DNA from: Kineosporiaceae bacterium
Lineage (GTDB): Bacteria > Actinomycetota > Actinomycetes > Actinomycetales > Kineosporiaceae
DNA length: 64,000 nt
Assembly: GCA_016794595.1 (NCBI GenBank)
Contig: JAEUJN010000066.1
Coordinates: 124,001 to 188,000, forward strand
Direction of reading: 5' to 3'
In this document: one piece after another, positions 1 through 64,000 of the stretch
Layout of the letters: each line of letters opens with the position of its first letter
Position numbering within the stretch: position 1 is the stretch's first letter
Made by a program: the position numbers and the translations under genes
The notes under the pieces: generated by a model
Databases searched by the model: none
What the model was told of the DNA's origin: nothing
Seen by the model: the letters and a program-made list of their open reading frames with translations, nothing else

Positions 1-245
1 CCGGCGGCGGCCCGAATCACGACGGCCCGGTTCATCCGGTTCGGCCCGGCCCCGAGGGCGCCGCGCAGGCCGGCGGTCCCGAACTGCAGCAGTCCCGAGA
101 ACCGGTCGGCCAGGTCCGCCGACGCGGCGTCGTCCCCGGCCTCGGCACGGCTGATGATCGCGGCCAGCTCGGCCGCGGTCGCCGGGTCGGGGTCGTCGTC
201 CCGCCAGCTCCGGGCGGCCTCGAGCAGGGTGTCGGTGGTCTCCAC
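1..245 (-). CDS. Phospho-sugar mutase (phosphomannomutase/phosphoglucomutase), N-terminal part only
   Basis: This is the first ~81 codons of a gene running out of the left edge of the window. The reverse strand reads from a GTG at 245 and gives VETTDTLLEAARSW, then LQFGTAGLRGALGAGPNRMN. FGTAGLRG followed by GPNRMN is the N-terminal signature of the alpha-D-phosphohexomutase family, which interconverts hexose 1- and 6-phosphates. The catalytic serine loop lies beyond the edge. In M. tuberculosis the homologue (pmmB) sits next to a purine nucleoside phosphorylase gene; here that gene is about 9 kb away, with an ABC operon and an SGNH gene between. Whether it acts on mannose or glucose phosphates cannot be judged from this fragment. 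Confidence 0.85.
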   Translation of the reverse strand, partial: METTDTLLEAARSWRDDDPDPATAAELAAIISRAEAGDDAASADLADRFSGLLQFGTAGLRGALGAGPNRMNRAVVIRAAA

Positions 246-309
246 GACGGGCAACCTACACAGGCCCCCGGGACGGCGCGGGAAACGTTCCGGGTCAGGT
301 CAGCTCGGG

Positions 310-2094
310 TCAGGTCGCCAGGCTCGTGGCCACCGGCAGGACGACGTTGCGGTCCGAGGGCGCGCCGGCGAGCCGGGCGCCGTAGCCGGGCATCGGGGCG
401 TTCGCCGCCAGCTCCCGGTGCAGGGCCGCCAGCTCGCGGCGGGTGAGCGCCTCGCCCGGGGCCAGGGGGCTGTCGTGGTCGACCATGGTGCAGGCCAGGG
501 CGATCGCACCGCGCCCGCCCTCGGACACCCCGATCAGTTCCACGATCCGGGTCTGGCAGGGCCAGTCGACGACGGCGCAGGTGGTGATCTCCCAGAAACC
601 CCCGGGCCGGCCGTCCGGCAACGGATGAGGGCTGCGCCGGGCCCGCACCCCGTTGGTGTGGGTGTGCCCGTTGATCCAGGCGACCACGTTCGGGTAACGG
701 TGAACCAGGGCGAGGACGTCGTCCGCCGGCACCACCGGCACCGCCGCCCCGTCCGGTCCGACGGCGGCGAACCCGGAGCCGTCCAGTACCCCGCTGCCCC
801 GGCGGTTGGTCAGGGTGTCCAGCCCGTGGTGGCTGAAGAGCACCACCAGCCGATCATCGCCGCCGGCGTCGACCGGGTCGCCGTCCGGGCCGATCCAGCG
901 CGAGTGCACCTCGCGCAGCTGACCTTCCAGCCAGGTGAGTTGCTCGGCGTCGATGGCGCCGTCCGCCCCGCCGAGCAGGCAGGTGGTGTCCAGCGCGATG
1001 AACCGGATCGCCCCGCCGGGGGCCGCGGGGGCGGCCACGTCGTGGCTGTAGTACGCGGTGCCCTCACGTCGGTTGCGCTCGTCGAAGCCGTGCCCGATCG
1101 GGCGGGCGCTGGGGCCGAAGTGGGCTCGCACGAACTCGGCCCGGCTCACCGGCCGACGGCGCGGATCGGCGGTGATCCCCCTCTGAGGTCCGGCGAGGAA
1201 GGCGTGCGCGCCCTCGACGAACACCTCGTAGGCGGTGTCGCGGTCCAGGTCCGCCGGCAGCTCGAGTGGCTTGGAACCACCCACCAGGGCCGCGGCCAGC
1301 TCGGGGGTGATCCGCCCGACGCCCTGGATGAGTCCCTCGTGGTTGCCGTAGCAGGCCAGCCACGGCAGGTTCAGCCCGGAGGAGATGAACGCCTGCACCG
1401 CCCGGTCGAGCACTCCCGGATGCTGCGGGTAGCCGAACCCGGCGGTCAGCAGGTCGGGGCTGACAGCGCCGCCGGGAAGGACTCCGGGGCCGTCCGGGCG
1501 CCAGAACACCTGGTCTGGCCAGTCGGTGCGTTGCACGCCCTCGTACCGGGCCGGGGCGCCGGGGGGGCGGGGCGAGAGAGCGACCTCGCCGCCCTCGAGC
1601 AGCGCCAGCGCGGCCAGCAGTTCGTTCCACTGCCCGTTGTCGATGGCGTCCCCGGTGGTCAGGGCCAGCCCGAGCTCACCGCCCGCGACCGGCGCCTGCC
1701 GGATGCGGTTCAGGGTGGCGACGGTTGCCTCGACGGCGTGCGCGGTGAACGCCTCGTTGGGTCGCTGGGTGGGCACCAGCAGGGCGAACCGCGGATCCTC
1801 GAACTCGCGGTTGAAGAACTCGAATCGGGCCGGCGACTGGACGTCGGCCAGTTGCAGGTCGGTGACATGGCTCAGGGCCAGCATCGGACGGCGTGGCGCG
1901 CGGCGCCACAGCTGTTCGGCGTCACCGACCAGGTCATCGCGGACGGCGCGCGGCTCACCCGCTCCCCGTACCAGGGCGCGGTAGGCACCCAGGGTCCCTC
2001 GCGAGGTCACCTCGCCGAGGGCGATGGTTGCCTCGGTCGTCAGGGGGGGCGGGCCGAGTGGGCCGGGCCGAGGGCTCGAGGGCCGGGATGACAT
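310..2094 (-). CDS. Metallophosphoesterase (TIGR03767/PPA1498-like family)
   Basis: A 594-residue calcineurin-like phosphoesterase. The metal-binding blocks are in order: SHVTDLQ, TTGDAIDNGQWNE, CYGNHEG, LFSHHGLD and INGHTHTN. Long inserts between the blocks are typical of the actinobacterial PPA1498-type subfamily. Members of that subfamily often carry a Tat signal, but this N terminus (MSSRPSSPRPGPLGPPP) shows no twin-arginine or hydrophobic segment, so a cytoplasmic location is more likely here. The gene is last in an operon behind an ABC importer, 20 bp after the ATPase gene, so a role in hydrolysing an imported phosphoester is a reasonable inference; the substrate is unknown. The frame stays open into the ATPase gene, but the ATG at 2094 is the natural start. 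Confidence 0.85.
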   Translation of the reverse strand: MSSRPSSPRPGPLGPPPLTTEATIALGEVTSRGTLGAYRALVRGAGEPRAVRDDLVGDAEQLWRRAPRRPMLALSHVTDLQLADVQSPARFEFFNREFEDPRFALLVPTQRPNEAFTAHAVEATVATLNRIRQAPVAGGELGLALTTGDAIDNGQWNELLAALALLEGGEVALSPRPPGAPARYEGVQRTDWPDQVFWRPDGPGVLPGGAVSPDLLTAGFGYPQHPGVLDRAVQAFISSGLNLPWLACYGNHEGLIQGVGRITPELAAALVGGSKPLELPADLDRDTAYEVFVEGAHAFLAGPQRGITADPRRRPVSRAEFVRAHFGPSARPIGHGFDERNRREGTAYYSHDVAAPAAPGGAIRFIALDTTCLLGGADGAIDAEQLTWLEGQLREVHSRWIGPDGDPVDAGGDDRLVVLFSHHGLDTLTNRRGSGVLDGSGFAAVGPDGAAVPVVPADDVLALVHRYPNVVAWINGHTHTNGVRARRSPHPLPDGRPGGFWEITTCAVVDWPCQTRIVELIGVSEGGRGAIALACTMVDHDSPLAPGEALTRRELAALHRELAANAPMPGYGARLAGAPSDRNVVLPVATSLAT

Positions 2095-2114
2095 GAGTGC
2101 ATCGTGCCCGGTGG

Positions 2115-3233
2115 TCAGTCCCGGGCGGTGACCAGGATCGGGTTCGGCCGCAGCCGCAGCCGCACCTGCGCGCCCGGCGGGTGCTCCAGCGCGTCGGCGG
2201 TTGCCAGCTGGGCCATCAGGTGACCGGCCGGGCCGGCGTCCAGGGTCAACCGGCTGATCGCTCCCAGGAAGGAGGAGGCGAGCACGGTCGCCGGCAGTGC
2301 ACCCTCGGCGTCCGGGTGGTCGACGGCGAGCACCTTGATCGACTCGGGGCGGATCAGCGCGGTCGCTGCCCCTGCCCGGAAGCTCTTGTCCACCAACGGG
2401 ATTCGTTGGCCGAAGACGTCCGCTTCGCCGGCCGTGACGGTGGCCTCCAGCTTGTTGTTCAGGCCCACGAACTCGGCCACGAACGGAGACTGGGGGTGGG
2501 CGTAGACCTCGGTCGGCGGGCCGAGCTGCTCGAGCCGGCCGGCGCGCATCACCCCGACCCGGTCGGCGATCGCGAGCGCCTCCTCCTGGTCGTGGGTGAC
2601 GAACAGGGTGGTGATCCCGACCTCGAGCTGGACCCGGCGGATCTCGTCGCGCAGCTGGGAGCGAACCTTGGCGTCCAGCGCCGACAGCGGCTCGTCGAGC
2701 AGCAGCACGGTGGGGGAGATGGCCAGCGCCCGGGCGAGTGCCACCCGCTGCTGCTGGCCTCCGGACATCTGGTGGGCGTACCGGTCGATCTGGGCGGTCA
2801 GGCCCACCAGCTCGAGCATCTCCTCGGCTCGCGCGGTCCGCCGGGTCGAGTCCTGCCCGCGCAGCCGCAGGCCGAACTCGACGTTCTGGCGCGCGGTCAT
2901 GTGGGGGAACAGCGAGTAGGCCTGGAACACCATGCCCATGTCCCGCTTGTTGGTGGGTACGTGGGTGACGTCCTTGCCGTCCACCACGACCCGCCCGCCG
3001 TCGGCGTCCTCGAGGCCCGCCAGCAGCCGCAGCGCCGTGGTCTTGCCGCATCCGCTGGGCCCGAGCAGGGCGACCAGCTCACCGGGGTGCAGGGTGAGGT
3101 CGAGACCGTCGAGCGCGGTCACGGCACCGTAGGTGCGCCGCAGCCCCTCCAGCCGGACCTCGACCCCGGCGCGTGTGGCCGCCGTCGGGACAGCGGCGCT
3201 GCCCTCACGGGGTGCGGGAGCTGTTTCGGTCAT
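2115..3233 (-). CDS. ABC transporter ATP-binding protein (PotA/FbpC-like)
   Basis: A 372-residue ATPase subunit of an importer. Walker A GPSGCGKT is at residues ~58-65, the Q-loop MVFQ near 101-104, the signature MSGGQQQR near 156, Walker B VLLLDE near 176-181 and the D-loop SALD just after. The region beyond ~240 looks like a TOBE domain (FVGLNNKLEATV, then RPESIKVL), as in the spermidine/putrescine, ferric-iron and phosphonate importers. The gene follows the second permease gene by 3 bp and is co-transcribed with the binding protein and both permeases. Substrate class cannot be read from the ATPase. Confidence 0.93.
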   Translation of the reverse strand: MTETAPAPREGSAAVPTAATRAGVEVRLEGLRRTYGAVTALDGLDLTLHPGELVALLGPSGCGKTTALRLLAGLEDADGGRVVVDGKDVTHVPTNKRDMGMVFQAYSLFPHMTARQNVEFGLRLRGQDSTRRTARAEEMLELVGLTAQIDRYAHQMSGGQQQRVALARALAISPTVLLLDEPLSALDAKVRSQLRDEIRRVQLEVGITTLFVTHDQEEALAIADRVGVMRAGRLEQLGPPTEVYAHPQSPFVAEFVGLNNKLEATVTAGEADVFGQRIPLVDKSFRAGAATALIRPESIKVLAVDHPDAEGALPATVLASSFLGAISRLTLDAGPAGHLMAQLATADALEHPPGAQVRLRLRPNPILVTARD

Positions 3234-3236
3234 GAG

Positions 3237-4100
3237 TCACGCCTTTCCGCGCCGGTCGCGGCGGCGTCCGACGAAGGAGAGCAGCAGGAGCAGGACGAAG
3301 GCGAACAGCAGCGCGGACAGTGACGCGGCCATCGACAGGCTGGCGTCGGACAACCCCAGCTGCTGGATGGCGACCTGGAGGTTGACGTAGTTGTACAGAG
3401 AGGCGATGGTGAACTCGCCCATCACGATGGCGACGCAGAGCAGGGCCGCGTTCAGGACGGCGCTCGCCATGTTCGGCACGACCACCTTGACCATGACGTC
3501 GAACCAGCTCGCGCCCAGGCTGCGCGCGGCCTCGGACAGCGTCCGGACGTCGATCGCCGACAGCCCGGTGTCCAGCGCGCGGTAGACGTAGGGCAGCACG
3601 AGGACGACGTAGGCGAGGAACAGGGTCAGGATCGAGTCGGTGCCGGCCAGATAGTGCACCCAGGCGTACACCGGCACCAGGCCGACGACCAGCACGATGG
3701 CCGGGATGGTCAGCGGCAGCAGGCAGAGGAACTCGACCACCCGACTGATCGACTGCAGCCGCAACCGCACCCAGATCATCGTGGGCACCATCAGGGCCAG
3801 CGCGACCACGCTGGTGAGCACGGCCAGCAGCAGGGAGTCGATGATCGCCGACCGCAGGGTGGCATCGGAGGGGATGCGGCCCCAGGCCTCGAAGGTGCGC
3901 GGGGCGTCGCCGATGCCGCGGATGCTGAACTCGAAGGTGGACAGCAACGGCACCAGGAAGAAGGCACCGAGCAGCACCAGAACGGTGATCCGCAGGATCT
4001 GCAGGTTCCGTCGGCGCCGGGCGCGCAGCCCCGGTCGGGACGGCAGGGATGCGCCGGCGGCGGTGAGGGCGGGACCGGGAGTGTCGATCGTCGCGCTCAT
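3237..4100 (-). CDS. ABC transporter permease (PotC-like)
   Basis: A 287-residue inner-membrane permease with about six hydrophobic segments. The first, LRITVLVLLGAFFLVPLLST, follows an Arg-rich cytoplasmic stretch. The EAA-type coupling loop reads EAARSLGASWFDVMVKVVVP, which contacts the ATPase. The start is the ATG at 4100, which overlaps the stop of the preceding permease gene as ATGA. An open frame extends further upstream, but that part overlaps the other permease out of frame. It probably forms a heterodimeric channel with the product of 4097-4990. Confidence 0.9.
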   Translation of the reverse strand: MSATIDTPGPALTAAGASLPSRPGLRARRRRNLQILRITVLVLLGAFFLVPLLSTFEFSIRGIGDAPRTFEAWGRIPSDATLRSAIIDSLLLAVLTSVVALALMVPTMIWVRLRLQSISRVVEFLCLLPLTIPAIVLVVGLVPVYAWVHYLAGTDSILTLFLAYVVLVLPYVYRALDTGLSAIDVRTLSEAARSLGASWFDVMVKVVVPNMASAVLNAALLCVAIVMGEFTIASLYNYVNLQVAIQQLGLSDASLSMAASLSALLFAFVLLLLLSFVGRRRDRRGKA

Positions 4101-4990
4101 CGCAGCCACCTCGACGATCGCTTCTGCAGCAGCGAGTTGAGGATCATCACCACGGCCACCACCAGGATCATGCCGAACGCGAGTGCCTTGCCGATGTTCT
4201 CCCGTCCCAGCAGCACCTCGCTGGTGAAGGCCGTGCGGATCTGCAGCGGTGCGATCGGGGCGCCCTGGGTGATCAGTGCCGCCGCGGTGGCGTAGGCGGA
4301 GAACGCGTTGGCGAACAGCAGCAGCAGGGCCCCGAGGAACGGTGGGGTGAGGATGGGCACCGCCACCGATCGCCAGTAGTCCCAGGTGGTGCCACCGAGC
4401 GATTCGGTGGCCTCGCGCCACTGGGGGCGGATGCCGTCCAGGGCGGGCAGGAACACCAGCACCATCAGCGGGATCTCGAAGTAGCTGTAGACCAGGATCA
4501 GCCCGCGCAGCTCGAACAACGAGCTGCCGAAGGGGTCGACCCCGGCGTTGGCGATCAGCCAGGTCGTGATCAGACCGGCGGGCCCCACGGTGGCGATGAA
4601 CGCGAAGGCGAGGGTCACACCACCGAACTGGGCGAGCACACCGCAGGCCGAGGTGACCGCCTGGCGGAAGGTGCCGTGGGGGTTGCCGGTGGCCAGGACG
4701 TAGGCCAGCAGGGCACCGAACACGGCGCCGATCACCGCGCTCAGCGCCGAGACCCAGAAACTGTTCCAGAACGTCTTGGCGATGTAGCTCTCGCCCAGCT
4801 CACGGACGTTGGCCAGGGTGGGGCGGTTGGCGCCGTCCAGGAACGCCGCCACCACGACCACCAGGGTCGGGATGATCAGGAAGATCCCGACGTAGAGCAT
4901 GAACGGCAGGATCCCCAACCAGGACGCCGATGGCCGGCGACCGCCCCGGGTGGGGCGGCCGCCGGCCGTCGAGGCGGTGGCCGTGTTCAG
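4097..4990 (-). CDS. ABC transporter permease (PotB-like)
   Basis: A permease of ~297 residues beginning NTATASTAGGRPTRGG, then a first membrane helix WLGILPFMLYVGIFLIIPTL. The coupling loop reads EATESLGGTTWDYWRSVAVP. There is no ATG or GTG between the binding-protein stop and the first helix. The best start is a CTG at 4990 overlapping the upstream TGA as CTGA, which fits the tight couplings elsewhere in this operon but is unusual. A start inside the upstream gene is the alternative. Function follows from family and operon: it is the partner channel subunit of the importer. Confidence 0.87.
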   Translation of the reverse strand: MNTATASTAGGRPTRGGRRPSASWLGILPFMLYVGIFLIIPTLVVVVAAFLDGANRPTLANVRELGESYIAKTFWNSFWVSALSAVIGAVFGALLAYVLATGNPHGTFRQAVTSACGVLAQFGGVTLAFAFIATVGPAGLITTWLIANAGVDPFGSSLFELRGLILVYSYFEIPLMVLVFLPALDGIRPQWREATESLGGTTWDYWRSVAVPILTPPFLGALLLLFANAFSAYATAAALITQGAPIAPLQIRTAFTSEVLLGRENIGKALAFGMILVVAVVMILNSLLQKRSSRWLR

Positions 4991-6135
4991 CTGATTGCCT
5001 TCGCCCAGGACGTGGCGAGCACGGTCTTGGCCTTGGTCAGCTGGTCCTGCGTCGGGAACTGCGGCGTCCCGGAGACCGCCGGCAGGGCGGCCGCAGCGGC
5101 GGCGTCGATCGTGCCCGCCTTGGTCATGGCATCCATGCGGACCGGGCGCGCCCCGCCCTTGAGCCACAGGTTCTGGCCCTCGTCGGAGTACAGGTACTCC
5201 TCCCACAGCCGCGCGGCGGCCGGGTGGGGTGCGTCGGCGTTGATCGCCTGCGCGTAGTAGCCACCCAGGGTGGCGTTCTCCGGCAGGTAGACCTTCCAGG
5301 TCGGGACGTTCTTGACGTTACCGGCCTGCAGGTAGTCCCAGTCGAAGACGACCGGCGTCGTCCCGTTCTTCACCGTGGCGGTCGAGGCCTGGACCTTGTT
5401 GAAGTTGCCCTTGGCCTTGAGGTCCTTGAAGAAGTCGACGCCCTTGCTGATGTCGTCCAGCGAGCCGCCGTTGGCCACGGCTGCCATCAGGACGCCGTTG
5501 AGGGCGGCGTTGGCCTGGGTCGGGTCACCGTTGAGGGCGACCTTGCCCTTGTATTCCGCCTTCAGCAGGTCGGCGACGGACGTCGGGGCCGGCACCTTGG
5601 CCGAGTCATAGCCGATGGACATGTAGCCGCCGTAGTCCTGCACCCACAGGCCGGTCGCCTCCTTCTGGGCGTCGGCGATCTCCGACCACTTCTCGACCTG
5701 GTACGGGGCGAACAGGCTGGTGTTGGCCAGGGCGACCGCCATGCCGATGTCGAGCACGTCCGGGGCGCGGTCGGTGCCCTTGAGCGACTTGACCGCGTTG
5801 ATCTCGTCCTGGCTCGAGCCGTCGGGCTGGGCGGAGTTCACCGTGATGCCGTACTTGGCCGTGAAGCCCTTGATGATCTCGCCGTAGTTGGCCCAGTCCG
5901 GCGGGAGGGCGATGACGTTGAGCTGCCCCTCCTTCTTCGCCGCGGCAACCAGCGCCTCCATTCCGCCGAGGTCCTTGGCGGACTTCGCGGTCTTCGCATC
6001 GCCGGCGGCGGCGGACCCACCCCCTGCGGCCGAGGAGGCGGTCGAGGACGAATCCGAGGGCGGGGAACAGGCACTCACCATCAGCGCAGCGCTGAGGGCG
6101 ATGCCCGAGATCAGGGCACGACGAGTGACTCTCAC
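4987..6135 (-). CDS. ABC transporter substrate-binding lipoprotein
   Basis: First gene of the importer operon, 382 residues. An AGGAGG lies 6 nt before the GTG at 6135, so that codon is preferred over the ATG at 6153. The protein begins VRVTRRALISGIALSAALMV followed by SACSPPSD, a lipoprotein signal with the cysteine at the lipobox. A Ser/Ala/Gly-rich linker follows, then a periplasmic-binding fold (LVAAAKKEGQLNVIALPPDW, DVLDIGMA, YYAQAIN). The fold resembles the polyamine, iron and aminoethylphosphonate binding proteins. The last gene of the operon is a phosphoesterase, so a phosphorylated solute is a possible ligand, but this is inference. Confidence 0.88.
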   Translation of the reverse strand: MRVTRRALISGIALSAALMVSACSPPSDSSSTASSAAGGGSAAAGDAKTAKSAKDLGGMEALVAAAKKEGQLNVIALPPDWANYGEIIKGFTAKYGITVNSAQPDGSSQDEINAVKSLKGTDRAPDVLDIGMAVALANTSLFAPYQVEKWSEIADAQKEATGLWVQDYGGYMSIGYDSAKVPAPTSVADLLKAEYKGKVALNGDPTQANAALNGVLMAAVANGGSLDDISKGVDFFKDLKAKGNFNKVQASTATVKNGTTPVVFDWDYLQAGNVKNVPTWKVYLPENATLGGYYAQAINADAPHPAAARLWEEYLYSDEGQNLWLKGGARPVRMDAMTKAGTIDAAAAAALPAVSGTPQFPTQDQLTKAKTVLATSWAKAIS

Positions 6136-6281
6136 GAAAGGCCTCCTGGGCATCGGCCGTGGGGTGATCCCACGAGCGGACCGCGTCAGTGTCTCCAAGC
6201 GCACCCGGGCGGTGTCAAGGCTCGTTACCGAGTCGTGGCGAACCCGTGAAACTCGCGCTTGACCTGCGTAAACACCCCAGT

Positions 6282-6315
6282 GCCGGGCCCGGACGGCGTG
6301 CCGTCCGGGCCCGGC
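6282..6315 (-). terminator. Perfect 16-bp GC hairpin after the SGNH gene
   Basis: Positions 6282-6297 (GCCGGGCCCGGACGGC) are the exact reverse complement of 6300-6315, leaving a two-base centre. The hairpin sits 43 bp past the stop of the SGNH gene and before the binding-protein gene, both on the minus strand. It fits a transcription terminator separating the two units. There is no U-run, as is common in GC-rich actinobacteria. Confidence 0.65.
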
Positions 6316-6357
6316 GCCCGGCAACATCGGGTGCCGCCCGACGGGGGGTCGCACCCG

Positions 6358-8961
6358 TCACAGTGCCATGGACCGCCGGACCGGGTGGGGGATTCGCTGA
6401 CGGGGCCCGTCGCCGGTGGATCGGGGCGCCGGCGTGATCGTCTCGTCGGAGGTCTGGGCGACCGGTTCGGGAGCCGGGTCCGTGACCTCTGCCGGAGCAG
6501 ACTCGGCTGGAGCGGACTCGGCTGGAGCGGACTCGGCTGGAGCGGACTCGGCTGCCGTCGGTCCGGCCGCAGCCGGGCCGCCTGCTGTCGGTTCGCCTGT
6601 CGGTGCTGCGGGAGCCTGGTCGCCGGCCTGTGCCTCGAGCGCCGGGTCCCCGGGGTCCACCGCCGGGGAAGCTGGTTGCCCCGTGACCGAGGGATCGGCG
6701 GCAGGGGTGACCGACGGGGGTGCGTCCGGGGTGGTCGGCGCCTCGGGCGCCGGGGTCGTCACCGGGGCGGTGGGGTACTGGATCGGCATCTGGATCATCA
6801 GAGGTTCGCCGGACTCGGTGAAGCCGACGATCACCTCGAGGTGGTTCGGTACCGCCTCGATCCCGGCTGGTTCCGGGAGGTGTTCCGTTGCGGGCTCCGA
6901 ACTGACCGCCGGTGGGTCCACCGCGGGCGTCAGGTCCGCGCCCGCCGAGGGCGCAGCCGACGTCGGTGAGGTCGACGACGGTGAGGTCGACGACGGTGCG
7001 GATCCCTCCGGTGCCGGGGCCGGGGCTGGCGCTGCCGGTGCGGGGGCGGGGGCGGGTGCCGGCCCGGGTGTGGTGGGGGGGACGGGGCCGGTCGGGCGGG
7101 GCAGGCCCTCGGCCTCGAGCAGGTTGGTGAACGCCCGATCCAAGCCGGCAGCGATGGCCGGGGCCATCAGGGTCTGGCCGAGGTCGTTCGGGTGATAGCT
7201 GCCGTTCAGGTTGGGCAGGCTGATCCCGTTGACGGCCTCCTGGCCGCCGCCCAGCAGCTCGTGCCCGGTGAGCGAGTCCGTCCGATCGACCAAGATGATC
7301 GTCCGGCCGGTGTCCAGGATGGCGAGCGCGCGCCCGCCGTCCACCGAGGTGTTGACCGCCGGCAGGTAGTGCTGGTTGATCGCGTCGACCTCGGCCTGAC
7401 CGATCAGGGCCGCGGAGATCCCGGTCGCCGTGGGCGAGATCGTCGTCGGCAGCATCTGCGGGTAGTTCATCACCACGATCTGGGAGTTCGCGGGCAACGT
7501 CTGGCTCAGCTGGCGGAGAACCCCGGCCACGTTCTCCTGGACGTCGATGCTGGTGCCGTTCGGTCCGGGAAGGGCGCCGGCCGCGATCTGGCCGGCCTGG
7601 GTGACCAGTTGCTGCGAGCTGGTGGTCTGGTTGGTGAGCAGGACATCGATCACCGAGGGGCCGAAGCGGGCGTCGTTTCCGCCCGCGCTGAACAGGACGA
7701 TGTCGGCCCCGGCGGCGCCGGGGAGCTGGGCGGCCATGGTGGCGGTCGTGGCACCGCTGACGGCTCCGTTGACCACCTGGAAGGAGTACCCCGGGTACTG
7801 CTGCTGGAGCAGTTGGACGGCCTGGACGCCGGCGGCGTTGGAGGCGCGATGGGCGGGGTCGATGACGGTCTGGACCGTCCCGTCAGGTCCCGGGACCTCG
7901 ATCGTGGAGAAGTTGGACAGGCTGGCACCCTCACCGGAGGCCAGCGAGTCGCCCCCGATCCACACGGTGACGATCGGGCGCCCGTCGGCGCCGACCGCTC
8001 GCTGCGTGGCGGGGGTGGGTGCGGGGATGACCGGAGCCGGGATGAGGGGGGTCGCCGGTTCGGTGACCGCGACCACGGGGGGTGCCGGCTCGACCGGCGT
8101 CAGGGTCTCGATCGGGGCGAAGGGCTCGAGGGGCGTGACGGGCCCGAGCGGTGTGAGCGGTTCGAAGGCGGCCGGTGCCAGGGGCTCGATGCTCACCGGG
8201 GGAACAGGGTCGGGGACGAGCGGCTCAGCCGGTGCGGCCACCGGCACCACCGGCGAGGGGGTTCCGAACCAGTCGAACGACGAGGGTGGGCCGAAGATCG
8301 AGGTGCCGAAGGGGTCGTAGAGGTTGACGCCGAAGGGGTTGTACCCCGTTCCGAAGGGGTCGTGGTAGATCGAGCTGAACGGGTTGTAGGTGCTGGACCC
8401 GAAGGGGTCGTAGGAGCTGGATCCGAAGGGGTCGTAGGTGGTCGACCCGAAGGGGTCGTAGGAGCTGGATCCGAAGGGGTCGTAGGAGGTGGACCCGAAG
8501 GGGTCGTAGGAGCTGGATCCGAAGGGGTCGTAGGAGCTGGATCCGAAGGGGTCGTAGGAGCTGGATCCGAAGGGGTCGTAGGAGGTGGACCCGAAGGGGT
8601 CGTAGGTGGTCGACCCGAAGGGGTCGTAGGAGGTGGACCCGAAGGGGTCGTAAGAGCTGGACCCGAACGAGTCGTAGGAGCTGGACCCGAACGAGTCGTA
8701 GCTGCTGCTGCCGAACGAGTCGTAGGACGAACTGCCGAACGAGCCCCAGTCGTCCGCGGCGGCAGGAGCCGTGGCGCCGCCGATGGCCACCGCGGCAATC
8801 CCCAGCGCCGCGCCCACCTTCTGCGCAACGTCCGCCTTCGGGATCAATGGCCGCACGGCCCGATGGGAGGCGTGGCGTGCGGCGAGCGCGTGGCGTTCCG
8901 TCCTGGGGCCGGAGTTCTCCCCAGCTTCCCTGGTGGATCTCTTGATCGATCGCTTGGTCAT
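6358..8961 (-). CDS. Secreted SGNH/GDSL hydrolase with an N-terminal Gly-Ser-Tyr-Asp-Pro-Phe repeat region
   Basis: An 867-residue exported protein. A long basic N-region leads to a hydrophobic core (VGAALGIAAVAIGGATAPAA) with probable cleavage near A69/D70. Residues ~75-194 are fifteen 8-residue repeats of the form FGSSSYDP, followed by four degenerate copies to ~225 and a Pro-rich spacer to ~325. The SGNH domain shows block I GGDSLASGEG (Ser ~339), block II NGAVSGAT, block III SAGGND and block V YHPND (His ~590). The usual Asp three residues before this His is Gly, so the classical triad is incomplete. The C terminus is Pro/Ala/Ser-rich with an AESAP repeat. No membrane anchor or sortase motif is visible. 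It is probably a wall-associated or extracellular esterase or lipase. Confidence 0.85.
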   Translation of the reverse strand: MTKRSIKRSTREAGENSGPRTERHALAARHASHRAVRPLIPKADVAQKVGAALGIAAVAIGGATAPAAADDWGSFGSSSYDSFGSSSYDSFGSSSYDSFGSSSYDPFGSTSYDPFGSTTYDPFGSTSYDPFGSSSYDPFGSSSYDPFGSSSYDPFGSTSYDPFGSSSYDPFGSTTYDPFGSSSYDPFGSSTYNPFSSIYHDPFGTGYNPFGVNLYDPFGTSIFGPPSSFDWFGTPSPVVPVAAPAEPLVPDPVPPVSIEPLAPAAFEPLTPLGPVTPLEPFAPIETLTPVEPAPPVVAVTEPATPLIPAPVIPAPTPATQRAVGADGRPIVTVWIGGDSLASGEGASLSNFSTIEVPGPDGTVQTVIDPAHRASNAAGVQAVQLLQQQYPGYSFQVVNGAVSGATTATMAAQLPGAAGADIVLFSAGGNDARFGPSVIDVLLTNQTTSSQQLVTQAGQIAAGALPGPNGTSIDVQENVAGVLRQLSQTLPANSQIVVMNYPQMLPTTISPTATGISAALIGQAEVDAINQHYLPAVNTSVDGGRALAILDTGRTIILVDRTDSLTGHELLGGGQEAVNGISLPNLNGSYHPNDLGQTLMAPAIAAGLDRAFTNLLEAEGLPRPTGPVPPTTPGPAPAPAPAPAAPAPAPAPEGSAPSSTSPSSTSPTSAAPSAGADLTPAVDPPAVSSEPATEHLPEPAGIEAVPNHLEVIVGFTESGEPLMIQMPIQYPTAPVTTPAPEAPTTPDAPPSVTPAADPSVTGQPASPAVDPGDPALEAQAGDQAPAAPTGEPTAGGPAAAGPTAAESAPAESAPAESAPAESAPAEVTDPAPEPVAQTSDETITPAPRSTGDGPRQRIPHPVRRSMAL
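6495..6554 (-). repeat. 15-bp tandem repeat coding AESAP units
   Basis: Four nearly identical 15-bp units (GAGCGGACTCGGCTG on the plus strand; the first has A for G at one place) encode Ala-Glu-Ser-Ala-Pro repeats near the C terminus of the SGNH protein. Near-identity at DNA level suggests recent expansion by slippage. Confidence 0.85.
8380..8739 (-). repeat. 24-bp tandem repeat coding FGSSSYDP units
   Basis: Fifteen 24-bp units in phase with the reading frame of the SGNH gene. The first three units (5' end of the gene) encode FGSSSYDS; later ones encode FGSSSYDP, FGSTSYDP or FGSTTYDP. Interior units are almost identical in DNA, differing mainly at the SS/ST/TT codons, so copy number may vary between strains. 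Confidence 0.92.
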
Positions 8962-8983
8962 GGTGTCCCCGAGTGAGCGTCCG

Positions 8984-9039
8984 GGCGCGAGCACCTCGCG
9001 CCGTCCGATGGCCCTTGCCGATGATCACGTGATCATCGG
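8984..9039 (-). promoter_or_regulatory. Two inverted repeats in the leader of the SGNH gene
   Basis: Upstream of the SGNH start there is a perfect 22-bp palindrome at 9018-9039 (half-site CCGATGATCAC) without a loop. Nearer the gene is an 8-bp stem, GGCGCGAG (8984-8991) with CTCGCGCC (8995-9002). The loopless palindrome looks more like a protein-binding site than a terminator; the second could be an RNA hairpin in the leader. No known riboswitch consensus was recognised. The rest of 8962-9143 shows no gene. Confidence 0.45.
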
Positions 9040-9143
9040 GGGAAGCCTAGGGGACCACTCCGGACGAAAAGGTCCAATCGCCCCGGTCGAGCCGCGTGCC
9101 GCCGCCTCACCTCACCGGTCACGAGCGGGCCGGGACGATCGAC

Positions 9144-9965
9144 CTAGACGAGCTGGACGATCCTGGCCAGCATCGGCCCGATCCGCTCACCGGCCGCGCG
9201 TCCGGCCTCGATCACCTCGGCGTGGCTCAACGGCGTGGGCGAGATCCCCGCCGCCGGGTTGGTGACCAGCGAGATTCCCAGCACCTCCAGGCCGGCCGCC
9301 CTCGCGGCGATCGCCTCCAGGGTCGTGGACATGCCGACCAGGTTCCCGCCGAGGATCCCGGCCATCCGCACCTCGGCCGGCGTCTCGTAGTGCGGCCCGG
9401 GGAACTGCACGTAGACCCCTTCGGCCAGGCCGGGTTCGACCTGACGGGCCACCCCCCGCAGCCTGGGGGAGTACAGGTCGGTCAGGTCGACGAACGTCGC
9501 TCCCTCCAGCGGTGAGACGCCGGTGAGGTTGATGTGGTCGCTGATCAGCACCGGGGTCCCCGGGGGCCACCCGGCGTCGAGCCCGCCACAGCCATTGGTC
9601 AGCACGATGGCCCGGCAGCCGGCCGCCGCCGCGACGCGAACCCCGTGGACGACGGCCCGCACTCCGTGACCCTCGTAGAGATGAGTGCGCGATCCGAAGA
9701 CCAGGGCTCGGCGATCGGTGTCCCCGATGCGGACCGAGCGAATCGTGGCGTTGTGCCCGGCCACGCTCGGGGCGCGGAACCCGGCCACCTCGGCCGGGTC
9801 GAGCGTCGCCAGGGTCTCCCCGAGCAGGTCACCGGCTCGTGCCCAGCCGGAGCCGAGCACCAGGGCCACGTCATGGGTCGCGGCCCCCGTTGCCAGGGCG
9901 ATCTGGTGCGCGGCCTGCCCGGCCAGCTGGGCCGGGTCGAGGGTGGACGACGCGGACTGGCTCAT
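9144..9965 (-). CDS. Purine nucleoside phosphorylase (trimeric class)
   Basis: A 273-residue cytosolic enzyme that splits purine nucleosides with phosphate to the free base and (deoxy)ribose 1-phosphate. Family blocks visible are VALVLGSGW (phosphate loop), SRTHLYEGHG, LTNGCGGLD, the base-binding FPGPHYETPAE and SLVTNPAAG. The asparagine in TNPAAG fits the 6-oxopurine (inosine/guanosine) preference of the trimeric class. Length is normal. It lies downstream of a gamma-glutamylcyclotransferase-like gene on the same strand and matches the purine phosphorylase (deoD) gene that neighbours pmmB in M. tuberculosis. Confidence 0.93.
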   Translation of the reverse strand: MSQSASSTLDPAQLAGQAAHQIALATGAATHDVALVLGSGWARAGDLLGETLATLDPAEVAGFRAPSVAGHNATIRSVRIGDTDRRALVFGSRTHLYEGHGVRAVVHGVRVAAAAGCRAIVLTNGCGGLDAGWPPGTPVLISDHINLTGVSPLEGATFVDLTDLYSPRLRGVARQVEPGLAEGVYVQFPGPHYETPAEVRMAGILGGNLVGMSTTLEAIAARAAGLEVLGISLVTNPAAGISPTPLSHAEVIEAGRAAGERIGPMLARIVQLV

Positions 9966-10069
9966 CCGGATCACCCCTGTTCTGTGCTCGGGCCGCCCGC
10001 CGGGCAGCCGGGGACGGCGATGTCGGTCGGTCCTGCAGCGTTCCGGACAGGCGGTGGTCGTGTCGTCCG

Positions 10070-10534
10070 TCAGCCGTCGGGCTGAATTCCGCCCTGCGTG
10101 CACTCGCGCTGGCGCAGTGCGGTGACGTAGTCGTGTGGTGCGCCGCCGGCCTCGGCGGCCTCGGCGAGCATGCCCAGGTAGCGCGCGGTCGGCAAGCCGC
10201 CCTCGTAGGCGTTGAGCACGTAGGCCCACGCTGTCGCGTCGCCGTCCAGGGTGCTCACCCGCACCCGGATCTTGGTCCAGACCCCGATCTCCAACCCTTC
10301 CCACTGATCGAGGGCTCGCTCGTCGGCCGGCGTGAGGTCGTACAGGGCGACGTAGACCTGGTGGCCGGGGTCCTCGACGATCGTGCTGAGCGGCCCCTCC
10401 CAGGTGAGATCTTCGCCACCGAAGGTGAGTCGCCAGTCGACCAACCACCCGGTTCCCCGCAGGGGGGAGTGGGGGGCGCGCAGGGCCATGCGCTCCGGAT
10501 CGAGGTTGCTGCCGTAGGCCGCGTACAACGCCAT
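10070..10534 (-). CDS. Gamma-glutamylcyclotransferase-fold protein
   Basis: A 154-residue protein of the GGCT superfamily. The substrate loop YAAYGSNLDPERM is at the N terminus, and the LDQWEG region supplies the likely catalytic glutamate. Related enzymes release 5-oxoproline from gamma-glutamyl amino acids, but many bacterial members of this size have no proven substrate. It is divergent from lpdA with ~38 bp between the starts, so promoters probably overlap there. Confidence 0.78.
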   Translation of the reverse strand: MALYAAYGSNLDPERMALRAPHSPLRGTGWLVDWRLTFGGEDLTWEGPLSTIVEDPGHQVYVALYDLTPADERALDQWEGLEIGVWTKIRVRVSTLDGDATAWAYVLNAYEGGLPTARYLGMLAEAAEAGGAPHDYVTALRQRECTQGGIQPDG

Positions 10535-10572
10535 GGGCGCCTAGCGTAGAGATGCCGCGCGGGTGGGCGAGA

Positions 10573-12027
10573 ATGCCACGCGTGAGCCCTCAGACCGGCG
10601 CCCTGCCGAAGACCCCCGAGAACGTGTCCCGCGTCGTGGTGATCGGGGGTGGCCCGGGGGGCTACGAGGCCGCCCTGGTGGCGGCACAACTGGGCGCCGA
10701 GGTCACCGTGGTGGAGAAGCACGGGCTGGGTGGCGCTGCGGTGCTCACCGATGTCGTGCCGTCCAAGACCCTCATCGCCACGGCCGAGGTGATGACCACG
10801 GTGGACGAGGCGGACGAGCTCGGGGTCTTCGTGCGGGACGCCGCCGGCACCACCTCCTCGGCGTCCTCGGTGGTCGTGGCCGACCTGGGACTGGTCAACC
10901 AGCGGGTTCGCGAACTCGCCCGGGCGCAGTCGGACGACATCCGCCGCCGGCTCGAGGCCGAGGGGGTGCGGGTGGTCGAGGGCGACGGGCGCCTCGACGG
11001 CCCCACCCGGGTGGTGGCGACCTCGCCGGACGGCTCGAGCTCGGTCTTCGCCGCCGACACCGTGCTGCTCGCCGTGGGTGCCAGCCCGCGCCGGCTCCCG
11101 GATGCCATGCCGGACGGCGAGCGGATCCTGTCCTGGACCCAGCTGTACGCCCTGGATCACCTGCCCGAGCGGCTGATCGTGGTCGGATCGGGGGTCACCG
11201 GCGCCGAGTTCGCCAGTGCCTACGACGCGCTCGGCTCCGAGGTGGTGCTGATCTCGAGCCGGGATCACGTGCTGCCCGGTGAGGACCCGGACGCCGCCGC
11301 CGTGCTCGAGGACGTGTTCGTGCGCCGGGGCATGCAGGTGCTCGCGCGCTCGCGGGCCCAGGCCGTCACCCGGACCGCCGACGGCGTGCTGGTGCAGCTG
11401 GCCGACGGCCGCACGGTCGAGGGATCGCACTGCCTGATGGCGGTGGGCGCCATCCCGAACACGGCCGAGCTGGGGCTGGAGACCGCCGGGGTGCGCACCA
11501 CGTCCTCCGGGCACATCACGGTCGACCGGGTCTCGCGGACCTCGACCCGTGGGATCTACGCGGCCGGGGACTGCACCGGGGTGTTCGCCCTGGCCTCAGT
11601 GGCCGCCATGCAGGGCCGGATCGCGATGTACCACTCCCTGGGGGACGCGGTGAGCCCGCTGAACCTGCGCACGGTCAGCTCGAACATCTTCACCGCCCCC
11701 GAGATCGCCACGGTCGGCTGGACCCAGGCGCAGGTGGACGCCGGCGAGGTCACTGCCAGCGTCGTCAAACTGCCCCTGGCCGGAAATGCCCGGGCGAAGA
11801 TGCAGGGCATTCACGACGGGTTCGTGAAACTGTTCTGCGGCAACCGCTCCGAGGAGATCCTGGGCGGGGTCGTGGTGGCGCCCCGGGCCAGTGAGCTGAT
11901 CTTCCCGGTCACCCTGGCTGTGGCCCATCGGCTGACGGTCGACGAGGTGGCGCACGCGTTCACCGTCTATCCCTCCCTGACCGGTTCGATCGCCGAGGCG
12001 GCGCGCCGGCTGCACCGGACGCACTGA
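10573..12027 (+). CDS. lpdA: LpdA-type NAD(P)H quinone reductase (flavoprotein disulfide reductase family without the redox cysteines)
   Basis: About 484 residues. The FAD site is VVVIGGGPGGYEAALVAAQ. The segment that normally holds the CxxxxC disulfide reads GGAAVLTDVVPSK with both cysteines absent, as in M. tuberculosis LpdA (Rv3303c), which reduces quinones rather than disulfides. The NAD(P) site is VVGSGVTGAEFASAY and the second FAD motif GIYAAGDCTGV. The dimerisation domain ends SLTGSIAEAARRL. Several starts are possible (ATG 10552, ATG 10573, GTG 10582); homologues begin near VSRVVVIGG. Neighbouring genes match the mycobacterial locus. Confidence 0.9.
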   Translation: MPRVSPQTGALPKTPENVSRVVVIGGGPGGYEAALVAAQLGAEVTVVEKHGLGGAAVLTDVVPSKTLIATAEVMTTVDEADELGVFVRDAAGTTSSASSVVVADLGLVNQRVRELARAQSDDIRRRLEAEGVRVVEGDGRLDGPTRVVATSPDGSSSVFAADTVLLAVGASPRRLPDAMPDGERILSWTQLYALDHLPERLIVVGSGVTGAEFASAYDALGSEVVLISSRDHVLPGEDPDAAAVLEDVFVRRGMQVLARSRAQAVTRTADGVLVQLADGRTVEGSHCLMAVGAIPNTAELGLETAGVRTTSSGHITVDRVSRTSTRGIYAAGDCTGVFALASVAAMQGRIAMYHSLGDAVSPLNLRTVSSNIFTAPEIATVGWTQAQVDAGEVTASVVKLPLAGNARAKMQGIHDGFVKLFCGNRSEEILGGVVVAPRASELIFPVTLAVAHRLTVDEVAHAFTVYPSLTGSIAEAARRLHRTH

Positions 12028-12034
12028 GCTCCCG

Positions 12035-12502
12035 ATGGCCGGCCGGCTGCTCGTCGTCCATCACACGCCCTCTCCCGCGATGCAGCAGTTGCTGGAGGCT
12101 GTGCTGGCCGGGGCGCGCGACCCGGACATCGTCGGGGTCGACGTCGTGGTCAAGCCGGCCCTCGAGGCCACAGCCTCCGATGTGCTCGCAGCACAGGGCT
12201 TCCTGCTCGGCACGCCGGCGAACATCGGCTACATGTCGGGCGCGTTGAAGCACTTCTTCGACCAGATCTACTACCCGACGCTGCTGGCGCGCACCGGCGC
12301 CCCGTTCGGCGTGTGGGTGCACGGCGCGGACGACGTCACCGGGGCCGTGCGCGCCGTCCACGCGATCACCGGCGGGCTGGGATGGCGGCAGGTGCACGAG
12401 GACGTCCTGGTCACCGGAGCGGTCAGTCGCGATGACGAGGTGGCGTGCGAGTCGTTGGGTGGCACCGTCGCCTACCACGTGTCGGAGTTGGTGGGCCGGT
12501 GA
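12035..12502 (+). CDS. Flavodoxin-like NAD(P)H-dependent oxidoreductase
   Basis: A 155-residue flavodoxin-fold protein that follows lpdA by 7 bp, so it is probably co-transcribed. The first strand is RLLVVHHTPSPAMQ and the FMN-contacting segment is GTPANIGYMSGALKHFFDQ, typical of the NADPH-dependent FMN reductase/WrbA-like group. It probably binds FMN and reduces quinones or flavin; the substrate is not determined. Confidence 0.8.
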   Translation: MAGRLLVVHHTPSPAMQQLLEAVLAGARDPDIVGVDVVVKPALEATASDVLAAQGFLLGTPANIGYMSGALKHFFDQIYYPTLLARTGAPFGVWVHGADDVTGAVRAVHAITGGLGWRQVHEDVLVTGAVSRDDEVACESLGGTVAYHVSELVGR

Positions 12503-12567
12503 CACCCGAACCCATACCTGAGCCCGCTCGGAGTGGTGGCGCCCGGATCACCCGGTGGCCGAAGGGC

Positions 12568-13191
12568 TCAGAGTTCGACGAGACCCGACGGGGTGGACAG
12601 CAGCGCGCCGAGGTGCGGCGCCGTCCCGGCGGTGATCACGATCTGGTCGGACAACCCGTTGCCCTGGACCAGCTCTCGCACGGAGTCGGGCTCGGGGGTG
12701 GTGAGCTGCAGGGTGTACAGTCGCACGCCCTGCTCGGCCAGCCGGGTCGGTGGCGGCGGCGTGAGCCACTGGATCAGGGACGGTGCCACGCCGCCCAGGC
12801 GCAGTGAGCCGTCCGGCGGAACCGTGACCCGCCAACGGTTCTCGCCTCGGGACAGCGCGAGCACCTCGCGGCCGTCGTCCAGCATGCCGTCGGGCAGGTC
12901 CTCGACCCGGGCCACCCAGTGGATCAGTGCCGGGCCCGCTGCGAGCCGCTCCCGCGTCGCCGGATCGTCCAGCGCGAACCAGCGTGGCCGGTCCGGCGGC
13001 GGTGCGTCCGGATCGATCGCGATCACCTCGAGGTAAGCCTGCGGCCCCAGCGCGAGCAGCGCGTTGTGGGTACCGAACGCCTCGTGGCGGCCACCGTCAC
13101 TCATCGCGGCGCCGAGCCGTCGTTCCACCCAGGCTCGTCCCTGCCTCAGCGTGGCAGCGGCCACCACGAGGTGATCGATCGAGGAGCCCAC
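12568..13191 (-). CDS. VOC-fold (glyoxalase-like) protein
   Basis: A 207-residue protein starting MGSSIDHLVVAAATLRQG, with RRLGAAMSDGGRHEAFGTHN and YLEVIAIDPDAPPP. This is the layout of the Glyoxalase_3/glyoxalase-like domain (PF13468 type). HEAFGTHN and YLEV hold the likely metal or ligand residues. No enzyme activity can be assigned. It lies 45 bp downstream of the biotin carboxylase gene on the same strand. Confidence 0.78.
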   Translation of the reverse strand: MGSSIDHLVVAAATLRQGRAWVERRLGAAMSDGGRHEAFGTHNALLALGPQAYLEVIAIDPDAPPPDRPRWFALDDPATRERLAAGPALIHWVARVEDLPDGMLDDGREVLALSRGENRWRVTVPPDGSLRLGGVAPSLIQWLTPPPPTRLAEQGVRLYTLQLTTPEPDSVRELVQGNGLSDQIVITAGTAPHLGALLSTPSGLVEL

Positions 13192-13236
13192 CCGGTCAGC
13201 CTGACAGCACGCGGCCGGGTGCGGGAACCTGTCCGG

Positions 13237-15033
13237 TCAGTCCTTCAGCTCGCAGATCACCGCACCGCTGGTGACCGTCTGGCCCACCTCGGCGGCCAGG
13301 TTGGTCACGGTGCCGCCCTTGTGCGCGGTGATCGGCTGCTCCATCTTCATCGCCTCGAGCACGACGATCACCTCGCCCTCGGCCACCACCGCGCCGTCCG
13401 CGACCGCGATCTTGACGATCGTGCCCTGCATCGGTGAGGTCAGCGCGTCCCCCGATGCAGCGGTCTTGGCCTTGCCGGACGACGAGCGCTTGGGTGCGCG
13501 CTTGGCCGAACCGGGCGCCGCCGCGGTACCCGAACCCCCTGCGCCGGAACCGAACCCGGCGGGCAGGGACACCTCGAGTCGCTTGCCGGCCACCTCCACC
13601 ACGATCCTCTGCCGCGCAGAGGCCTCGGGATCAGCGGCATCGGCCGCTCCGGCGCCGTCCCAGGGGGCGATGGTGTTGTCGAACTCGGTCTCGATCCAAC
13701 GGGTCGAGATCGTGAACGGCTGAGCGGGATCGGCCGGGGCGAAGGCCGGGTCGGCGACGACCGCTCGGTGGAACGGGATCACCGTGGGCATGCCCTCGAC
13801 CTCGAACTCGGCCAGGGCCCGGCGCGAGCGGGCCAGGGCCTCGGCACGGTCGCGCCCGGTGACGATCAGCTTGGCCAGCATGGAGTCGAAGGCGCCGCTG
13901 ATCACCGATCCGGGCTCGACGCCGGAGTCGAGCCGGACGCCCGGCCCGCTGGGGGTGACCCAGCGGGTGACGCTGCCGGGTTGGGGCAGGAAGCCCCGCC
14001 CGGCGTCCTCGCCGTTGATCCGGAACTCGATCGCGTGCCCGCGCAGCGGGGGGTCGTCGTACCCGAGCGGCTCCCCGGCGGCGATCCGCAACTGCTCGCG
14101 GACCAGGTCCAGCCCGGCCACCTCCTCGGTCACGCAGTGCTCCACCTGGAGGCGGGTGTTCACCTCGAGGAAGGAGATCACGCCGTCCTGCCCGACCAGG
14201 AACTCGCAGGTGCCGGCGCCGACGTAGTGCGCCTCGCGCAGGATGGCCTTGGAGGCCCGGTACAGCTCGGCGTTCTGCTCGGCGGTCAGGAACGGGGCAG
14301 GTGCCTCCTCGACCAGCTTCTGGTTGCGCCGCTGCAGGGAGCAGTCGCGGGTGGAGACCACGACCACGGCGCCGTACTGATCCGCCAGGCACTGGGTCTC
14401 GACGTGGCGCGGCTTGTCCAGGAACCGCTCGACGAAGCACTCACCGCGCCCGAACGCGCTCACGGCCTCGCGGACGGCGGACTCGTAGAGCTCGGGGATC
14501 TCCTCCAGGCTGCGGGCCACCTTCAGGCCTCGCCCGCCACCGCCGTAGGCGGCCTTGATCGCCACCGGGAGCCCGTACTGACGGGCGAACTCCAAGACCT
14601 CCTCGGCTCCCGAGACCGGGTCCGGAGTGCCGGGCACCAGCGGGGCCCCGGCTGCCTGGGCGATGTGCCGCGCCTTCACCTTGTCGCCGAGGGCGTCGAT
14701 CGCGGCCGGTGGGGGGCCGATCCAGATCAGCCCGGCGTCGATCACCGCCTGGGCGAAGAGCGCGTTCTCGGCCAGGAAGCCGTAGCCGGGATGGACGGCG
14801 TCCGCGCCCGCGCGGCGCGCGACGTCCAGCAGCTTGTCGACCACCAGATAGGACTCGGCGGAGGTCGCCCCACCCAGGGCGTACGCCTCGTCGGCAACGC
14901 GCACGTGCACGCTGTCCCGGTCGGGATCGGCGTAGACGGCGACCGAGGCGATGCCGGCGTCGCGGCAGGCCCGGGCGACGCGAACCGCGATCTCGCCACG
15001 ATTGGCGATGAGGACCTTGGTGATGGGGGACAT
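13237..15033 (-). CDS. Acyl-CoA carboxylase alpha chain (biotin carboxylase plus biotin carboxyl carrier domain), AccA3-like
   Basis: A 598-residue fusion. The biotin carboxylase half shows [23 protein letters not shown], the ATP glycine loop [13 protein letters not shown] and the catalytic [20 protein letters not shown]. The BCCP domain at the C terminus has EAMKM, with Lys ~563 as biotin acceptor, joined by a Pro/Ala/Lys/Ser linker. It uses ATP and bicarbonate to carboxylate biotin, which partner beta chains transfer to acetyl-, propionyl- or longer acyl-CoA. A carboxyltransferase gene lies 4 kb away (18936-20477), but actinobacterial AccA3 is shared among several beta chains. The gene is divergent from thioredoxin. 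Confidence 0.95.
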
Positions 15034-15146
15034 GACACTCCCTTCCGGGGGCCGAGCCTAGTCCGCGGTACTGGTGGGGGTCAGCGCCCGCACAGTGGCG
15101 CAGGGCACAGGAACACGACGAGGCCCTGTGGTGTTGTGTCAACCGG

Positions 15147-15164
15147 CATACCCCTGTGGGTATG
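15147..15164 (+). promoter_or_regulatory. CsoR-family-like operator before thioredoxin
   Basis: CATACCCCTGTGGGTATG is an inverted repeat with 7-bp arms (CATACCC/GGGTATG) and a 4-bp centre. ATACCC...GGGTAT is the shape of sites bound by CsoR-family repressors (copper CsoR/RicR, persulfide CstR). It lies 124 bp before the thioredoxin GTG and 113 bp before the divergent biotin carboxylase start, and it overlaps a -10-like TATGTT. The repressor gene is not in this window. Confidence 0.5.
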
Positions 15165-15288
15165 TTGATCGAGGACCTGGTCCTCCTGACCCGGCCCGCC
15201 CCGCCAGTCACTGTCCGATGTCCCGGCCAGCGTCCCCGTCCAGCGTCCCTGTTCCAGCGTCCCCGTCCAGCGAGGAGTGAGTCCACCC

Positions 15289-15666
15289 GTGGCCACCGTC
15301 ACCCTGACCGCCGCCAATCACGACGAGACCGTCAAGGAGGGCATCGTCCTGATCGACTTCTGGGCAGCCTGGTGCGGTCCCTGCCGCCAGTTCGCCCCGG
15401 TCTTCGAACGGGTGTCGGAGGCCAACGCCGACGCCGTCTTCGCCAAGGTCGACACGGAGGCCGAGCAGGACCTGGCCGGCCGCTACGGGATCACCTCGAT
15501 CCCGACCCTGGTGATCTACCGCGACGGCATCCCGATCTTCGGGCAGCCGGGCGCACTGCCCCAGCCCGCGCTGGAGAGCCTGCTGTCTCAGGTGCGCGAG
15601 CTGGACATGGACGTCGTGCGCACCGAGTACGCGGCCCAGGTCGCGGCCCACGAGGCCAAGGCCTGA
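15289..15666 (+). CDS. Thioredoxin
   Basis: A 125-residue cytosolic thioredoxin with FWAAWCGPCRQFAPVF (active site WCGPC) and the cis-proline segment GITSIPTLVIYRDG. The start is taken at the GTG at 15289, because a GAGGAG lies about 11 nt before it; the GTG at 15277 would sit directly on that sequence. The C-terminal tail (TEYAAQVAAHEAKA) is slightly longer than in E. coli TrxA. The likely CsoR-type operator upstream suggests metal- or sulfur-stress control, not constitutive housekeeping expression. Confidence 0.92.
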   Translation: MATVTLTAANHDETVKEGIVLIDFWAAWCGPCRQFAPVFERVSEANADAVFAKVDTEAEQDLAGRYGITSIPTLVIYRDGIPIFGQPGALPQPALESLLSQVRELDMDVVRTEYAAQVAAHEAKA

Positions 15667-15689
15667 CATCCGCGCGTCCCGCCCAGTCG

Positions 15690-16865
15690 TCAGGGCGAGG
15701 CCGGAACCCGCAGGGTGGCGATCAGTGCCCGGTGGTCCGAACCGCCGATCACGACCGTCTCCACCGACTCCACCCCGATCCGGTCGGAGACCATGGCGTG
15801 GTCCAGCGGCAGGATCGCCAGCGGTGACCAGGTCGGCCAGCTGGGCCTCGGGCCGCGCCCCAGGACGTCGGCCGCGTCCCGGATGCCGGCGGCGGTGAAT
15901 TGCCGGAAGTCGGCGTGCCAGGACGTCGCGTTCAGGTTGGCCAGCAGCATCCGGGGACCGGTGGCCTGCACGGTGGCCTCCCGCAGGACGGCCAGATCGG
16001 TGGCCCAGCGGCGTCCGTTGTCGGGCCCGGGTGGGGCGACATGACCGGCGATCAGCGTGACCCGGGTGGCCTCGGGTCCGGCCTCGGTTCCGGTGGTGCT
16101 GCCGGCAGGGTCGCCGACGGTCACCGTCGCGGTCATCGAGGGCCATTGCGTGCCCGGGACGTCGCGGGGCTGATCGAGGGTGATCCCGGAGCGGGTCCAG
16201 ACCCCCATGCCGGCCTGCGGATCGTCCATCACCCCCGACTGCCCGGGCAGGCGCACCCACGCGGCGCTGACCACCTGGTCGAGCCCGGCCACGGTCAGGT
16301 CGTGCGCGAGCGCCCCGGACAGCTCGGTCACCACCAGCACGTCCACCTGCCCCGCGGCGGCCGCCGCGACGATGTCCGGCGCGCTGGCGGCGCCCTGATG
16401 AGCGTTGACCAGCATGGTGCGCAACCCGACTGCGGCCTCGGCCCGTTCGGGTTGGTTGCTCACCGCGTAGGACGCCATGAAGAACCAGGGCAGCAGGGCG
16501 GCCACCGCGGCGAGCGCCACGGCCACCCAGTGGTGTCGGCGAGCGGCCAGGGCGATCACGATCAGGGCCCCGACGGTGGCCATCGGCGCGGCCCCGGCCA
16601 CCATGGCGAGGGTTCCGGCCACCAGGTCCCCGGTGTCCTGGTTGACCTCGACCAGGCTGCTCAGCGGCCAGAGCAGCACCAGCGCGGCCACGCCGAGCAG
16701 CAGCAGCCGGGCGGAGCGGCTGCCCTGGCCGAAGGCGGCACGCACCACCTGGAGCATCCCCGGACGACGGGCGGGGGCCTGGCGGGCGCGGCGTTGCCGA
16801 CGCAGGGGCGGCTCGGTGGCGCGACCGTCGTCCGGTGCGCTCTGGCCTGCCGCGGGGCCGATCAT
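15690..16865 (-). CDS. Membrane-anchored endonuclease/exonuclease/phosphatase-family protein
   Basis: 391 residues. After a basic N terminus come three hydrophobic helices (LLLLGVAALVLLWPLSSL; TLAMVAGAAPMATVGALIVI; VAVALAAVAALLPWFFMASY). An extracytoplasmic domain follows with the EEP pattern: VLVVTELSG (metal Glu), LIAGHVAPPG, MLLANLNAT, LPLDHAMVSD and the final SDHRALIATL (catalytic Asp-His). Actinobacteria have several such EEP proteins; they may act on phosphodiesters or inositol lipids. The substrate is unknown. It converges on thioredoxin with 23 bp between stops. Confidence 0.82.
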   Translation of the reverse strand: MIGPAAGQSAPDDGRATEPPLRRQRRARQAPARRPGMLQVVRAAFGQGSRSARLLLLGVAALVLLWPLSSLVEVNQDTGDLVAGTLAMVAGAAPMATVGALIVIALAARRHHWVAVALAAVAALLPWFFMASYAVSNQPERAEAAVGLRTMLVNAHQGAASAPDIVAAAAAGQVDVLVVTELSGALAHDLTVAGLDQVVSAAWVRLPGQSGVMDDPQAGMGVWTRSGITLDQPRDVPGTQWPSMTATVTVGDPAGSTTGTEAGPEATRVTLIAGHVAPPGPDNGRRWATDLAVLREATVQATGPRMLLANLNATSWHADFRQFTAAGIRDAADVLGRGPRPSWPTWSPLAILPLDHAMVSDRIGVESVETVVIGGSDHRALIATLRVPASP

Positions 16866-16969
16866 CGTCGCAGGGCCGCCCTTTCGCTGCGAGCGTGGGG
16901 TCGCTCACCGTCCCGGTGCAGCGTCACCGCGACAAGGTAGCCCACCCGGCTGGGTCGGCTGGGCGGGCT

Positions 16970-16988
16970 GGGTCCGCCGGGCGGACCC
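16970..16988 (-). terminator. GC-rich inverted repeat after the MerR gene
   Basis: GGGTCCGCC at 16970-16978 pairs with GGCGGACCC at 16980-16988, followed by further GGGTCCGGGC...GCCGGGCGACCC self-complementarity. It lies between the MerR stop (17042) and the EEP start (16865), so it plausibly ends merR transcription. No U-tract is present. Confidence 0.4.
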
Positions 16989-17041
16989 GGGTCCGGGCGA
17001 CCGGCCGGGCGACCCGGTCCTGCGACTCAGTCCGGGGAGGG

Positions 17042-17560
17042 TCAGGAAGGGGAGGACGAGGACGAGGGCTGCGACGAACCCAGCGTGCGCCCGATCTCGC
17101 TGTCCAGGCAGCGCCGCTCGACGGCGTCCAGTTCGGCGAGGGTCTGCTCGATGTCGCGGCGGCGCTGTTCGAGCTCGGCGCGGCGCAGGGCGATCTGGTC
17201 GAGCAGGTACTGCATCTGCCCGCGCTCGCCGACTTCTTGGTCGTACATGTCGACGATCCGCCGGATCTGTTCGAGATCGAACCCGAGCCGCTTGCCTCGC
17301 AGGATCAAGCCCAGCCGGACCCGGTCGCGAGGGCGATACAGGCGCTGGGTGCCGCGTCGCAGCGGGGCGATCAGCCCGCGGTCCTCGTAGAACCGGATGG
17401 TGCGGTGCGTGACGCCGAACTCGCGGGCGACCGTCGCGATGGTGTGCACCTCGTCCTCCGGTCGGCACCCGAGCGCCTGGCCTGTCGGGCTTGCCTGGCC
17501 CGTCTGGCCGGTCCGGCTCGCCTGGCCTGTCCCGGGTGCCTCGACGGGTTCGGTGGTCAT
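17042..17560 (-). CDS. MerR-family transcriptional regulator (LiuR-like by context)
   Basis: 172 residues. A Gly/Gln/Thr-rich tail of ~38 residues precedes the winged helix: VHTIATVAREFGVTHRTIRF YEDRGLIAPLRRG (given in two parts), then RLYRPRDRVRLGLILRGKRL. A coiled-coil dimer helix (residues ~105-150) and a Ser-rich end follow. No cysteine cluster for metal binding is seen, so an organic or acyl-CoA effector is more likely. It is divergent from an acyl-CoA dehydrogenase gene across a strong palindrome, the arrangement of MerR-type regulators of leucine/isovalerate (liu) genes. Confidence 0.85.
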   Translation of the reverse strand: MTTEPVEAPGTGQASRTGQTGQASPTGQALGCRPEDEVHTIATVAREFGVTHRTIRFYEDRGLIAPLRRGTQRLYRPRDRVRLGLILRGKRLGFDLEQIRRIVDMYDQEVGERGQMQYLLDQIALRRAELEQRRRDIEQTLAELDAVERRCLDSEIGRTLGSSQPSSSSSPS

Positions 17561-17600
17561 CCAGTCCTCCGTCCCGCTGCCTTGCGCCGGATCCGGCGGC

Positions 17601-17626
17601 GCTTTACCTTGACGTAAAGGTAAAGC
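17601..17626 (+). promoter_or_regulatory. MerR-type operator between the regulator and acyl-CoA dehydrogenase genes
   Basis: The ten bases GCTTTACCTT (17601-17610) and AAGGTAAAGC (17617-17626) are exact reverse complements around GACGTA. A nested TTTAC-N6-GTAAA repeat lies inside. The site is 35 bp before the dehydrogenase ATG and 40 bp before the MerR start, so it can govern both directions. Confidence 0.7.
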
Positions 17627-17661
17627 AAGTCCCTTCCCCGGTCGAGAGGTGGCTGGCCGTC

Positions 17662-18876
17662 ATGACGACGTCGGTGTCCGTCGAGTCCTCCTTCGAGCTG
17701 TCGCGCGATCACGAGGACTTCCGCCGCGTCGTCCGCGACTTCGCCGCCGAGCACGTGGCGCCGCACAGCGCCGCCTGGGACGCCGCCGCGCGCTTCCCGG
17801 TCGAGCTGGTGCCGCGGATGGGGGAGCTGGGCCTGTTCGGGCTGATCGTGCCCGAGGAGTACGGCGGCAGCGGCGGTGACTTCACCAGTCTGTGCGTGGC
17901 GATCGAGGAGCTCGGCCGGGTGGACCAGTCGGTCGGCATCACGCTGTCGGCGGGAGTCGGGCTGGGCATCACGCCGCTGCTCACCTACGGCACCGCGGAG
18001 CAGAAGGCGCGTTGGCTGCCCGACCTGGTGGCCGGCCGGGCGCTGGCGGCATTCGGGTTGACCGAGCCCGAGGCCGGGTCCGATGCCGGTGCCACCCGTA
18101 CCCGCGCTGTCCTGGACGAGGCGAGCCGGGAGTGGGTGATCGACGGCGCCAAGGCGTTCATCACCAATTCGGGCACCTCGATCACCAGCGTGATCACGAT
18201 CACCGCGGTCACCGGCCGCCGTCCGGACGACTCGCCGGAGCTGAGCACGATCCTGGTTCCCGCCGGCAGTGCGGGGCTGGTGGTGGACCCGCCCTACCGC
18301 AAGCTCGGTTGGCACGCCTCCGACACGCACGGTCTGACCTTCGCCGGCTGTCGGGTGCCGGAGGCCAACCTGCTGGGGCAGCGCGGCGCGGGCCTGCGCC
18401 AGTTCCTGGCCACCCTGGACGACGGCCGGATCGCGATCTCCGCGCTCGCGCTGGGACTGGCCCGCGCATGCCTCGAGGCCTGCGTGGAGTACGCCGGCAG
18501 CCGGGTGGCCTTCGGTCGCCCGATCGGTGCCAACCAGTCGATCGCGTTCGCCATCGCCGATCTCGCGGTGGCGGTGGACTCGGCGCGGCTGCTCACCTAT
18601 CGCGCCGCAGCGTTGAAGGACCGCCTGCGCGCCGGGGACGGGTCGGTGGATCGTGCCCAGGTTGCCGCCGCCGCCGCGCGCGCCAAGCTGCACACCTCGA
18701 CCACCGCGATGGACGCCGCCCGGCTGGCGACCCAGGTTCACGGGGGCAGCGGGTTCATCGAGGAGTACCCCGTGGCGCGCTACTACCGGGACGCCAAGAT
18801 CCTCGAGATCGGGGAGGGGACGAGCGAGATCCAGCGCCTGGTGATCGCGCGCGGGCTCGGCCTTCCGGTTGACTGA
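17662..18876 (+). CDS. Acyl-CoA dehydrogenase
   Basis: A 404-residue FAD enzyme introducing an alpha-beta double bond into an acyl-CoA. Visible blocks: VPEEYGGSGGDF, FGLTEPEAGSDAGATRT (FAD/substrate signature 1), KAFITNSGTS, KLGWHASDTHGLTF, GSRVAFGRPIGANQSI, the QVHGGSGFIEEYPVARYYRD block and EIGEGTSEIQ, whose Glu is the usual catalytic base position. The ATG at 17662 follows a GAGAGGTGG-like site. It is transcribed with a carboxyltransferase gene 59 bp downstream and under a MerR palindrome. This suggests isovaleryl- or other branched-chain acyl-CoA, but chain-length preference cannot be read here. Confidence 0.92.
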   Translation: MTTSVSVESSFELSRDHEDFRRVVRDFAAEHVAPHSAAWDAAARFPVELVPRMGELGLFGLIVPEEYGGSGGDFTSLCVAIEELGRVDQSVGITLSAGVGLGITPLLTYGTAEQKARWLPDLVAGRALAAFGLTEPEAGSDAGATRTRAVLDEASREWVIDGAKAFITNSGTSITSVITITAVTGRRPDDSPELSTILVPAGSAGLVVDPPYRKLGWHASDTHGLTFAGCRVPEANLLGQRGAGLRQFLATLDDGRIAISALALGLARACLEACVEYAGSRVAFGRPIGANQSIAFAIADLAVAVDSARLLTYRAAALKDRLRAGDGSVDRAQVAAAAARAKLHTSTTAMDAARLATQVHGGSGFIEEYPVARYYRDAKILEIGEGTSEIQRLVIARGLGLPVD

Positions 18877-18935
18877 GCCTGCCGGGTTCGAGCACGGACG
18901 TCGAGCCAGTTCCCGTCGAGCGATCGGGTGCCGCG

Positions 18936-20477
18936 ATGAAGCATGACCACTACGCCGAGGTGGCGGCGGCCCGTCGGCGCACGCTGGCGCCGTCCGAGGC
19001 CGGGGCGGCCAAACTCGCCGGACAGGGCAAACTGCCTGTGCGCGAACGGATCTCCCTGCTCGTGGACGACGGCTCCTTCGTCGAGGACGGCCAGCTCGCC
19101 AACGCCCCGGCGACTGCCGCTGGGGCAGGCCTGCCCGCGGACGGTGTGGTCACCGGACGGGGGACCCTCGACGGGCGAGCGGTCATGGTGATCGCCAACG
19201 ACCCCACGGTGAAGGCGGGATCCTGGGGTGCGCGCACGGTGGAGAAGATGGTGCGAGCCACCGAAGCCGCACTGCGCGAGGAGCTTCCGGTGTTCTGGCT
19301 GGTCGACTCGGCCGGGGCCCGGATCACCGATCAGGTCGAGCTGTTCCCGGGCCGGCGCGGGGCGGGTCGGATCTTCCACAACCAGGTGATGCTGTCGGGC
19401 AAAGTGCCCCAGATCTGTTGCCTGTTCGGGCCCTCGGCGGCCGGTGGCGCTTACATCCCCTCGTTCTGCGATGTGGTGTTCATGGTCGAGGGCAACGCCA
19501 GCATGTATCTGGGCAGCCCGCGGATGGCCGAGATGGTGGTCGGCGAGGTCGTCTCCCTGGAGGAGATGGGCGGCGCCCGGATGCACTGCACCGTCTCGGG
19601 CTGCGGGGACAACCTGGCCACGGACGACGCCGATGCCATCGAGCAGGCGCGGCTGTACTTCTCCTACCTGCCGAGCTCGTGGCGGACGGCGCCGCCCCAG
19701 TACGTGCCCGAGCCGCCGGCCCAGGTGATGACCCGTGGCCTGGTGCCGCAACCGGAGTCGGTGCCGTTCGACGTCCACCAGGTGATCGACGCCCTGGTCG
19801 ACGAGGAGTCGTTCTTCGAGCTCAAACCGCTGTTCGCGGCCGAGCTGGTGGTGGGGTTCGGGCGGCTGGACGGGCGCAGTGTGGGCATCCTGGCCAACAA
19901 CTCCGCCGTGCGCGGCGGGGTGCTCTTCGGTGACTCGGCCGACAAGGCGGCCCGCTTCATCTGGCTGTGCGACGCCTTCTCCGTGCCGCTGGTCTACCTG
20001 GCCGACGTGCCCGGGTTCATGATCGGATCGCAGGTGGAACGGCAGGGGATCATCCGGCACGGGGCGAAGATGATCACGGCGGTGTCCGAGGCCACCGTGC
20101 CGCAGATCTGTGTCGTGCTGCGCAAGGCCTATGGCGCCGGGCTGTACGCGATGGCGGGGCCGGGCTTCGGGCCGGATGCCACCCTGGCCCTGCCGAGCGC
20201 CTCGATCGCGGTCATGGGCCCGCAGGCCGCGGTGAACGCGGTGTACGCCAACAAGATCGCGGCGATCGCCGACGAGGACGAGCGAGCCGCCTACGTCGCC
20301 GCCCGGCGGGAGGAGTACGAGGAGGACGTCGACCTGCTTCGCCTGGCCGGTGACCTGGTGATCGATGCCGTGATCGAACCCGAGGAGCTACGGCGCGAGC
20401 TGATCCTCCGCCTTGCCTACGCCAGCGGGCGGGATCGCCGATTCACCGACAAGCGCCACGGTGTCCCCCCGGTCTGA
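18936..20477 (+). CDS. Acyl-CoA carboxylase carboxyltransferase (beta) subunit
   Basis: A 513-residue biotin-dependent carboxyltransferase. The N half has GVVTGRGTLDGRAVMVIAND and the first oxyanion region GPSAAGGAYIPSFCD. The C half has ADVPGFMIGSQVERQGIIRH and VVLRKAYGAGLYAMAGPG. It transfers CO2 from carboxybiotin to an acyl-CoA. Directly behind an acyl-CoA dehydrogenase in a MerR-controlled pair, it resembles the methylcrotonyl-CoA carboxylase beta chain of leucine breakdown (AccD1/AccD2 type). Propionyl-CoA specificity is the alternative. No alpha chain lies in this operon, so it probably uses the AccA3-like subunit at 13237-15033. Confidence 0.92.
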   Translation: MKHDHYAEVAAARRRTLAPSEAGAAKLAGQGKLPVRERISLLVDDGSFVEDGQLANAPATAAGAGLPADGVVTGRGTLDGRAVMVIANDPTVKAGSWGARTVEKMVRATEAALREELPVFWLVDSAGARITDQVELFPGRRGAGRIFHNQVMLSGKVPQICCLFGPSAAGGAYIPSFCDVVFMVEGNASMYLGSPRMAEMVVGEVVSLEEMGGARMHCTVSGCGDNLATDDADAIEQARLYFSYLPSSWRTAPPQYVPEPPAQVMTRGLVPQPESVPFDVHQVIDALVDEESFFELKPLFAAELVVGFGRLDGRSVGILANNSAVRGGVLFGDSADKAARFIWLCDAFSVPLVYLADVPGFMIGSQVERQGIIRHGAKMITAVSEATVPQICVVLRKAYGAGLYAMAGPGFGPDATLALPSASIAVMGPQAAVNAVYANKIAAIADEDERAAYVAARREEYEEDVDLLRLAGDLVIDAVIEPEELRRELILRLAYASGRDRRFTDKRHGVPPV

Positions 20478-20517
20478 GGGCCTGGGGCAGAGGGGCCGAA
20501 GGGCTGGGGCCGGGGGC

Positions 20518-21012
20518 TCAGCGGGAGAGCAGCCGGACCCAGTCGAGCTGAGGGAAGGTCCACCGCAAGAGGTGGTCGTCCTCCTCCACCTGCACCTCGA
20601 GCCGGCGGAACGTCGCCTGGGCCAGCGGAACGATGACGTCCGGGGGGCAGACGGTGTCCTGCGTCCCGGTGACCAGCACCGTCTCGACGTCCAGCGGCTC
20701 GGCGGGTGGTGCGTAGCCGGCGTGATTGAGGGCGGGTGCGAGCAGCACCAGCCGCCGGCAGCGCTCGGGGTACCGAAGGGCGAACTGGGTGGCCATCAGG
20801 CCGCCGAAGCTCGAGCCGATCAGGACCAGGTCGTCTCGGCCGTCGAGTTGGCTGATCAGCTGGGTCATCCGCTGGTCGAGGTCGCCCTCGTAGTCGCGCA
20901 GCAGCACCCCCGGGAACCGCTCCTCGAACCAGCGGGCCTTGGTTCCCTGGCTCGAGGATTCGAGGCCGTGCAGGAAGCAGGCCGTCGGGGGTGTCGGTGT
21001 CGTGGCCGGCAT
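20518..21012 (-). CDS. Alpha/beta-hydrolase (YqiA-like esterase)
   Basis: About 164 residues from ATG 21012 (ATG 21030 also possible). ACFLHGLESSSQGTKARWF forms the oxyanion strand-loop, GSSFGGLMA the nucleophile elbow (Ser), GTQDTVCPPD the acid and EDDHLLRWT the histidine. Small hydrolases of this UPF0227/YqiA type are esterases of unknown physiological substrate. The frame stays open further upstream through C-rich sequence with no homology, which is probably not translated. Confidence 0.8.
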   Translation of the reverse strand: MPATTPTPPTACFLHGLESSSQGTKARWFEERFPGVLLRDYEGDLDQRMTQLISQLDGRDDLVLIGSSFGGLMATQFALRYPERCRRLVLLAPALNHAGYAPPAEPLDVETVLVTGTQDTVCPPDVIVPLAQATFRRLEVQVEEDDHLLRWTFPQLDWVRLLSR

Positions 21013-21160
21013 GCTCCGATCATCACCCATGGCGGCGGTCTCGCACGCGGTTGCCACGCTGTCGCCCTCCCGCGCCGCCCCGGCCACACCCGTCACACCC
21101 CCCCGCTCCGCCACACACTCGTCGCCCAGCCACACCCCCCACCGAGCCACTTCCGCGCCC

Positions 21161-21250
21161 GAGATCGCCACGGTGGTGATCATCAGAATGTCGAGATCGC
21201 CGTAGTGGTGATCATCTGCCCCCGTTGATCACTACTACGGCGATCTCGGG
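21161..21250. repeat. 90-bp intergenic hairpin element, copy 1
   Basis: Differs from 22354-22443 at only two positions (both in the hairpin loop), in the same orientation. The internal plan is: a unit starting GAGATCGCCACGGTGGTGAT; a second related unit GAGATCGCCGTAGTGGTGAT; then an 11-nt loop and the inverted unit ending CGGCGATCTC. Arms 21193-21214 and 21226-21247 pair over 22 bp with one mismatch, extended by C21192/G21248. Flanking sequences of the two copies are unrelated. Copy 1 lies just past the stop of the AbiEi/DUF559 gene, beyond the G-rich array. Confidence 0.9.
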
Positions 21251-21353
21251 GAAGGGGGTCGGGGAAGGGGGTCGGGGAAGAGGGGCGGCGAAGGGGGGTC
21301 GGGGAAGGGGGGTGGGGAAGGGGGGTCGGGGAACGGGGGTCGGGGAAGGGGGG
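21248..21353 (+). repeat. G-rich tandem array (GTCGGGGAAGGGGG-like units)
   Basis: About seven imperfect 14-16 bp units combining GGGGAA and GGGGGTC on the plus strand. Runs of four to six G separated by two or three bases are the pattern of potential intermolecular or intramolecular G-quadruplexes. It touches the 3' end of the minus-strand AbiEi/DUF559 gene, whose transcript would be C-rich here. Confidence 0.8.
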
Positions 21354-21360
21354 TTGTCGA

Positions 21361-22260
21361 TCAGCAGCCGAGGTCGCGGGCGATGCCGTCCACCATGCGG
21401 GTGATCCGCATCGGACCAGCCAGATCGTCGGCGACGAGAATGTGCAGCCGCCACCCGTTGTCGACCAGCGCCCGCCGTCGGGCGTGGTCACGCCGCCACT
21501 GCCGGACGTCGGTCCGGTGATGATCGCCGTCGTACTCGGCCACCACGCGCTCACGGCGCCAGACGAAGTCCGACTCGCTGAGCCACCCGCCTGCCTCGTC
21601 CACGATCACGGCGTTCAACTCCGGCTCGGGCAGGCCTGCGCGATGAAACGCCAACCGGGTCAACGTCTCGCGCGCAGATCGGCTGCGTGGACGGATCAGC
21701 GGGATCGCCTCCCGGAGGGCGCGGACGCTGCGGCGTCCGGCTCGGGCCTGGACGGCTGCCTCGAGCGTGGTGAACGGGATGCCGGTCCAGGCGTTGACGG
21801 CGGCATCCCCCAGGACGACGCGCTCATCGAGGGGCTCCTGCGGTGCCTGGTCGCACCACGTCTCGGCCGGGGCCACCACGGGGAGGTCATTGCACAGCAC
21901 AAGCTCGCGGAGCTCGAGTCCGCGGTGGAACACCACCCCTCGCCTCCTCAGCTGGGCCGCGTCGAGGGAACGGATGACGTGCAAGGGTTCGGTCGGACGC
22001 CAGGGCCTCGCCGTGGGCCAGCCGAGCAGCCTGGCCGCGGTCAGGTGCGAGAACGCCCATGGTGGGGGAAGGACCTCCGCGTAGGCCGCGGCGAGCTGGG
22101 CGACTGTCTGCGGAGGCCGCGCGGAGCGCACTGCCGTGGTCGGGCAGACGAGGTCGCGTCCGCGCAGGCGTTCTCGGCTGAGTCCTCGGGACATGCCGTC
22201 GGACACGGTGAACGCGCGGTTCAGCAGCGGCTCGGGGAGGGCACCCGACGATCGGGACAT
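21361..22260 (-). CDS. AbiEi-type antitoxin-like / DUF559 (Vsr-like nuclease fold) protein
   Basis: A 299-residue protein. The N-terminal ~190 residues resemble the AbiEi antitoxin-domain proteins common in actinobacteria (AFSHLTAARLLGWP, LHVIRSLDAAQLRRRGVVFH, then WCDQAP). The C-terminal ~100 residues look like DUF559, a PD-(D/E)XK/Vsr-related fold: SESDFVWRRERVVAEYDGDH, then VRQWRRDHARRRALVDNGWR. Acidic residues in SESDF and AEYDGDHH could bind metal. No AbiEii toxin gene is adjacent. Two copies of a 90-bp hairpin element flank the gene in direct orientation. Function is not established; such proteins are often lineage-specific and may belong to defence or orphan TA genes. Confidence 0.75.
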   Translation of the reverse strand: MSRSSGALPEPLLNRAFTVSDGMSRGLSRERLRGRDLVCPTTAVRSARPPQTVAQLAAAYAEVLPPPWAFSHLTAARLLGWPTARPWRPTEPLHVIRSLDAAQLRRRGVVFHRGLELRELVLCNDLPVVAPAETWCDQAPQEPLDERVVLGDAAVNAWTGIPFTTLEAAVQARAGRRSVRALREAIPLIRPRSRSARETLTRLAFHRAGLPEPELNAVIVDEAGGWLSESDFVWRRERVVAEYDGDHHRTDVRQWRRDHARRRALVDNGWRLHILVADDLAGPMRITRMVDGIARDLGC

Positions 22261-22353
22261 CCCCGGACAGTGCCTCAGAGGCGCAACCGTCCGTCCGAGT
22301 TGTCCACAGCCTCAACGCCATTCAACGGGTTGTCCACAGCCCGGCGCACCGTC

Positions 22354-22443
22354 GAGATCGCCACGGTGGTGATCATCAGAATGTCGAGATCGCCGTAGTG
22401 GTGATCATCTGTCCCTGTTGATCACTACTACGGCGATCTCGGG
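22354..22443. repeat. 90-bp intergenic hairpin element, copy 2
   Basis: Second copy of the element at 21161-21250, same orientation, two differences in 90 bp. Hairpin arms are 22386-22407 and 22419-22440. It lies between the stop of the small minus-strand gene at 22482 and the start of the AbiEi/DUF559 gene (22260). As an RNA it could terminate the small gene. With copy 1 it brackets the 0.9-kb gene. Confidence 0.9.
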
Positions 22444-22481
22444 ACGGATGGTTTGCTGCGTGTGAGATGAGTGGGCCCGGG

Positions 22482-22664
22482 TCAGTCCTCCTCCTCGATC
22501 CAGTCGCCGCGGAACGCTTTGACGTCGCCCTTCTCCGTCGCGATCGTGGAGGCTCGTTCGATGAAGGGGCCGTCCTTGCCCTCCTCCTTCATCACGCCTT
22601 GATCAGCGAACTCCGCCCCCTTGACCTTCTTGGTGAACCGGATCTTGGCGCCCTTCTTCGTCAT
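22482..22664 (-). CDS. Small Lys/Glu-rich protein of unknown function
   Basis: 60 residues, MTKKGAKIRFTKKVKGAEFA at the start and DWIEEED at the end: basic N half and acidic C half, no cysteine, no membrane segment. A G-rich stretch (GGGGGG) lies 8 nt before the ATG. Its Lys content is high for such a GC-rich genome, which supports real coding. I do not recognise the family. Confidence 0.65.
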   Translation of the reverse strand: MTKKGAKIRFTKKVKGAEFADQGVMKEEGKDGPFIERASTIATEKGDVKAFRGDWIEEED

Positions 22665-22784
22665 CTTGACTGCCCCCCTGTGAGCTGCACGAAGACTCGT
22701 TCTCCCAGGGTCCGTCGCCTCGGGGACGTTGACCAGGGACCCAGGGTGTGAGGCCGCCGGGAGTGCGCCGCGTACCGTCGTGGG

Positions 22785-23462
22785 GTGACGCTGGAGGACG
22801 TGCAGTCGCGGGTCGAGCGCGAGTCAGCGCGTCGTGGTCTGCGCAGCTGGCCCAGCCCTCGGCCTCCGCTGGAGTCCCCGGGTGAGCAGGAGTACTCCCG
22901 GGTCAGCAAGCCCTCGAGGTACGCGATCGTGCACCTGCGGGCGCGCCTGTGGGCCGAGGCGCTGGCCGAGGTGCCCGGGGTGTCGGCGGCCTCGCCGGCG
23001 CCGGGGCTGCTGGATGACGAGCGCCAGTGGGGCCGCTTCGACCGCGCCGTCACGATCCGCTCGGCGCGGGACGGCACCCTGGCGCTGCTGCTGCTCGAGC
23101 GCGACGTCCCGGTGGAAGGGCAGGAGGACACGCTCGCCGTCCTGCACATCGCGGTGGACGTGCCCCAGGCGTCCGTGGCGGTGTTGCCGGACTGCGGCTG
23201 CGATGCCTGCGACTCGGGATCGCAGGACCTCCTGGAGGCCGTGGACGACGCGATCCGGCGCGTCGTGGGCGGTCCATTCGTCTTCCTGCTCGGACGGCAG
23301 TGGCAGGCGTACTGGCACCCGGACGGCGGTGGGTCGGCAGGCGCGGGACGCGGCCCCGACCATGGGCAGGTCATGCACTGGTGTCAGCGGCTGGCGGCCG
23401 GTGACCGGCCGAGGCTCCCGAAGGACGTCCGGGCGTTCGTCGGGCGCTCCTGGTTCGACTGA
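22785..23462 (+). CDS. Conserved actinobacterial hypothetical protein (DUF6226-like)
   Basis: 225 residues from a GTG. Soluble, no signal or helix. It has a Cys-rich segment (LPDCGCDACDSGSQDLLEAV) that could bind a metal and a conserved-looking middle (GRFDRAVTIRSARDGTLALL). The end reads LAAGDRPRLPKDVRAFVGRS. The layout resembles actinobacterial DUF6226 proteins; no function is known. It is divergent from the 60-residue gene with 120 bp between starts. Confidence 0.7.
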   Translation: MTLEDVQSRVERESARRGLRSWPSPRPPLESPGEQEYSRVSKPSRYAIVHLRARLWAEALAEVPGVSAASPAPGLLDDERQWGRFDRAVTIRSARDGTLALLLLERDVPVEGQEDTLAVLHIAVDVPQASVAVLPDCGCDACDSGSQDLLEAVDDAIRRVVGGPFVFLLGRQWQAYWHPDGGGSAGAGRGPDHGQVMHWCQRLAAGDRPRLPKDVRAFVGRSWFD

Positions 23463-23593
23463 GCTGACGTGCCGCGGCAGGACCGCCGGCTCGGGGGCTG
23501 GCACAGTGGGTGGGCGACGTCCGGAACGTCGGCGTCAGGGATCGCCCCTGCGAGAGTCCACCGCGAGGGCTCACCGGGAGAAGGGTGCCACCC

Positions 23594-23974
23594 ATGGCCT
23601 GCCGGATCAGCGAGCTGGTGCTCGAGTGCCGCGACCCCGAACTGCTGGCGCGGTTCTGGTGCGAGGTGTTGGACTTCGTCGTCCTGGAGCGGGAGGCCGA
23701 CGGCAGCATCGAGATCGGGCCCCGCGAGGGGTTCGGTGGCCCCCAGCCGACCATCATCCTCAGCCCCCGGGAAGCCCCGGAGCGCGCCAAGCCCCGGCTG
23801 CACCTCGACGTCAACGCCACAGATCGCGATCAGGACGCCGAGCTGGAGCGCCTGCTCGGTCTCGGCGCGCGTCCGGCGGACGTCGGTCAGACCGGCGAGG
23901 AGTCGTGGCACGTGCTCGCAGATCCCGAGGGCAACGAGTTCTGCCTGCTCCGGGCTCGCCTCGACCCGCTGTGA
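23594..23974 (+). CDS. VOC-family (glyoxalase/dioxygenase fold) protein
   Basis: 126 residues from ATG 23594. MACRISELVLECRDPELLAR, then FWCEVLDFVVLERE, and a C-terminal HVLADPEGNEFCLL that carries the usual metal-binding glutamate position. It is a single-domain, probably dimeric member of the Glyoxalase_6-like group. Substrate unknown. Confidence 0.83.
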   Translation: MACRISELVLECRDPELLARFWCEVLDFVVLEREADGSIEIGPREGFGGPQPTIILSPREAPERAKPRLHLDVNATDRDQDAELERLLGLGARPADVGQTGEESWHVLADPEGNEFCLLRARLDPL

Positions 23975-23985
23975 CCCCCCTTGAC

Positions 23986-24085
23986 TGCGGTCACTTCCGA
24001 GCATGTGACACCGTTGTCGTGGCGTGGAAGTGACCGTACGAGCGCGGAAGTGACCGCACGAGCGCGGAAGTGACCGCACGAGCGC
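23986..24085. repeat. 20-bp direct repeats and inverted repeat between convergent genes
   Basis: Three tandem 20-bp units GGAAGTGACCGCACGAGCGC occupy 24026-24085 (the first has T for C at one place). The inverse, TGCGGTCACTTCCG, is at 23986-23999. Each unit can pair with the inverse copy, giving alternative 14-bp stems. It lies between the stops of the VOC gene and the rifampin-phosphotransferase-like gene, and the last unit ends 3 bp before that stop. A bidirectional terminator is the likely role. Confidence 0.75.
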
Positions 24086-24088
24086 GGA

Positions 24089-26740
24089 TCAGCGCAGGAT
24101 CTCGACGTGCCCGTCGCTCCCGTGCACCCGGATGCGCTGGCCGTCGCGGATCAGCCGGGTGGCGTCCACCACGCCGACCACCGCCGGCAGCCCGTACTCC
24201 CGGGCGATCACCGCGCCGTGGGTCATCGAGCCACCCACCTCGGTCACCAGGCCGGCGATGGCCACGAACAGCGGTGTCCAGCTGGGATCGGTGTGCACGG
24301 TCACCAGGATGTCGCCGGGCTCGACCTGTGCCCGGGCCGGGTCGAGGACGACGCGGGCTCGTCCCTCCACCACCCCGACGGAGACCGGCAGCCCGACCAG
24401 GGCATCGGCCACCAGGTCCTGCCGGCGATAGCTGCCGGTGAGGGCCTCGCCGTCCGAGGTGAGCACCCGGGGCGGTCTCAGCGCCAGGTTCTCCTGATGG
24501 TCCCGGCGGCGGCGATCGAGCAGGTCGCGGTCGACCCGGCCGCTGCGCACGAGGTCGGTGAGTTCCTCGAACCGCAGGAAGAACAGGTCCTCCCGATCTC
24601 GCAGCACCCCGGCGCGCACCAGGCGATCGGCCTCGGAGGTCAGGGCCCGCTTGTAGACGAAGTACCGGCTGACCATGCCGTACTTCGGGTACTCGCGGTA
24701 GCCCATGTACGTGCGCACCCGGGTGATCCGGGCGGCGGTCTGCTCCACCTTGCGGGCGCCGTCCGGCAGGGCCGCCAGGCGTCCGAGCACCTCGCGCTCG
24801 GTGGCCCTCGCCTGCTGCAGGCCACGCTCGAAACGGCGCGCGCCCTCGCCCGGCTCGGCGTGGTCGACATGCCCGAGGATCACCGGGAGCAGGGCGGAGG
24901 GCTGCTCGCTCCACCGCGGCCTGGCGAGGTCGATCTCACCGGCGCACCGCATGCCGTACCGGACCAGCCACCCCTCGATGGCCTCCCGCGTCCGCCGCCC
25001 TCCCTCGATCCGGGCCTCGATCCGGGCCAGGTCCTCCAGGAAGTCGTCCTCACCCCGGCGGGCGACCCCCCGAAGGAACGCCACGACGTCCGGGTGCGGC
25101 CGGATCACGTCGGCGACGTCCAGCAGCTCGAGGCCCATCTGGGCGGTGATGTTGTGCGGCACCGACCGGGTGAGCAGGTCCGCCGCGCCCCGCTCGCCCA
25201 GCCACCGCTCCAGGTGGTCCGCCAGCCACCACGCTGCCTCCATCGCCGAGGAGAAGACCTGGTGGCTGCGCGGGTCGAAGAGCACCCGCCTGAGCTCGAC
25301 CAGATCGGTGCGGATGGCGTCCAGCAGGTCGATCCCGGATTTGCCCTGCAGGGCGCGCTCGGCGGCGGCGATCGAGGCCTGGGTGCCCTCGATCAGCTCG
25401 GTGACGATGGCCGGGTCGACCTCGATCTCCGCCGGCCCCCCGCCGGCCACCGGCGGGGGTGGCGCACTCTCGGCCGGAGGTGGCCAGGCGAGGTCGTCGC
25501 GCTGGAGCAGGCTGCTCAGGGCGTCCCCGGTCAGCGGATCGGATCGGCCCACCAACGCCAGCAGCGCGTCGCGGCCGGCCGGCGAGGTCAGCCTGTCGGT
25601 GACGTCCACGAACAGGCGGCCGCCGGCCTCGGCCATCGGTGCCGGAGTGGTGAGCTGCCAGAACGACATCCCGAGCGGGGTCATCGGGTCGGTCATCATC
25701 TGCTGGTGGCCCACCGAGAGGTACACCCTGAAACCGCTCCCGCCGGTCCGGGGGACCGGGAACAGGGTGGTGATCGGCCGGCTCTGCACGATCCGGACGT
25801 CGTCCTCGCCGTCGGGGACGTCGGCCAGGCACCACTCGATGTCCTGCGGGGCGGCGAAGTGCGCCTCGATCCGGCGCCCGAGCCGGTCCAGCCGCAGCAC
25901 CTGGTCGTCGGTCAGCACCGGCGGGTCGTGCCGCAGCGCCCGGGTTGCCACCACCCGGACGCCGTCCGCGCCGTCGCGCACGGTGTGGACGTCCGGGTCG
26001 AGGCGACCGGAGACCAGGGCCTCACCCGGGCCGGGGACGGACTCCACCCGGGCGACCCGGCGATGGGAGGTGACCGGGTCGGCGGTGAACAGGACGCCGG
26101 CTGCTCGCGCGCGGACCAACTGCTGCACGACGACGGCCATCGCCACGCCCCGGTGATCCAGGCCCCGATGCCGGCGGTAGGCCACGGCCCGTTCGGTGAA
26201 CAGTGAGGACCAGCACCGTCGGACGCGCTCCAGGATCGCGTCCGGGCCGACGACGTCCAGGAAGCTCTCGTGCAGGCCGGCGAACGACGCGGTCGGCAGG
26301 TCCTCGGCGGTCGCGCTCGACCGGACGGCGTGCGCCACGTCCTCGTCCTGCTCGCCGAGAGCACGGGTGATCGCCGCCTGCACGTCCTGCGGGATCGGGC
26401 AGGCGTCGAGGGTCTCGCGGATCCGGGCGGCGAGAGCGGCTGCGGCCGCGGGATCCTCGGCCGGTACCCGGGTGAGCCCGTCCAGCAGCTCCTCGATCCC
26501 CGCCGCGGCAGTGAACCGCCGGAAGGCGGCCGTGGTCACGCAGAACCCCCTCGGGACCTGGGCGCCCTCGATCCGGGTCAACTCGCCCAGCCTGGCGCCC
26601 TTGCCGCCGACCAGGGCGGTCCAGGTCAGGTCGACCTCGCCCAGGTCCACCACCAGGTCCACCACCGGGTCCACCACCGGGTCCACCACCAGGTCCACCA
26701 CCCGGTCCACCATGTGGTGCTGCGAGTCCTTCTCGGGCAT
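24089..26740 (-). CDS. rph: Rifampin-phosphotransferase-like PEP-synthase family enzyme
   Basis: 883 residues, close to known rifampin phosphotransferases. The order is: ATP-grasp/PPDK N domain (LVGGKGARLGELTRIEGAQV, VRSSATAEDLPTASFAGLHE, IEWCLAD), a central substrate domain, and a C-terminal swivelling phosphohistidine domain (GGSMTHGAVIAREYGLPAVV, His ~841; then DGQRIRVHG). The MTHGAVIAREYGLPAVVGV form of the His loop is that of rifampin phosphotransferase, which inactivates rifamycins. No 19-bp rifampin-associated element was found upstream, and the gene follows a GGDEF-EAL gene by 26 bp. After the ATG the protein has an odd VVDLVVDPVVDPVVDLVVDL run coded by 12-bp repeats. Activity is inferred from family only. 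Confidence 0.83.
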   Translation of the reverse strand: MPEKDSQHHMVDRVVDLVVDPVVDPVVDLVVDLGEVDLTWTALVGGKGARLGELTRIEGAQVPRGFCVTTAAFRRFTAAAGIEELLDGLTRVPAEDPAAAAALAARIRETLDACPIPQDVQAAITRALGEQDEDVAHAVRSSATAEDLPTASFAGLHESFLDVVGPDAILERVRRCWSSLFTERAVAYRRHRGLDHRGVAMAVVVQQLVRARAAGVLFTADPVTSHRRVARVESVPGPGEALVSGRLDPDVHTVRDGADGVRVVATRALRHDPPVLTDDQVLRLDRLGRRIEAHFAAPQDIEWCLADVPDGEDDVRIVQSRPITTLFPVPRTGGSGFRVYLSVGHQQMMTDPMTPLGMSFWQLTTPAPMAEAGGRLFVDVTDRLTSPAGRDALLALVGRSDPLTGDALSSLLQRDDLAWPPPAESAPPPPVAGGGPAEIEVDPAIVTELIEGTQASIAAAERALQGKSGIDLLDAIRTDLVELRRVLFDPRSHQVFSSAMEAAWWLADHLERWLGERGAADLLTRSVPHNITAQMGLELLDVADVIRPHPDVVAFLRGVARRGEDDFLEDLARIEARIEGGRRTREAIEGWLVRYGMRCAGEIDLARPRWSEQPSALLPVILGHVDHAEPGEGARRFERGLQQARATEREVLGRLAALPDGARKVEQTAARITRVRTYMGYREYPKYGMVSRYFVYKRALTSEADRLVRAGVLRDREDLFFLRFEELTDLVRSGRVDRDLLDRRRRDHQENLALRPPRVLTSDGEALTGSYRRQDLVADALVGLPVSVGVVEGRARVVLDPARAQVEPGDILVTVHTDPSWTPLFVAIAGLVTEVGGSMTHGAVIAREYGLPAVVGVVDATRLIRDGQRIRVHGSDGHVEILR
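26648..26709 (-). repeat. 12-bp tandem repeat near the start of the rifampin-phosphotransferase-like gene
   Basis: Five consecutive units of GTCCACCACCRG/CG on the plus strand encode Val-Val-Asp-(Leu/Pro/Arg) repeats at residues ~11-31. They lie between the start codon and the ATP-grasp domain (LGEVDLTWTALVGGKG). The unit keeps the frame, so slippage would change the length of the N-terminal extension in steps of four residues. Confidence 0.8.
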
Positions 26741-26766
26741 GGCGATTCCCTTCGAGGGCGTCCCGC

Positions 26767-28101
26767 TCAGCGGCCGTCGCCGTCCTGGTGCAACCGCCGC
26801 AGGAAGTCCTCCAGGGGCATCGCGGCGCCGAAGTGCAGACCCTGGCCGATGTCGCACCCCATCTGGGCCAGCGCCTCCGCCGTGGCGGCGTCCTCGATGC
26901 CCTCGGCGACGACCTGCACCCCCAACCCGTGACCCATGGCGATCGTGTGCCGCACGATCGTGGCCGTGGTGGCCCGGGCGAGGTCGGTGACGAAGACCCG
27001 GTCGAGCTTGAGCTCGTCGATCGCCAGCTCCCGCAGATAGGCCAGTGAGGAGTAGCCGGTGCCGAAGTCATCGAGGGCCACCATCATCCCGGCCGAGCGC
27101 CACCGGTCGATCAGCTCGGCCACGGTCGACCGGTCGCTCAGGAACACGTCCTCGGTGATCTCGATCCGCAGAGCCCTGGCCGGCAGGTCGTGGGCAGCCA
27201 ACAGGTGGGGAATGCGATCGGTGAACCCGTCGTCCATCAGGTCCGATGCTCCCAGGTTGACGCTCACGGGCACCTCGAGTCCCTGCGACCACCACCTCGC
27301 GCAGGCTCGCAGGGCGAGCTCGATCACGGTGGCGGCGATCGGGCGCATCAGGCCGGTCTGGGCCGCCAGCGGCAGGAACGAGGCCGGCAGCAACACCCCG
27401 TCCTGCGGGTGCCGCCAACGGGCCAGCGCCTCGGCCCCGCAGATGGCGCCCCCGGCCAGGCGCACCTGCGGCTGCAGGTACACCTCCAGGTCGCCCTGCT
27501 CGAGTGCCACCCGCAGTTCCCCGATCGGTGGCTGGCGGCTCGGCTGCTCGGCGCCCAGCTCGAAGTGACTCACCCCGCCCCCGGACTGCTTCGCCCGCCA
27601 CACCGCCACCGAGGCCTGCTGCACCAGCGCGCTCGGGTCCTCGCGGGGCAGCCGGCACGTGGCGACGCCCACGCTGGCCGCCACCTTCAACCGCCGCCGG
27701 ACGCCGCCGCTGTCGACCTCGATCGGCTCCTCGAGCTGGGCCAGCAGCGCGTGCGCGACCCGCTCGGCCACCTCCCGGTCGGCGTCGGGCAGCACCACGG
27801 CGAACTCGTCCCCGCCCAGGCGCACCAGGGACTGGTTGGAGCGCAGGGCCGGGCGCATCCGGGTGGCCAGCGTGGCGAGCACCTCCTCGCCGCCGTCCGG
27901 CCCGACCTCGGCGGCGATCTCGCGGAACCGGTCGACGTCCACCAGCAGCAATCCGATCCGGTTCGTCCAGCCGCCCAGTCCGTCGCCGCCGCCGAGTCCG
28001 TCCCGGCTGGGGTCCGGCGAGTGCGCGGCCGTGGTCTCGTCCGCGAGGGCATCGGACAGCGCCTGCCGGTCGGCCAGCTGGGTCAGACGCTCGGTCACCA
28101 C
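26767..28101 (-). CDS. GGDEF-EAL cyclic-di-GMP protein
   Basis: 444 residues, GTG start, no sensor or membrane domain. The GGDEF domain (residues ~1-170) has VRLGGDEFAVV intact, but the inhibitory RxxD before it reads RSNQ. The EAL domain keeps all main metal/catalytic residues: GAEALARWRHP (Glu), SVNLGASDL (Asn), EITEDVF (Glu), ALDDFGTGYSS (Asp-Asp), ELKLDRVFV (Lys), VVAEGIED (Glu) and GQGLHFG (Gln). It is therefore probably an active phosphodiesterase, with possible cyclase activity. It lies in line with maf upstream and the rifampin-phosphotransferase-like gene downstream. Confidence 0.92.
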   Translation of the reverse strand: MVTERLTQLADRQALSDALADETTAAHSPDPSRDGLGGGDGLGGWTNRIGLLLVDVDRFREIAAEVGPDGGEEVLATLATRMRPALRSNQSLVRLGGDEFAVVLPDADREVAERVAHALLAQLEEPIEVDSGGVRRRLKVAASVGVATCRLPREDPSALVQQASVAVWRAKQSGGGVSHFELGAEQPSRQPPIGELRVALEQGDLEVYLQPQVRLAGGAICGAEALARWRHPQDGVLLPASFLPLAAQTGLMRPIAATVIELALRACARWWSQGLEVPVSVNLGASDLMDDGFTDRIPHLLAAHDLPARALRIEITEDVFLSDRSTVAELIDRWRSAGMMVALDDFGTGYSSLAYLRELAIDELKLDRVFVTDLARATTATIVRHTIAMGHGLGVQVVAEGIEDAATAEALAQMGCDIGQGLHFGAAMPLEDFLRRLHQDGDGR

Positions 28102-28175
28102 GCCGGTCAGTCTCGCCCTGTGGTCGGGCCGGGCTCAACTCCGTCCGTCGGAGTGCACCGGGTGGGGGTCATGGT

Positions 28176-28868
28176 TCAGCCGTTTGCCGCAGTCCGCCCC
28201 GCGTCCCCGCGGGCCGCCGGTCCGGTGCCGGCCCACAGCGACGGCCAGGAGATGCCGAGCTCGGCCGCCAGTTCGCGGACCACGGGGACCGACACCCCGA
28301 CCACGTTGTGGTGATCGCCGTCGATGCCGCGGACGAAAGCGGCACCCAGCCCGTCCACCGTGAACGCCCCGGCCACGGCCAGCGGCTCACCGGAGGCCAC
28401 GTAGGCCTCGATCTCCTGCTCGCTCACCTCGGCGAAGTGCACGGTGGTCGAGGCCACCGCCCCCACGCAGCCACCTCCGAGCGCGGTCTGCACCAGCCAG
28501 TGACCGGTGTGCAGGACGCCGCTGCGTCCGCTCATCCGGTGCCAGCGCCGCCGCGCGTCGTCCGGATCGGAGGGTTTGCCCATCACCTCGCCGTCCAGTT
28601 CCAGCACCGAGTCGCACCCCAGTACCAGGCAGTCCGGCGGGCTCGGCAGCACGGCCGCGACGTCCTCGGCCTTGGCCCTGGCCAGCACCAGCACGACGTC
28701 CTCGGCCGCGCTGACGCCGTACCGCGCGACCACCTCGTCCTCGTCCACGCCCGAGACGATCACCTCGGGGTCCAGCCCAGCGGCCCGCAGGGTCCTCAGC
28801 CGGGCGGGGGAGGCACTGGCCAGGACCAGCCTGCTCGGCTCACCGGAGGGTGTGTCCGTCGATTTCAC
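28176..28868 (-). CDS. maf: Maf-family nucleoside triphosphate pyrophosphatase
   Basis: About 230 residues. LVLASASPARLRTLRAAGLD is the Maf N-terminal signature, and LGCDSVLELDGEVMGKP holds the metal-binding Asp and the GKP loop. DGLGAAFVRGIDGDHHNVVG lies in the last third, as expected. Maf proteins hydrolyse dTTP/UTP or modified nucleotides to monophosphates. The GTG at 28868 is preferred; the ATG at 28898 would collide with the divergent start at 28897. The maf-accA3 proximity matches mycobacteria, though here about 13 kb separate the two genes. Confidence 0.9.
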   Translation of the reverse strand: MKSTDTPSGEPSRLVLASASPARLRTLRAAGLDPEVIVSGVDEDEVVARYGVSAAEDVVLVLARAKAEDVAAVLPSPPDCLVLGCDSVLELDGEVMGKPSDPDDARRRWHRMSGRSGVLHTGHWLVQTALGGGCVGAVASTTVHFAEVSEQEIEAYVASGEPLAVAGAFTVDGLGAAFVRGIDGDHHNVVGVSVPVVRELAAELGISWPSLWAGTGPAARGDAGRTAANG

Positions 28869-28896
28869 GGGCCCGAGGCTAGCCGGAAGGGTCAGC

Positions 28897-30264
28897 ATGG
28901 ATCACATGTCCACCTCGGGTCCGTTCTTCGCCCCGCCCAAGTACCTCGACCAGATGGCCGACGGGACGATCAAGCAGATCAACCCCTTCAGCGGAACCGA
29001 GGTCTGGACGGTGCCCGGGCGGGGTAACCGTCCGCTGGGCATCGCCTCGCCGGACCCCCGGCCGTTACGGCCCGAGGACGACGGGCGCCACTGCGCCTTC
29101 TGCACCGGCCGGCAGCTGGACACCCCGCCCGAGAAGGCCCGGCTGGTCCGGGACGGCACGGGGTGGCACACGCTCACCGGCACCACGGTGGAGACCCTGC
29201 ACGACACCGTCGCCCAGTTCCGCCGGATCCCGAACCTGTTCGAGATCATCAGCTACGACTACTGGCGGGCCAACTACGGCCACACCCTGGGGGAGGCGGC
29301 GCAGGCCCACCGGGACGCCTACCTGGCCACGGACGCCGGTCGCGCCCACCTGCTCTCCCTGGTCGACACCCGGCTGCGAGCGGCCGGCACCGACCCCGCG
29401 CGGCTGACCGAACAGGAGCGGCTGGCGGTCGCCGACGGGTTCTTCGGCGGTGGGCACGACGTGATCGTGGCCCGGCGGCACTTCGTGGACGGCGCCACCC
29501 ACGACACCCAGCTGGCCTCCTCCGGCAGGCTCACCCCCGAGGAACACCACGCCTACACCCGGTTCACGGTCGACTCACTGCGCGAGCTGTACCTGGCCAA
29601 CCGGTATGCGAGGTACGTCGCGGTGTTCCAGAACTGGCTGAAGCCGGCGGGTGCCTCCTTCGACCACCTGCACAAGCAGCTGGTCTCGATCGACGAGCGG
29701 GGGGTCCAGGCCGAGCTGGAACTCCAGCGGGTGCGGGCCAACCCGAACCTGTTCAACGAGGCCGCGGTCAACTACGCCGGCTATCACAACCTCGTCGTGG
29801 CCGAGAACGAGCACGCGATCGCGATCGCCGGCTTCGGGCACCGGTTCCCGGCGCTGGAGGTGTTCTCCAAGAGCGCCCGCAGCCAGCCCTGGAACCACTC
29901 CCCGCAGGAGGTCCGGGCGATGTCGGACCTGATCCACGCCTGCCATGCCGCCAGTGGGGACGACGTGCCCACCAACGAGGAATGGCATCACAAGCCGCCG
30001 GACGTCGACGTGCCGATGCCGTGGCGAGTGGTCATCAAGTGGCGGGTCTCGACCCTGGCCGGGTTCGAGGGCGGCACGAAGATCTACCTGAACACGATCT
30101 CGCCCACCTCCGTGCGAGATCGGGTGGTGGACAGGCTGTTCCGGCTCAAGGACGAGGGCCGGATCGCCCCGATGCGGATCGCGTTCGAGTGCGAGTGCGC
30201 GCCGAATGTGTTGCGGTACAACCCCGCTGTGCGCCGGGGTGCGGTCGACGACCCCGAGTTCTGA
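28897..30264 (+). CDS. GalT/HIT-like DUF4921 protein
   Basis: 455 residues. Two features recall galactose-1-phosphate uridylyltransferases: an early HCAFCTG (zinc-type CxxC) and ASFDHLHKQLVS in the middle (HxH in place of the HPH nucleophile motif), followed by YAGYHNLVVAENEHAIAIAG. The product is longer than GalT and belongs to the actinobacterial DUF4921 group. A nucleotidyl-transfer or hydrolase reaction on a sugar or nucleoside phosphate is likely but unproven. GGAAGG lies 6 nt before the ATG at 28897 (ATG 28906 also possible). Confidence 0.78.
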   Translation: MDHMSTSGPFFAPPKYLDQMADGTIKQINPFSGTEVWTVPGRGNRPLGIASPDPRPLRPEDDGRHCAFCTGRQLDTPPEKARLVRDGTGWHTLTGTTVETLHDTVAQFRRIPNLFEIISYDYWRANYGHTLGEAAQAHRDAYLATDAGRAHLLSLVDTRLRAAGTDPARLTEQERLAVADGFFGGGHDVIVARRHFVDGATHDTQLASSGRLTPEEHHAYTRFTVDSLRELYLANRYARYVAVFQNWLKPAGASFDHLHKQLVSIDERGVQAELELQRVRANPNLFNEAAVNYAGYHNLVVAENEHAIAIAGFGHRFPALEVFSKSARSQPWNHSPQEVRAMSDLIHACHAASGDDVPTNEEWHHKPPDVDVPMPWRVVIKWRVSTLAGFEGGTKIYLNTISPTSVRDRVVDRLFRLKDEGRIAPMRIAFECECAPNVLRYNPAVRRGAVDDPEF

Positions 30265-30276
30265 GCCCCTGGGCCA

Positions 30277-30329
30277 CCCCTTCGTGATCATGCACTTTTG
30301 AATAGTCGAAAGTGCATGATCACGAGGGG
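30277..30329. terminator. Long hairpin between convergent genes
   Basis: CCCCTTCGTGATCATGCACTTT-type arm at 30277-30298 pairs with 30309-30329 over 21 bp with one bulged T, loop ~10 nt containing AATAGTCG. It is placed between the DUF4921 stop (30264) and the acyl-CoA synthetase stop (30349), so it can end both transcripts. Confidence 0.8.
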
Positions 30330-30348
30330 GATGGCTGGATCGGGACGC

Positions 30349-32157
30349 TCAGGTGTACATCTGGTCGATCAGCGCGGCATAGTCCCGCACCACGGCGGCG
30401 CGCTTGATCTTCAGGCTGGGCGTCAGTTCGCCGTTGTCCACGTCGAGTTCGCGTGGCAGCAGCCGGAACTGCTTGATCTGCTCCCACCGGTTGAGTGACA
30501 GGTTCACCTCGTCCAGCGCCTCCTGCACCAGCTCCCGGATCCGCGGGTCGTTCGGGACCTCTTCGGGTGCAACGCCGTTGGCCTGCCCCCAGGCGGCCGC
30601 CGCCTCGGTGTCCAGGGCGATCAGGGCGCCGGGGAACTTGCGGTTGTCAGCCACCACGATCACCTGCCCGATCATCGGGCTGGCCGCCTTGATCGAGCCC
30701 TCGATCAGGCTGGGGGCGATGTACTTGCCGCCGCTGGTCTTGACCAGGTCCTTCTTGCGATCGGTGATCCGCACGTAGCCGTCGGTGTCGATCTCGGCCA
30801 CGTCGCCGGTGGCCAGCCAGCCGTCCGGGCTGAGGACCTCGGCGGTCTGCTCGGGCAGGTTGTGGTAGCCGCGCATGATGCCCGCCGAGCGGATCAGCAG
30901 TTCCCCGTCGGCGGCCACCCGGGCCTCGGTGCCGTCGAACGGGATGCCGACCGTGCCGATCCGCACCTTGCCGGGGCGGTTGACCATGCACGCGCCGGTG
31001 GTCTCGGTCATGCCGTAGCCCTCGAGGATCGGCAGTCCCGCGGCAGCGAACCACTCGGCGACCGCCGGGGCGAGTGCGGCGCTGCCCGAGATCAGGTTCT
31101 CGATCCGCCCTCCCAGCCGGGCGCGGATCTTGGTGAACACCAGCTTGTCGGCCAGCGTGCGCTGCAGGCCCAGGATCGGCGGGATCGAGCGGCCGGCCTG
31201 CTCGCGCCGCACGCACTCGGTGCCGACCCGGAAGGCCCAGTCGAAAATGATCTTCTTGGCCCCGCCCTCGTCGGCGGTCAAGGCGTTCACCCGCGCGTGC
31301 ACCTTCTCGAAGATGCGCGGGGCGGCAGCCATGAACGTCGGCTGGATGGTGGCCAGGTTCTCCACGATCTTGTCGATCCGGCCGTCCACCGCGGTGGCGA
31401 AGCCGATCCGGTACTGGGCGGCCAGCAGCAGCTTGCCGAAGGAGTGCGACAGTGGCAGCCACAGGAACTGCAGGTCCTCGTGCTGGACGACGTGAGTGGC
31501 TTCGACCGCCTCGGCCAGGTACACCCAGTTGGAGTGAGTGAGCTCGACGCCCTTGGGCCGGCCCGTGGTGCCCGAGGTGTAGATCAGGGTGGAGAGGTGG
31601 TCGGAGCTGATGCCGGCGACCGCGTCGTCCACAGCGGTCGGGTGCGACTCGACGTGGCGCCGCCCCCGAGCCTTGAGCTCCTCCAGGGTGATCACCCAGC
31701 CGTCGTCCCATGTGCCGTCGGCGGCAGCCTCGCTCAGGCCCGAGGGGTCGAGCACGACGACCAGCCGGACGGCGTCCAGCTGCGGGCGGGCGTGGCGCAA
31801 CTTGCCCACCTGGAGGGCGTCCTCGGCGACCACGATCACCGCCCCGGAGTCGCCGACGATGTAGGCGACGTCCGATTCCTGGGTGTTCGGGTAGATGGCG
31901 GCGGTGGCCCCGCCGGCCAGCACGACGGCCAGGTCGACCAGGATCCACTCCAGGCGGGTGCTGGACAGGATCGCCACCCGGTCCTCGGTGTCCAGCTCGT
32001 GCGCCAGCAGGCCCGCGGCGATCTCCCGCGCGACGGCGTCGGTCTGGCTCCAGGTCAGGGAGGTCCACCCGCTGGCCGTGGGGGTACGGAACGCCTCCTG
32101 ACCGGGAAGGAGCTGAACGCGCTCGGCGAACAGCGTGGCCAGGGTCTGCTTGGTCAT
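30349..32157 (-). CDS. Long-chain acyl-CoA synthetase (AMP-forming)
   Basis: 602 residues. The adenylation P-loop is LIYTSGTTGRPKGVELTH. Further motifs are LPLSHSFGKLLL, GYGMTETTGACMVNRPGKVR, GWLATGDVAEID and TDRKKDLVKTSGGKYIAPS, with the C-terminal catalytic lysine in LTPSLKIKR. These define the FadD15-like branch of bacterial and eukaryotic long-chain fatty acyl-CoA ligases. It activates fatty acids with ATP and CoA for beta-oxidation or lipid synthesis. GTGGAGG lies 6 nt before the ATG at 32157, so the upstream in-frame ATG is rejected. Confidence 0.94.
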   Translation of the reverse strand: MTKQTLATLFAERVQLLPGQEAFRTPTASGWTSLTWSQTDAVAREIAAGLLAHELDTEDRVAILSSTRLEWILVDLAVVLAGGATAAIYPNTQESDVAYIVGDSGAVIVVAEDALQVGKLRHARPQLDAVRLVVVLDPSGLSEAAADGTWDDGWVITLEELKARGRRHVESHPTAVDDAVAGISSDHLSTLIYTSGTTGRPKGVELTHSNWVYLAEAVEATHVVQHEDLQFLWLPLSHSFGKLLLAAQYRIGFATAVDGRIDKIVENLATIQPTFMAAAPRIFEKVHARVNALTADEGGAKKIIFDWAFRVGTECVRREQAGRSIPPILGLQRTLADKLVFTKIRARLGGRIENLISGSAALAPAVAEWFAAAGLPILEGYGMTETTGACMVNRPGKVRIGTVGIPFDGTEARVAADGELLIRSAGIMRGYHNLPEQTAEVLSPDGWLATGDVAEIDTDGYVRITDRKKDLVKTSGGKYIAPSLIEGSIKAASPMIGQVIVVADNRKFPGALIALDTEAAAAWGQANGVAPEEVPNDPRIRELVQEALDEVNLSLNRWEQIKQFRLLPRELDVDNGELTPSLKIKRAAVVRDYAALIDQMYT

Positions 32158-32230
32158 GTCGGGCCTCCACGTCAAGGGGCGGGTGATCCTGCCCACATCA
32201 TGGTGCTACTGGCGCGTATCCCGCCATCGC

Positions 32231-33085
32231 TCAGCGCCGGATTCGCCCGTCACCTGCGTAGATGTTGAACCCCTGGCCCCGGGAGAAGCCGATCAGGGTC
32301 AGCCCGGTGTCGAGAGCCAGGTCGACCGCCAGGGACGAGGGAGCCGACACCGCGGCGAGGACCGGGCAACCGGCGGAGACCGCCTTCTGTGCCAGTTCGA
32401 AGGAGGCCCGGCCGCTGACCTGGAGCACCAGTCCCGCCAGCGGGAGGCGGTCGTGCTGCAGCGCCCAGCCGACCACCTTGTCCACGGCGTTGTGCCGACC
32501 GACGTCCTCGCGCAGGCACAGCAGGTCACCCGCGGGCGTGAACAGGCCGGCCGCGTGCACCCCACCGGTGCGGGCGAAGGCACGCTGGCCGGCGCGCAGG
32601 GCCTCGGGAAGGCCGGCCAGCACGGCGGGATCGAGCCGGACGTCGTCCGCGGCCAGCGTCGTCCCGCACCGGGCCCTGACCGCCTCGATCGACTCGGTGC
32701 CACAGATGCCGCAGGCGCTGCTCACCCGGCGGGACAGGGCCCGGCTGGGAATGGCGACGTGCCGGGCCAGGCCCACCTCGACCACGTTGTGCGTGGGGTT
32801 GCCGTCGGCGTCCCGGGCTGCGTCCGGGCAGTGACGCGCGCTGGTGACATCACCGGGTGCGCTGATCACGCCGTCGGTGAGCAGGAAGCCGAGGGCCAGT
32901 TCCAGATCGTGACCGGGAGTGCGCATGGTGACCGTGAACGGTTCGCCGTCCGGGGCGCCCGCGTGCGCGAGGCGGATCTCCAGGGGTTCCTCGACGGCCA
33001 GGGTGTCGGCCCGCTCGGTGCCACCGGCGCCGTCCGGTGCGCCCACGCGCAGGCGCAGAACCGGACGGCGGGTGGTCATCGACAT
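32231..33085 (-). CDS. fdhD: FdhD sulfurtransferase for formate dehydrogenase
   Basis: 284 residues. FdhD passes sulfur from a cysteine desulfurase to the Mo-bis-PGD cofactor of formate dehydrogenase. The CxxC pair is in SSACGICGTES, and the cofactor-binding regions read MRTPGHDLELALGFLLTDGV, CLREDVGRHNAVDKVVGWAL and LQVSGRASFELAQKA. The start is ATG 33085 (ATG 33079 possible). It lies downstream of formamidase on the same strand, with the formate dehydrogenase operon 4 kb away on the other strand. Confidence 0.95.
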   Translation of the reverse strand: MSMTTRRPVLRLRVGAPDGAGGTERADTLAVEEPLEIRLAHAGAPDGEPFTVTMRTPGHDLELALGFLLTDGVISAPGDVTSARHCPDAARDADGNPTHNVVEVGLARHVAIPSRALSRRVSSACGICGTESIEAVRARCGTTLAADDVRLDPAVLAGLPEALRAGQRAFARTGGVHAAGLFTPAGDLLCLREDVGRHNAVDKVVGWALQHDRLPLAGLVLQVSGRASFELAQKAVSAGCPVLAAVSAPSSLAVDLALDTGLTLIGFSRGQGFNIYAGDGRIRR

Positions 33086-33124
33086 CGGCGCATCGTACGT
33101 TCGCCACCGCAGACCTGCATGATC

Positions 33125-33179
33125 CAGTGGTCGGTTCTCGGGCCGACACGCGGGCGTGCCGCCCGAGAACTGACCACTG
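33125..33179 (-). terminator. 19-bp hairpin between formamidase and fdhD
   Basis: CAGTGGTCGGTTCTCGGGC (33125-33143) pairs with GCCCGAGAACTGACCACTG (33161-33179), one mismatch, 17-nt loop. It follows the formamidase stop (33220) and precedes the fdhD start. A G-rich tract (33184-33235) lies between stop and hairpin. It probably terminates the fmd transcript, so fdhD may have its own promoter. Confidence 0.7.
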
Positions 33180-33219
33180 TTGTGGGATGGGTGGGTGGGG
33201 CGGGGGGTGGGGGGTGGGG

Positions 33220-34476
33220 TCAGGCGGGGGAGTGGGGGACGCCCATGCCCGGATCGATCCGGTGCGGGCCGCCGGCGCCCGGCCGGACGTCGAAGTCGAA
33301 GATCGCGGTGGGGATGTAGACCGTCGAGCAGGAGTTCGGGATGTCGACCACCCCCGACAACCGGCCCTCGATCGGCGCGGCACCCAGGATCATGTAGGCC
33401 TGGATGTCGCTGTAGCCGAACGAGGTCAGGTAGTCGATCGCGTGCAGGCAGGCCCGCTGGTAGGACAGGTGACTGTCCAGGTAGCGCTGCTCGCCGCCCA
33501 GGGTCACCGAGGTGCCCGAGAAGGCCAGCCACTGGCTGTACTGCGGGTCGGTGATCCCGGGCATGAAGATCGCGTTCTCGCCGACCCCGTAGGTGGCCAT
33601 GCCGCCCTTGATCAGGTCGACGTGCAGGTCCATGAACCCGCCGATCTCGATCGCCCCGCAGAAGGTGATCTCGCCGTCCCCCTGGGAGAAGTGCAGGTCA
33701 CCCATGGACAGGTTGGCGCCGTCGACGAAGACCGGGTAGAACACGCGGGTCCCCTTGGTGAAGTTCTTGATGTCCTGGTTGCCGCCGTTCTCCCGCGGGG
33801 GCGCGGTCCGGGCGGCCTCGCCCGCGATCCGGTCGAAGTCGGCGCCCGGGGGGATCGAGCCGAGGATCGCGCTGTCCGGCAGCGGCGGCAGCGCCAGCGG
33901 GGGGACCCGGGTCGGGTTGGTGTCGATCAGCGCCTGCTCGCGGGCGTTCCACCTGGCCAGCAGCTCCGCGGAGGGCGCCGTCCCCATCAGGCCGGGGTGC
34001 TGGATCCCGACGAAGGACACCCCCGGGATGTGCCGGGAGGTCGCCACCCCACCGGTGAAGTCCCAGATCACCTTGTAGGCGTCCGGGAACTGCTCGGTGA
34101 GGAAGCCCCCACCGTTGCGGGTGGCGAACACGCCGGTGTAGCCCCAGCCCTGGCCGGACAGCGGTCCGGAGTCCTCCTGGGGGATCGGCCCGATGTCGAG
34201 GATGTCGACGATCAGCAGGTCGCCCGGTTCGGCGCCCTCGACCGCGATCGGCCCGGACAGCACGTGGACGCCGGCCAGCGGGGCGTTCAGGATGTCGTCG
34301 GCCGAGTCGTCGTTGTGGATGGCCCCGTCGAACCACTCGCGGCAGTGCACCCGGAAGCTGTCACCGGGTTTGACGTGGACCTGCGCCGGGATGTCCGGGT
34401 GCCAGCGGTTGTGCCCGACGATGGCCTGCTCGGTGAAGGACTTGGTCGAGTCGAGTTCGAAGACGACCTTGGGCAT
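33220..34476 (-). CDS. fmdA: Formamidase/acetamidase FmdA
   Basis: 418 residues, the usual length. The N terminus VGHNRWHPDIPAQVHVKPGD, the DILNAPLAGVHVLSGPIAVE block with EGAEPGDLL, GHIPGVSFVGIQHPG-type loop (ATSRHIPGVSFVGIQHPGLM), MGDLHFSQGDGEITFCGAIE and TSFGYSDIQAYMILGAAPIE are characteristic of the FmdA/AmdA family. It hydrolyses formamide to formate and ammonia (acetamide is the alternative). The nearby amide channel, zinc-ribbon FmdB and formate dehydrogenase strongly favour formamide. It is 18 bp after the channel gene. Confidence 0.94.
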   Translation of the reverse strand: MPKVVFELDSTKSFTEQAIVGHNRWHPDIPAQVHVKPGDSFRVHCREWFDGAIHNDDSADDILNAPLAGVHVLSGPIAVEGAEPGDLLIVDILDIGPIPQEDSGPLSGQGWGYTGVFATRNGGGFLTEQFPDAYKVIWDFTGGVATSRHIPGVSFVGIQHPGLMGTAPSAELLARWNAREQALIDTNPTRVPPLALPPLPDSAILGSIPPGADFDRIAGEAARTAPPRENGGNQDIKNFTKGTRVFYPVFVDGANLSMGDLHFSQGDGEITFCGAIEIGGFMDLHVDLIKGGMATYGVGENAIFMPGITDPQYSQWLAFSGTSVTLGGEQRYLDSHLSYQRACLHAIDYLTSFGYSDIQAYMILGAAPIEGRLSGVVDIPNSCSTVYIPTAIFDFDVRPGAGGPHRIDPGMGVPHSPA

Positions 34477-34494
34477 GTGAGTCTCCCTTTCGTC

Positions 34495-35124
34495 TCAGGC
34501 CGCGGCGGGTGCCGGAGCCGGTGTGGCAGTGCGGGTCCCGCGCAGGCGGGGATAGAGCAGGCCGAACACGACGATGCCGAAGGCGGCGTAGGCGATCGCC
34601 CAGGTCGCGTTCGCGCCGCGCCACTGGCCGGTGAGCAACAGGAACGCCGGGATCACGCCGGTGACCCAGCCCTGGATCGCGGCGACGGCTCCGGTGAACC
34701 GGCCGAGCCAGTCCTCGCCCCGGGCGAGCACCATCCAGAACAGGCCCCACAGGAACGCCCAGTAGAGCCAGATGACGCCGAAGGTCGGATCGACGGGTTC
34801 GCGGGCAAAGCTCAGGACGGCGTACACCACGGCGCACACCGCCACGAAGCCCGAGAACCACCCGAGCCCGGTGCCGTCGAGATCGAAGAACAGGTTGAAG
34901 GCGACGTAGAGGTAGGTGAAGCCGAACAGGTACAGGCCGGAGGCCCCCAGGATCTGCTCGGTGTTCCCGTCGGCGGTGAAGATCAGGTACGTCGGCGTGA
35001 GCACCTGCAGGAGTCCGACGAACACGTTCAGAGGGGCGGCCGAGGTTCCCTTGACCCAGCCCAGCAGCATGCAGCCGTTGACGAACAACACGGCTCCCAC
35101 ATAGAGGAGCCCGACACTTCCCAT
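34495..35124 (-). CDS. AmiS/UreI-family amide or urea channel
   Basis: 209 residues, almost entirely hydrophobic with about six helices. GLLYVGAVLFVNGCMLLGWV, LNVFVGLLQVLTPTYLIFTA, FGFTYLYVAFNLFFDLDGTG and WLYWAFLWGLFWMVLARGED match AmiS/UreI proteins, which let short-chain amides and urea across the membrane. The C terminus is a short Ala/Pro tail. Its place before fmdA indicates formamide entry. Confidence 0.92.
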   Translation of the reverse strand: MGSVGLLYVGAVLFVNGCMLLGWVKGTSAAPLNVFVGLLQVLTPTYLIFTADGNTEQILGASGLYLFGFTYLYVAFNLFFDLDGTGLGWFSGFVAVCAVVYAVLSFAREPVDPTFGVIWLYWAFLWGLFWMVLARGEDWLGRFTGAVAAIQGWVTGVIPAFLLLTGQWRGANATWAIAYAAFGIVVFGLLYPRLRGTRTATPAPAPAAA

Positions 35125-35234
35125 GGTGACCTCCCGGGATCGGGTGTGTGATCACGCGGCGCTCCGGCGGTGACGATCGGGCGTGGACGGCCCGGGTGCC
35201 GCGGACATCGTTGCGGGACAAGCCGACCCGGCAG

Positions 35235-35549
35235 TCAGGGTCGTGGCAGAGCGGCCCACCGTGGGTTCGCCGGGCGGGCGGAGGCGGGTCCGCGGGTACC
35301 CGGCCGCAACGCCGGCGGCGGGGAGCTGACCACCTCGGGTTCGGTGCGCGAGCGCTCTGCTCGGTCGAGCGCGGCCATCACCGCTGCGGGCGCCGATGCC
35401 AGCCGCACCGGGGTGAACACCCGGACCGCATCAGTCCCGCAGCGGGGGCAGGCGGTGGCGGGTGGTGCGGTGCCCACGGGCAGCCGAACCTCGAACCTCC
35501 CCGCGCCGGGGCAGTCGGTGGCGGTGCAGCGGTAGTCGAACGTTGCCAT
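35235..35549 (-). CDS. FmdB-type zinc-ribbon protein
   Basis: 104 residues. MATFDYRCTATDCPGAGRFE followed by ATACPRCG gives the four-cysteine ribbon of the FmdB family; the rest is a Pro/Ala/Arg-rich tail. FmdB-type proteins lie next to amidase genes and are often proposed regulators, without proof. It is first in the fmdB-amiS-fmdA order, 110 bp ahead of the channel gene. GTGGAGG lies 6 nt before the ATG. Confidence 0.85.
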   Translation of the reverse strand: MATFDYRCTATDCPGAGRFEVRLPVGTAPPATACPRCGTDAVRVFTPVRLASAPAAVMAALDRAERSRTEPEVVSSPPPALRPGTRGPASARPANPRWAALPRP

Positions 35550-35869
35550 GGGGCCTCCACGAGCTGAGGGGTGGAGACGTGGACGACACTGTCGCGTCAC
35601 GAGGACCCGGGCCGAGATCGCCCAAGTATGGGTGTTTCGCGAAGCTTGGTCAACTAAGTGGTGACTTGGATGGGTGCGGCACTGGGTCCCCGTGCGGCCC
35701 GGGCCACGGGCGTGCTTCATGGTCGAGGGGTGCGGACGATCGCGCGAGTGCACCTGCCCCACGTGCCAGTGCCGCGTGACCTGGTGCGTGATCTGTCGCG
35801 TGACCTGGTGGCCGGCGGCTCGAGCCGCCGCACGGACGGCGGGGCGAGCAGCAGTGATAAGAGTGAGCG
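35550..35869. promoter_or_regulatory. 320-bp divergent control region between fmdB and the LysR gene
   Basis: No gene is supported. It holds a CCAAG...CTTGG inverted pair (about 35624-35651), a direct repeat of CGCGTGACCTGGTG (35773-35786 and 35798-35811) and a perfect 18-bp palindrome CGGCGGCTCGAGCCGCCG at 35813-35830. Promoters for the fmd operon (leftward) and for lysR (rightward) must lie here; the palindrome could be a LysR leader hairpin or binding site. Confidence 0.5.
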
Positions 35870-36799
35870 ATGCTGCTGCGCCAGCTCGAGTACCTCATCG
35901 CCCTGGCGCGAGAGCGCCACTTCGCCCGCGCCGCGGCGGCGTGCCACGTCAGCCAGCCGTCGCTGTCCGCCGGGATCGCCAAGCTCGAGTCCGAGCTGCA
36001 GCTCTCGATCGTGATCCGGGGGAGGCGGTTCGCCGGGTTCACCCCCGAGGGCGAGCAGGTGGTGTCCTGGGCGCGGCGGATCCTCGCCGACCGCGACGCC
36101 CTCACCCAGGAACTGGCCGGGTTGCGCCGCGGGGTCGGTGGCGTGCTGCGGGTCTGTGCGATCCCGACCGCGGTGGTGACTGCGTCGATGCTGACCAGCG
36201 CGCTGTGCCGGGCCCACCCCGGGGTCCGCGTCCGCTTGGACTCGGGCTCGAGCCGGGACATCGTGCGCCGGCTGGTCGACTTCGACCTGGACGTCGGCCT
36301 GACCTACACCGACAACGAGCCGCTGGGCGACGCCATCCGCGTCGTCCCGCTCTACCGGGAGCACTACCTCGCCCTGACCCCGGACGACGGGTCGCTCGCC
36401 GGGCGGGGCTCGGTGACCTGGGCCGAGGTGGCGGCCCTGCCGCTGTGCCTGTTCACGCGGGACATGCAGCACCGCCGGATCATCGACGGCTGCTTCGCCG
36501 AGGCGGGGGTGGAGGCCGCCCCTGCGGTGGAGGCCGACTCGGTGGCGGCGCTGTACGCCCACGTGTCCTCGGGCGGGTGGTCGACCGTGATCGCCCACGT
36601 CTGGCTGGCCACCTTCGGGGTGCCCGCCGGGATGCGGGTGCTGCCGCTGGTCGGGGTCGACCGGACGCCTCAGGTCGGGTTGGTGCTCGCCGATCGCGAG
36701 CCGCAGGCGCCGCTGGTCCGAGTGCTCCGCGAGATCGCCGACGCCGAGGACCTGGCCGGCCGGATGGCCGACCTTCGTGACCGACTCGACCGCTTTTGA
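35870..36799 (+). CDS. LysR-family regulator of the formate/formamide genes
   Basis: 309 residues. The N-terminal helix-turn-helix is LEYLIALARERHFARAAAAC followed by HVSQPSLSAGIAKLESEL. The effector domain starts near residue 90 (VLRVCAIPTAVVTASML) with FDLDVGLTYTDNEP. It lies between the divergent fmd operon and the co-directional formate dehydrogenase operon, the place of FdsR/FdhR-type activators. The inducer is probably formate, by analogy only. Its stop overlaps the inverted repeat that precedes the dehydrogenase genes. Confidence 0.9.
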   Translation: MLLRQLEYLIALARERHFARAAAACHVSQPSLSAGIAKLESELQLSIVIRGRRFAGFTPEGEQVVSWARRILADRDALTQELAGLRRGVGGVLRVCAIPTAVVTASMLTSALCRAHPGVRVRLDSGSSRDIVRRLVDFDLDVGLTYTDNEPLGDAIRVVPLYREHYLALTPDDGSLAGRGSVTWAEVAALPLCLFTRDMQHRRIIDGCFAEAGVEAAPAVEADSVAALYAHVSSGGWSTVIAHVWLATFGVPAGMRVLPLVGVDRTPQVGLVLADREPQAPLVRVLREIADAEDLAGRMADLRDRLDRF

Positions 36800-36816
36800 T
36801 AGATGACGTCTATCAA
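36796..36816 (+). promoter_or_regulatory. LysR-type inverted repeat before the formate dehydrogenase operon
   Basis: TTGATAGA (36796-36803) and TCTATCAA (36809-36816) are exact reverse complements with a 5-bp centre, TGACG. It fits the T-N11-A rule of LysR boxes and is AT-rich against its surroundings. It lies 152 bp before the first dehydrogenase GTG and overlaps the lysR stop codon. Confidence 0.65.
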
Positions 36817-36968
36817 TACATAGCCACAATCGTCGACGGCAGGCTCGCGTTCGGGGCGATGAGGGACCACCATGGCAGCTGGGCCTGTGGTGTCGCCGGT
36901 CACGTCCGGTGGCTCGCGCCCGGACCCGCTCGACTGGCGGTATCCCAGCAGATCAGCGAGGTGGAGTG

Positions 36969-37472
36969 GTGAGCCAGAACCGCCCCTTGGCGGACGTGGT
37001 GGCAACAGCGGTCGCGGCCCACGGACGCGAGCCGGGCCCCCTGCTCGCCGTGCTCCAGGCGGTGGTGGCCGAACTCGGTCACGTGCCGGACGCCGCGATC
37101 CGGCCGATCGCCCAGGCGCTGAACCTGTCCCGGGCCGAGGTCCACGGCGTGATCAGCTTCTACCACGACCTGCGGACCGAGCCTCCCGGCCGGGTGCAGG
37201 CGAAGGTGTGCCGGGCCGAGGCCTGCCAGGCCGTCGGGGCGACGTCCGTGCTGGCCGAGGCCGCCGGTCGGCTGGGGGTCACGGTGGGCGGCACCCGAGA
37301 GGACGGCGCCCTCACCCTGGACGAGGTCTTCTGCCTGGGCAATTGCGCCCTGGGGCCCTCGGCGCTGATCGACGGTCGACTGCACGGCCGGCTGACCGCT
37401 GACCGGCTCACCGGCCTGATCGAGGAGCGGATCGCCGGGGCCGGCGACCGGGACCCGGCGGTGACCCGATGA
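36969..37472 (+). CDS. fdsG: NAD-dependent formate dehydrogenase gamma subunit (NuoE-like, 2Fe-2S)
   Basis: 167 residues from GTG 36969 with GAGGTGG just upstream. It matches the thioredoxin-like 2Fe-2S subunit of complex I (NuoE): LPPA-type helix region then GVISFYHDLRTEPPGRVQAK and the four cysteines in VCRAEACQAVG and FCLGNCALGPSALID. It passes electrons to the FMN subunit. Its stop overlaps the next start as ATGA (37469-37472), so the operon is translationally coupled. Confidence 0.93.
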   Translation: MSQNRPLADVVATAVAAHGREPGPLLAVLQAVVAELGHVPDAAIRPIAQALNLSRAEVHGVISFYHDLRTEPPGRVQAKVCRAEACQAVGATSVLAEAAGRLGVTVGGTREDGALTLDEVFCLGNCALGPSALIDGRLHGRLTADRLTGLIEERIAGAGDRDPAVTR

Positions 37473-39124
37473 GCGCGGCTCCCGGGGCGACGCCGATGCA
37501 GCCGATGCAGGAGCCAGGGGTGACGCCGGCACCGGAGCTCACCCCGCCGCCGGGGTTGCGACTCCTGTTCGTCCCCACGGACAGCGCTGCCCGTTCCGTC
37601 GGGGCGGACGAGCTCGCCGACGTCCTGGCCGCCCCGGCGGAGGCGGCGGGCCTGACCCTGGTGCGCAACGGATCGTGGGGCCTGCTCTGGCTCGAGCCCC
37701 TGGTCGAGGTGATGAGCGCCGAGCAGGTGCGTTACGCCTTCGGGCCGCTCACGCAGGCCGACGTGCCGGGATTGCTGGAGGCCGGGATGCTCACCGACCC
37801 GGCCGGTGTCGTCCATCCCCTGGCCCTCGGCCGCACCGAACTCCTGCCCGAGCTGAGGGCCCAGCAGCGGGTGACCTTCAGCCGGGTGGGGGTGATCGGG
37901 CCGCTCTCGCCCGAGCACTACCAGGCGCACGGCGGCCTGGTGGGGCTGCGCCGGGCGCTGACGATGTCCCCGGCCGAGGTGGTCGAGGAGGTCACGGCAT
38001 CCGGGCTGCGGGGCCGTGGCGGCGCCGGCTTCCCGGCCGGGATCAAGTGGCGCACCGTGCTCGAGGCGCCCGGCGAGGTGAAGTACATCGCCTGCAACGC
38101 CGACGAGGGCGACAGCGGCACGTTCGCCGATCGCATGCTGATGGAGGGCGACCCGTTCTCCACGCTGGAGGGCATGACGATTGCCGGGTACGCCACCGGT
38201 GCCACCCAGGGGTTCGTCTACATCCGCTCGGAGTACCCGGATGCCATCGCGAGCATGACCTCGGCGATCGAGATCGCCCGCGCCCGAGGGTGGTTGGGCC
38301 CCCAGGTGCTCGGCACCCCGGTGGCCTTCGACGTCGAGGTGCGGGTCGGAGCGGGCGCCTACATCTGCGGCGAGGAGACCTCGATGCTGTCCAGCCTCGA
38401 GGGCCGCCGCGGGGAGGTGCGCGCCAAACCCCCGCTGCCCGCGCTGGAGGGACTGTTCGGCAGGCCCACCGTGGTGAACAACCTGCTCACCCTGGCCACC
38501 GTGCCGGCGATCCTGGCCGACGGGGCCGCCGCCTACGCCGAGCTCGGGGTGGGCCGCTCCCGCGGGACGCAGGTGTTCCAGCTCGCCGGCAACGTCGCCC
38601 GTGGCGGCATCGTCGAGACCGCCTTCGGGATCACGCTGGGCGAGCTGGTGCAGACCTGGGGCGGCGGGACGGCGTCCGGTCGCCCGATCGGCGGGGTGCA
38701 GGTCGGCGGGCCGCTCGGCGCGTACCTGACCCCGGAGAAGTTCGAGCTGCCGATGGACTACGAGGCGTTCGCCGCGGCCGGGGCCATGGTCGGCCACGGC
38801 GGCATCGTGGTCTTCGACGACACCATCGACTGGGCCGCCCAGGCCCGGTTCGCGATGGAGTTCTGTGCCGCCGAGTCGTGCGGCAAGTGCACCCCGTGCC
38901 GCATCGGGTCGACCCGCGGCGTCGAGGTGATCGACAAGATCACGGCCGGGATCGACCGTGAGGCGAACCTGCAGCTGCTGGACGAGCTGTGCGAGCTGAT
39001 GACCGATGGTTCGCTCTGCGCCATGGGTGGGCTGACCCCCATGCCGGTCAGAAGCGCTGTGGACCAATGGCTCCGGACCGGCGAGGACGCCGGGAACCGG
39101 CAGCCGCAGGAGGTGGCTCGATGA
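37469..39124 (+). CDS. fdsB: NAD-dependent formate dehydrogenase beta subunit (NuoF-like, FMN/NAD/4Fe-4S)
   Basis: 551 residues. An N-terminal ~130-residue thioredoxin-like region precedes the NuoF core, as in FdsB proteins. The FMN/NAD loop is SGLRGRGGAGFPAGIKWRTV, followed by YIACNADEGDSGTFADRMLM and GAGAYICGEETSMLSSLEGR. The 4Fe-4S ligands are in ESCGKCTPCRIGSTRG and the later LCAMGG. It receives electrons from the iron-sulfur chain and reduces NAD+. It overlaps both neighbours by ATGA. Confidence 0.94.
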   Translation: MSAAPGATPMQPMQEPGVTPAPELTPPPGLRLLFVPTDSAARSVGADELADVLAAPAEAAGLTLVRNGSWGLLWLEPLVEVMSAEQVRYAFGPLTQADVPGLLEAGMLTDPAGVVHPLALGRTELLPELRAQQRVTFSRVGVIGPLSPEHYQAHGGLVGLRRALTMSPAEVVEEVTASGLRGRGGAGFPAGIKWRTVLEAPGEVKYIACNADEGDSGTFADRMLMEGDPFSTLEGMTIAGYATGATQGFVYIRSEYPDAIASMTSAIEIARARGWLGPQVLGTPVAFDVEVRVGAGAYICGEETSMLSSLEGRRGEVRAKPPLPALEGLFGRPTVVNNLLTLATVPAILADGAAAYAELGVGRSRGTQVFQLAGNVARGGIVETAFGITLGELVQTWGGGTASGRPIGGVQVGGPLGAYLTPEKFELPMDYEAFAAAGAMVGHGGIVVFDDTIDWAAQARFAMEFCAAESCGKCTPCRIGSTRGVEVIDKITAGIDREANLQLLDELCELMTDGSLCAMGGLTPMPVRSAVDQWLRTGEDAGNRQPQEVAR

Positions 39125-41982
39125 GCCTGCTCGATGACCGCGATCTGGGAACCCCTGCCCGGGAGGGCGATCCGACGACGACCGTGACCATCGACGGCCG
39201 CCCGATCAGCGTGCCGCCGGGCACGTCGGTGTTGCGGGCCGCGGCGCTGGCGGGTGTCGACATCCCCAAGCTGTGCGCCACCGATTCGTTGGAGGCGTTC
39301 GGGTCCTGCCGGATGTGCCTGGTGGAGGTGGATGGGGCCAAGGGCACCCCGGCGTCCTGCACCACGCCGTGCCGGGACGGCATGCAGGTGCACACCGACA
39401 CCGCGAAACTGCGTCGGTTGCGGCGCAACGTGATGGAGCTGTACATCTCCGATCACCCGCTGGACTGCCTGACCTGTGCGGCCAACGGGGACTGCGAGTT
39501 GCAGGACATGGCCGGGGTGGTGGGGCTGCGCGACGTCCGGTACGGGTATGCGGGGGAGAACCATCTCGACGCCCCGACGGACGAGTCGAACCCGTACTTC
39601 ACCTTCGAGTCGAGCAAGTGCATCGTCTGCTCGCGCTGCGTGCGGGCCTGTGACGAGGTGCAGGGAACGTTCGCGTTGACCATCGCCGGGCGCGGCTTCG
39701 ACTCCAAGGTCGCTGCCAGCGAGGGGGGTTCGTTCTTCGAGTCCGAGTGCGTCTCGTGCGGCGCCTGCGTGCAGGCGTGCCCGACGGCGACCTTGAGCGA
39801 GAAGAACCTGCTGCAGCTCGGCACCCCGACCCGATCGGTCGAGACCACCTGTGCCTACTGCGGTGTCGGATGCTCCTTCCGGGCCGAGATCTCCGGTGAC
39901 ACGGTGGTCCGCATGGTGCCGTCCAAGACCGGTGGTGCCAACGAGGGGCACTCCTGCGTGAAGGGCCGCTTCGCGTGGGGCTATGCCACCCACAAGGAGC
40001 GGGTCACCGCTCCGATGATCCGCGACTCGGTCGAGGCGCCCTGGCGCGAGGTCACGTGGGACGAGGCGATCGGGTACACCGCGCGCCGGCTGCTCGAGAT
40101 CCAGGCCCGGCACGGGGTGGGCTCGATCGGGGCGATCACCTCCTCACGGTGCACCAATGAAGAGGTGTACGTCGTCCAGAAGCTGGTGCGGGCGGCGTTC
40201 GGCAACAACAACGTCGACACCTGCGCCCGGGTCTGCCACTCGCCCACCGGCTACGGGCTCAAGCAGACCTTCGGCACCTCGGCCGGCACCCAGAACTTCC
40301 GGAGTGTGGCCAAGGCCGACGTGATCGTGGTGATCGGCGCCAACCCGACCGATGGTCACCCGGTGTTCGCCTCGCGGATGAAGCGGCGGCTCCGCCAGGG
40401 CGCGAAGCTGATCGTGATCGACCCGCGCCGGATCGACCTGGTGCGCTCACCGCACATCCAGGCGGCTCATCACCTGCAACTGCAGCCGGGAACCAACGTG
40501 GCCGTGGTCAATGCACTGGCACACGTGATCGTGACCGAGAACCTGATGGACGCCGACTTCGTCGCCGAGCGCTGTGAGGGCACCGAGGAGTGGGTGGAGT
40601 TCATCTCCCGGCCCGAGAACTCGCCCGAGGCGGTCGAGGAGGTCACCCGCGTCCCGGCGTCCGAGATTCGTTCTGCCGCAAGGCTGTACGCGTCGGCGCC
40701 CAATGCGGCGATCTACTACGGACTGGGCGTGACCGAGCACTCGCAGGGCTCGACCATGGTGATGGGCATGGCCAACCTGGCCATGGCCACCGGCAACATC
40801 GGGCGCGAGGGCGTGGGGGTCAACCCGCTGCGGGGGCAGAACAACGTGCAGGGCTCCTGCGACATGGGTTCGTTCCCGCACGAGTTGCCCGGGTACCGGC
40901 ACGTCTCGGATGACACGGTGCGCTCGGTGTTCGAAACCCTCTGGGGCCGTGAGCTCCTGGCCGAGCCGGGGTTGCGGATCCCGAACATGTTCGACGCCGC
41001 GATCGACGGGTCGTTCAAGGCGATCTACATCCAGGGTGAGGACCTGGCGCAGTCCGACCCGAACACCCAGCACGTGCTGGCGGCGCTGGGCGCGATGGAA
41101 CTGGTCGTCGTCCAGGACCTCTTCCTGAACGAGACCGCCAAGCTGGCCCACGTGTTCCTGCCGGGAACCTCGTTCCTGGAGAAGGACGGCACGTTCACCA
41201 ATGCCGAGCGCCGGATCAACCGGGTGCGGCCGGTGATGGACCCCACCAACACCGATGGTGAGGGCGTCGCCAAGCACGAATGGCAGATCGTGTGCGAGGT
41301 GGCCCAGGCGATGGGCTACCCGATGACGTACGAGCACCCGAGCCAGATCATGGACGAGATCGCGATCACCACGCCCACCTTCGCCGGGGTGAGCTTCGAC
41401 CGGCTGGACGCAGGAGGATCGGTGCAGTGGCCGTGTAACGACGCGGCTCCCGACGGCACACCGATCATGCACGTGGACAAGTTCGTGCGGGGCAAGGGCC
41501 ACCTGATCCCCACCCCCTACGTGCCGACCCAGGAACGCTCGAACCGTAGGTTCCCGCTGATCCTGACCACCGGCCGGATCCTGAGCCAGTACAACGTCGG
41601 GTCGCAGACCCGACGGACCGAGAACGTGCGCTGGCACGACGAGGACGTGCTGGAGATCCACCCCCACGACGCCGAGGTACGCGGCGTCCGGGATGGGGAG
41701 TCGGTGCGGCTGTCCTCGCGGGTGGGCGCGACGGTGCTGCGGGCACGGATCGCCGACCGCATGCCGGTCGGTGTGGTGTACACGACGTTCCACCACCCGG
41801 TCACGGGCGCCAATGTGGTTACCACAGAGCATTCCGACTGGGCGACCAACTGCCCGGAGTACAAGGTCACAGCGGTGCAGGTGGAACCCGCCGTGCACCT
41901 GGCCTCCTCCGAGGCCGCGGGGACCTTCGTGCCACACAGTCGGGCCGGTGCGTCGGAGCCGGCCCCGGTCGCGGGAGACTGA
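39121..41982 (+). CDS. fdsA: Formate dehydrogenase alpha subunit (molybdenum/tungsten bis-PGD, Cys type)
   Basis: 953 residues. Order: a 2Fe-2S domain (CATDSLEAFGSCRMCLVEVD), the His-Cys 4Fe-4S site (SDHPLDCLTCAANGDCELQ), two ferredoxin 4Fe-4S motifs (CIVCSRCVRACDE; CVSCGACVQACPTATL), then the molybdopterin part with CAYCGVGCSF and CVKGRFAWGY. The metal ligand is Cys ~372 in CARVCHSPTGYGLKQTFG, where some enzymes use selenocysteine. The adjacent His is present. The C-terminal dinucleotide-binding domain is complete. It oxidises formate to CO2. Starts at ATG 39121 overlapping the fdsB stop. Confidence 0.96.
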   Translation: MSLLDDRDLGTPAREGDPTTTVTIDGRPISVPPGTSVLRAAALAGVDIPKLCATDSLEAFGSCRMCLVEVDGAKGTPASCTTPCRDGMQVHTDTAKLRRLRRNVMELYISDHPLDCLTCAANGDCELQDMAGVVGLRDVRYGYAGENHLDAPTDESNPYFTFESSKCIVCSRCVRACDEVQGTFALTIAGRGFDSKVAASEGGSFFESECVSCGACVQACPTATLSEKNLLQLGTPTRSVETTCAYCGVGCSFRAEISGDTVVRMVPSKTGGANEGHSCVKGRFAWGYATHKERVTAPMIRDSVEAPWREVTWDEAIGYTARRLLEIQARHGVGSIGAITSSRCTNEEVYVVQKLVRAAFGNNNVDTCARVCHSPTGYGLKQTFGTSAGTQNFRSVAKADVIVVIGANPTDGHPVFASRMKRRLRQGAKLIVIDPRRIDLVRSPHIQAAHHLQLQPGTNVAVVNALAHVIVTENLMDADFVAERCEGTEEWVEFISRPENSPEAVEEVTRVPASEIRSAARLYASAPNAAIYYGLGVTEHSQGSTMVMGMANLAMATGNIGREGVGVNPLRGQNNVQGSCDMGSFPHELPGYRHVSDDTVRSVFETLWGRELLAEPGLRIPNMFDAAIDGSFKAIYIQGEDLAQSDPNTQHVLAALGAMELVVVQDLFLNETAKLAHVFLPGTSFLEKDGTFTNAERRINRVRPVMDPTNTDGEGVAKHEWQIVCEVAQAMGYPMTYEHPSQIMDEIAITTPTFAGVSFDRLDAGGSVQWPCNDAAPDGTPIMHVDKFVRGKGHLIPTPYVPTQERSNRRFPLILTTGRILSQYNVGSQTRRTENVRWHDEDVLEIHPHDAEVRGVRDGESVRLSSRVGATVLRARIADRMPVGVVYTTFHHPVTGANVVTTEHSDWATNCPEYKVTAVQVEPAVHLASSEAAGTFVPHSRAGASEPAPVAGD

Positions 41983-42189
41983 GTGTCCGCCTCCACCCAG
42001 GTGCGTCTGGCCAATGACATCGCCGCACAGTTCGCCCATCTCGACCATGACACGGCGGTGACCGGGATCGTGGCGCACCTGCGCGACTTCTGGGACCCGC
42101 GGATGCGGGCCCAGTTGCTCGCGCATGTCGCCGACGGCGGGCAGGGCCTCGACCCGTTGGTGCGTGAGGCGGCCGGACGGTTGGCCTGA
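41983..42189 (+). CDS. fdsD: Formate dehydrogenase delta subunit
   Basis: 68 residues, GTG directly after the fdsA stop. VRLANDIAAQFAHLDHDTAV, then IVAHLRDFWDPRMRAQLLAH is the FdsD family pattern. It is a small soluble helper needed for active enzyme in related systems and ends the dehydrogenase operon. Confidence 0.9.
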   Translation: MSASTQVRLANDIAAQFAHLDHDTAVTGIVAHLRDFWDPRMRAQLLAHVADGGQGLDPLVREAAGRLA

Positions 42190-42210
42190 GCCGACCCGTA
42201 GGCTCCGGGC

Positions 42211-42672
42211 ATGACCGAACCTCTGCGCCTGCACACCGTCCTCGTTCCCCGCGGGCCGGCGGGGGCGGTGGTGCTCTCGGAGGAGCAGGTGCACGCCCTC
42301 GGCGGGGGAGCCAAGGCGTTCCCGGTCACCGTCACCGTGAACGGCTGCGCGATCGCGCTGCGGCTGGCGCGGATGGGCGGGGAGCCGCTGATCGGCTTCA
42401 GCAAGGCAGCCCGAGCCCAGGCCGGGGTGGAGATCGGCGACGAGGTCGACGTCGAGATCGTGGCGGACACGGCACCCCGGGTGGTCGAGGTACCCCCGGA
42501 CCTCGAGGCCGCCCTGGCGGCGGACCCCGAGGCCGCCGTGGCGTTCGAGGCCCTGGCCTACTCCCATCGCAAGGAGTACGTGCGGTGGGTGAGCGAGGCC
42601 AAGCGCGAGCAGACCCGGGCCGATCGGATCGCGCAGACCGTCGACCGCGTGAGGTCAGGTCGAACCCGCTGA
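42211..42672 (+). CDS. DUF1905/YdeI-like protein
   Basis: 153 residues. The N half is the DUF1905 barrel (VVLSEEQVHALGGGAKAFPV; GCAIALRLARMGGEPLIGFS; AGVEIGDEVDVEIV). The C half is the YdeI/OmpD-associated helical motif (PPDLEAALAADPEAAVAFEA; LAYSHRKEYVRWVSEAKREQ). Such proteins are common in actinobacteria, function unclear. It is 21 bp after fdsD, so read-through from the formate operon is possible. Confidence 0.85.
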   Translation: MTEPLRLHTVLVPRGPAGAVVLSEEQVHALGGGAKAFPVTVTVNGCAIALRLARMGGEPLIGFSKAARAQAGVEIGDEVDVEIVADTAPRVVEVPPDLEAALAADPEAAVAFEALAYSHRKEYVRWVSEAKREQTRADRIAQTVDRVRSGRTR

Positions 42673-42769
42673 GTTCCTCGGGCGGCGCCGGCGACCAGCC
42701 GGGGTCATCCCGGGTGTGCCGTCGGGAGGGCGGGCCGCCCTCACCAGGACCGTTGCGGCAGGGGATCCG

Positions 42770-43166
42770 ATGACGAGAATCGCCGTACGGGGTACCGGCA
42801 TGGTCGGTCGCGCGCTGGCCGGCCGGTTCGCCGAGCTGGGTCATGAGGTCTGCGTCGGAACCCGGGAGGTCGCGGCCACGCTCGCCCGCACCGAACCCGA
42901 CGCGATGGGCGGCCCGCCGTACGCGGAGTGGGCGACGGCGAACCCGCAGATCCCGATGCCGCCAACCCGCTGGACTTCTCCGCCGGGATGCCCCCGACCC
43001 TGTTCGTCGAGGACACGGACTCACTGGCTGAGCAGATTCAGCGCGAGTTCCCGCAGGCCTCGGTGGCCTCCGCGCGGCCCGTGGCACGGAGATGGTCCTG
43101 CCGATCTGGCTGCAGCTGATGAGCGCTCTCGGCACACCGATGTTCGCCTTCGAGGTCGTCCGGTGA
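42770..43166 (+). pseudogene. NADPH-dependent F420 reductase-like gene, decayed by internal deletions
   Basis: Three pieces of one family appear in order in three different frames. From ATG 42770: MTRIAVRGTGMVGRALAGRF through DAMGGPPYAEWATANPQI (Rossmann NADPH motif). From ~42976: ANPLDFSAGMPPTLFVEDTD through EFPQASVAS. From ~43079: ARGTEMVLPIWLQLMSALGT ending FAFEVVR-stop at 43166. In intact relatives (roughly 210-220 residues) these segments are separated by dozens of residues, so about 80 codons are missing in at least two deletions. The remnant is ~132 codons long and cannot fold as the enzyme. It lies between the formate operon and the EamA transporter gene. Confidence 0.85.
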
Positions 43167-43245
43167 GCACCGGTCAGGCGGCGGGTGGGCTCGACGGCGC
43201 CCGGGCGGGTGCGTGCCGCCATCCGTCCCTCACCCTGGCCCTGCT

Positions 43246-44214
43246 TCAGGCGTCTGCTCCTCGAGGGCGGCCCTCGGGTGGCCCGGGCCGAGCCTGAGGG
43301 GGGCCCGAGCCTCGGCGCCGCCATCCGGAGCGCAGGCTGGGCTGACCGGCCATCACCCCGGTGAGCACGGCCACCATGCCGAGCAGCTGCAGTGGCCCGA
43401 AGTGCTCACCGGCGAGAAGGACGCCGAGCAGCGCCCCGGTGACCGGGTTCAGCAGCCCGATCAGGGCGACGGTGCCGGCTTCGAGGTGCTGCAGCCCGCG
43501 GAGCCAGACGACATAGGCCAGGCCGGTGGCGATGGCCGAGAAGTACCCGAACGCGATCACGGTGCGCAGGTCGAGCGGGGGCGGAGCGCCTTCGAGCCAC
43601 CAGGCGAAGGGGAGCAAGGTGAGGCCACCCGCCGTGAGCTGCCAGCCGGCCAAGGTGATCATGGAGACGGGGGGTCGCCATCGCTTGGTGAGCACGAACC
43701 CGATCGAGGAGAGCAGCATGGCGGCGAACGAGGTGAGCACTCCGACCGGATCGAGTCCGAGATCGTCCCCGAGGACCAGCAGCCCCACGCCCACGAAGCC
43801 GACGGCGGCCCCGATCAGCCCACGAGTGCGTGGACGCTCGCCGATCATCGCCCAGGCCAGGAGCATGATCACGGCAGGAGAGGTGGCCATCAGGGTGGAG
43901 GCCACCCCGGAGGGCAGCCGCTGTGCGGTGATGAACAGCAGCACGAAGAAGCCCCCGATGGTCAGGCTCCCCAGGGCGAGTGCCCGCCACCACCAGCGTC
44001 CCGTGGGCAGCCGACGGGTGACGGCGATCATGGCCAAGCCGATCGGCAGGGCGCGCACGGTGGCCGAGAACAGCGGCCGGTCGGCGGGCAGGTAGGCCTG
44101 GGTGACGTAGTACGTCGAGCCCCAGGTGATCGGGGCGATGGCGGTGACCAGGGAGACCCCGAACCCCCAGCCCATCGTGGATCCGGCCTGAGTGGGCGTG
44201 GAGGTCTGCGCCAT
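43246..44214 (-). CDS. EamA/DMT-family transporter
   Basis: 322 residues with ten predicted helices in two EamA repeats. The first repeat includes ITWGSTYYVTQAYLPADRPL, LFITAQRLPSGVASTLMATS and LLAWAMIGERPRTRGLIGAA. The second has GFVLTKRWRPP, IATGLAYVVWLRGLQHLEAG and GALLGVLLAGEHFGPLQLLG. It exports amino acids, drugs or other small metabolites; the substrate is open. It is divergent from a MarR gene with a shared palindrome, so the regulator probably controls it. The C terminus is a basic Gly/Pro tail. Confidence 0.9.
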   Translation of the reverse strand: MAQTSTPTQAGSTMGWGFGVSLVTAIAPITWGSTYYVTQAYLPADRPLFSATVRALPIGLAMIAVTRRLPTGRWWWRALALGSLTIGGFFVLLFITAQRLPSGVASTLMATSPAVIMLLAWAMIGERPRTRGLIGAAVGFVGVGLLVLGDDLGLDPVGVLTSFAAMLLSSIGFVLTKRWRPPVSMITLAGWQLTAGGLTLLPFAWWLEGAPPPLDLRTVIAFGYFSAIATGLAYVVWLRGLQHLEAGTVALIGLLNPVTGALLGVLLAGEHFGPLQLLGMVAVLTGVMAGQPSLRSGWRRRGSGPPQARPGPPEGRPRGADA

Positions 44215-44223
44215 GCCTCGAAA

Positions 44224-44243
44224 ATACCTTCCATGGAAGATAT
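44224..44243 (+). promoter_or_regulatory. MarR-type palindrome between the EamA and MarR genes
   Basis: ATACCTTCCATGGAAGATAT is symmetric at 18 of 20 positions around CCATGG, with a perfect 12-bp core CTTCCATGGAAG. It lies 9 bp before the EamA start and 10 bp before the MarR ATG, so occupancy should repress both. Confidence 0.75.
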
Positions 44244-44253
44244 ATTCCCGACC

Positions 44254-44847
44254 ATGGTGACTCGAGCTCTCGGTCATGCCGCCGGCTCTCCCGCCGGATC
44301 TGGACCGGACGGGGTCGCGGCGATCATGGCGGAGTGGGCTCGTGAACGGCCCGACCTCGATGTGAGCCCCCAGGGCCTGATCGGCCGACTGCACCGCCTG
44401 GCGGCCCGACTGGACGAGGAACTGCTGCGGGTCTACCGCCACCACGGCCTGGCGGCCGGGGAGTTCGACGTCCTGGCCACCCTGCGGCGGGCCGGCGAGC
44501 CCTTCGAGAGGACGCCGAGCGACCTGGCCGCCGCGACGATGATCACCTCGGGGGCGGTGACCAAGCGCGTCGACCGGCTGATCGCCGCCGGGCTGGTCAC
44601 CCGGCGGATGAGCCGCACCGACGGCCGCGGCCGGGTGGTGGCGCTGACGGTGGCGGGGCGTCACCTGATCGACGCGGCGTTCACCGAGCACATGGCCAAC
44701 GAGCATCGGCTGGTCGGCCTGTTGTCGGTCGACCAGCGCGCCGAACTCGCGGAGCTCCTCCTGGTCTGGACCCGGCGGCTGGGCGAGTGGCCCTCACCCG
44801 AGCCGAGGTCGGTCGCGGACGGTGTGCCCGGGAACGTCCGGGGGTGA
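44254..44847 (+). CDS. MarR-family regulator
   Basis: 197 residues from ATG 44254 (ATG 44233 lies inside the operator). The winged-helix core is LYRHHGLAAGEFDVLATLRR-like (RVYRHHGLAAGEFDVLATLR), then DLAAATMITSGAVTKRVDRL and RRMSRTDGRGRVVALTVAG. The helix-turn-helix and wing are complete. Divergent placement and the shared palindrome point to autorepression and control of the EamA exporter. Confidence 0.9.
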   Translation: MVTRALGHAAGSPAGSGPDGVAAIMAEWARERPDLDVSPQGLIGRLHRLAARLDEELLRVYRHHGLAAGEFDVLATLRRAGEPFERTPSDLAAATMITSGAVTKRVDRLIAAGLVTRRMSRTDGRGRVVALTVAGRHLIDAAFTEHMANEHRLVGLLSVDQRAELAELLLVWTRRLGEWPSPEPRSVADGVPGNVRG

Positions 44848-44863
44848 CCGGGGACGCCTCACC

Positions 44864-45304
44864 TCACCCCGCGCCGGAGGCCGGGGCGGCGTCCGGCGCG
44901 CTGTCGGGGTCGTGGAACAGGCAGAACGGGTGGCCGATCGGGTCGAGCATGACCCGCACGTCGTCCTGAGGCTGGACCGCGGCCAGGCTGGCGCCGGCGG
45001 CGATGGCGTCGGCGACGGCGCCGTCCAGGTCGGCCGTGCCGAGGTCGAGGTGGGCCATCATCTGCTGGTGTCCCGCGGCCGGTGGCCAGGTGGGTGGGGT
45101 GTAGTCGGGATTGACGTGAAAGGCGAGGTAGGACGTGCCGTGCCCCGGATGGATGGTCGCCCAGTCCTCGCGGTCCGTCCTCACCTGCCAGCCCAGGATT
45201 CGGGAGTAGAACCGGGCCAGGGATCGGGGGTCCGGGGCATCCAGCACCATGCCCCACCACCCGTGCGGTCCCCGCCCGCGGATCGGGTCGCCATGCTCGG
45301 TCAT
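44864..45304 (-). CDS. VOC-family protein
   Basis: 146 residues. WWGMVLDAPDPRSLARFYSR begins the first beta-alpha-beta-beta-beta unit, QQMMAHLDLGTADLDGAVAD the second, with VMLDPIGHPFCLFHD at the end (typical Glyoxalase_6 pattern). H and D residues could bind a metal. No substrate is indicated. It converges on the MarR gene with 16 bp between stops. Confidence 0.85.
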   Translation of the reverse strand: MTEHGDPIRGRGPHGWWGMVLDAPDPRSLARFYSRILGWQVRTDREDWATIHPGHGTSYLAFHVNPDYTPPTWPPAAGHQQMMAHLDLGTADLDGAVADAIAAGASLAAVQPQDDVRVMLDPIGHPFCLFHDPDSAPDAAPASGAG

Positions 45305-45345
45305 GATGCGATTCTGCCGCTCGTCGGCCCGACCGCCCGCTGGTC

Positions 45346-45960
45346 ATGCCGGACCGGGGTGGGGTGATCACTGCCCGCCGGTGGCCAGCCCAGACTGGTG
45401 AGGTGCTGGAGTGGACCTCTCACCCGGATCGCCTCGACATGGTCCTGCGCGGAGCCGGGCTGGAGGCGCTCGAGGCCCTGCCGAACCCGCGGGTGCACCG
45501 GCGGGCCGCCGTCCGCGCGGTGATCGAGCGGGACGGGCTGATGCTGATGACCTATTCCGAGACGGTCGGGGATTACGGCTTCCCGGGAGGCGGGCTCGAG
45601 GACGGCGAGTCCCTCGACCAGGCCCTGCGTCGGGAGCTGCGCGAGGAGATCGGCGCCGACCTGATCCGGGTCGAGGCCCATCTGGGTACCGTCACCCAGC
45701 GCCGGCCCTCACTCCATCCGGGGCGGGCCGACATCTTCGAGGCCGTACACGAGTACCTGGCCTGCGTGGTGATCGAGAACCGCCACCCGGTGCTGCTCGA
45801 GCCCTACGAGCGTGACCTCGCCATGGTGGCGCGGTGGGTCGAGCCGGCCGTCGCCCTGCAGGCCAACCGCGCGATCGCAGCGGAGCTGAACTCGGCCAAC
45901 CCGTGGATCCCTCGGGAGATCTTCGTCCTGGAGTGGCTGATCGCCCGCCGGGGCAGCTGA
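45346..45960 (+). CDS. Nudix hydrolase
   Basis: Up to 204 residues (GTG 45403 would give 185). The Nudix box GGGLEDGESLDQALRRELRE followed by EIGADL fits Gx5Ex7REUxEExGU exactly. It cleaves a nucleoside diphosphate linked to some other group with a divalent metal. The region after the box (YLACVVIENRHPVLLEPYER) does not identify the substrate. There is no clear ribosome-binding site for either start. Confidence 0.88.
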   Translation: MPDRGGVITARRWPAQTGEVLEWTSHPDRLDMVLRGAGLEALEALPNPRVHRRAAVRAVIERDGLMLMTYSETVGDYGFPGGGLEDGESLDQALRRELREEIGADLIRVEAHLGTVTQRRPSLHPGRADIFEAVHEYLACVVIENRHPVLLEPYERDLAMVARWVEPAVALQANRAIAAELNSANPWIPREIFVLEWLIARRGS

Positions 45961-45987
45961 GGCCGCGTGAGCCCGGCGGCCTCGGGG

Positions 45988-46467
45988 TCAGTCGCGAAGT
46001 CTGGCCAGGATGCGCACCAGGTGCCGCCGGTCGGTGGGGGAGAGCTCGGCGAAGATCGTCTCTGCCTGGGTGGTGCGCGCACCGGCGATCGACTCGGCGA
46101 TGCGCCGGCCGTCCGGGGTGAGCTCGACCAGGGTGGCCCGGCGATCGCTCGGGTCGGGACGGCGTTCGACCAGCCCGCGCTCGGCCAGGTCGTCGACGAC
46201 CTCGGTCACCGACCGTGGGACCACGTGCAGGTGGTCGGCCAGCTCGCCCGGGCGCAGGTGGGAATGGCGGCGCAGCGCGGCCAGGGCGCGCGCCTGCGAG
46301 GGGCTGAGGTTCCAGGGCGCGAGCGCCTCGCGGGTGGCGTGCCGCAGCCGGCGGGCGACCATCCAGAACAGCTCGGCCAGTGGCTCCTGGACAGCAGGCG
46401 GCGGGGGTCCCGGGTCGGACCCGGGATGGCCTGACGCAGCCAGGTCTGACTCGGGCAGGTCGGACAC
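45988..46467 (-). CDS. MarR-family regulator of the adjacent ABC exporter
   Basis: 159 residues, GTG start. After a Pro-rich N-tail, PWNLSPSQARALAALRRHSH, LRPGELADHLHVVPRSVTEV and LVERRPDPSDRRATLVELTP form the winged helix with an intact wing DPSDRR. It is divergent from an ABC exporter gene with a perfect palindrome between them, so it probably represses itself and the exporter. Confidence 0.9.
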   Translation of the reverse strand: MSDLPESDLAASGHPGSDPGPPPPAVQEPLAELFWMVARRLRHATREALAPWNLSPSQARALAALRRHSHLRPGELADHLHVVPRSVTEVVDDLAERGLVERRPDPSDRRATLVELTPDGRRIAESIAGARTTQAETIFAELSPTDRRHLVRILARLRD

Positions 46468-46503
46468 GGGAATACCGTAGCAAGTGATCCTGTTACTCCC
46501 TCA

Positions 46504-46522
46504 TAGTGAGGTAACCTCACTA
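46504..46522 (+). promoter_or_regulatory. MarR-type operator for the exporter
   Basis: TAGTGAGGTAACCTCACTA has perfect 9-bp arms around a single base. It lies 36 bp before the MarR start and 75 bp before the exporter GTG; both transcripts would leave from here. Confidence 0.75.
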
Positions 46523-46524
46523 AT

Positions 46525-46570
46525 CTCGTGCTCGTGCACTCTCGACCGGTCGACAGCGCACGAGCACGAG
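46525..46570 (+). other. Hairpin in the exporter leader
   Basis: CTCGTGCTCGTGC (46525-46537) is the exact complement of GCACGAGCACGAG (46558-46570), and the loop itself contains TCGACCGGTCGA. It starts two bases after the operator and lies before the Shine-Dalgarno of the ABC exporter. It could act as a leader stem in the mRNA or as a second protein site. No known riboswitch class is recognised. Confidence 0.55.
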
Positions 46571-46596
46571 GTTCGCCGTCCGTGAGAGGAGCCGCC

Positions 46597-48408
<1,812 letters not shown>

Positions 48409-48418
48409 GGCTGCCGGG

Positions 48419-48802
48419 TCACCGACCGGCGCTGCCGAGCCGGCCGGTCGGCCCGCTCGGGCGCCAGGCCCGGCGGTCGATGCCCGCGGCGGCCGCCCGT
48501 TCCAGGGTGGCGTGCAGCCGGTCGAGCTCGACCACCAGGGCTGCCCGGCCGCGCGGGGTGATCCGGTAGTAGCGTCGCCGGGAGTCGTCGTGCCCGTCCC
48601 GGCGTCCGTCGTCCCGGCGTCCGCTGGCCTCCTCGACCAGGTGCAGCTCGAGCAGACGGCCGATCGCGGTGTACAGGGTTGCCGGCCCCATCCGTTCGCC
48701 GGCGGCCCGGACGTCCTGCATGATCGCGTAGCCGTGAGCCTCGCCACCGGCCGCCAGCGTCACCAGGATCGCGGTCTGGGACGCCGGCATCGCCATCGCC
48801 AT
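48419..48802 (-). CDS. PadR-family regulator
   Basis: 127 residues. AILVTLAAGGEAHGYAIMQD, then GPATLYTAIGRLLELHLVEE and YYRITPRGRAALVVELDRLH form the PadR winged helix; the C-terminal dimer helix is short and ends in a Gly/Arg tail. Target unknown. It converges on the ABC exporter (10 bp between stops) and is divergent from mprF with 89 bp between starts, so mprF control is possible. Confidence 0.88.
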   Translation of the reverse strand: MAMAMPASQTAILVTLAAGGEAHGYAIMQDVRAAGERMGPATLYTAIGRLLELHLVEEASGRRDDGRRDGHDDSRRRYYRITPRGRAALVVELDRLHATLERAAAAGIDRRAWRPSGPTGRLGSAGR

Positions 48803-48891
48803 GGGCCGAGTGTACGTCCGGCTGTGTCGGAGACGATACGAACACCGGTGCGGTCAAGCCGTCGGGCGGGGACGCCGATCCCAAGCAGGTC

Positions 48892-51429
48892 ATGACCACG
48901 TCATCCCCCGGCCCCGCCCCCCGCCGCCTCGCACCGCTGCGTCGACTGGCCCTTCGCGCTCTGGCGCCCGCCGCCGTCCTGGGTGCCCTGGCCTGGGCGA
49001 TCACGGTGCTCCACCGGCAGCTGCGCGACTACCCCTGGGACCGCTTGGGACCGGCGATCGGCGAGATCGGTGCCATCCCCGTGCTGCTCGCCGTGGTCGC
49101 CACGGGCATCTCCTATCTGGCCATGACCGGCTACGACGCCCTTGCCCTGCGCTACGTCGAGCACCCGCTGCCCTACCGGCGGTTCGCCGCCGCGTCGTTC
49201 GTGGCCACCGCGTTCGGCAACACCCTCGGCGCCTCGGCGGTGGTCGGTGCGGCCCTGCGGGCGCGGGTGTACTCCGCCTGGGGCGTCCCCGCGTTCGCGA
49301 TCACCCGGATCGCGGTGTTCAACCTGGTCACCCTGTCCCTGGGGTGCGGGGTGCTGGCCGCTGCCGGCGTGGCGCACACCCCGGACCGGATCGGCCCCGC
49401 CGTCCACCTGCCCTCGCCGCTGCTGATCGCGATCGCGGTCGTGCTCGTGGTGGCGATCGCCGGCTACGTGCTCTGGTGTGGGGCCGGCAAGGCCCCGATC
49501 AGCGTGCGCGCGTGGCGGATCGACCGGCCGACCCGGCGGCTGGCCGGGGCCCAGCTCGTGCTGTCCACCGTCGAGTGGCTGTCCATGGCCGCGGTGCTCT
49601 ACCTGCTGCTGCCGGACGGCGGACTGGGCTTTGCGACCTTCGCCACGGTGTTCGTGGTCGCCACCGTGGCCGGACTGATGAGCAACGTGCCCGGCGGGCT
49701 CGGGGTGTTCGAGGCCGTGCTGCTGATCGGAATGGACTCCGCGGTCGCCTCGGAGCACCTGGTGACCGCCCTGGTCGCCTACCGGATCATCTACTTCCTG
49801 GCCCCGCTGAGCTTGGCGGCCGTCCTGCTGGCGGTGCTCGAGGCTCGGCGCAGCCCCACCTCGGACGGCGCGATCGCCCGGATCGGGGTGCTCACGCCGT
49901 CCGTGATGGGCCTGAGCGTGGCCGTGCTGGGGGTGGTGCTGGTGATCAGCGGTCGCCTGCCCGGGTACACCTCACCCGCGGACCTGACCGCCTTCAGCGC
50001 GAGCCTGGCCGGCGTCGGCCTGCTGCTGCTCGCCCGCGGCCTGCACCGCCGGCTGCGCGGGGCTCTGGTGGCCAGCCTCGGGGCGTTGACCGTGGTGCTG
50101 ACGGCCGCCCTGCAGGGGGCGACCGTGGTGCCGGCAACGGTGGCCGCGTTGCTCATCGTCGTGCTGGTGCTGGCGCGCAAGGCCTTCGATCGCACCACCT
50201 CGGTGCTGTCCGACCCGCGCGGGTGGGCCTGGTCGCTGACGGTGGCCGGGATCTGCTCGGTGCTGGTCTGGTGGCACGACCTGTGGGTCGGCTCGCGGGC
50301 CGTGGGCGGGCGCACCTGGCTGGCGGCGTCCCTGGGGGATGCCACGCCGGTGTCGGTGCGGGTCGGGCTGTCGGCCGGGGTGCTCGGGCTGGTCGTGGCG
50401 GGGACGCGGTTGCAGACCAGCGGACGCCCCGGCCACGCCATTGCCACCGAGGCCGAACTCGCACTGGCCGAACCGATCCTGGCCCGGGCCCGCACCAGCG
50501 ACGCCTCGCTGCTGTGGACCGGCGACAAGCGGGTGCACTTCTCCCCGCGCGGTGGTGCGTTGCTCATGTACCAGGTGCGCCGGCGCAGCTGGGTGGTGAT
50601 GGGCGACCCGGTGGGGGAGGAAGCCGAGTTCGACGAGCTGCTCTGGTCCTTCCTCGACCTGTGCGACCGCAACCTGGGACGCCCGGTCTTCTACTGCGTC
50701 CACGAGGAGGTCGCCGAGCTCTACCGCCGGCACGGGCTCACCCTGAGCAAGCTCGGGGAAGAAGCGGTCATCGATCTGGCCGGCTTCACCATGCAGGGCA
50801 AGAACCGGGCCAAGCTGCGCTCGGAGGTGCGCTCCAGCGAGCGGGTCGGGGTGAGCGTCGAGATCGTCGAACCCGATCGGGTCCGTGAGGTACTGCCCGA
50901 GCTCCGGGTGGTCTCGGACACCTGGTTGGAGCAGCGCAACGCCCGCGAGAAGACCTTCTCCCTGGGGGCATTCGACGAGGACTACCTGGTCCGGTTCCCG
51001 ATCGCGATCGCCCGCCAGGACGGCGCCGTGGTCGCCTTCGCCTCGCTGTGGGCCAGTGGGGCCCGGCACGAGATCAAGGTCGACCTCATGCGCCGCCTGC
51101 CGGACGCGCCGCGGTGCGTGATGAGCCACCTGTTCGTGGCCGCCATGACCTGGGCTCAGGAGCAGGGCTTCGCCTCGTTCAGCATCGGGATGGCGCCGCT
51201 GAGCGGCCTGGTCGCCGAGGACGGGTACTGGGATCGGATCGGGCACTTCCTGTTCAGCCACGGCGAGCACTTCTACAACTTCCAGGGGTTGCGCCAGTTC
51301 AAGGAGCGCTTCCACCCGCTGTGGCAGCCGCGCTATGTCGCCTCGCCGGGCGGCCCGGCCCTGCCGTCGATCATGCTGGACGTCGCGACCCTGGTCGGTG
51401 GCGGCCTGCGCGGGGTGGTCGCCCGCTGA
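48892..51429 (+). CDS. mprF: Phosphatidylglycerol lysyltransferase MprF-like (flippase plus synthase)
   Basis: 845 residues. The N-terminal ~500 residues form about 14 membrane helices including the UPF0104 flippase part (AASFVATAFGNTLGASAVVG; LMSNVPGGLGVFEAVLLIGM). The cytoplasmic C-terminal ~310 residues are the DUF2156 GNAT-like synthase (FSPRGGALLMYQVRRRSWVV; GKNRAKLRSEVRSSERVGVS; SFSIGMAPLSGLV). The protein adds an amino acid from aminoacyl-tRNA to phosphatidylglycerol and turns it to the outer leaflet, lowering sensitivity to cationic peptides. Lys or Ala specificity is not readable. Its stop is 7 bp from the convergent FG-GAP gene. Confidence 0.92.
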   Translation: MTTSSPGPAPRRLAPLRRLALRALAPAAVLGALAWAITVLHRQLRDYPWDRLGPAIGEIGAIPVLLAVVATGISYLAMTGYDALALRYVEHPLPYRRFAAASFVATAFGNTLGASAVVGAALRARVYSAWGVPAFAITRIAVFNLVTLSLGCGVLAAAGVAHTPDRIGPAVHLPSPLLIAIAVVLVVAIAGYVLWCGAGKAPISVRAWRIDRPTRRLAGAQLVLSTVEWLSMAAVLYLLLPDGGLGFATFATVFVVATVAGLMSNVPGGLGVFEAVLLIGMDSAVASEHLVTALVAYRIIYFLAPLSLAAVLLAVLEARRSPTSDGAIARIGVLTPSVMGLSVAVLGVVLVISGRLPGYTSPADLTAFSASLAGVGLLLLARGLHRRLRGALVASLGALTVVLTAALQGATVVPATVAALLIVVLVLARKAFDRTTSVLSDPRGWAWSLTVAGICSVLVWWHDLWVGSRAVGGRTWLAASLGDATPVSVRVGLSAGVLGLVVAGTRLQTSGRPGHAIATEAELALAEPILARARTSDASLLWTGDKRVHFSPRGGALLMYQVRRRSWVVMGDPVGEEAEFDELLWSFLDLCDRNLGRPVFYCVHEEVAELYRRHGLTLSKLGEEAVIDLAGFTMQGKNRAKLRSEVRSSERVGVSVEIVEPDRVREVLPELRVVSDTWLEQRNAREKTFSLGAFDEDYLVRFPIAIARQDGAVVAFASLWASGARHEIKVDLMRRLPDAPRCVMSHLFVAAMTWAQEQGFASFSIGMAPLSGLVAEDGYWDRIGHFLFSHGEHFYNFQGLRQFKERFHPLWQPRYVASPGGPALPSIMLDVATLVGGGLRGVVAR

Positions 51430-51436
51430 GGCGCTC

Positions 51437-53248
51437 TCAGCGCTGCGCTGTTCCCGCCCGCAGGAGGGAACCGCGGGCGGTGGGCCAGCTCGGTGAACCG
51501 GCCGGCGTACCCGCCTTCGAGCCGGGGACGGTGAACACATCCAGACCGTGGTCGATCGACGTGGTGACGATCTCGAGCGTGCCGTTGCCGTCCAGGTCCG
51601 CGATCGAGGGCGCCGCGGCGATCCCGATGCCGTTGCCGTCGGCGGCCTGCTTCGGCAGCCGCTGGTCACTGATCCTGGCGCCCTTCGGTGACAGCACCAC
51701 CAGCCGGCCGCTGTTGGCCGCCAAGCCGTAGACGCCGAAGACCAGCTCCGGGACGCCGTCCCGGTTCAGGTCGGCAGCCACCACCTCGGAGGCGAAGGTG
51801 CGGGCCTTGCCGGGGGCATATCCATGGCGCCACAACCGCTTTCCGGTCGATGAGATGGCGTACACGTAGCCGTCGTTCCCGGGAAAGACGATCTCTGGTC
51901 TCTTGTCGCCGGTCAGGTCGACCAGCGTCGGGGCGGGGACGCCGCTCGGCGGGTACCAGTCGCCGTCCGCGCGCACGACCGGTTTGCCGGTCAGGGGCAG
52001 GGTCTCGAATCCCTTGTGTCGCCGTCCGGATCGCGCTCCCTTGTTCTGCGCGCCGTCCAGCACCATGACCGCGTGGGCCTGGGTCTCGTACGGCTCCTTC
52101 TTCTCCACGTTCGGGATGCCGATCACCTCGGCCCTGCCGTCGGCGTCGAGGTCACCGACCGATGGCGGGGAGGCGGTCCACTGCAGCCACGGCGTGGTCT
52201 GCACGTTCGGCCAGTCCCCGGTGTGGGAGTGATGGTGGCGGTCCTCGACCGTCGGGGACAGCCAGCGGATGAACTGCCCCCAGCCCAGCCGCTTGCCGGC
52301 AAACCCGCTCTGCCGGTTGGTGTACCAACTGGAGGCCAGCACCGAGGTGCCGTCGTGGTTGAACAGGTTGATCTGGTGGTTGTCGTAGGTGACCACGATC
52401 TCGAGCTGCCGGTCGTCGTCGAGCTGGCCGATCCCCACGTTGAGGCCGTAGGCGCCGTACCCGTGGTTGCCGTAGCCGTTGAAGTCGGCGTCGTTCCCCG
52501 TGCCGCGCAGGGTGTTGTAGCGCGGCCAGGCCGGGGTGTGGCCGCCGGCGGGTTGGTAGACCTTGCCGGTGGCCGCGAACACGAAGACCTGGGCGCCGGT
52601 GCGGGAGGTGTTGGTGGTGGTGGCGACCACCTCGATGGTGCCGTTGCCGTCGAGGTCGGCCGCGGCCAGGCCGCGCACCTCGGGGCTCTGGCCGCCGCTG
52701 GCGACCGAGGCGGGCCAGCCCTTCTTCACCACGAGCTTGCCGGCGCGCCACTCGTAGGCACCGACAGCGCCGTTGCCGCCGACCACGATCTCGCGCACGC
52801 CGTCGCGGTCGAGATCGGCCACCACGGACGGCGCGTAGACCCGTCCCTGGGTTGCGGTTCCGGTGGCGACCCGCTTGCCGGCCGCAGAGTAGACGTAGGT
52901 CGAGTAGAGCGGCGCGACGATCTCGAGCTTCCTGTCGCCGTTCAGGTCGACCAGCGCGGGTGAGGAGAACCAGCCGGTCTGGCCGGGGTCGATCCGGCGC
53001 ACGAACACCGGTGCTCGCACAGCGGCGACCGGAGTCCGGACGATGGCGGTCCCGCCCGGCGTGACCCCGGAGGACGGCGCCGGCGCCGGCGTCCCGGCGG
53101 CTGCCGCGACCGGAGCGGCCACCCGGGCGAGGGACGGTGTGCTCACCGGCGCCTCGGCGGTGGGTGAGGACTGCGCGCAGGCACCGAGCAGCGTGGCAGC
53201 GCCGGTGACGAGCAGGAGCGCGGTGTGGGGACGGATCACGTGCGCCAC
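51437..53248 (-). CDS. FG-GAP/VCBS-repeat lipoprotein
   Basis: 603 residues. TALLLVTGAATLLGACAQSS is a lipoprotein signal with the lipobox LGAC. Then several beta-propeller repeats follow with Ca2+-type loops, e.g. ALVDLNGDRKLEIVAP, VADLDRDGVREIVVGG, AADLDGNGTIEVVATT, GDLDADGRAEVIGI and ADLNRDGVPELVFG. It is thus a membrane-tethered, seven-bladed-propeller-like protein for ligand or glycan binding outside the cell. It starts 1 bp past the stop of the GT87 gene, so the two are one operon. Confidence 0.88.
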   Translation of the reverse strand: MAHVIRPHTALLLVTGAATLLGACAQSSPTAEAPVSTPSLARVAAPVAAAAGTPAPAPSSGVTPGGTAIVRTPVAAVRAPVFVRRIDPGQTGWFSSPALVDLNGDRKLEIVAPLYSTYVYSAAGKRVATGTATQGRVYAPSVVADLDRDGVREIVVGGNGAVGAYEWRAGKLVVKKGWPASVASGGQSPEVRGLAAADLDGNGTIEVVATTTNTSRTGAQVFVFAATGKVYQPAGGHTPAWPRYNTLRGTGNDADFNGYGNHGYGAYGLNVGIGQLDDDRQLEIVVTYDNHQINLFNHDGTSVLASSWYTNRQSGFAGKRLGWGQFIRWLSPTVEDRHHHSHTGDWPNVQTTPWLQWTASPPSVGDLDADGRAEVIGIPNVEKKEPYETQAHAVMVLDGAQNKGARSGRRHKGFETLPLTGKPVVRADGDWYPPSGVPAPTLVDLTGDKRPEIVFPGNDGYVYAISSTGKRLWRHGYAPGKARTFASEVVAADLNRDGVPELVFGVYGLAANSGRLVVLSPKGARISDQRLPKQAADGNGIGIAAAPSIADLDGNGTLEIVTTSIDHGLDVFTVPGSKAGTPAGSPSWPTARGSLLRAGTAQR

Positions 53249-53249
53249 G

Positions 53250-54647
53250 CTAGCCAGGCATGGATCGTCCAGCGGTCATCGTGACGTCAAGACTCTCCTC
53301 GGCCGGCCGGGCGTTCCGGCGGCGGTCGCGCACCGCCAGCCCGCCGAGGGCGACCAGGGCCAGGCCGTACCCCACCCCGGCGACAGCGCTGATCGAGACG
53401 CCCAGGGACGGCGCCAGATAGGCGGGGTAGGCCGCCGCCGCCACGGGGAGCCAGCGTGCCCGCCCGTCGAGGGCCACCAGCGGCACCAGCAGCAGGGCGT
53501 ACCAGGGGTAGCTGATGCCGACGACCGCGAAGGCCAGCCCGACGAGCAGGGTCGCGGCCCGCCAGGGCCGGTCGTGCTCGGCGGTCGAGAAGGCCCACCA
53601 GACGATACCGGCCAGCAGCAGCATGCCGACCACCGCGGCCGAGGAGCCCGGCAGGACCGGCTGCAGCAGCGGGAACCGGGTCCGACCGTCGTAGCCCTCC
53701 TCGGGCAGGTAGCCGGGCAGGAACCCCAGCACCCGCGTTCCCACGGCCACCGCGTGCGGCAGGTAGGCGAGCGTGAGGGTCGCAGCGGCCGCGCCGACGA
53801 GCGCTCGTCGCGCCCGCAGCCGCGGACCGGCCAGGGCGACGAGCACGAGCGCCGGCAGCAGTTTCGTGGCCACGGCGGCACCGATCAGGACGCCGGCGCG
53901 GCGCTGCCGTCCCGCGACCGCGGCCGCCATGGCCAGCACGACCAGCCAGGAGGCGAGGACGTCGACATGCGCGTTCCCGCCGGCTTCGATGATCACCGTC
54001 GGACACCACGCCCACAGCACCGCCTGCCGGGGGTCGCCGCGGCGGCGCAGCACGAGCACCAGGGTGACCGTGGTGGCCGTGGCGAGCAGGGCCGCGAGCA
54101 CCTGCCAGGTGCGGTCGCGCCCGCCGTCCGGCCCGAGTGGGCTCGTGATCACGTGGACGGCGAGGAACTCGGCCTGGGCCACGGGAGGGTAGATCGTCGG
54201 CGAGCGCGGATGGTTCATCCGCGTGCAGGCGTGGGCGAGGCCGGCGGTCTGCGTGGTGCACCCCGGCGCGAACAGCCAGGGCGTGCGCAGCGCGGCGAGC
54301 GCGTCGTCCGTCGGGACGTACCGGTACGGCGAGATCCCGGCCGCCTGGACGCGCCCGTCCCAGGCGTACCGGAAGAAGTCGTCGGTCAGGCGGGGGAGCG
54401 AGGTCATCGCCACCGCCTGCAGGCCGATGCCACCGACGACGATCAGCACGACGGCCGGCCGCACCGGCATCCGGCGCACCGCCCACACCGCGGCCGCGAA
54501 CGTGAGCCAGCAGGCGGCCAGCGCGGCGAGCAGCCGCCAGCGGCCCGAGCCGAGGTCACCCGCGGTCACCACGAGCCGCACCGACACCGCGAGGGCGGCC
54601 AGGGCCGACAGCGCGAGCAGGGTCGATCGCTGCGGGTGGCTGGGCAT
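53250..54647 (-). CDS. GT87/DUF2029-type polyprenol-phosphate mannosyltransferase-like membrane protein
   Basis: 465 residues with at least ten helices. LTDDFFRYAWDGRVQAAGIS after the second or third helix holds the acidic motif of GT-C glycosyltransferases (DDFFRYAWDG). NHPRSPTIYPPVAQAEFLAV and AGGNAHVDVLASWLVVL continue the family pattern. It would move a sugar, often mannose, from a polyprenyl donor to an extracytoplasmic acceptor. It is divergent from a molybdoprotein gene and shares an operon with the FG-GAP lipoprotein. Confidence 0.82.
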   Translation of the reverse strand: MPSHPQRSTLLALSALAALAVSVRLVVTAGDLGSGRWRLLAALAACWLTFAAAVWAVRRMPVRPAVVLIVVGGIGLQAVAMTSLPRLTDDFFRYAWDGRVQAAGISPYRYVPTDDALAALRTPWLFAPGCTTQTAGLAHACTRMNHPRSPTIYPPVAQAEFLAVHVITSPLGPDGGRDRTWQVLAALLATATTVTLVLVLRRRGDPRQAVLWAWCPTVIIEAGGNAHVDVLASWLVVLAMAAAVAGRQRRAGVLIGAAVATKLLPALVLVALAGPRLRARRALVGAAAATLTLAYLPHAVAVGTRVLGFLPGYLPEEGYDGRTRFPLLQPVLPGSSAAVVGMLLLAGIVWWAFSTAEHDRPWRAATLLVGLAFAVVGISYPWYALLLVPLVALDGRARWLPVAAAAYPAYLAPSLGVSISAVAGVGYGLALVALGGLAVRDRRRNARPAEESLDVTMTAGRSMPG

Positions 54648-54698
54648 GCGCCCACTCTGCCCCGCGCAGGCAGCGCGCGGCGAGCGCGGCGGCGAGGT

Positions 54699-54715
54699 GT
54701 TCAGCGTTCCGTAAG
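54699..54715 (-). promoter_or_regulatory. Candidate shared regulatory motif (copy in the GT87/molybdoprotein promoter region)
   Basis: Read on the minus strand: CTTACGGAA, four bases, GAAC. The same CTTACGGAA with GAAC three bases on occurs at 58343-58358 in the divergent region of the two-component system. The location, 35 bp before the molybdoprotein GTG and 51 bp from the GT87 start, suits a regulator site. Confidence 0.4.
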
Positions 54716-54749
54716 ACCTCTGCCTGGCCGTTCCGCCTAGCGTCGAGGA

Positions 54750-55955
54750 GTGATCGAGCTCCCGAGCGCCCGCGCCGTGCTGCACCCTGTCGACGAGCCC
54801 TTCCCGCCCGGTGCGCACGACACCCGCAGCGCGGTGACCATCGGGCGGCTGCTCGGCATCGCCGTGGCCGTCGCCTTCGTCACCGGCATGATCAGCCACC
54901 TGCACCAGCACCCGCTCGGCTGGCTGGACCTGCCGAGCCGCCCGGTGTGGGGCTATCGCGTCACCCAGGGGCTGCACGTGATCGCCGGGATCGCGGCGAT
55001 CCCGTTGCTGCTGGCCAAGTTGTGGGTGGTCTACCGTCACCTGTTCGTCTGGCCACCGGTGCGGGACGCCGCGCACGCCGTCGAGCGTCTGCTGCTCGTG
55101 CCCCTCGTGGCCGGCATGCTCTTCGAGGTCACCAGCGGGCTGCTCAACGTGGTGCGCTGGTACCCGTGGCCGTTCTTCTTCCCGCGGGTGCACTACGGGG
55201 TGGCCTGGATGGTCGTCGGATCGCTCGCAGCCCACCTCGCCTTCAAGTGGTGGGCCGTTTGTGGACGGATCCCGGAACCCGTTGCAGCGCAGCCGGTTCT
55301 GGGGGACGAGCCGCTCGCCTCGCCCGGTGCTGCCGGTGCTGCCGGTGCTGCCGGAGCGCCGGACGCCGATCGGCGCGCCCTGCTCATCGGTGCGCTCGCC
55401 TCGACGGCGGCCGTGACCCTGGCCACGGCGGGGCAGACCGTGCCGGCACTGCACGCGATCTCGGCGCTGAAACCACGGGACCCGCTCGCCGGACCGCAGG
55501 GCCTGGCCGTCAACCGGACGGCGAGCGCTGCCGGGGTCCGTTCTGCCGCACTGGATCCCGGCTGGCAGCTCACCCTCGCCGCCGGCGACCGGGTGACCCG
55601 GTTCACCCTCGCGGACCTGGTTGCGATGCCGCAACAGGTCGCGCGGCTGCCCCTGGCCTGCGTCGAAGGCTGGAGCGCCGAGGCGGAGTGGACGGGCGTT
55701 CCGTTGCGGGCGTTGCTGTCGGCTGCGGGGGTGCCGGCCGATGCCCACCTGCGGGCGGTGTCGCTGGAGCGGAACTGGCTCTACGCGAACTCCCCACTGA
55801 ACCCGGCGCAGGCCTGGGACCCGTTGACCCTGCTGGCGTTGCGTCTCGACGGTGAGCCGCTCGACCTCGACCACGGGTACCCGCTGCGACTGATCGGCCC
55901 GAACCGTCCCGGGGTGCACCAGACCAAGTGGCTCGAGCGGATCGAGGTGGCATGA
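54750..55955 (+). CDS. Molybdopterin-dependent oxidoreductase with N-terminal membrane domain (sulfite-oxidase-like)
   Basis: 401 residues, GTG start. The N-terminal ~180 residues hold four or five helices with conserved-type His (MISHLHQHP, QGLHVIAGIAAIP, VHYGVAWMVVGSLAAHLAFK), resembling a b-type cytochrome or ferric-reductase-like anchor. After an Ala/Gly linker and a further hydrophobic stretch comes a sulfite-oxidase-type Mo domain. LPLACVEGWSAEAEWTGVPL holds the Mo-ligand Cys; SLERNWLYANSP and GYPLRLIGPNRPGVHQTKWL complete it. It is probably an exported-face oxidoreductase; substrate unknown. The stop overlaps the next gene as ATGA. Confidence 0.87.
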   Translation: MIELPSARAVLHPVDEPFPPGAHDTRSAVTIGRLLGIAVAVAFVTGMISHLHQHPLGWLDLPSRPVWGYRVTQGLHVIAGIAAIPLLLAKLWVVYRHLFVWPPVRDAAHAVERLLLVPLVAGMLFEVTSGLLNVVRWYPWPFFFPRVHYGVAWMVVGSLAAHLAFKWWAVCGRIPEPVAAQPVLGDEPLASPGAAGAAGAAGAPDADRRALLIGALASTAAVTLATAGQTVPALHAISALKPRDPLAGPQGLAVNRTASAAGVRSAALDPGWQLTLAAGDRVTRFTLADLVAMPQQVARLPLACVEGWSAEAEWTGVPLRALLSAAGVPADAHLRAVSLERNWLYANSPLNPAQAWDPLTLLALRLDGEPLDLDHGYPLRLIGPNRPGVHQTKWLERIEVA

Positions 55956-56254
55956 ACGCGCATCGGATGCCGCGGGCCGGCTGGGTCGTGGTCGCGGCAG
56001 GTGTCCTCGCCATCGGCTGGGGGCTGTGGCAATTGGTCGTCGTGGCGCCGAGTGCCACGCGTCCGGTCGCGGCCGCAGCCTGGCTCGCGGGCGCCCTGAT
56101 CGTGCACGACGGCGTGATCGCCCCGGTGGCGGTGCTCGTCGGCCTGCTGCTGGTGCGCTCGCTGACGCCGCGCTCACGCCGCCTGGTCGCCGTGCTGGCG
56201 TTCGTCGCCGTCAGCCTGCTCGTGCTCGCCCTGCCGGGTCTGCTCAGGCCCTGA
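55952..56254 (+). CDS. Small membrane protein, two or three helices
   Basis: 100 residues. WVVVAAGVLAIGWGLWQLVV, AAAWLAGALIVHDGVIAPVA and LVAVLAFVAVSLLVLALPGL are membrane helices. It is coupled to the molybdoprotein by ATGA, so it may be a partner subunit. Its 3' end overlaps the convergent methyltransferase gene by 11 bp. I do not recognise a named family. Confidence 0.8.
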   Translation: MNAHRMPRAGWVVVAAGVLAIGWGLWQLVVVAPSATRPVAAAAWLAGALIVHDGVIAPVAVLVGLLLVRSLTPRSRRLVAVLAFVAVSLLVLALPGLLRP

Positions 56255-56921
56255 CACGGGCCGGCTGTGAGGCCGGGCTGCGGTGGGCGCGCCGCATGGT
56301 GACGAACCGGCGGTCGCCGTCCCGCCACACCAGGTCCACCTGCCAGCCGGCCGCGGCGGCCGCGTCCGTCAGTGCCCGCGCGCCGACCGCGGCCCACGGG
56401 AACTCCGGGCCGAGAGTGTCGTCGGGCAGGCGCAGCCGGCTCGTCCCGCGGTGATCGATCTCCTCGGGGTGCACCTCGACGGCGACGGCGCCGTCCGGGA
56501 CGACCAGCGCCCCGATCCGCTCGAGCAGCCGAACGGGGTCACCGCCGATGCCGATGTTCCCGTCGGCCAGCACCGCCCAGCGCCAGCGGCCCTCGCCGGG
56601 GAGCCGGGTGAACACGTCGCGCTGCAGTGCGGTCGCCCCGCGGGCACGGGCATGGCGCACGGCCTCGGCGGAGATGTCGATCCCCAGGGCGGGCAGGCCG
56701 AGGTGGGCCAGGGCGACGGTCAGCCGGCCAGGGCCGCACCCGATGTCGATGGTCGCGCCGGTGCAGTGCGACAGCATGCGCAGGTCGACCGGGTCCGCGT
56801 CCCAGAGCCAGCGACCGGTGTGATGGCGTTCGACCAGGTCCCCGCCGTGGTGCAGTTCGACCCAGCCGCCGGCGTCCCGGGCGCCGGTGAAGTGCGACAA
56901 CTCCGCGATGATGCCGGTCAT
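56244..56921 (-). CDS. Class I SAM-dependent methyltransferase
   Basis: 225 residues. TIDIGCGPGRLTVALAHLGL is motif I, ALGIDISAEAVRHARARGAT motif II, and AVLADGNIGIGGDPVRLLER lies at the post-II strand. It methylates an unknown acceptor. It is third in the GT2-DUF2064-methyltransferase operon; its ATG overlaps the preceding stop as ATGA. Confidence 0.87.
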   Translation of the reverse strand: MTGIIAELSHFTGARDAGGWVELHHGGDLVERHHTGRWLWDADPVDLRMLSHCTGATIDIGCGPGRLTVALAHLGLPALGIDISAEAVRHARARGATALQRDVFTRLPGEGRWRWAVLADGNIGIGGDPVRLLERIGALVVPDGAVAVEVHPEEIDHRGTSRLRLPDDTLGPEFPWAAVGARALTDAAAAAGWQVDLVWRDGDRRFVTMRRAHRSPASQPARVRA

Positions 56922-57589
56922 CGCCCCGCCGTCCCCGGCTCGGCCGCTGCCGACGTCAGGTGGGAGACCAGCATGCCGAAGCGGGTGAGCGGCGCCGCCG
57001 TGGCCACTGCCAGGGCGTCGGCGCCCTCGTCGACGTCGCGCACCACCGGCAGGTCGACGACGGTCAACCCACATTGCGCCAGGCGGTCTCGGGTCGCGGC
57101 CCCCGTCCGTGGGGTGGACATCGGCACGTCGGCGAGCACGCGCCGGGCGTCGCGGCGCGGGTGCCGCAACCCGAGGGCCCACCATCCGCCGTCCTCGGCG
57201 ATCCCGAGCCAGGCGTCGGCCGGAGCGTCGAGGTCGAGCCGCAGCAGTGCCGGGGTGACCTGCGGGGTGTCCATGCCGATCAGGACGGCCGGCCCGGTGA
57301 CCTGCTCGAAAGCGGCGATGATGCGCTCCCCATGGCTACCCTCAACCTGCGGGACCACGCGGAACCCGGTGAGCGACAAGGACTCCGGCAGCTCCGAGAC
57401 CATCCCGTCCAGCACCAGGACCCGGGCGGTCACCTCGGCGGCACGCACGGCGTCCAGGGTGTCGGCCAAGGCGGCGGCCGCGAGCGCGGCGGCGCCGTCG
57501 GCGCCGAAGGTGGGGATGAGCCGGGTCTTGCTGTGGCCGGCCCTGGGGGCCTTCGCCAGCACCAGCGCCGTGGACGCCCGGCGGGTCAC
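56918..57589 (-). CDS. DUF2064 (TIGR04282-type) nucleotide-sugar-transferase-like protein
   Basis: 223 residues, GTG start overlapping the GT2 stop as GTGA. TALVLAKAPRAGHSKTRLIP is the signature of this GT-A-fold group (KTRL). LIGMDTPQVTPALLRLDL and GIAEDGGWWALGLRHP are the next conserved blocks. TIGR04282 members are named after arsenosugar biosynthesis, but in actinobacteria the family is widespread and the product is not established. It acts with a GT2 and a methyltransferase here. Confidence 0.85.
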   Translation of the reverse strand: MTRRASTALVLAKAPRAGHSKTRLIPTFGADGAAALAAAALADTLDAVRAAEVTARVLVLDGMVSELPESLSLTGFRVVPQVEGSHGERIIAAFEQVTGPAVLIGMDTPQVTPALLRLDLDAPADAWLGIAEDGGWWALGLRHPRRDARRVLADVPMSTPRTGAATRDRLAQCGLTVVDLPVVRDVDEGADALAVATAAPLTRFGMLVSHLTSAAAEPGTAGR

Positions 57590-58308
57590 GACGGCGGTTC
57601 CTCGGCGAGGACCCGGCGCATGTCGTGCACGGCTCGCAGCGTCCCGCGGACGGTGCCGGTCACCTTGGATCGTCCGGCGCGCGGGGAGTACCGGACGTCG
57701 ACCTCCGCCAGCCGCCAGCCGGCAGTGGCGGCTCGCAGCACCATCTCGAGCGGGAAGCCGGATCGGCGGTCGCGCAGACCGAGTGCCACGATCGCGTCCC
57801 GGCGAGCCGCTCGCATCGGCCCCAGGTCGTGCAGCCGGGAGCCGGTGCGGCGGCGGATCAGGTGCGCCAGAACGTGGTTCGCCAGGCGCGCGTGCAGGGG
57901 CCAGGCAGTGGCGCTGGTCGGGCGCCGCCGCCCGAGCACCAGGTCGGCCGTGCCGTCGACCACCGGGGTGACGACCCGTGGCAGCTCGCGCAGGTCGAGC
58001 GAGGCGTCGGCATCGCAGAAGGCGACCACCGGGGCCGTTGCCGCTGCCAGGCCGGCCGCGCAGGCCGCGCCGAACCCGCGGCGTGGCTCGCTGACCACGG
58101 TCGCACCCAGCCGCCGCGCGATCGCTGCGCTGCCGTCCGTGGACCCGTTGTCGACCACGATCGCCCGCATCCCGGTGGGCAGGCCGGCGAGCACCGTCGG
58201 CAGCGCGGCGGCCTCGTCCAGGCAGGGCAACACCACGTCGACGACCGCATCGGGCGCCGCGGTCTCCGGCGATCGAGTGGTGGGTGGTCGTGGGACAGGA
58301 GGGATCAC
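57586..58308 (-). CDS. Glycosyltransferase family 2
   Basis: 240 residues, a polyprenyl-phosphate-sugar-synthase-like GT2. VVLPCLDEAAALPTVL, IVVDNGSTDGSAAIARRLGA, RGFGAACAAGLAAATAPVVA, then FCDADASLDLRELP holds the metal-binding Asp pair. GPMRAARRDAIVALGLRDRR and EVDVRYSPRAGRSKVTGTVR continue the pattern. It probably attaches a sugar from a nucleotide donor to a lipid carrier or small molecule. First gene of its operon, divergent from the two-component system. Confidence 0.88.
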   Translation of the reverse strand: MIPPVPRPPTTRSPETAAPDAVVDVVLPCLDEAAALPTVLAGLPTGMRAIVVDNGSTDGSAAIARRLGATVVSEPRRGFGAACAAGLAAATAPVVAFCDADASLDLRELPRVVTPVVDGTADLVLGRRRPTSATAWPLHARLANHVLAHLIRRRTGSRLHDLGPMRAARRDAIVALGLRDRRSGFPLEMVLRAATAGWRLAEVDVRYSPRAGRSKVTGTVRGTLRAVHDMRRVLAEEPPS

Positions 58309-58342
58309 GCCGGGAGCCTAAGCGCGACCGCACCGCTGAAGG

Positions 58343-58358
58343 CTTACGGAAATCGAAC
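58343..58358 (+). promoter_or_regulatory. Candidate shared regulatory motif (copy in the GT2/two-component promoter region)
   Basis: CTTACGGAAATCGAAC lies 34 bp from the GT2 start and 52 bp before the response-regulator ATG. A matching CTTACGGAA...GAAC is in the other divergent region of this cluster (54699-54715, opposite strand). A binding site for the OmpR-type regulator is the simplest reading, though two copies cannot define a site. Confidence 0.4.
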
Positions 58359-58410
58359 GGCCCTGTACTGTCTGCGCGGCTGTCGTCGCGGATGCTCCTA
58401 GGCTCGGTGC

Positions 58411-59112
58411 ATGCCGTCGCGTGTGCTCGTCGTCGAGGACGACGCAACCGTGGCCGAAGTGGTGCGAACCTACCTGGAACACGCTGGGTTCGAGATCGCG
58501 CAGGCCATGGACGGGGTCACGGCGCTGAGCCTCGCCGGTCGCCGGACACCGGACCTGGTGGTGCTCGACCTGATGCTGCCGGGGCTGTCCGGGCTCGAGG
58601 TGTGCGCCCGGTTGCGGCAGTCCCGTCCCGACCTTCCGGTGATCATGCTCACCGCGCTCGGCGAGGAGTCGGATCGGTTGCTCGGGCTGGAATCGGGCGC
58701 CGACGACTATCTCGTCAAGCCGTTCAGCCCTCGCGAGCTGGTGCTGCGCGTGCAGTCGGTGCTGCGGCGCACGACGCGCACGGCGACGGCCGGCCAGTAC
58801 GCGGCCCGCCGGCTGCTGTGCGGCGACCTCGACGTTGACCTCGTCGCCCGGCGGCTCGCCCGCAACGGCAAGGTACTGCCGTTGACCAACCGCGAGTTCG
58901 ACCTGCTCGCGCACCTGATGTCGCATCCGCGTGAGGCCTTCACCCGCGAACGGCTGATGCACGAGGTCTGGGGCTGGGACTTCGGTGACACCTCCACGGT
59001 GACCGTGCACGTGCGACGGCTCCGCGAGAAGGTCGAGCCCGACCCCGGCGCCCCGAGTCGCTTGGTGACCGTCTGGGGTGTCGGCTATCGCTGGGACGGG
59101 GAGGTCGCATGA
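58411..59112 (+). CDS. OmpR/PhoB-family response regulator
   Basis: 233 residues. Receiver: RVLVVEDDATVAEVVRTYLE with the acidic pocket, VVLDLMLPGLSG with the phosphoacceptor Asp, VIMLTALGEESDRL, and the Lys in YLVKPFSPREL. Winged helix: LPLTNREFDLLAHLMSHPRE, then VTVHVRRLREKVEPDPGAPS and VWGVGYRWDG. It is coupled to the histidine kinase gene by an ATGA overlap. Confidence 0.95.
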   Translation: MPSRVLVVEDDATVAEVVRTYLEHAGFEIAQAMDGVTALSLAGRRTPDLVVLDLMLPGLSGLEVCARLRQSRPDLPVIMLTALGEESDRLLGLESGADDYLVKPFSPRELVLRVQSVLRRTTRTATAGQYAARRLLCGDLDVDLVARRLARNGKVLPLTNREFDLLAHLMSHPREAFTRERLMHEVWGWDFGDTSTVTVHVRRLREKVEPDPGAPSRLVTVWGVGYRWDGEVA

Positions 59113-60263
59113 ACCGGGCGACGGCCGAGATCGTACTGCTCGGGCTGGGGCTGTCCGGTGGCGTGGCCCTGCTCGGTTTGCTCGTGGTGCGCCTGGGTCC
59201 GCGGTCGGTGCGAGCCTCCATGATCGCGGTGTCGCTGGTCGCCGTTGCCTCGATGGTGATGGGGGTGGCCGGCGCGGCGCGGGCGATGTTCATCTCGGCG
59301 CACGACCTCGGCGTCGTGCTGCCGGTGACGGCCGTGGCGTCGCTGGTCGCGGTGACGGTGTCCTGGCTGCTGTCCAGGCGGTTGGTCGAGGATGTGGATC
59401 GCGTTCGCATCACCGCTCGTTCGCTCGGCGGACACGGCGACACCTGGGCGGCGGCTCCCGCCCGGCCAACCTCGCGGGCGTCGTCGCCGCGGTTGCGCGA
59501 GCTCACGGACATCGAGACCGAGCTGCTGATGGCGCGGGAGCACCTGATCGCGTCCCGGGTGCGGGAGCAGGCACTGGAGATCTCGCGGCAGGAACTGATC
59601 GCCTGGGTGAGCCATGACCTGCGGACTCCGCTGGCCGGCCTGCGGGCGATGGCAGAGGCGCTCGAGGACGGTGTCGCCCCCGACCCGGATCGCTACCACC
59701 GGCAGATCCGGCGCGAGGTCGACCGGCTCAGTGCGCTCGTCGACGACCTGTTCGAGCTCTCCCGGATCCGTTCCGGCCGAATGGCGCTCACGCTGCGGGA
59801 CATCGATCTGCAGGATTTGGTGGCCGACGTCGTCTCCGGGTCGGTTCCCATGGCCAGGGCTGGGGGCGTGATCCTCGACGCCGCAGCCGATGCGGCGCCG
59901 GTGCGGGTCGACGCCGGGGGCATGGCGCGCGTGCTGACCAACCTCGTGGTCAACGCGATCCGGCACACCCCCTCGGACGGCGCGGTGCAGGTGTCGGGCC
60001 GACGCCATGGCGACGAGGTGGTCCTCTCGGTGAGCGATGGCTGCGGTGGGATCCCGGACGACGATCTCAGCCGGGTGTTCGAGCCCGGATGGCGAGGGGA
60101 CGGGGTGGGTCAGGCCCGGACGCCGCGCCCGGACGGCGGTGCCGGACTCGGGCTCGCCATTGCTCGCGGCATCGTGGAGGCACACCAGGGCCGGATCAGC
60201 GTGCGCAACACGAGCACCGGGTGCTGTTTCGACGTCCGGCTGCCGGCGGCGTCGGCGGTCTGA
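59109..60263 (+). CDS. Sensor histidine kinase
   Basis: 384 residues. Three hydrophobic segments (EIVLLGLGLSGGVALLGLLV, SMIAVSLVAVASMVMGVAGA, VLPVTAVASLVAVTVSWLLS) lead to a HAMP-like linker. H-box ELIAWVSHDLRTPLAGLRAM holds the phosphorylated His; N-box VLTNLVVNAIRHTP; G-boxes DGCGGIPDDD and GGAGLGLAIARG. There is hardly any extracytoplasmic loop, so it senses in or near the membrane. It pairs with the response regulator before it. Confidence 0.94.
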   Translation: MNRATAEIVLLGLGLSGGVALLGLLVVRLGPRSVRASMIAVSLVAVASMVMGVAGAARAMFISAHDLGVVLPVTAVASLVAVTVSWLLSRRLVEDVDRVRITARSLGGHGDTWAAAPARPTSRASSPRLRELTDIETELLMAREHLIASRVREQALEISRQELIAWVSHDLRTPLAGLRAMAEALEDGVAPDPDRYHRQIRREVDRLSALVDDLFELSRIRSGRMALTLRDIDLQDLVADVVSGSVPMARAGGVILDAAADAAPVRVDAGGMARVLTNLVVNAIRHTPSDGAVQVSGRRHGDEVVLSVSDGCGGIPDDDLSRVFEPGWRGDGVGQARTPRPDGGAGLGLAIARGIVEAHQGRISVRNTSTGCCFDVRLPAASAV

Positions 60264-60363
60264 GACCGTCAGCCGTCGGATCAGGAGAAGACGTTGCGGT
60301 GCAACGGGTCCGGTGTCGGTGCGCGCTCGCAGGCCGCTGCTCGGAGGTGTGCCGAGGCAGTGT

Positions 60364-61392
60364 TCAGCAGGTGATCCCGGCCAGCTCGCTCACGCCGTCC
60401 CGGAAGGCGACCCTCGGCGTCCACCCCAGTTCGGTGCGGATCCGCGCGGTGTCGGCGGTGACGTGCCGGACGTCGCCGAGCCGGAACCGGCCGGTCACCA
60501 CGGGGGTGGCTCCGCCCATCACCTGGGACAGCACGGCGGCCAGGTCACCGATGGTGCGCTGCTCACCGCTGCCCACGTTGTAGACCGCCGTCCCGCCATC
60601 GGGCGTTGTCGCGCCGAGGGCCGCGAGGTTCGCGTCGGCCACGTCGTCCACGTGCACGAAGTCCCGCCGCTGCGCGCCGTCCTCGAAGACCTGCGGCGGC
60701 TCGCCGCATTCGATCGCCGAACGGAAGATCGCGGCGACGCCGGCATAGGGCGTATTGCGCGGCATGCCGGGCCCGTACACGTTGTGGTAGCGCAGGGCGA
60801 TGACCGACCCCCCGCACTCCCGGGCCCAGACCCGGGACAACTGCTCCTGCGTGAGCTTGCTGACGGCGTAGGCGTTCCGCGGGTCCGGTGCGGTCTCCTC
60901 GCCGACGAGCAGCGGCTGCAGGCCATGGCCGCAGTGCGGGCACGGCGGGTCGAACCGTCCGGCGGCGAGGTCGGCGACGGCCCGTGGTGGGGCAGGGACG
61001 GTGCCGTGGTCCGGACAGCGGTAGCGGCCCTCGCCGTAGACCACCATCGACGACGCCAGTACCAGCCGGCGGACGCCGACTCGCGCCATGGCCGCCAGCA
61101 CCACACCGGTGCCGACGTCGTTCGCGGAGGCGTAGTCCGGCATGTCGTCGAGGTCCACGCCGAGTCCGACCTTGGCCGCTTGGTGGTTCACGGCGTCGAC
61201 GCCTCGCAGCGCCGACTCGACGGCGTCCCGGTCGCGGACGTCCCCGCGCACGAACTCGGCGCCGGCCAGCGCCGTGGTGGGATCGACGAGGTCGAGGACG
61301 CGGACCCCGTGTCCGGCGCCGAGCAGCGCCCGTACCACGGCCGACCCGATGAACCCTGCACCACCAGTGACGAGAACTCTCACCCTCGTCAC
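60364..61392 (-). CDS. NAD-dependent epimerase/dehydratase (dTDP-L-rhamnose 4-epimerase-like)
   Basis: 342 residues, extended SDR. VLVTGGAGFIGSAVVRALLG binds NAD; LASSMVVYGEG and NAYAVSKLTQEQL supply the catalytic Ser and the YxxxK pair. Between them is a four-ligand insert (CPDH, then CPHCGHG ~30 residues later), a zinc-ribbon-like loop found in dTDP-L-rhamnose 4-epimerase-like SDRs. RYHNVYGPGMPRNTPYAGVA follows as expected. It probably makes a nucleotide sugar for envelope glycans. GTG 61392 is 1 bp after the small lipoprotein stop. Confidence 0.87.
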   Translation of the reverse strand: MTRVRVLVTGGAGFIGSAVVRALLGAGHGVRVLDLVDPTTALAGAEFVRGDVRDRDAVESALRGVDAVNHQAAKVGLGVDLDDMPDYASANDVGTGVVLAAMARVGVRRLVLASSMVVYGEGRYRCPDHGTVPAPPRAVADLAAGRFDPPCPHCGHGLQPLLVGEETAPDPRNAYAVSKLTQEQLSRVWARECGGSVIALRYHNVYGPGMPRNTPYAGVAAIFRSAIECGEPPQVFEDGAQRRDFVHVDDVADANLAALGATTPDGGTAVYNVGSGEQRTIGDLAAVLSQVMGGATPVVTGRFRLGDVRHVTADTARIRTELGWTPRVAFRDGVSELAGITC

Positions 61393-61393
61393 T

Positions 61394-61633
61394 CTAGGTC
61401 AGGCAAGTCCCTGACGCCGAGGTGCCGGCGCTGATCGGAGACGGTTGGGTTGCCGGTGTCGCGGGCAGTTGGGCCGCACCCGCTGCCGCGGCCGGTGCCT
61501 GAGCCGCGGTGGGCAGGGTGGCAGCCACGGGTGAGGAGTTCTCGGTCGGTGCGGTCGAGGCCCCGCAGGCGGCGGTGGCCCCGATCATCAGCGCGTACAG
61601 TGACACCGGGACGGCACGACCCGAGTCGATCAC
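61394..61633 (-). CDS. Small Ala/Pro-rich putative lipoprotein
   Basis: 79 residues from GTG 61633. VSLYALMIGATAACGASTAP looks like a short lipoprotein signal (AACG). The remainder is low-complexity Ala/Pro/Thr/Ser, ending SASGTCLT. It lies between copC (45 bp upstream) and the epimerase gene (1 bp downstream), same strand. No ribosome-binding site is clear. It may be a lipid-anchored linker protein or a truncated larger gene. Confidence 0.45.
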   Translation of the reverse strand: MIDSGRAVPVSLYALMIGATAACGASTAPTENSSPVAATLPTAAQAPAAAAGAAQLPATPATQPSPISAGTSASGTCLT

Positions 61634-61678
61634 CGCGCCAGGCTGGTGGGCCCCGGATCGTGGTCCGTTATCGCTGTG

Positions 61679-62299
61679 TCAAGACGAGGATCGCCGGTTG
61701 CGGGCCCACAGTCCGCCGATCCCGGCCAGCGCGGCGAGCACTGCCGCGCCGGCGATGACGAACCGGGACGTCGAGCCGCCGCCCTCGGTGCCGGCCGTGG
61801 GGTCCAGAGGGGACACCACGTCCGGGGAGGCGCCGGCGGAGACACCGCCGGCCGGCTCACTCGCTGCGGGGCTGACGGCCGCTGCGCTGGTGGCCGCTGT
61901 GCCGGCGGGGGTCGAGGCGCCGCCGAGGACCGTGTAGCCGAACGTGCCCGAGATCGGGTGCCCGTCGGCGCTGGTGACCCGCCACAGCACGGTGAACTGG
62001 CCGCTTCCCGCCGCGTCGGGCACCGGAGCGCTGGCCACCGGCCCATCGGTCGCGACGGTCAGCATGGTGGTGCCGCCAGGGCCGGTGAGGCGCATCTGGG
62101 CGGTGCCCTTCAGCACGTTCTCGGTGTAGGTGATCCGGATCAGGGCCGGCGGCGTGCTGAGCACCGAGCCATCGGCGGGCTCGAGTTCACGGACTCCCGA
62201 GTGCGCCTGGGCAGGTATCGCAAGGGTGAACAAGGCGCACGTCAGGAAGGCCACGAGAGCGGCCGACTGTCCGATGCGGGAGGGAAGCGGGGAACGCAT
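61679..62299 (-). CDS. CopC-domain copper-resistance-like protein with C-terminal membrane helix
   Basis: 206 residues. Signal peptide AALVAFLTCALFTLAIPAQA, cleaved before HSGVRELEPADGS, which puts the first copper-binding His at the mature N terminus. YTENVLKGTAQMRLTGPGGT and VTSADGHPISGTFGYTVLGG (second His site) complete the CopC domain (to residue ~120). A Pro/Ser/Ala linker and a C-terminal helix (FVIAGAAVLAALAGIGGLWA) with RNRRSS anchor it. It binds copper outside the membrane; no CopD is adjacent. Confidence 0.92.
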   Translation of the reverse strand: MRSPLPSRIGQSAALVAFLTCALFTLAIPAQAHSGVRELEPADGSVLSTPPALIRITYTENVLKGTAQMRLTGPGGTTMLTVATDGPVASAPVPDAAGSGQFTVLWRVTSADGHPISGTFGYTVLGGASTPAGTAATSAAAVSPAASEPAGGVSAGASPDVVSPLDPTAGTEGGGSTSRFVIAGAAVLAALAGIGGLWARNRRSSS

Positions 62300-62666
62300 T
62301 GCGCCATCCTGTCAGTGCGGCGACGCGGCGATGCGGCGATCTCGACCGTGCGCTGGATCTCCTGGAGCAGCTGCGGCTTGACATGCGAAACAAGTTTCAG
62401 AAATATTGTTTCGTAGATAGGTGGAGTGAACCAGGTCCACAGGTTGAGGCCCCAGGCGGTCCGGTATCCCGGCTCAGCGCGGCTTCGCCCTTCGGGCGTG
62501 GCGGCCCGTGTCCGAGGAGGTCATGCCCTGGTGTCGGTCGAGTGGTCGAGTGGGTGGGAGTGGGCCTCGTGACGGCGACACCGTCGGGGTTGATGCGTTG
62601 CGGCATCGGGCCACGCCGACGGGTCTGGCGTCCGACACGCCCCGGTGTCGCCTCGGGGGTGCACGG
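62300..62666. promoter_or_regulatory. 367-bp divergent region between copC and ppc, with AT-rich inverted repeats
   Basis: No gene is supported. At 62386-62413 an AT-rich block has 8-bp arms CGAAACAA and TTGTTTCG around a 12-bp centre. Inside it GAAACAAGTTTC (62387-62398) is itself an inverted repeat, and GAAATATTGTTTC follows. Such stacked half-sites look like operators, 87 bp before the copC start. The remainder to 62666 is ordinary GC-rich sequence. Confidence 0.55.
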
Positions 62667-64000
62667 ATGAGCGTGCTCCCTCCGCAGCGTTCGCCCGGCG
62701 CCGGGCTGCCTTCCGCGATCTCGGCTCCACCCGCCGAGATCGATGAGCCCGCGACACAGTTCACAGCGACCCTCCAGGGGGACCTCGACCTGCTCTGCGG
62801 ACTGCACGCACAGGTGTGGCGGGAGTCCGGTCGCGGCGATCTGGTGGACCTCATGAGTCGGTTGGTGGATGCCTGCCGCGCGCCCGTGGAGGCCCCCGGC
62901 GAGTTGCCGGACGGCGCCGCCGCCGCGCGGATCGCGGCCGACCTGGACGCCGACGTGGCCGCCGAGCTGACCCGTGCGGTCACCGTCCACCTCCATCTGA
63001 CCAACCTGGCCGACGAGCGGCATCGGTCCCGACGGCTGCGTGCCGAGGACCCCGAGTACGCCGGTGGCCTGGACACCGGGGACGTGTGGCCGGCGCTCGA
63101 GGCGATCGGCGACGCGGCGGTGCGCCTCGAACACCTGAGGATCCACCCGGTGCTGACTGCCCACCCGACCGAGGCGCGCCGCCGGGCGGTGTCCTCGGCG
63201 CTGCGCCGGATCGCCGGACAGCTCGACCGGATGGACGACCCGGCGAACGGGCCGGGGAGCGGGCCATGGCCAGGCGACGGCTGCTGGAGGAAATCAACAT
63301 CCTCCAGCGGACGTCGACCCTCCGGCGCACCCGTCCGGAGCCGTCCGACGAGGTGAAGACGGCGCTCACGGTCTTCCACCAGACCCTCTTTCGGGCCGTT
63401 CCCCGGCTCTACCGGGTCGTCGAGAGGGCGCTGGCGCAGCAGGAGGCGGGTGAGGGCCAACCCGACGGCCGAGGTCCGGTCCGTGTCCCGGCCTTCGTCC
63501 GGTTCGGCAGCTGGGTCGGCGGCGACCGGGACGGAAACCCGTTCGTGACCGCCGAGGTCACCCGAAACACCCTGGCCACCCAGGCGGATGAGGCCCTCGC
63601 CTTGTTGTCCGCTCAGGTCGACAGGGTGGCGCGCACCCTGACCATGGACTCCCACGCCAGCCCGCCGTCCGCAGCACTCCTCACCGCCCTCGCCAACGAC
63701 GCCGTGGCGATGCCCGAGACGATGGCCCGCATCGTCAAGGACTCCCCCTGCGAGCCGCACCGGCAGAAGCTGCTCGTCGTCGGCGCCCGGGTGGCGGCCA
63801 CCAGATCAGAGCGGGCCGGATCGGCCTACGCCGATCCCCAGGACATGCTCTCCGATCTGATCCTGGTGCAGGACAGCCTGATCGGCGCCGGTGACACCCG
63901 CAGCGCCTACGGCGAGCTGCAGCACCTGATCTGGCTGGTGCAGACCTTCGGATTCCACCTCGCCGAGCTGGAGGTGCGCCAGCACAGCGCTGTCCACGAG
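62667..64000 (+). pseudogene. ppc: Phosphoenolpyruvate carboxylase, 5' part, with an apparent one-base frameshift; runs off the window
   Basis: From ATG 62667 the first ~197 codons read as PEP carboxylase: VTVHLHLTNLADERHRSRRL and EHLRIHPVLTAHPTEARRRA, the His motif of the active site. Past MDDPANGP (to ~63253) the frame turns to junk and stops at 63356. The family continues in another frame from ~63257: ERAMARRRLLEEINILQRTS, then FVRFGSWVGGDRDGNPFVTA, open to the window end. One more G in the run 63254-63257 would restore one reading frame. This is either a real frameshift mutation or a base-calling error in a homopolymer. The enzyme makes oxaloacetate from PEP and bicarbonate. Confidence 0.88.

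Follow-up and report, generated by a model that had tools for sequence, protein, structure and literature searches.

Two short repeats in the window, a stretch of 64,000 nucleotides of Kineosporiaceae bacterium DNA, are in all likelihood operators of the OmpR-type response regulator encoded beside them (58411-59112), which would thereby activate four divergent leaderless operons. The neighboring sensor-regulator pair very probably switches on, in this way, a group of genes for membrane and sugar-transfer proteins. The repeat, its conservation, its spacing rule and its co-occurrence with the regulator are read from the sequence itself, and the cluster comprises the following features.

51437-53248, minus strand: FG-GAP repeat protein (FG-GAP_3), 1 base after GT87 and probably in the same operon
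53250-54647, minus strand: GT87 membrane glycosyltransferase (PF09594), first gene of its operon
54654-54659, minus strand: GT87 promoter, -10-like box CAGAGT (first base not T), 6 bases before the ATG at 54647, leaderless, 36 bp from site B
54696-54717, minus strand: predicted regulator site B, GT-CTTACGGAACG-CTGAACA-CC, in the GT87/molybdoprotein spacer; matrix score 14.4 bits, the best of the window; second half-site (CTGAACA) weak
54738-54743, plus strand: molybdoprotein promoter, -10 box TAGCGT, 6 bases before the GTG at 54750, leaderless, 20 bp from site B
54750-55955, plus strand: membrane-anchored molybdopterin oxidoreductase (the molybdoprotein; Oxidored_molyb at residues 271-400), first gene of its operon
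55952-56254, plus strand: small membrane protein, judged from reading its sequence (no Pfam or NCBIfam match), overlapping the molybdoprotein stop codon, same operon
56244-56921, minus strand: methyltransferase-like protein (Methyltransf_25 and related models), GT2 operon
56918-57589, minus strand: DUF2064 protein (PF09837), GT2 operon, overlapping GT2
57586-58308, minus strand: GT2 glycosyltransferase (Glycos_transf_2), first gene of its operon
58315-58320, minus strand: GT2 promoter, -10 box TAGGCT, 6 bases before the GTG at 58308, leaderless, 20 bp from site A
58341-58362, plus strand: predicted regulator site A, GG-CTTACGGAAAT-CGAACGG-CC, in the GT2/response-regulator spacer; matrix score 12.7 bits, second best of the window; second half-site CGAACGG
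58399-58404, plus strand: response-regulator promoter, -10 box TAGGCT, 6 bases before the ATG at 58411, leaderless, 36 bp from site A
58411-59112, plus strand: OmpR-type response regulator, proposed binder of both sites; Response_reg (PF00072) 110.5 bits, Trans_reg_C (PF00486) 92.6 bits
59109-60263, plus strand: histidine kinase (HisKA and HATPase_c), overlapping the regulator stop codon

The regulator combines a receiver domain with the Trans_reg_C winged helix, as is typical of the OmpR/PhoB type, and the HisKA and HATPase_c domains of the kinase, together with the overlap of the two genes, mark it as the probable partner. Naming the DUF2064 and GT2 proteins after the arsenosugar pathway (TIGR04282/TIGR04283) was rejected, their scores being 109.8 bits against a cut-off of 134 and 39.6 against 182 bits, respectively. 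As a guess from the gene families, the cluster may serve cell-surface glycosylation and envelope redox repair.

A sequence-only reading had placed the motif copies CTTACGGAAATCGAAC at 58343-58358 (plus strand) and CTTACGGAACGCTGAAC at 54699-54715 (minus strand), between GT2 and the response regulator and between GT87 and the molybdoprotein, and both the coordinates and the location between divergent genes proved exact to the base. It had described the motif as the 9-mer CTTACGGAA with GAAC three or four bases on; both copies are there, but the variable gap to GAAC was rejected as a conserved unit, since relatives keep instead a second half-site 11 bp downstream. A better description of the predicted site is therefore a direct repeat of 11 bp with the approximate form CTTACGRAAcn-CKGACGtcg. 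Within the window by itself, two copies of the 9-mer with at most one mismatch were found against 1.76 expected, and one of the N4 form with at most two mismatches against 0.36; neither count stands out, and it is the genome scan and the relatives that lend significance. The genome scan, which that reading had suggested, found CTTACGGAA-N3/4-GAAC only twice in the 4,954,352 bases (4.95 Mb), both times in this cluster (backward-read control, one), while the bare 9-mer occurred three times (backward control, 12). The third genomic CTTACGGAA, on contig C31, was set aside as chance: it has no in-phase promoter and lies near reading frames that, by reading their translations, resemble argS and homoserine dehydrogenase. 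No wider regulon was found in this genome, because a looser 17-base pattern with at most two mismatches gave no surplus over its control (20 matches against 37 read backward), and among these matches promoters at the distances given below were present only for the two known sites.

Independently of this motif, we made a footprint of 52 regulator/GT2 intergenic regions of relatives. Their commonest 6-mer was CGTAAG/CTTACG, in 48 of the 52 (the top of any 6-mer over 30 base shuffles was 33), and their commonest 8-mer CTTACGAA, in 35 (shuffles, 12). The suggested check of conservation thus came out in favor of the motif, and CTTACG pointed toward the response regulator in all 48 regions and toward GT2 in none. 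A second ACG followed the first at 11 bp in 41 of the 53 CTTACG copies in these regions, the next offsets being 5 (18 copies) and 7 (10 copies); the 10-11 bp direct repeat of such operators is, within the window, clear at site A and weak at site B. A matrix was then built from the relatives' regulator/GT2 sites. The window sites score low on it, at 14.4 and 12.7 bits against a maximum of 39.6, and the third-best match of the window reaches 5.9 bits; for the epimerase, a common target elsewhere, the matrix scan found no site in the window. Across 80 related loci (1,488,627 bases), the matrix gave 127 matches of at least 12 bits and one in the reversed control. None of the 127 fell inside the mapped stretch of a cluster gene, so that the frequent random occurrence inside genes which would have spoken against the motif was not seen, and for 119 of them a cluster-gene match starts within 420 bp, pointing away. 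The matches between GT2 and regulator are circular, since the matrix was trained on such sites, and the remaining ones are not; the counts overstate independence, because the 80 loci are mostly from Streptomyces. In 10 whole genomes, a strict pattern had 27 matches (backward control, 3), of which 21 stood before cluster-type genes and six did not. Of nine GT2 loci above 50% identity, five carry a site of at least 9 bits beside GT2, where L008 shows only a repeat scoring below 9 bits; L010, L012 and L014 have no site by GT2, even though the regulator is present in the genomes of L010 and L014. The repeats are predicted control sites that many actinobacteria keep at fixed positions before the same genes.

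The position of the repeat relative to the promoters follows a rule. By taking as leaderless a promoter whose -10 box lies 6-7 bases before the start codon, we found such promoters for all four window operons and for 154 of 179 site-gene pairs in relatives; 14 of the 25 pairs that had none by this rule belong to molybdoproteins. The GT87 start at 54647 was itself chosen by its leaderless promoter. On the upstream side the -10 box is about 20 or 31 bp away from the site, and on the downstream side about 24, 35 or 46 bp; these distances, in 11-bp steps, are kept in 65 of 71 upstream and 79 of 83 downstream pairs, across unrelated gene families. The four window promoters fit this rule, with 20 and 36 bp at either site. 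No conserved -35 box was seen in 21 epimerase promoters, in whose spacers no position of the -35 region exceeded 0.5 bits.

The repeat also travels with the regulator. Counting a 12-bit match anywhere in the locus, 57 of the 68 loci from genomes with a regulator orthologue carry a site, against none of the 12 from genomes that lack it (Fisher p 2e-8, uncorrected for relatedness). Broken down, the share was 46 of 50 with the regulator in the locus (45 if L086, whose sole match is not before a cluster gene, is left out), 11 of 18 with the regulator elsewhere in the genome, and 0 of 12 without an orthologue; among the 50, the sites of L057, L088, L091 and L095 are diverged and stay below 12 bits, and seven of the 18 lack a 12-bit site. 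Matches of 13.2 bits within the coding part of another regulator gene, in three genomes without the orthologue (L127-L129), were counted as chance. Upstream of regulator genes located elsewhere, a site was found in 14 of 18 cases at 9 bits and 12 of 18 at 12 bits. Among eight relatives, three of nine regulator genes have a 9-bit site directly before them; the three that belong to the family of the window (L177, L178 and L184, from two genomes) all lack one, and autoregulation was not seen in the window's nearest relatives. The earlier proposal, possible control of four operons by the OmpR-type regulator next to them, is supported, as a prediction, by the footprint, the OmpR-like repeat period, the fixed spacing to all four promoters, the regulator co-occurrence and the sites before regulator genes located elsewhere. 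The 11-bp repeat, the leaderless promoters and the spacing rule go beyond that proposal.

The repeat could instead belong to a different OmpR-type regulator that binds direct repeats of 11 bp; the foremost candidate is MtrA, found widely in actinobacteria. The MtrA box of the MtrAB system, GTAACC-N5-GTAACC (PMC12323332), has the same 11-bp period, and the window regulator resembles MtrA. Its score on the MtrA model is, however, 228.1 bits against a cut-off of 300, and the half-site differs, being CTTACG/CKGACG here. The residues at what we take to be the recognition helix also differ, by eye, between the window regulator and one MtrA. Furthermore, the site is absent from the locus in all 12 genomes without the regulator orthologue, and in seven of the eight of these that were examined the best remaining homologue is MtrA above cut-off; MtrA alone therefore does not keep the site. 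The regulon found here is also confined for the most part to a single cluster, in contrast to the broad action described for MtrA. We rejected membership in the MtrA regulon and regard this explanation as very unlikely.

That the adjacent regulator binds but represses is improbable to a lesser degree. In the window, two -10 boxes are no more than 20 bp from a site, which would overlap a -35 region, and autoregulated two-component genes can be repressed. Yet in pairs that keep the above distances, the site is centered at about -43 to -70 relative to the start codon, clear of both the -10 box and the start; the whole-turn changes in spacing are explained by contact-dependent activation, while blocking needs none; and there is no conserved -35 box before the epimerase. 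We consider it scarcely credible that the repeat is a promoter part, such as an ECF sigma -35 element, rather than an operator: GGAA(C) does resemble such elements, but the distance to the -10 box takes several discrete values of about 20-46 bp, a single copy serves promoters on both sides, and an 11-bp repeat is present. A chance repeat in two spacers, with which the expected 9-mer count in the window alone would agree, is contradicted by the genome-wide rarity and the conservation, and its probability is negligible.

We therefore retain activation by the adjacent regulator, for which the following course is proposed. The kinase encoded next door would phosphorylate the regulator, which would bind the 11-bp direct repeat as a head-to-tail dimer and activate leaderless promoters with a good -10 box and, where this was tested, no recognizable -35 box; transcription would begin at the start codon. 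Because the site must keep a fixed helix face relative to RNA polymerase, its distance from the -10 box would change in one-turn steps. Site A would serve the GT2-DUF2064-methyltransferase operon and, by autoregulation, the regulator-kinase pair, and site B the molybdoprotein-small membrane protein and GT87-FG-GAP operons. We lean slightly toward a more general reading: that one asymmetric head-to-tail operator activates two divergent, leaderless, -35-less promoters at spacings that differ between its two sides but are fixed on each (about 20/31 against 24/35/46 bp), which would couple the reading of direction to that of the helix face, that the rule spans unrelated gene families and several actinobacterial families, and that an apparently undescribed two-component regulon can be predicted from DNA alone.

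Other known systems share single traits with this one. In Escherichia coli, the HprSR two-component system controls msrPQ, which encodes a periplasmic molybdo-oxidoreductase. A weak match links the molybdoprotein of the window to MsrP (38.9 bits against a cut-off of 207), but the regulon here includes glycosyltransferases and the kinase sensor is short. The PHO box has an 11-bp unit that is bound head to tail, and its half-site is unlike the one here. In Streptomyces, the PHO box of PhoP likewise comprises a repeat unit in several copies, to which a regulator of the OmpR/PhoB type binds (PMC9739842). In contrast, no phosphate genes are among the targets mapped here. The Streptomyces coelicolor counterpart may be SCO3740/SCO3741. 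In PMC9739842 this pair appears as an OmpR-type system that has no name. Sco5282/Sco5283 (GarS/GarR) of the same species also pairs an OmpR-type regulator with a translationally coupled kinase, but the excerpt of PMC6629963 describes that kinase as having two membrane domains and a HAMP domain and mentions no glycosyltransferase/molybdoprotein cluster. No paper among the open-licence matches listed for the genes, their regulator or the letters of the motif was recognizable as describing this system; by title, the matches for the motif letters came mostly from unrelated fields.

A widespread actinobacterial two-component system for which no study was found thus gains a spacing rule and a list of targets in addition to a defined predicted operator, and its signal and function are therefore open to direct attack. 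High-scoring operators, mostly in the cluster, occur in many Streptomyces, which would make reporter and gel-shift work easy, and about 150 natural site-promoter pairs would be at hand for studying how an OmpR-type activator may act on leaderless promoters.

The sequence-only reading had proposed that a 9-base motif, followed three or four bases later by GAAC, lies in two divergent promoter regions of the cluster, through which the adjacent OmpR-type response regulator could control four operons. The elements concerned are:

54696-54717, minus strand, motif site in the spacer between the GT87 and molybdoprotein genes
58341-58362, plus strand, motif site in the spacer between the GT2 and response regulator genes
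58411-59112, plus strand, response regulator (receiver and OmpR-type DNA-binding domains)
59109-60263, plus strand, sensor kinase, the next gene, overlapping that of the regulator

Both copies were found at the positions and on the strands claimed, each in the spacer of a divergent gene pair. A scan of the host genome (4,954,352 bases) gave no sign of the frequent random occurrence that would have spoken against the proposal: the 9-base motif was present in three copies vs twelve for its backward control, and the composite motif in two, both being these sites, vs one. Motif counts inside the window were by themselves nothing out of the ordinary, so the case rests on the host genome and on relatives.

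A search of 98 genomes for the GT2 protein yielded matches of more than 50% identity in nine, the window's own included, while 80 of 434 confirmed stretches from a scan of named genomes were used as loci, for the most part from Streptomyces but also from many other actinobacterial genera, with cluster genes placed by tblastn. Divergent GT2 and regulator genes were present at 53 loci, made up of the window, 49 of the 80 and a further three out of the 98-genome search. With the window left out, 48 of 52 intervening regions contained CTTACG, always reading toward the regulator, and the same word was the top 6-mer when words were counted in these regions without prior choice. Of 53 CTTACG copies, 41 had a second ACG 11 bp downstream of the first, giving an 11-bp direct repeat, approximately CTTACGRAAcn-CKGACGtcg. 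Conservation extended beyond the 9-base seed, with A15, C16 and G17 kept in 47, 46 and 40, respectively, of 48 aligned sites, one of them from the window.

A matrix built from the sites of 47 relatives and applied at a threshold of at least 12 bits found 127 matches in the 80 loci (1.49 Mb) and one in the reversed sequence. The matches preceded the GT2/regulator pair, the epimerase, the molybdoprotein and GT87; in many Streptomyces they also preceded a roughly 450-residue membrane protein facing the molybdoprotein, without a GT87 match. Eight of the 127 had no cluster-gene start within 420 bp, and none lay inside a mapped gene, the mapping covering cluster genes only. In the window, the two top matches were the two motif sites, the third reaching only 5.9 bits. 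The epimerase there has a leaderless-type promoter (TAGAGT, 7 bases, GTG; 61392-61500) but no regulator site, although relatives commonly have one before this gene.

The sites co-occurred with the regulator. Of the 80 loci, 50 contained the regulator, which adjoined GT2 in all but L062, where it lay about 5 kb off; 18 had an orthologue elsewhere in the genome and 12 had none. The best homologue scored at most 205.3 bits in these 12, compared with at least 234.8 bits for the orthologues. Matches of at least 12 bits occurred in 46/50, 11/18 and 0/12 of these loci, respectively, and of at least 10 bits in 46/50, 13/18 and 0/12; the first count becomes 45/50 if the sole match of one locus (L086), which is not before a cluster gene, is not counted. 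Since the 12 genomes lacking an orthologue are spread over Marisediminicola, Nocardiopsis, Agreia (two), Blastococcus, Saccharopolyspora, Curtobacterium, Streptomyces (three) and two MAGs, several separate losses seem likely. The 18 regulators encoded elsewhere had an upstream site in 14 cases at 9 bits and in 12 at 12 bits; among the 14, one site was in reverse orientation (L102) and three regulators adjoined a second GT2 cluster. Two further GT2 clusters of one genome (L151 and L172) had high-scoring sites, again at a distance of 31 bp, with no regulator within the 3-kb locus, and two site-less GT2 clusters (L047 and L084) were second copies, the other copy in each genome having a site.

For cluster genes pointing away from a site, promoters were sought as a NANNNT box separated by 6-7 bases from the start codon of an open frame. 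Such a leaderless -10-like box was present in 154 of 179 site-gene pairs; 14 of the 25 pairs without one were molybdoproteins. Downstream, the distance from site to -10 was 24 bp (3 pairs), 34-36 bp (48) or 45-47 bp (28), with 4 others, and upstream 20-21 bp (3) or 30-32 bp (62), with 6 others. The steps equal one helical turn; part of the off-cluster distances were due to tandem or second sites. With the centre set midway between the half-sites, the upstream and downstream distances are about half a turn apart, and a true centre about 2.5 bp further on would make them equal. The window agrees with this spacing (20 bp for GT2 and the molybdoprotein, 36 bp for the regulator and GT87), as does a same-family relative, L007 (20 bp before GT2, 34 bp before GT87). 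Between site and -10, the -35 region of 21 epimerase promoters had no position above 0.5 bits. An extended -10, GGTGC-GAGGCT, was kept before the regulator in 28 promoters selected for the 45-47 gap, and 37 aligned GT2 promoters (L046 among them) shared an extra conserved stretch, TCCGGTATGCCC, between site and -10; the epimerase and regulator promoters aligned alongside did not show it. Judging from the protein family and the spacing, the regulator would be phosphorylated, bind the repeat as a dimer and activate these promoters; that it represses them instead is less likely. No publication on this system was recognised among the matches listed in the open-licence literature, though one may be in print elsewhere.

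In another set of eight relatives, seven have an orthologue (nine matches in all). A site of at least 9 bits stood directly before the orthologue in three of nine (L181, L182 and L185); the three that belong to the window's family (L177, L178 and L184) all lacked one. In L184, a 22-bit site (3595-3616) precedes a small lipoprotein-like gene with an upstream gap of 19, and a second copy of the regulator lies about 1.4 kb from it. Beside GT2, such a site was found in five of the nine loci above 50% identity and was missing in L008, L010, L012 and L014; at the threshold applied, an orthologue is absent from the L012 genome and present in the other three. L008 has two perfect halves, CTTACGGTCGG-CTTACG, yet scores below 9 bits. 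These missing sites indicate that autoregulation would not be a general feature, and would be least so close to the window.

Among NCBIfam models the regulator matched MtrA best, scoring 228.1 bits where the cut-off is 300. A loop in the short sensor of the kinase, M..S.HDL (MFISAHDL in the window), lies between apparent membrane stretches, is kept at 90% or more in 50 aligned sequences, and may be a signal site. Around the cluster lie an MprF-like lysylphosphatidylglycerol synthase (48892-51429; LPG_synthase_C and TM), a CopC-domain protein upstream of the epimerase (61679-62299), and a frame that we take to be phosphoenolpyruvate-carboxylase-like (62502-64000), whose apparent frame change at about 63270-63290 seems to be a frameshift or sequencing error. 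The neighbouring genes encode GT2, a DUF2064 protein, a methyltransferase-like protein, GT87, an FG-GAP repeat protein, the epimerase, and a membrane molybdopterin oxidoreductase with a small protein; our guess is that the cluster might serve polyprenyl-phosphate-sugar glycosylation together with a redox enzyme.
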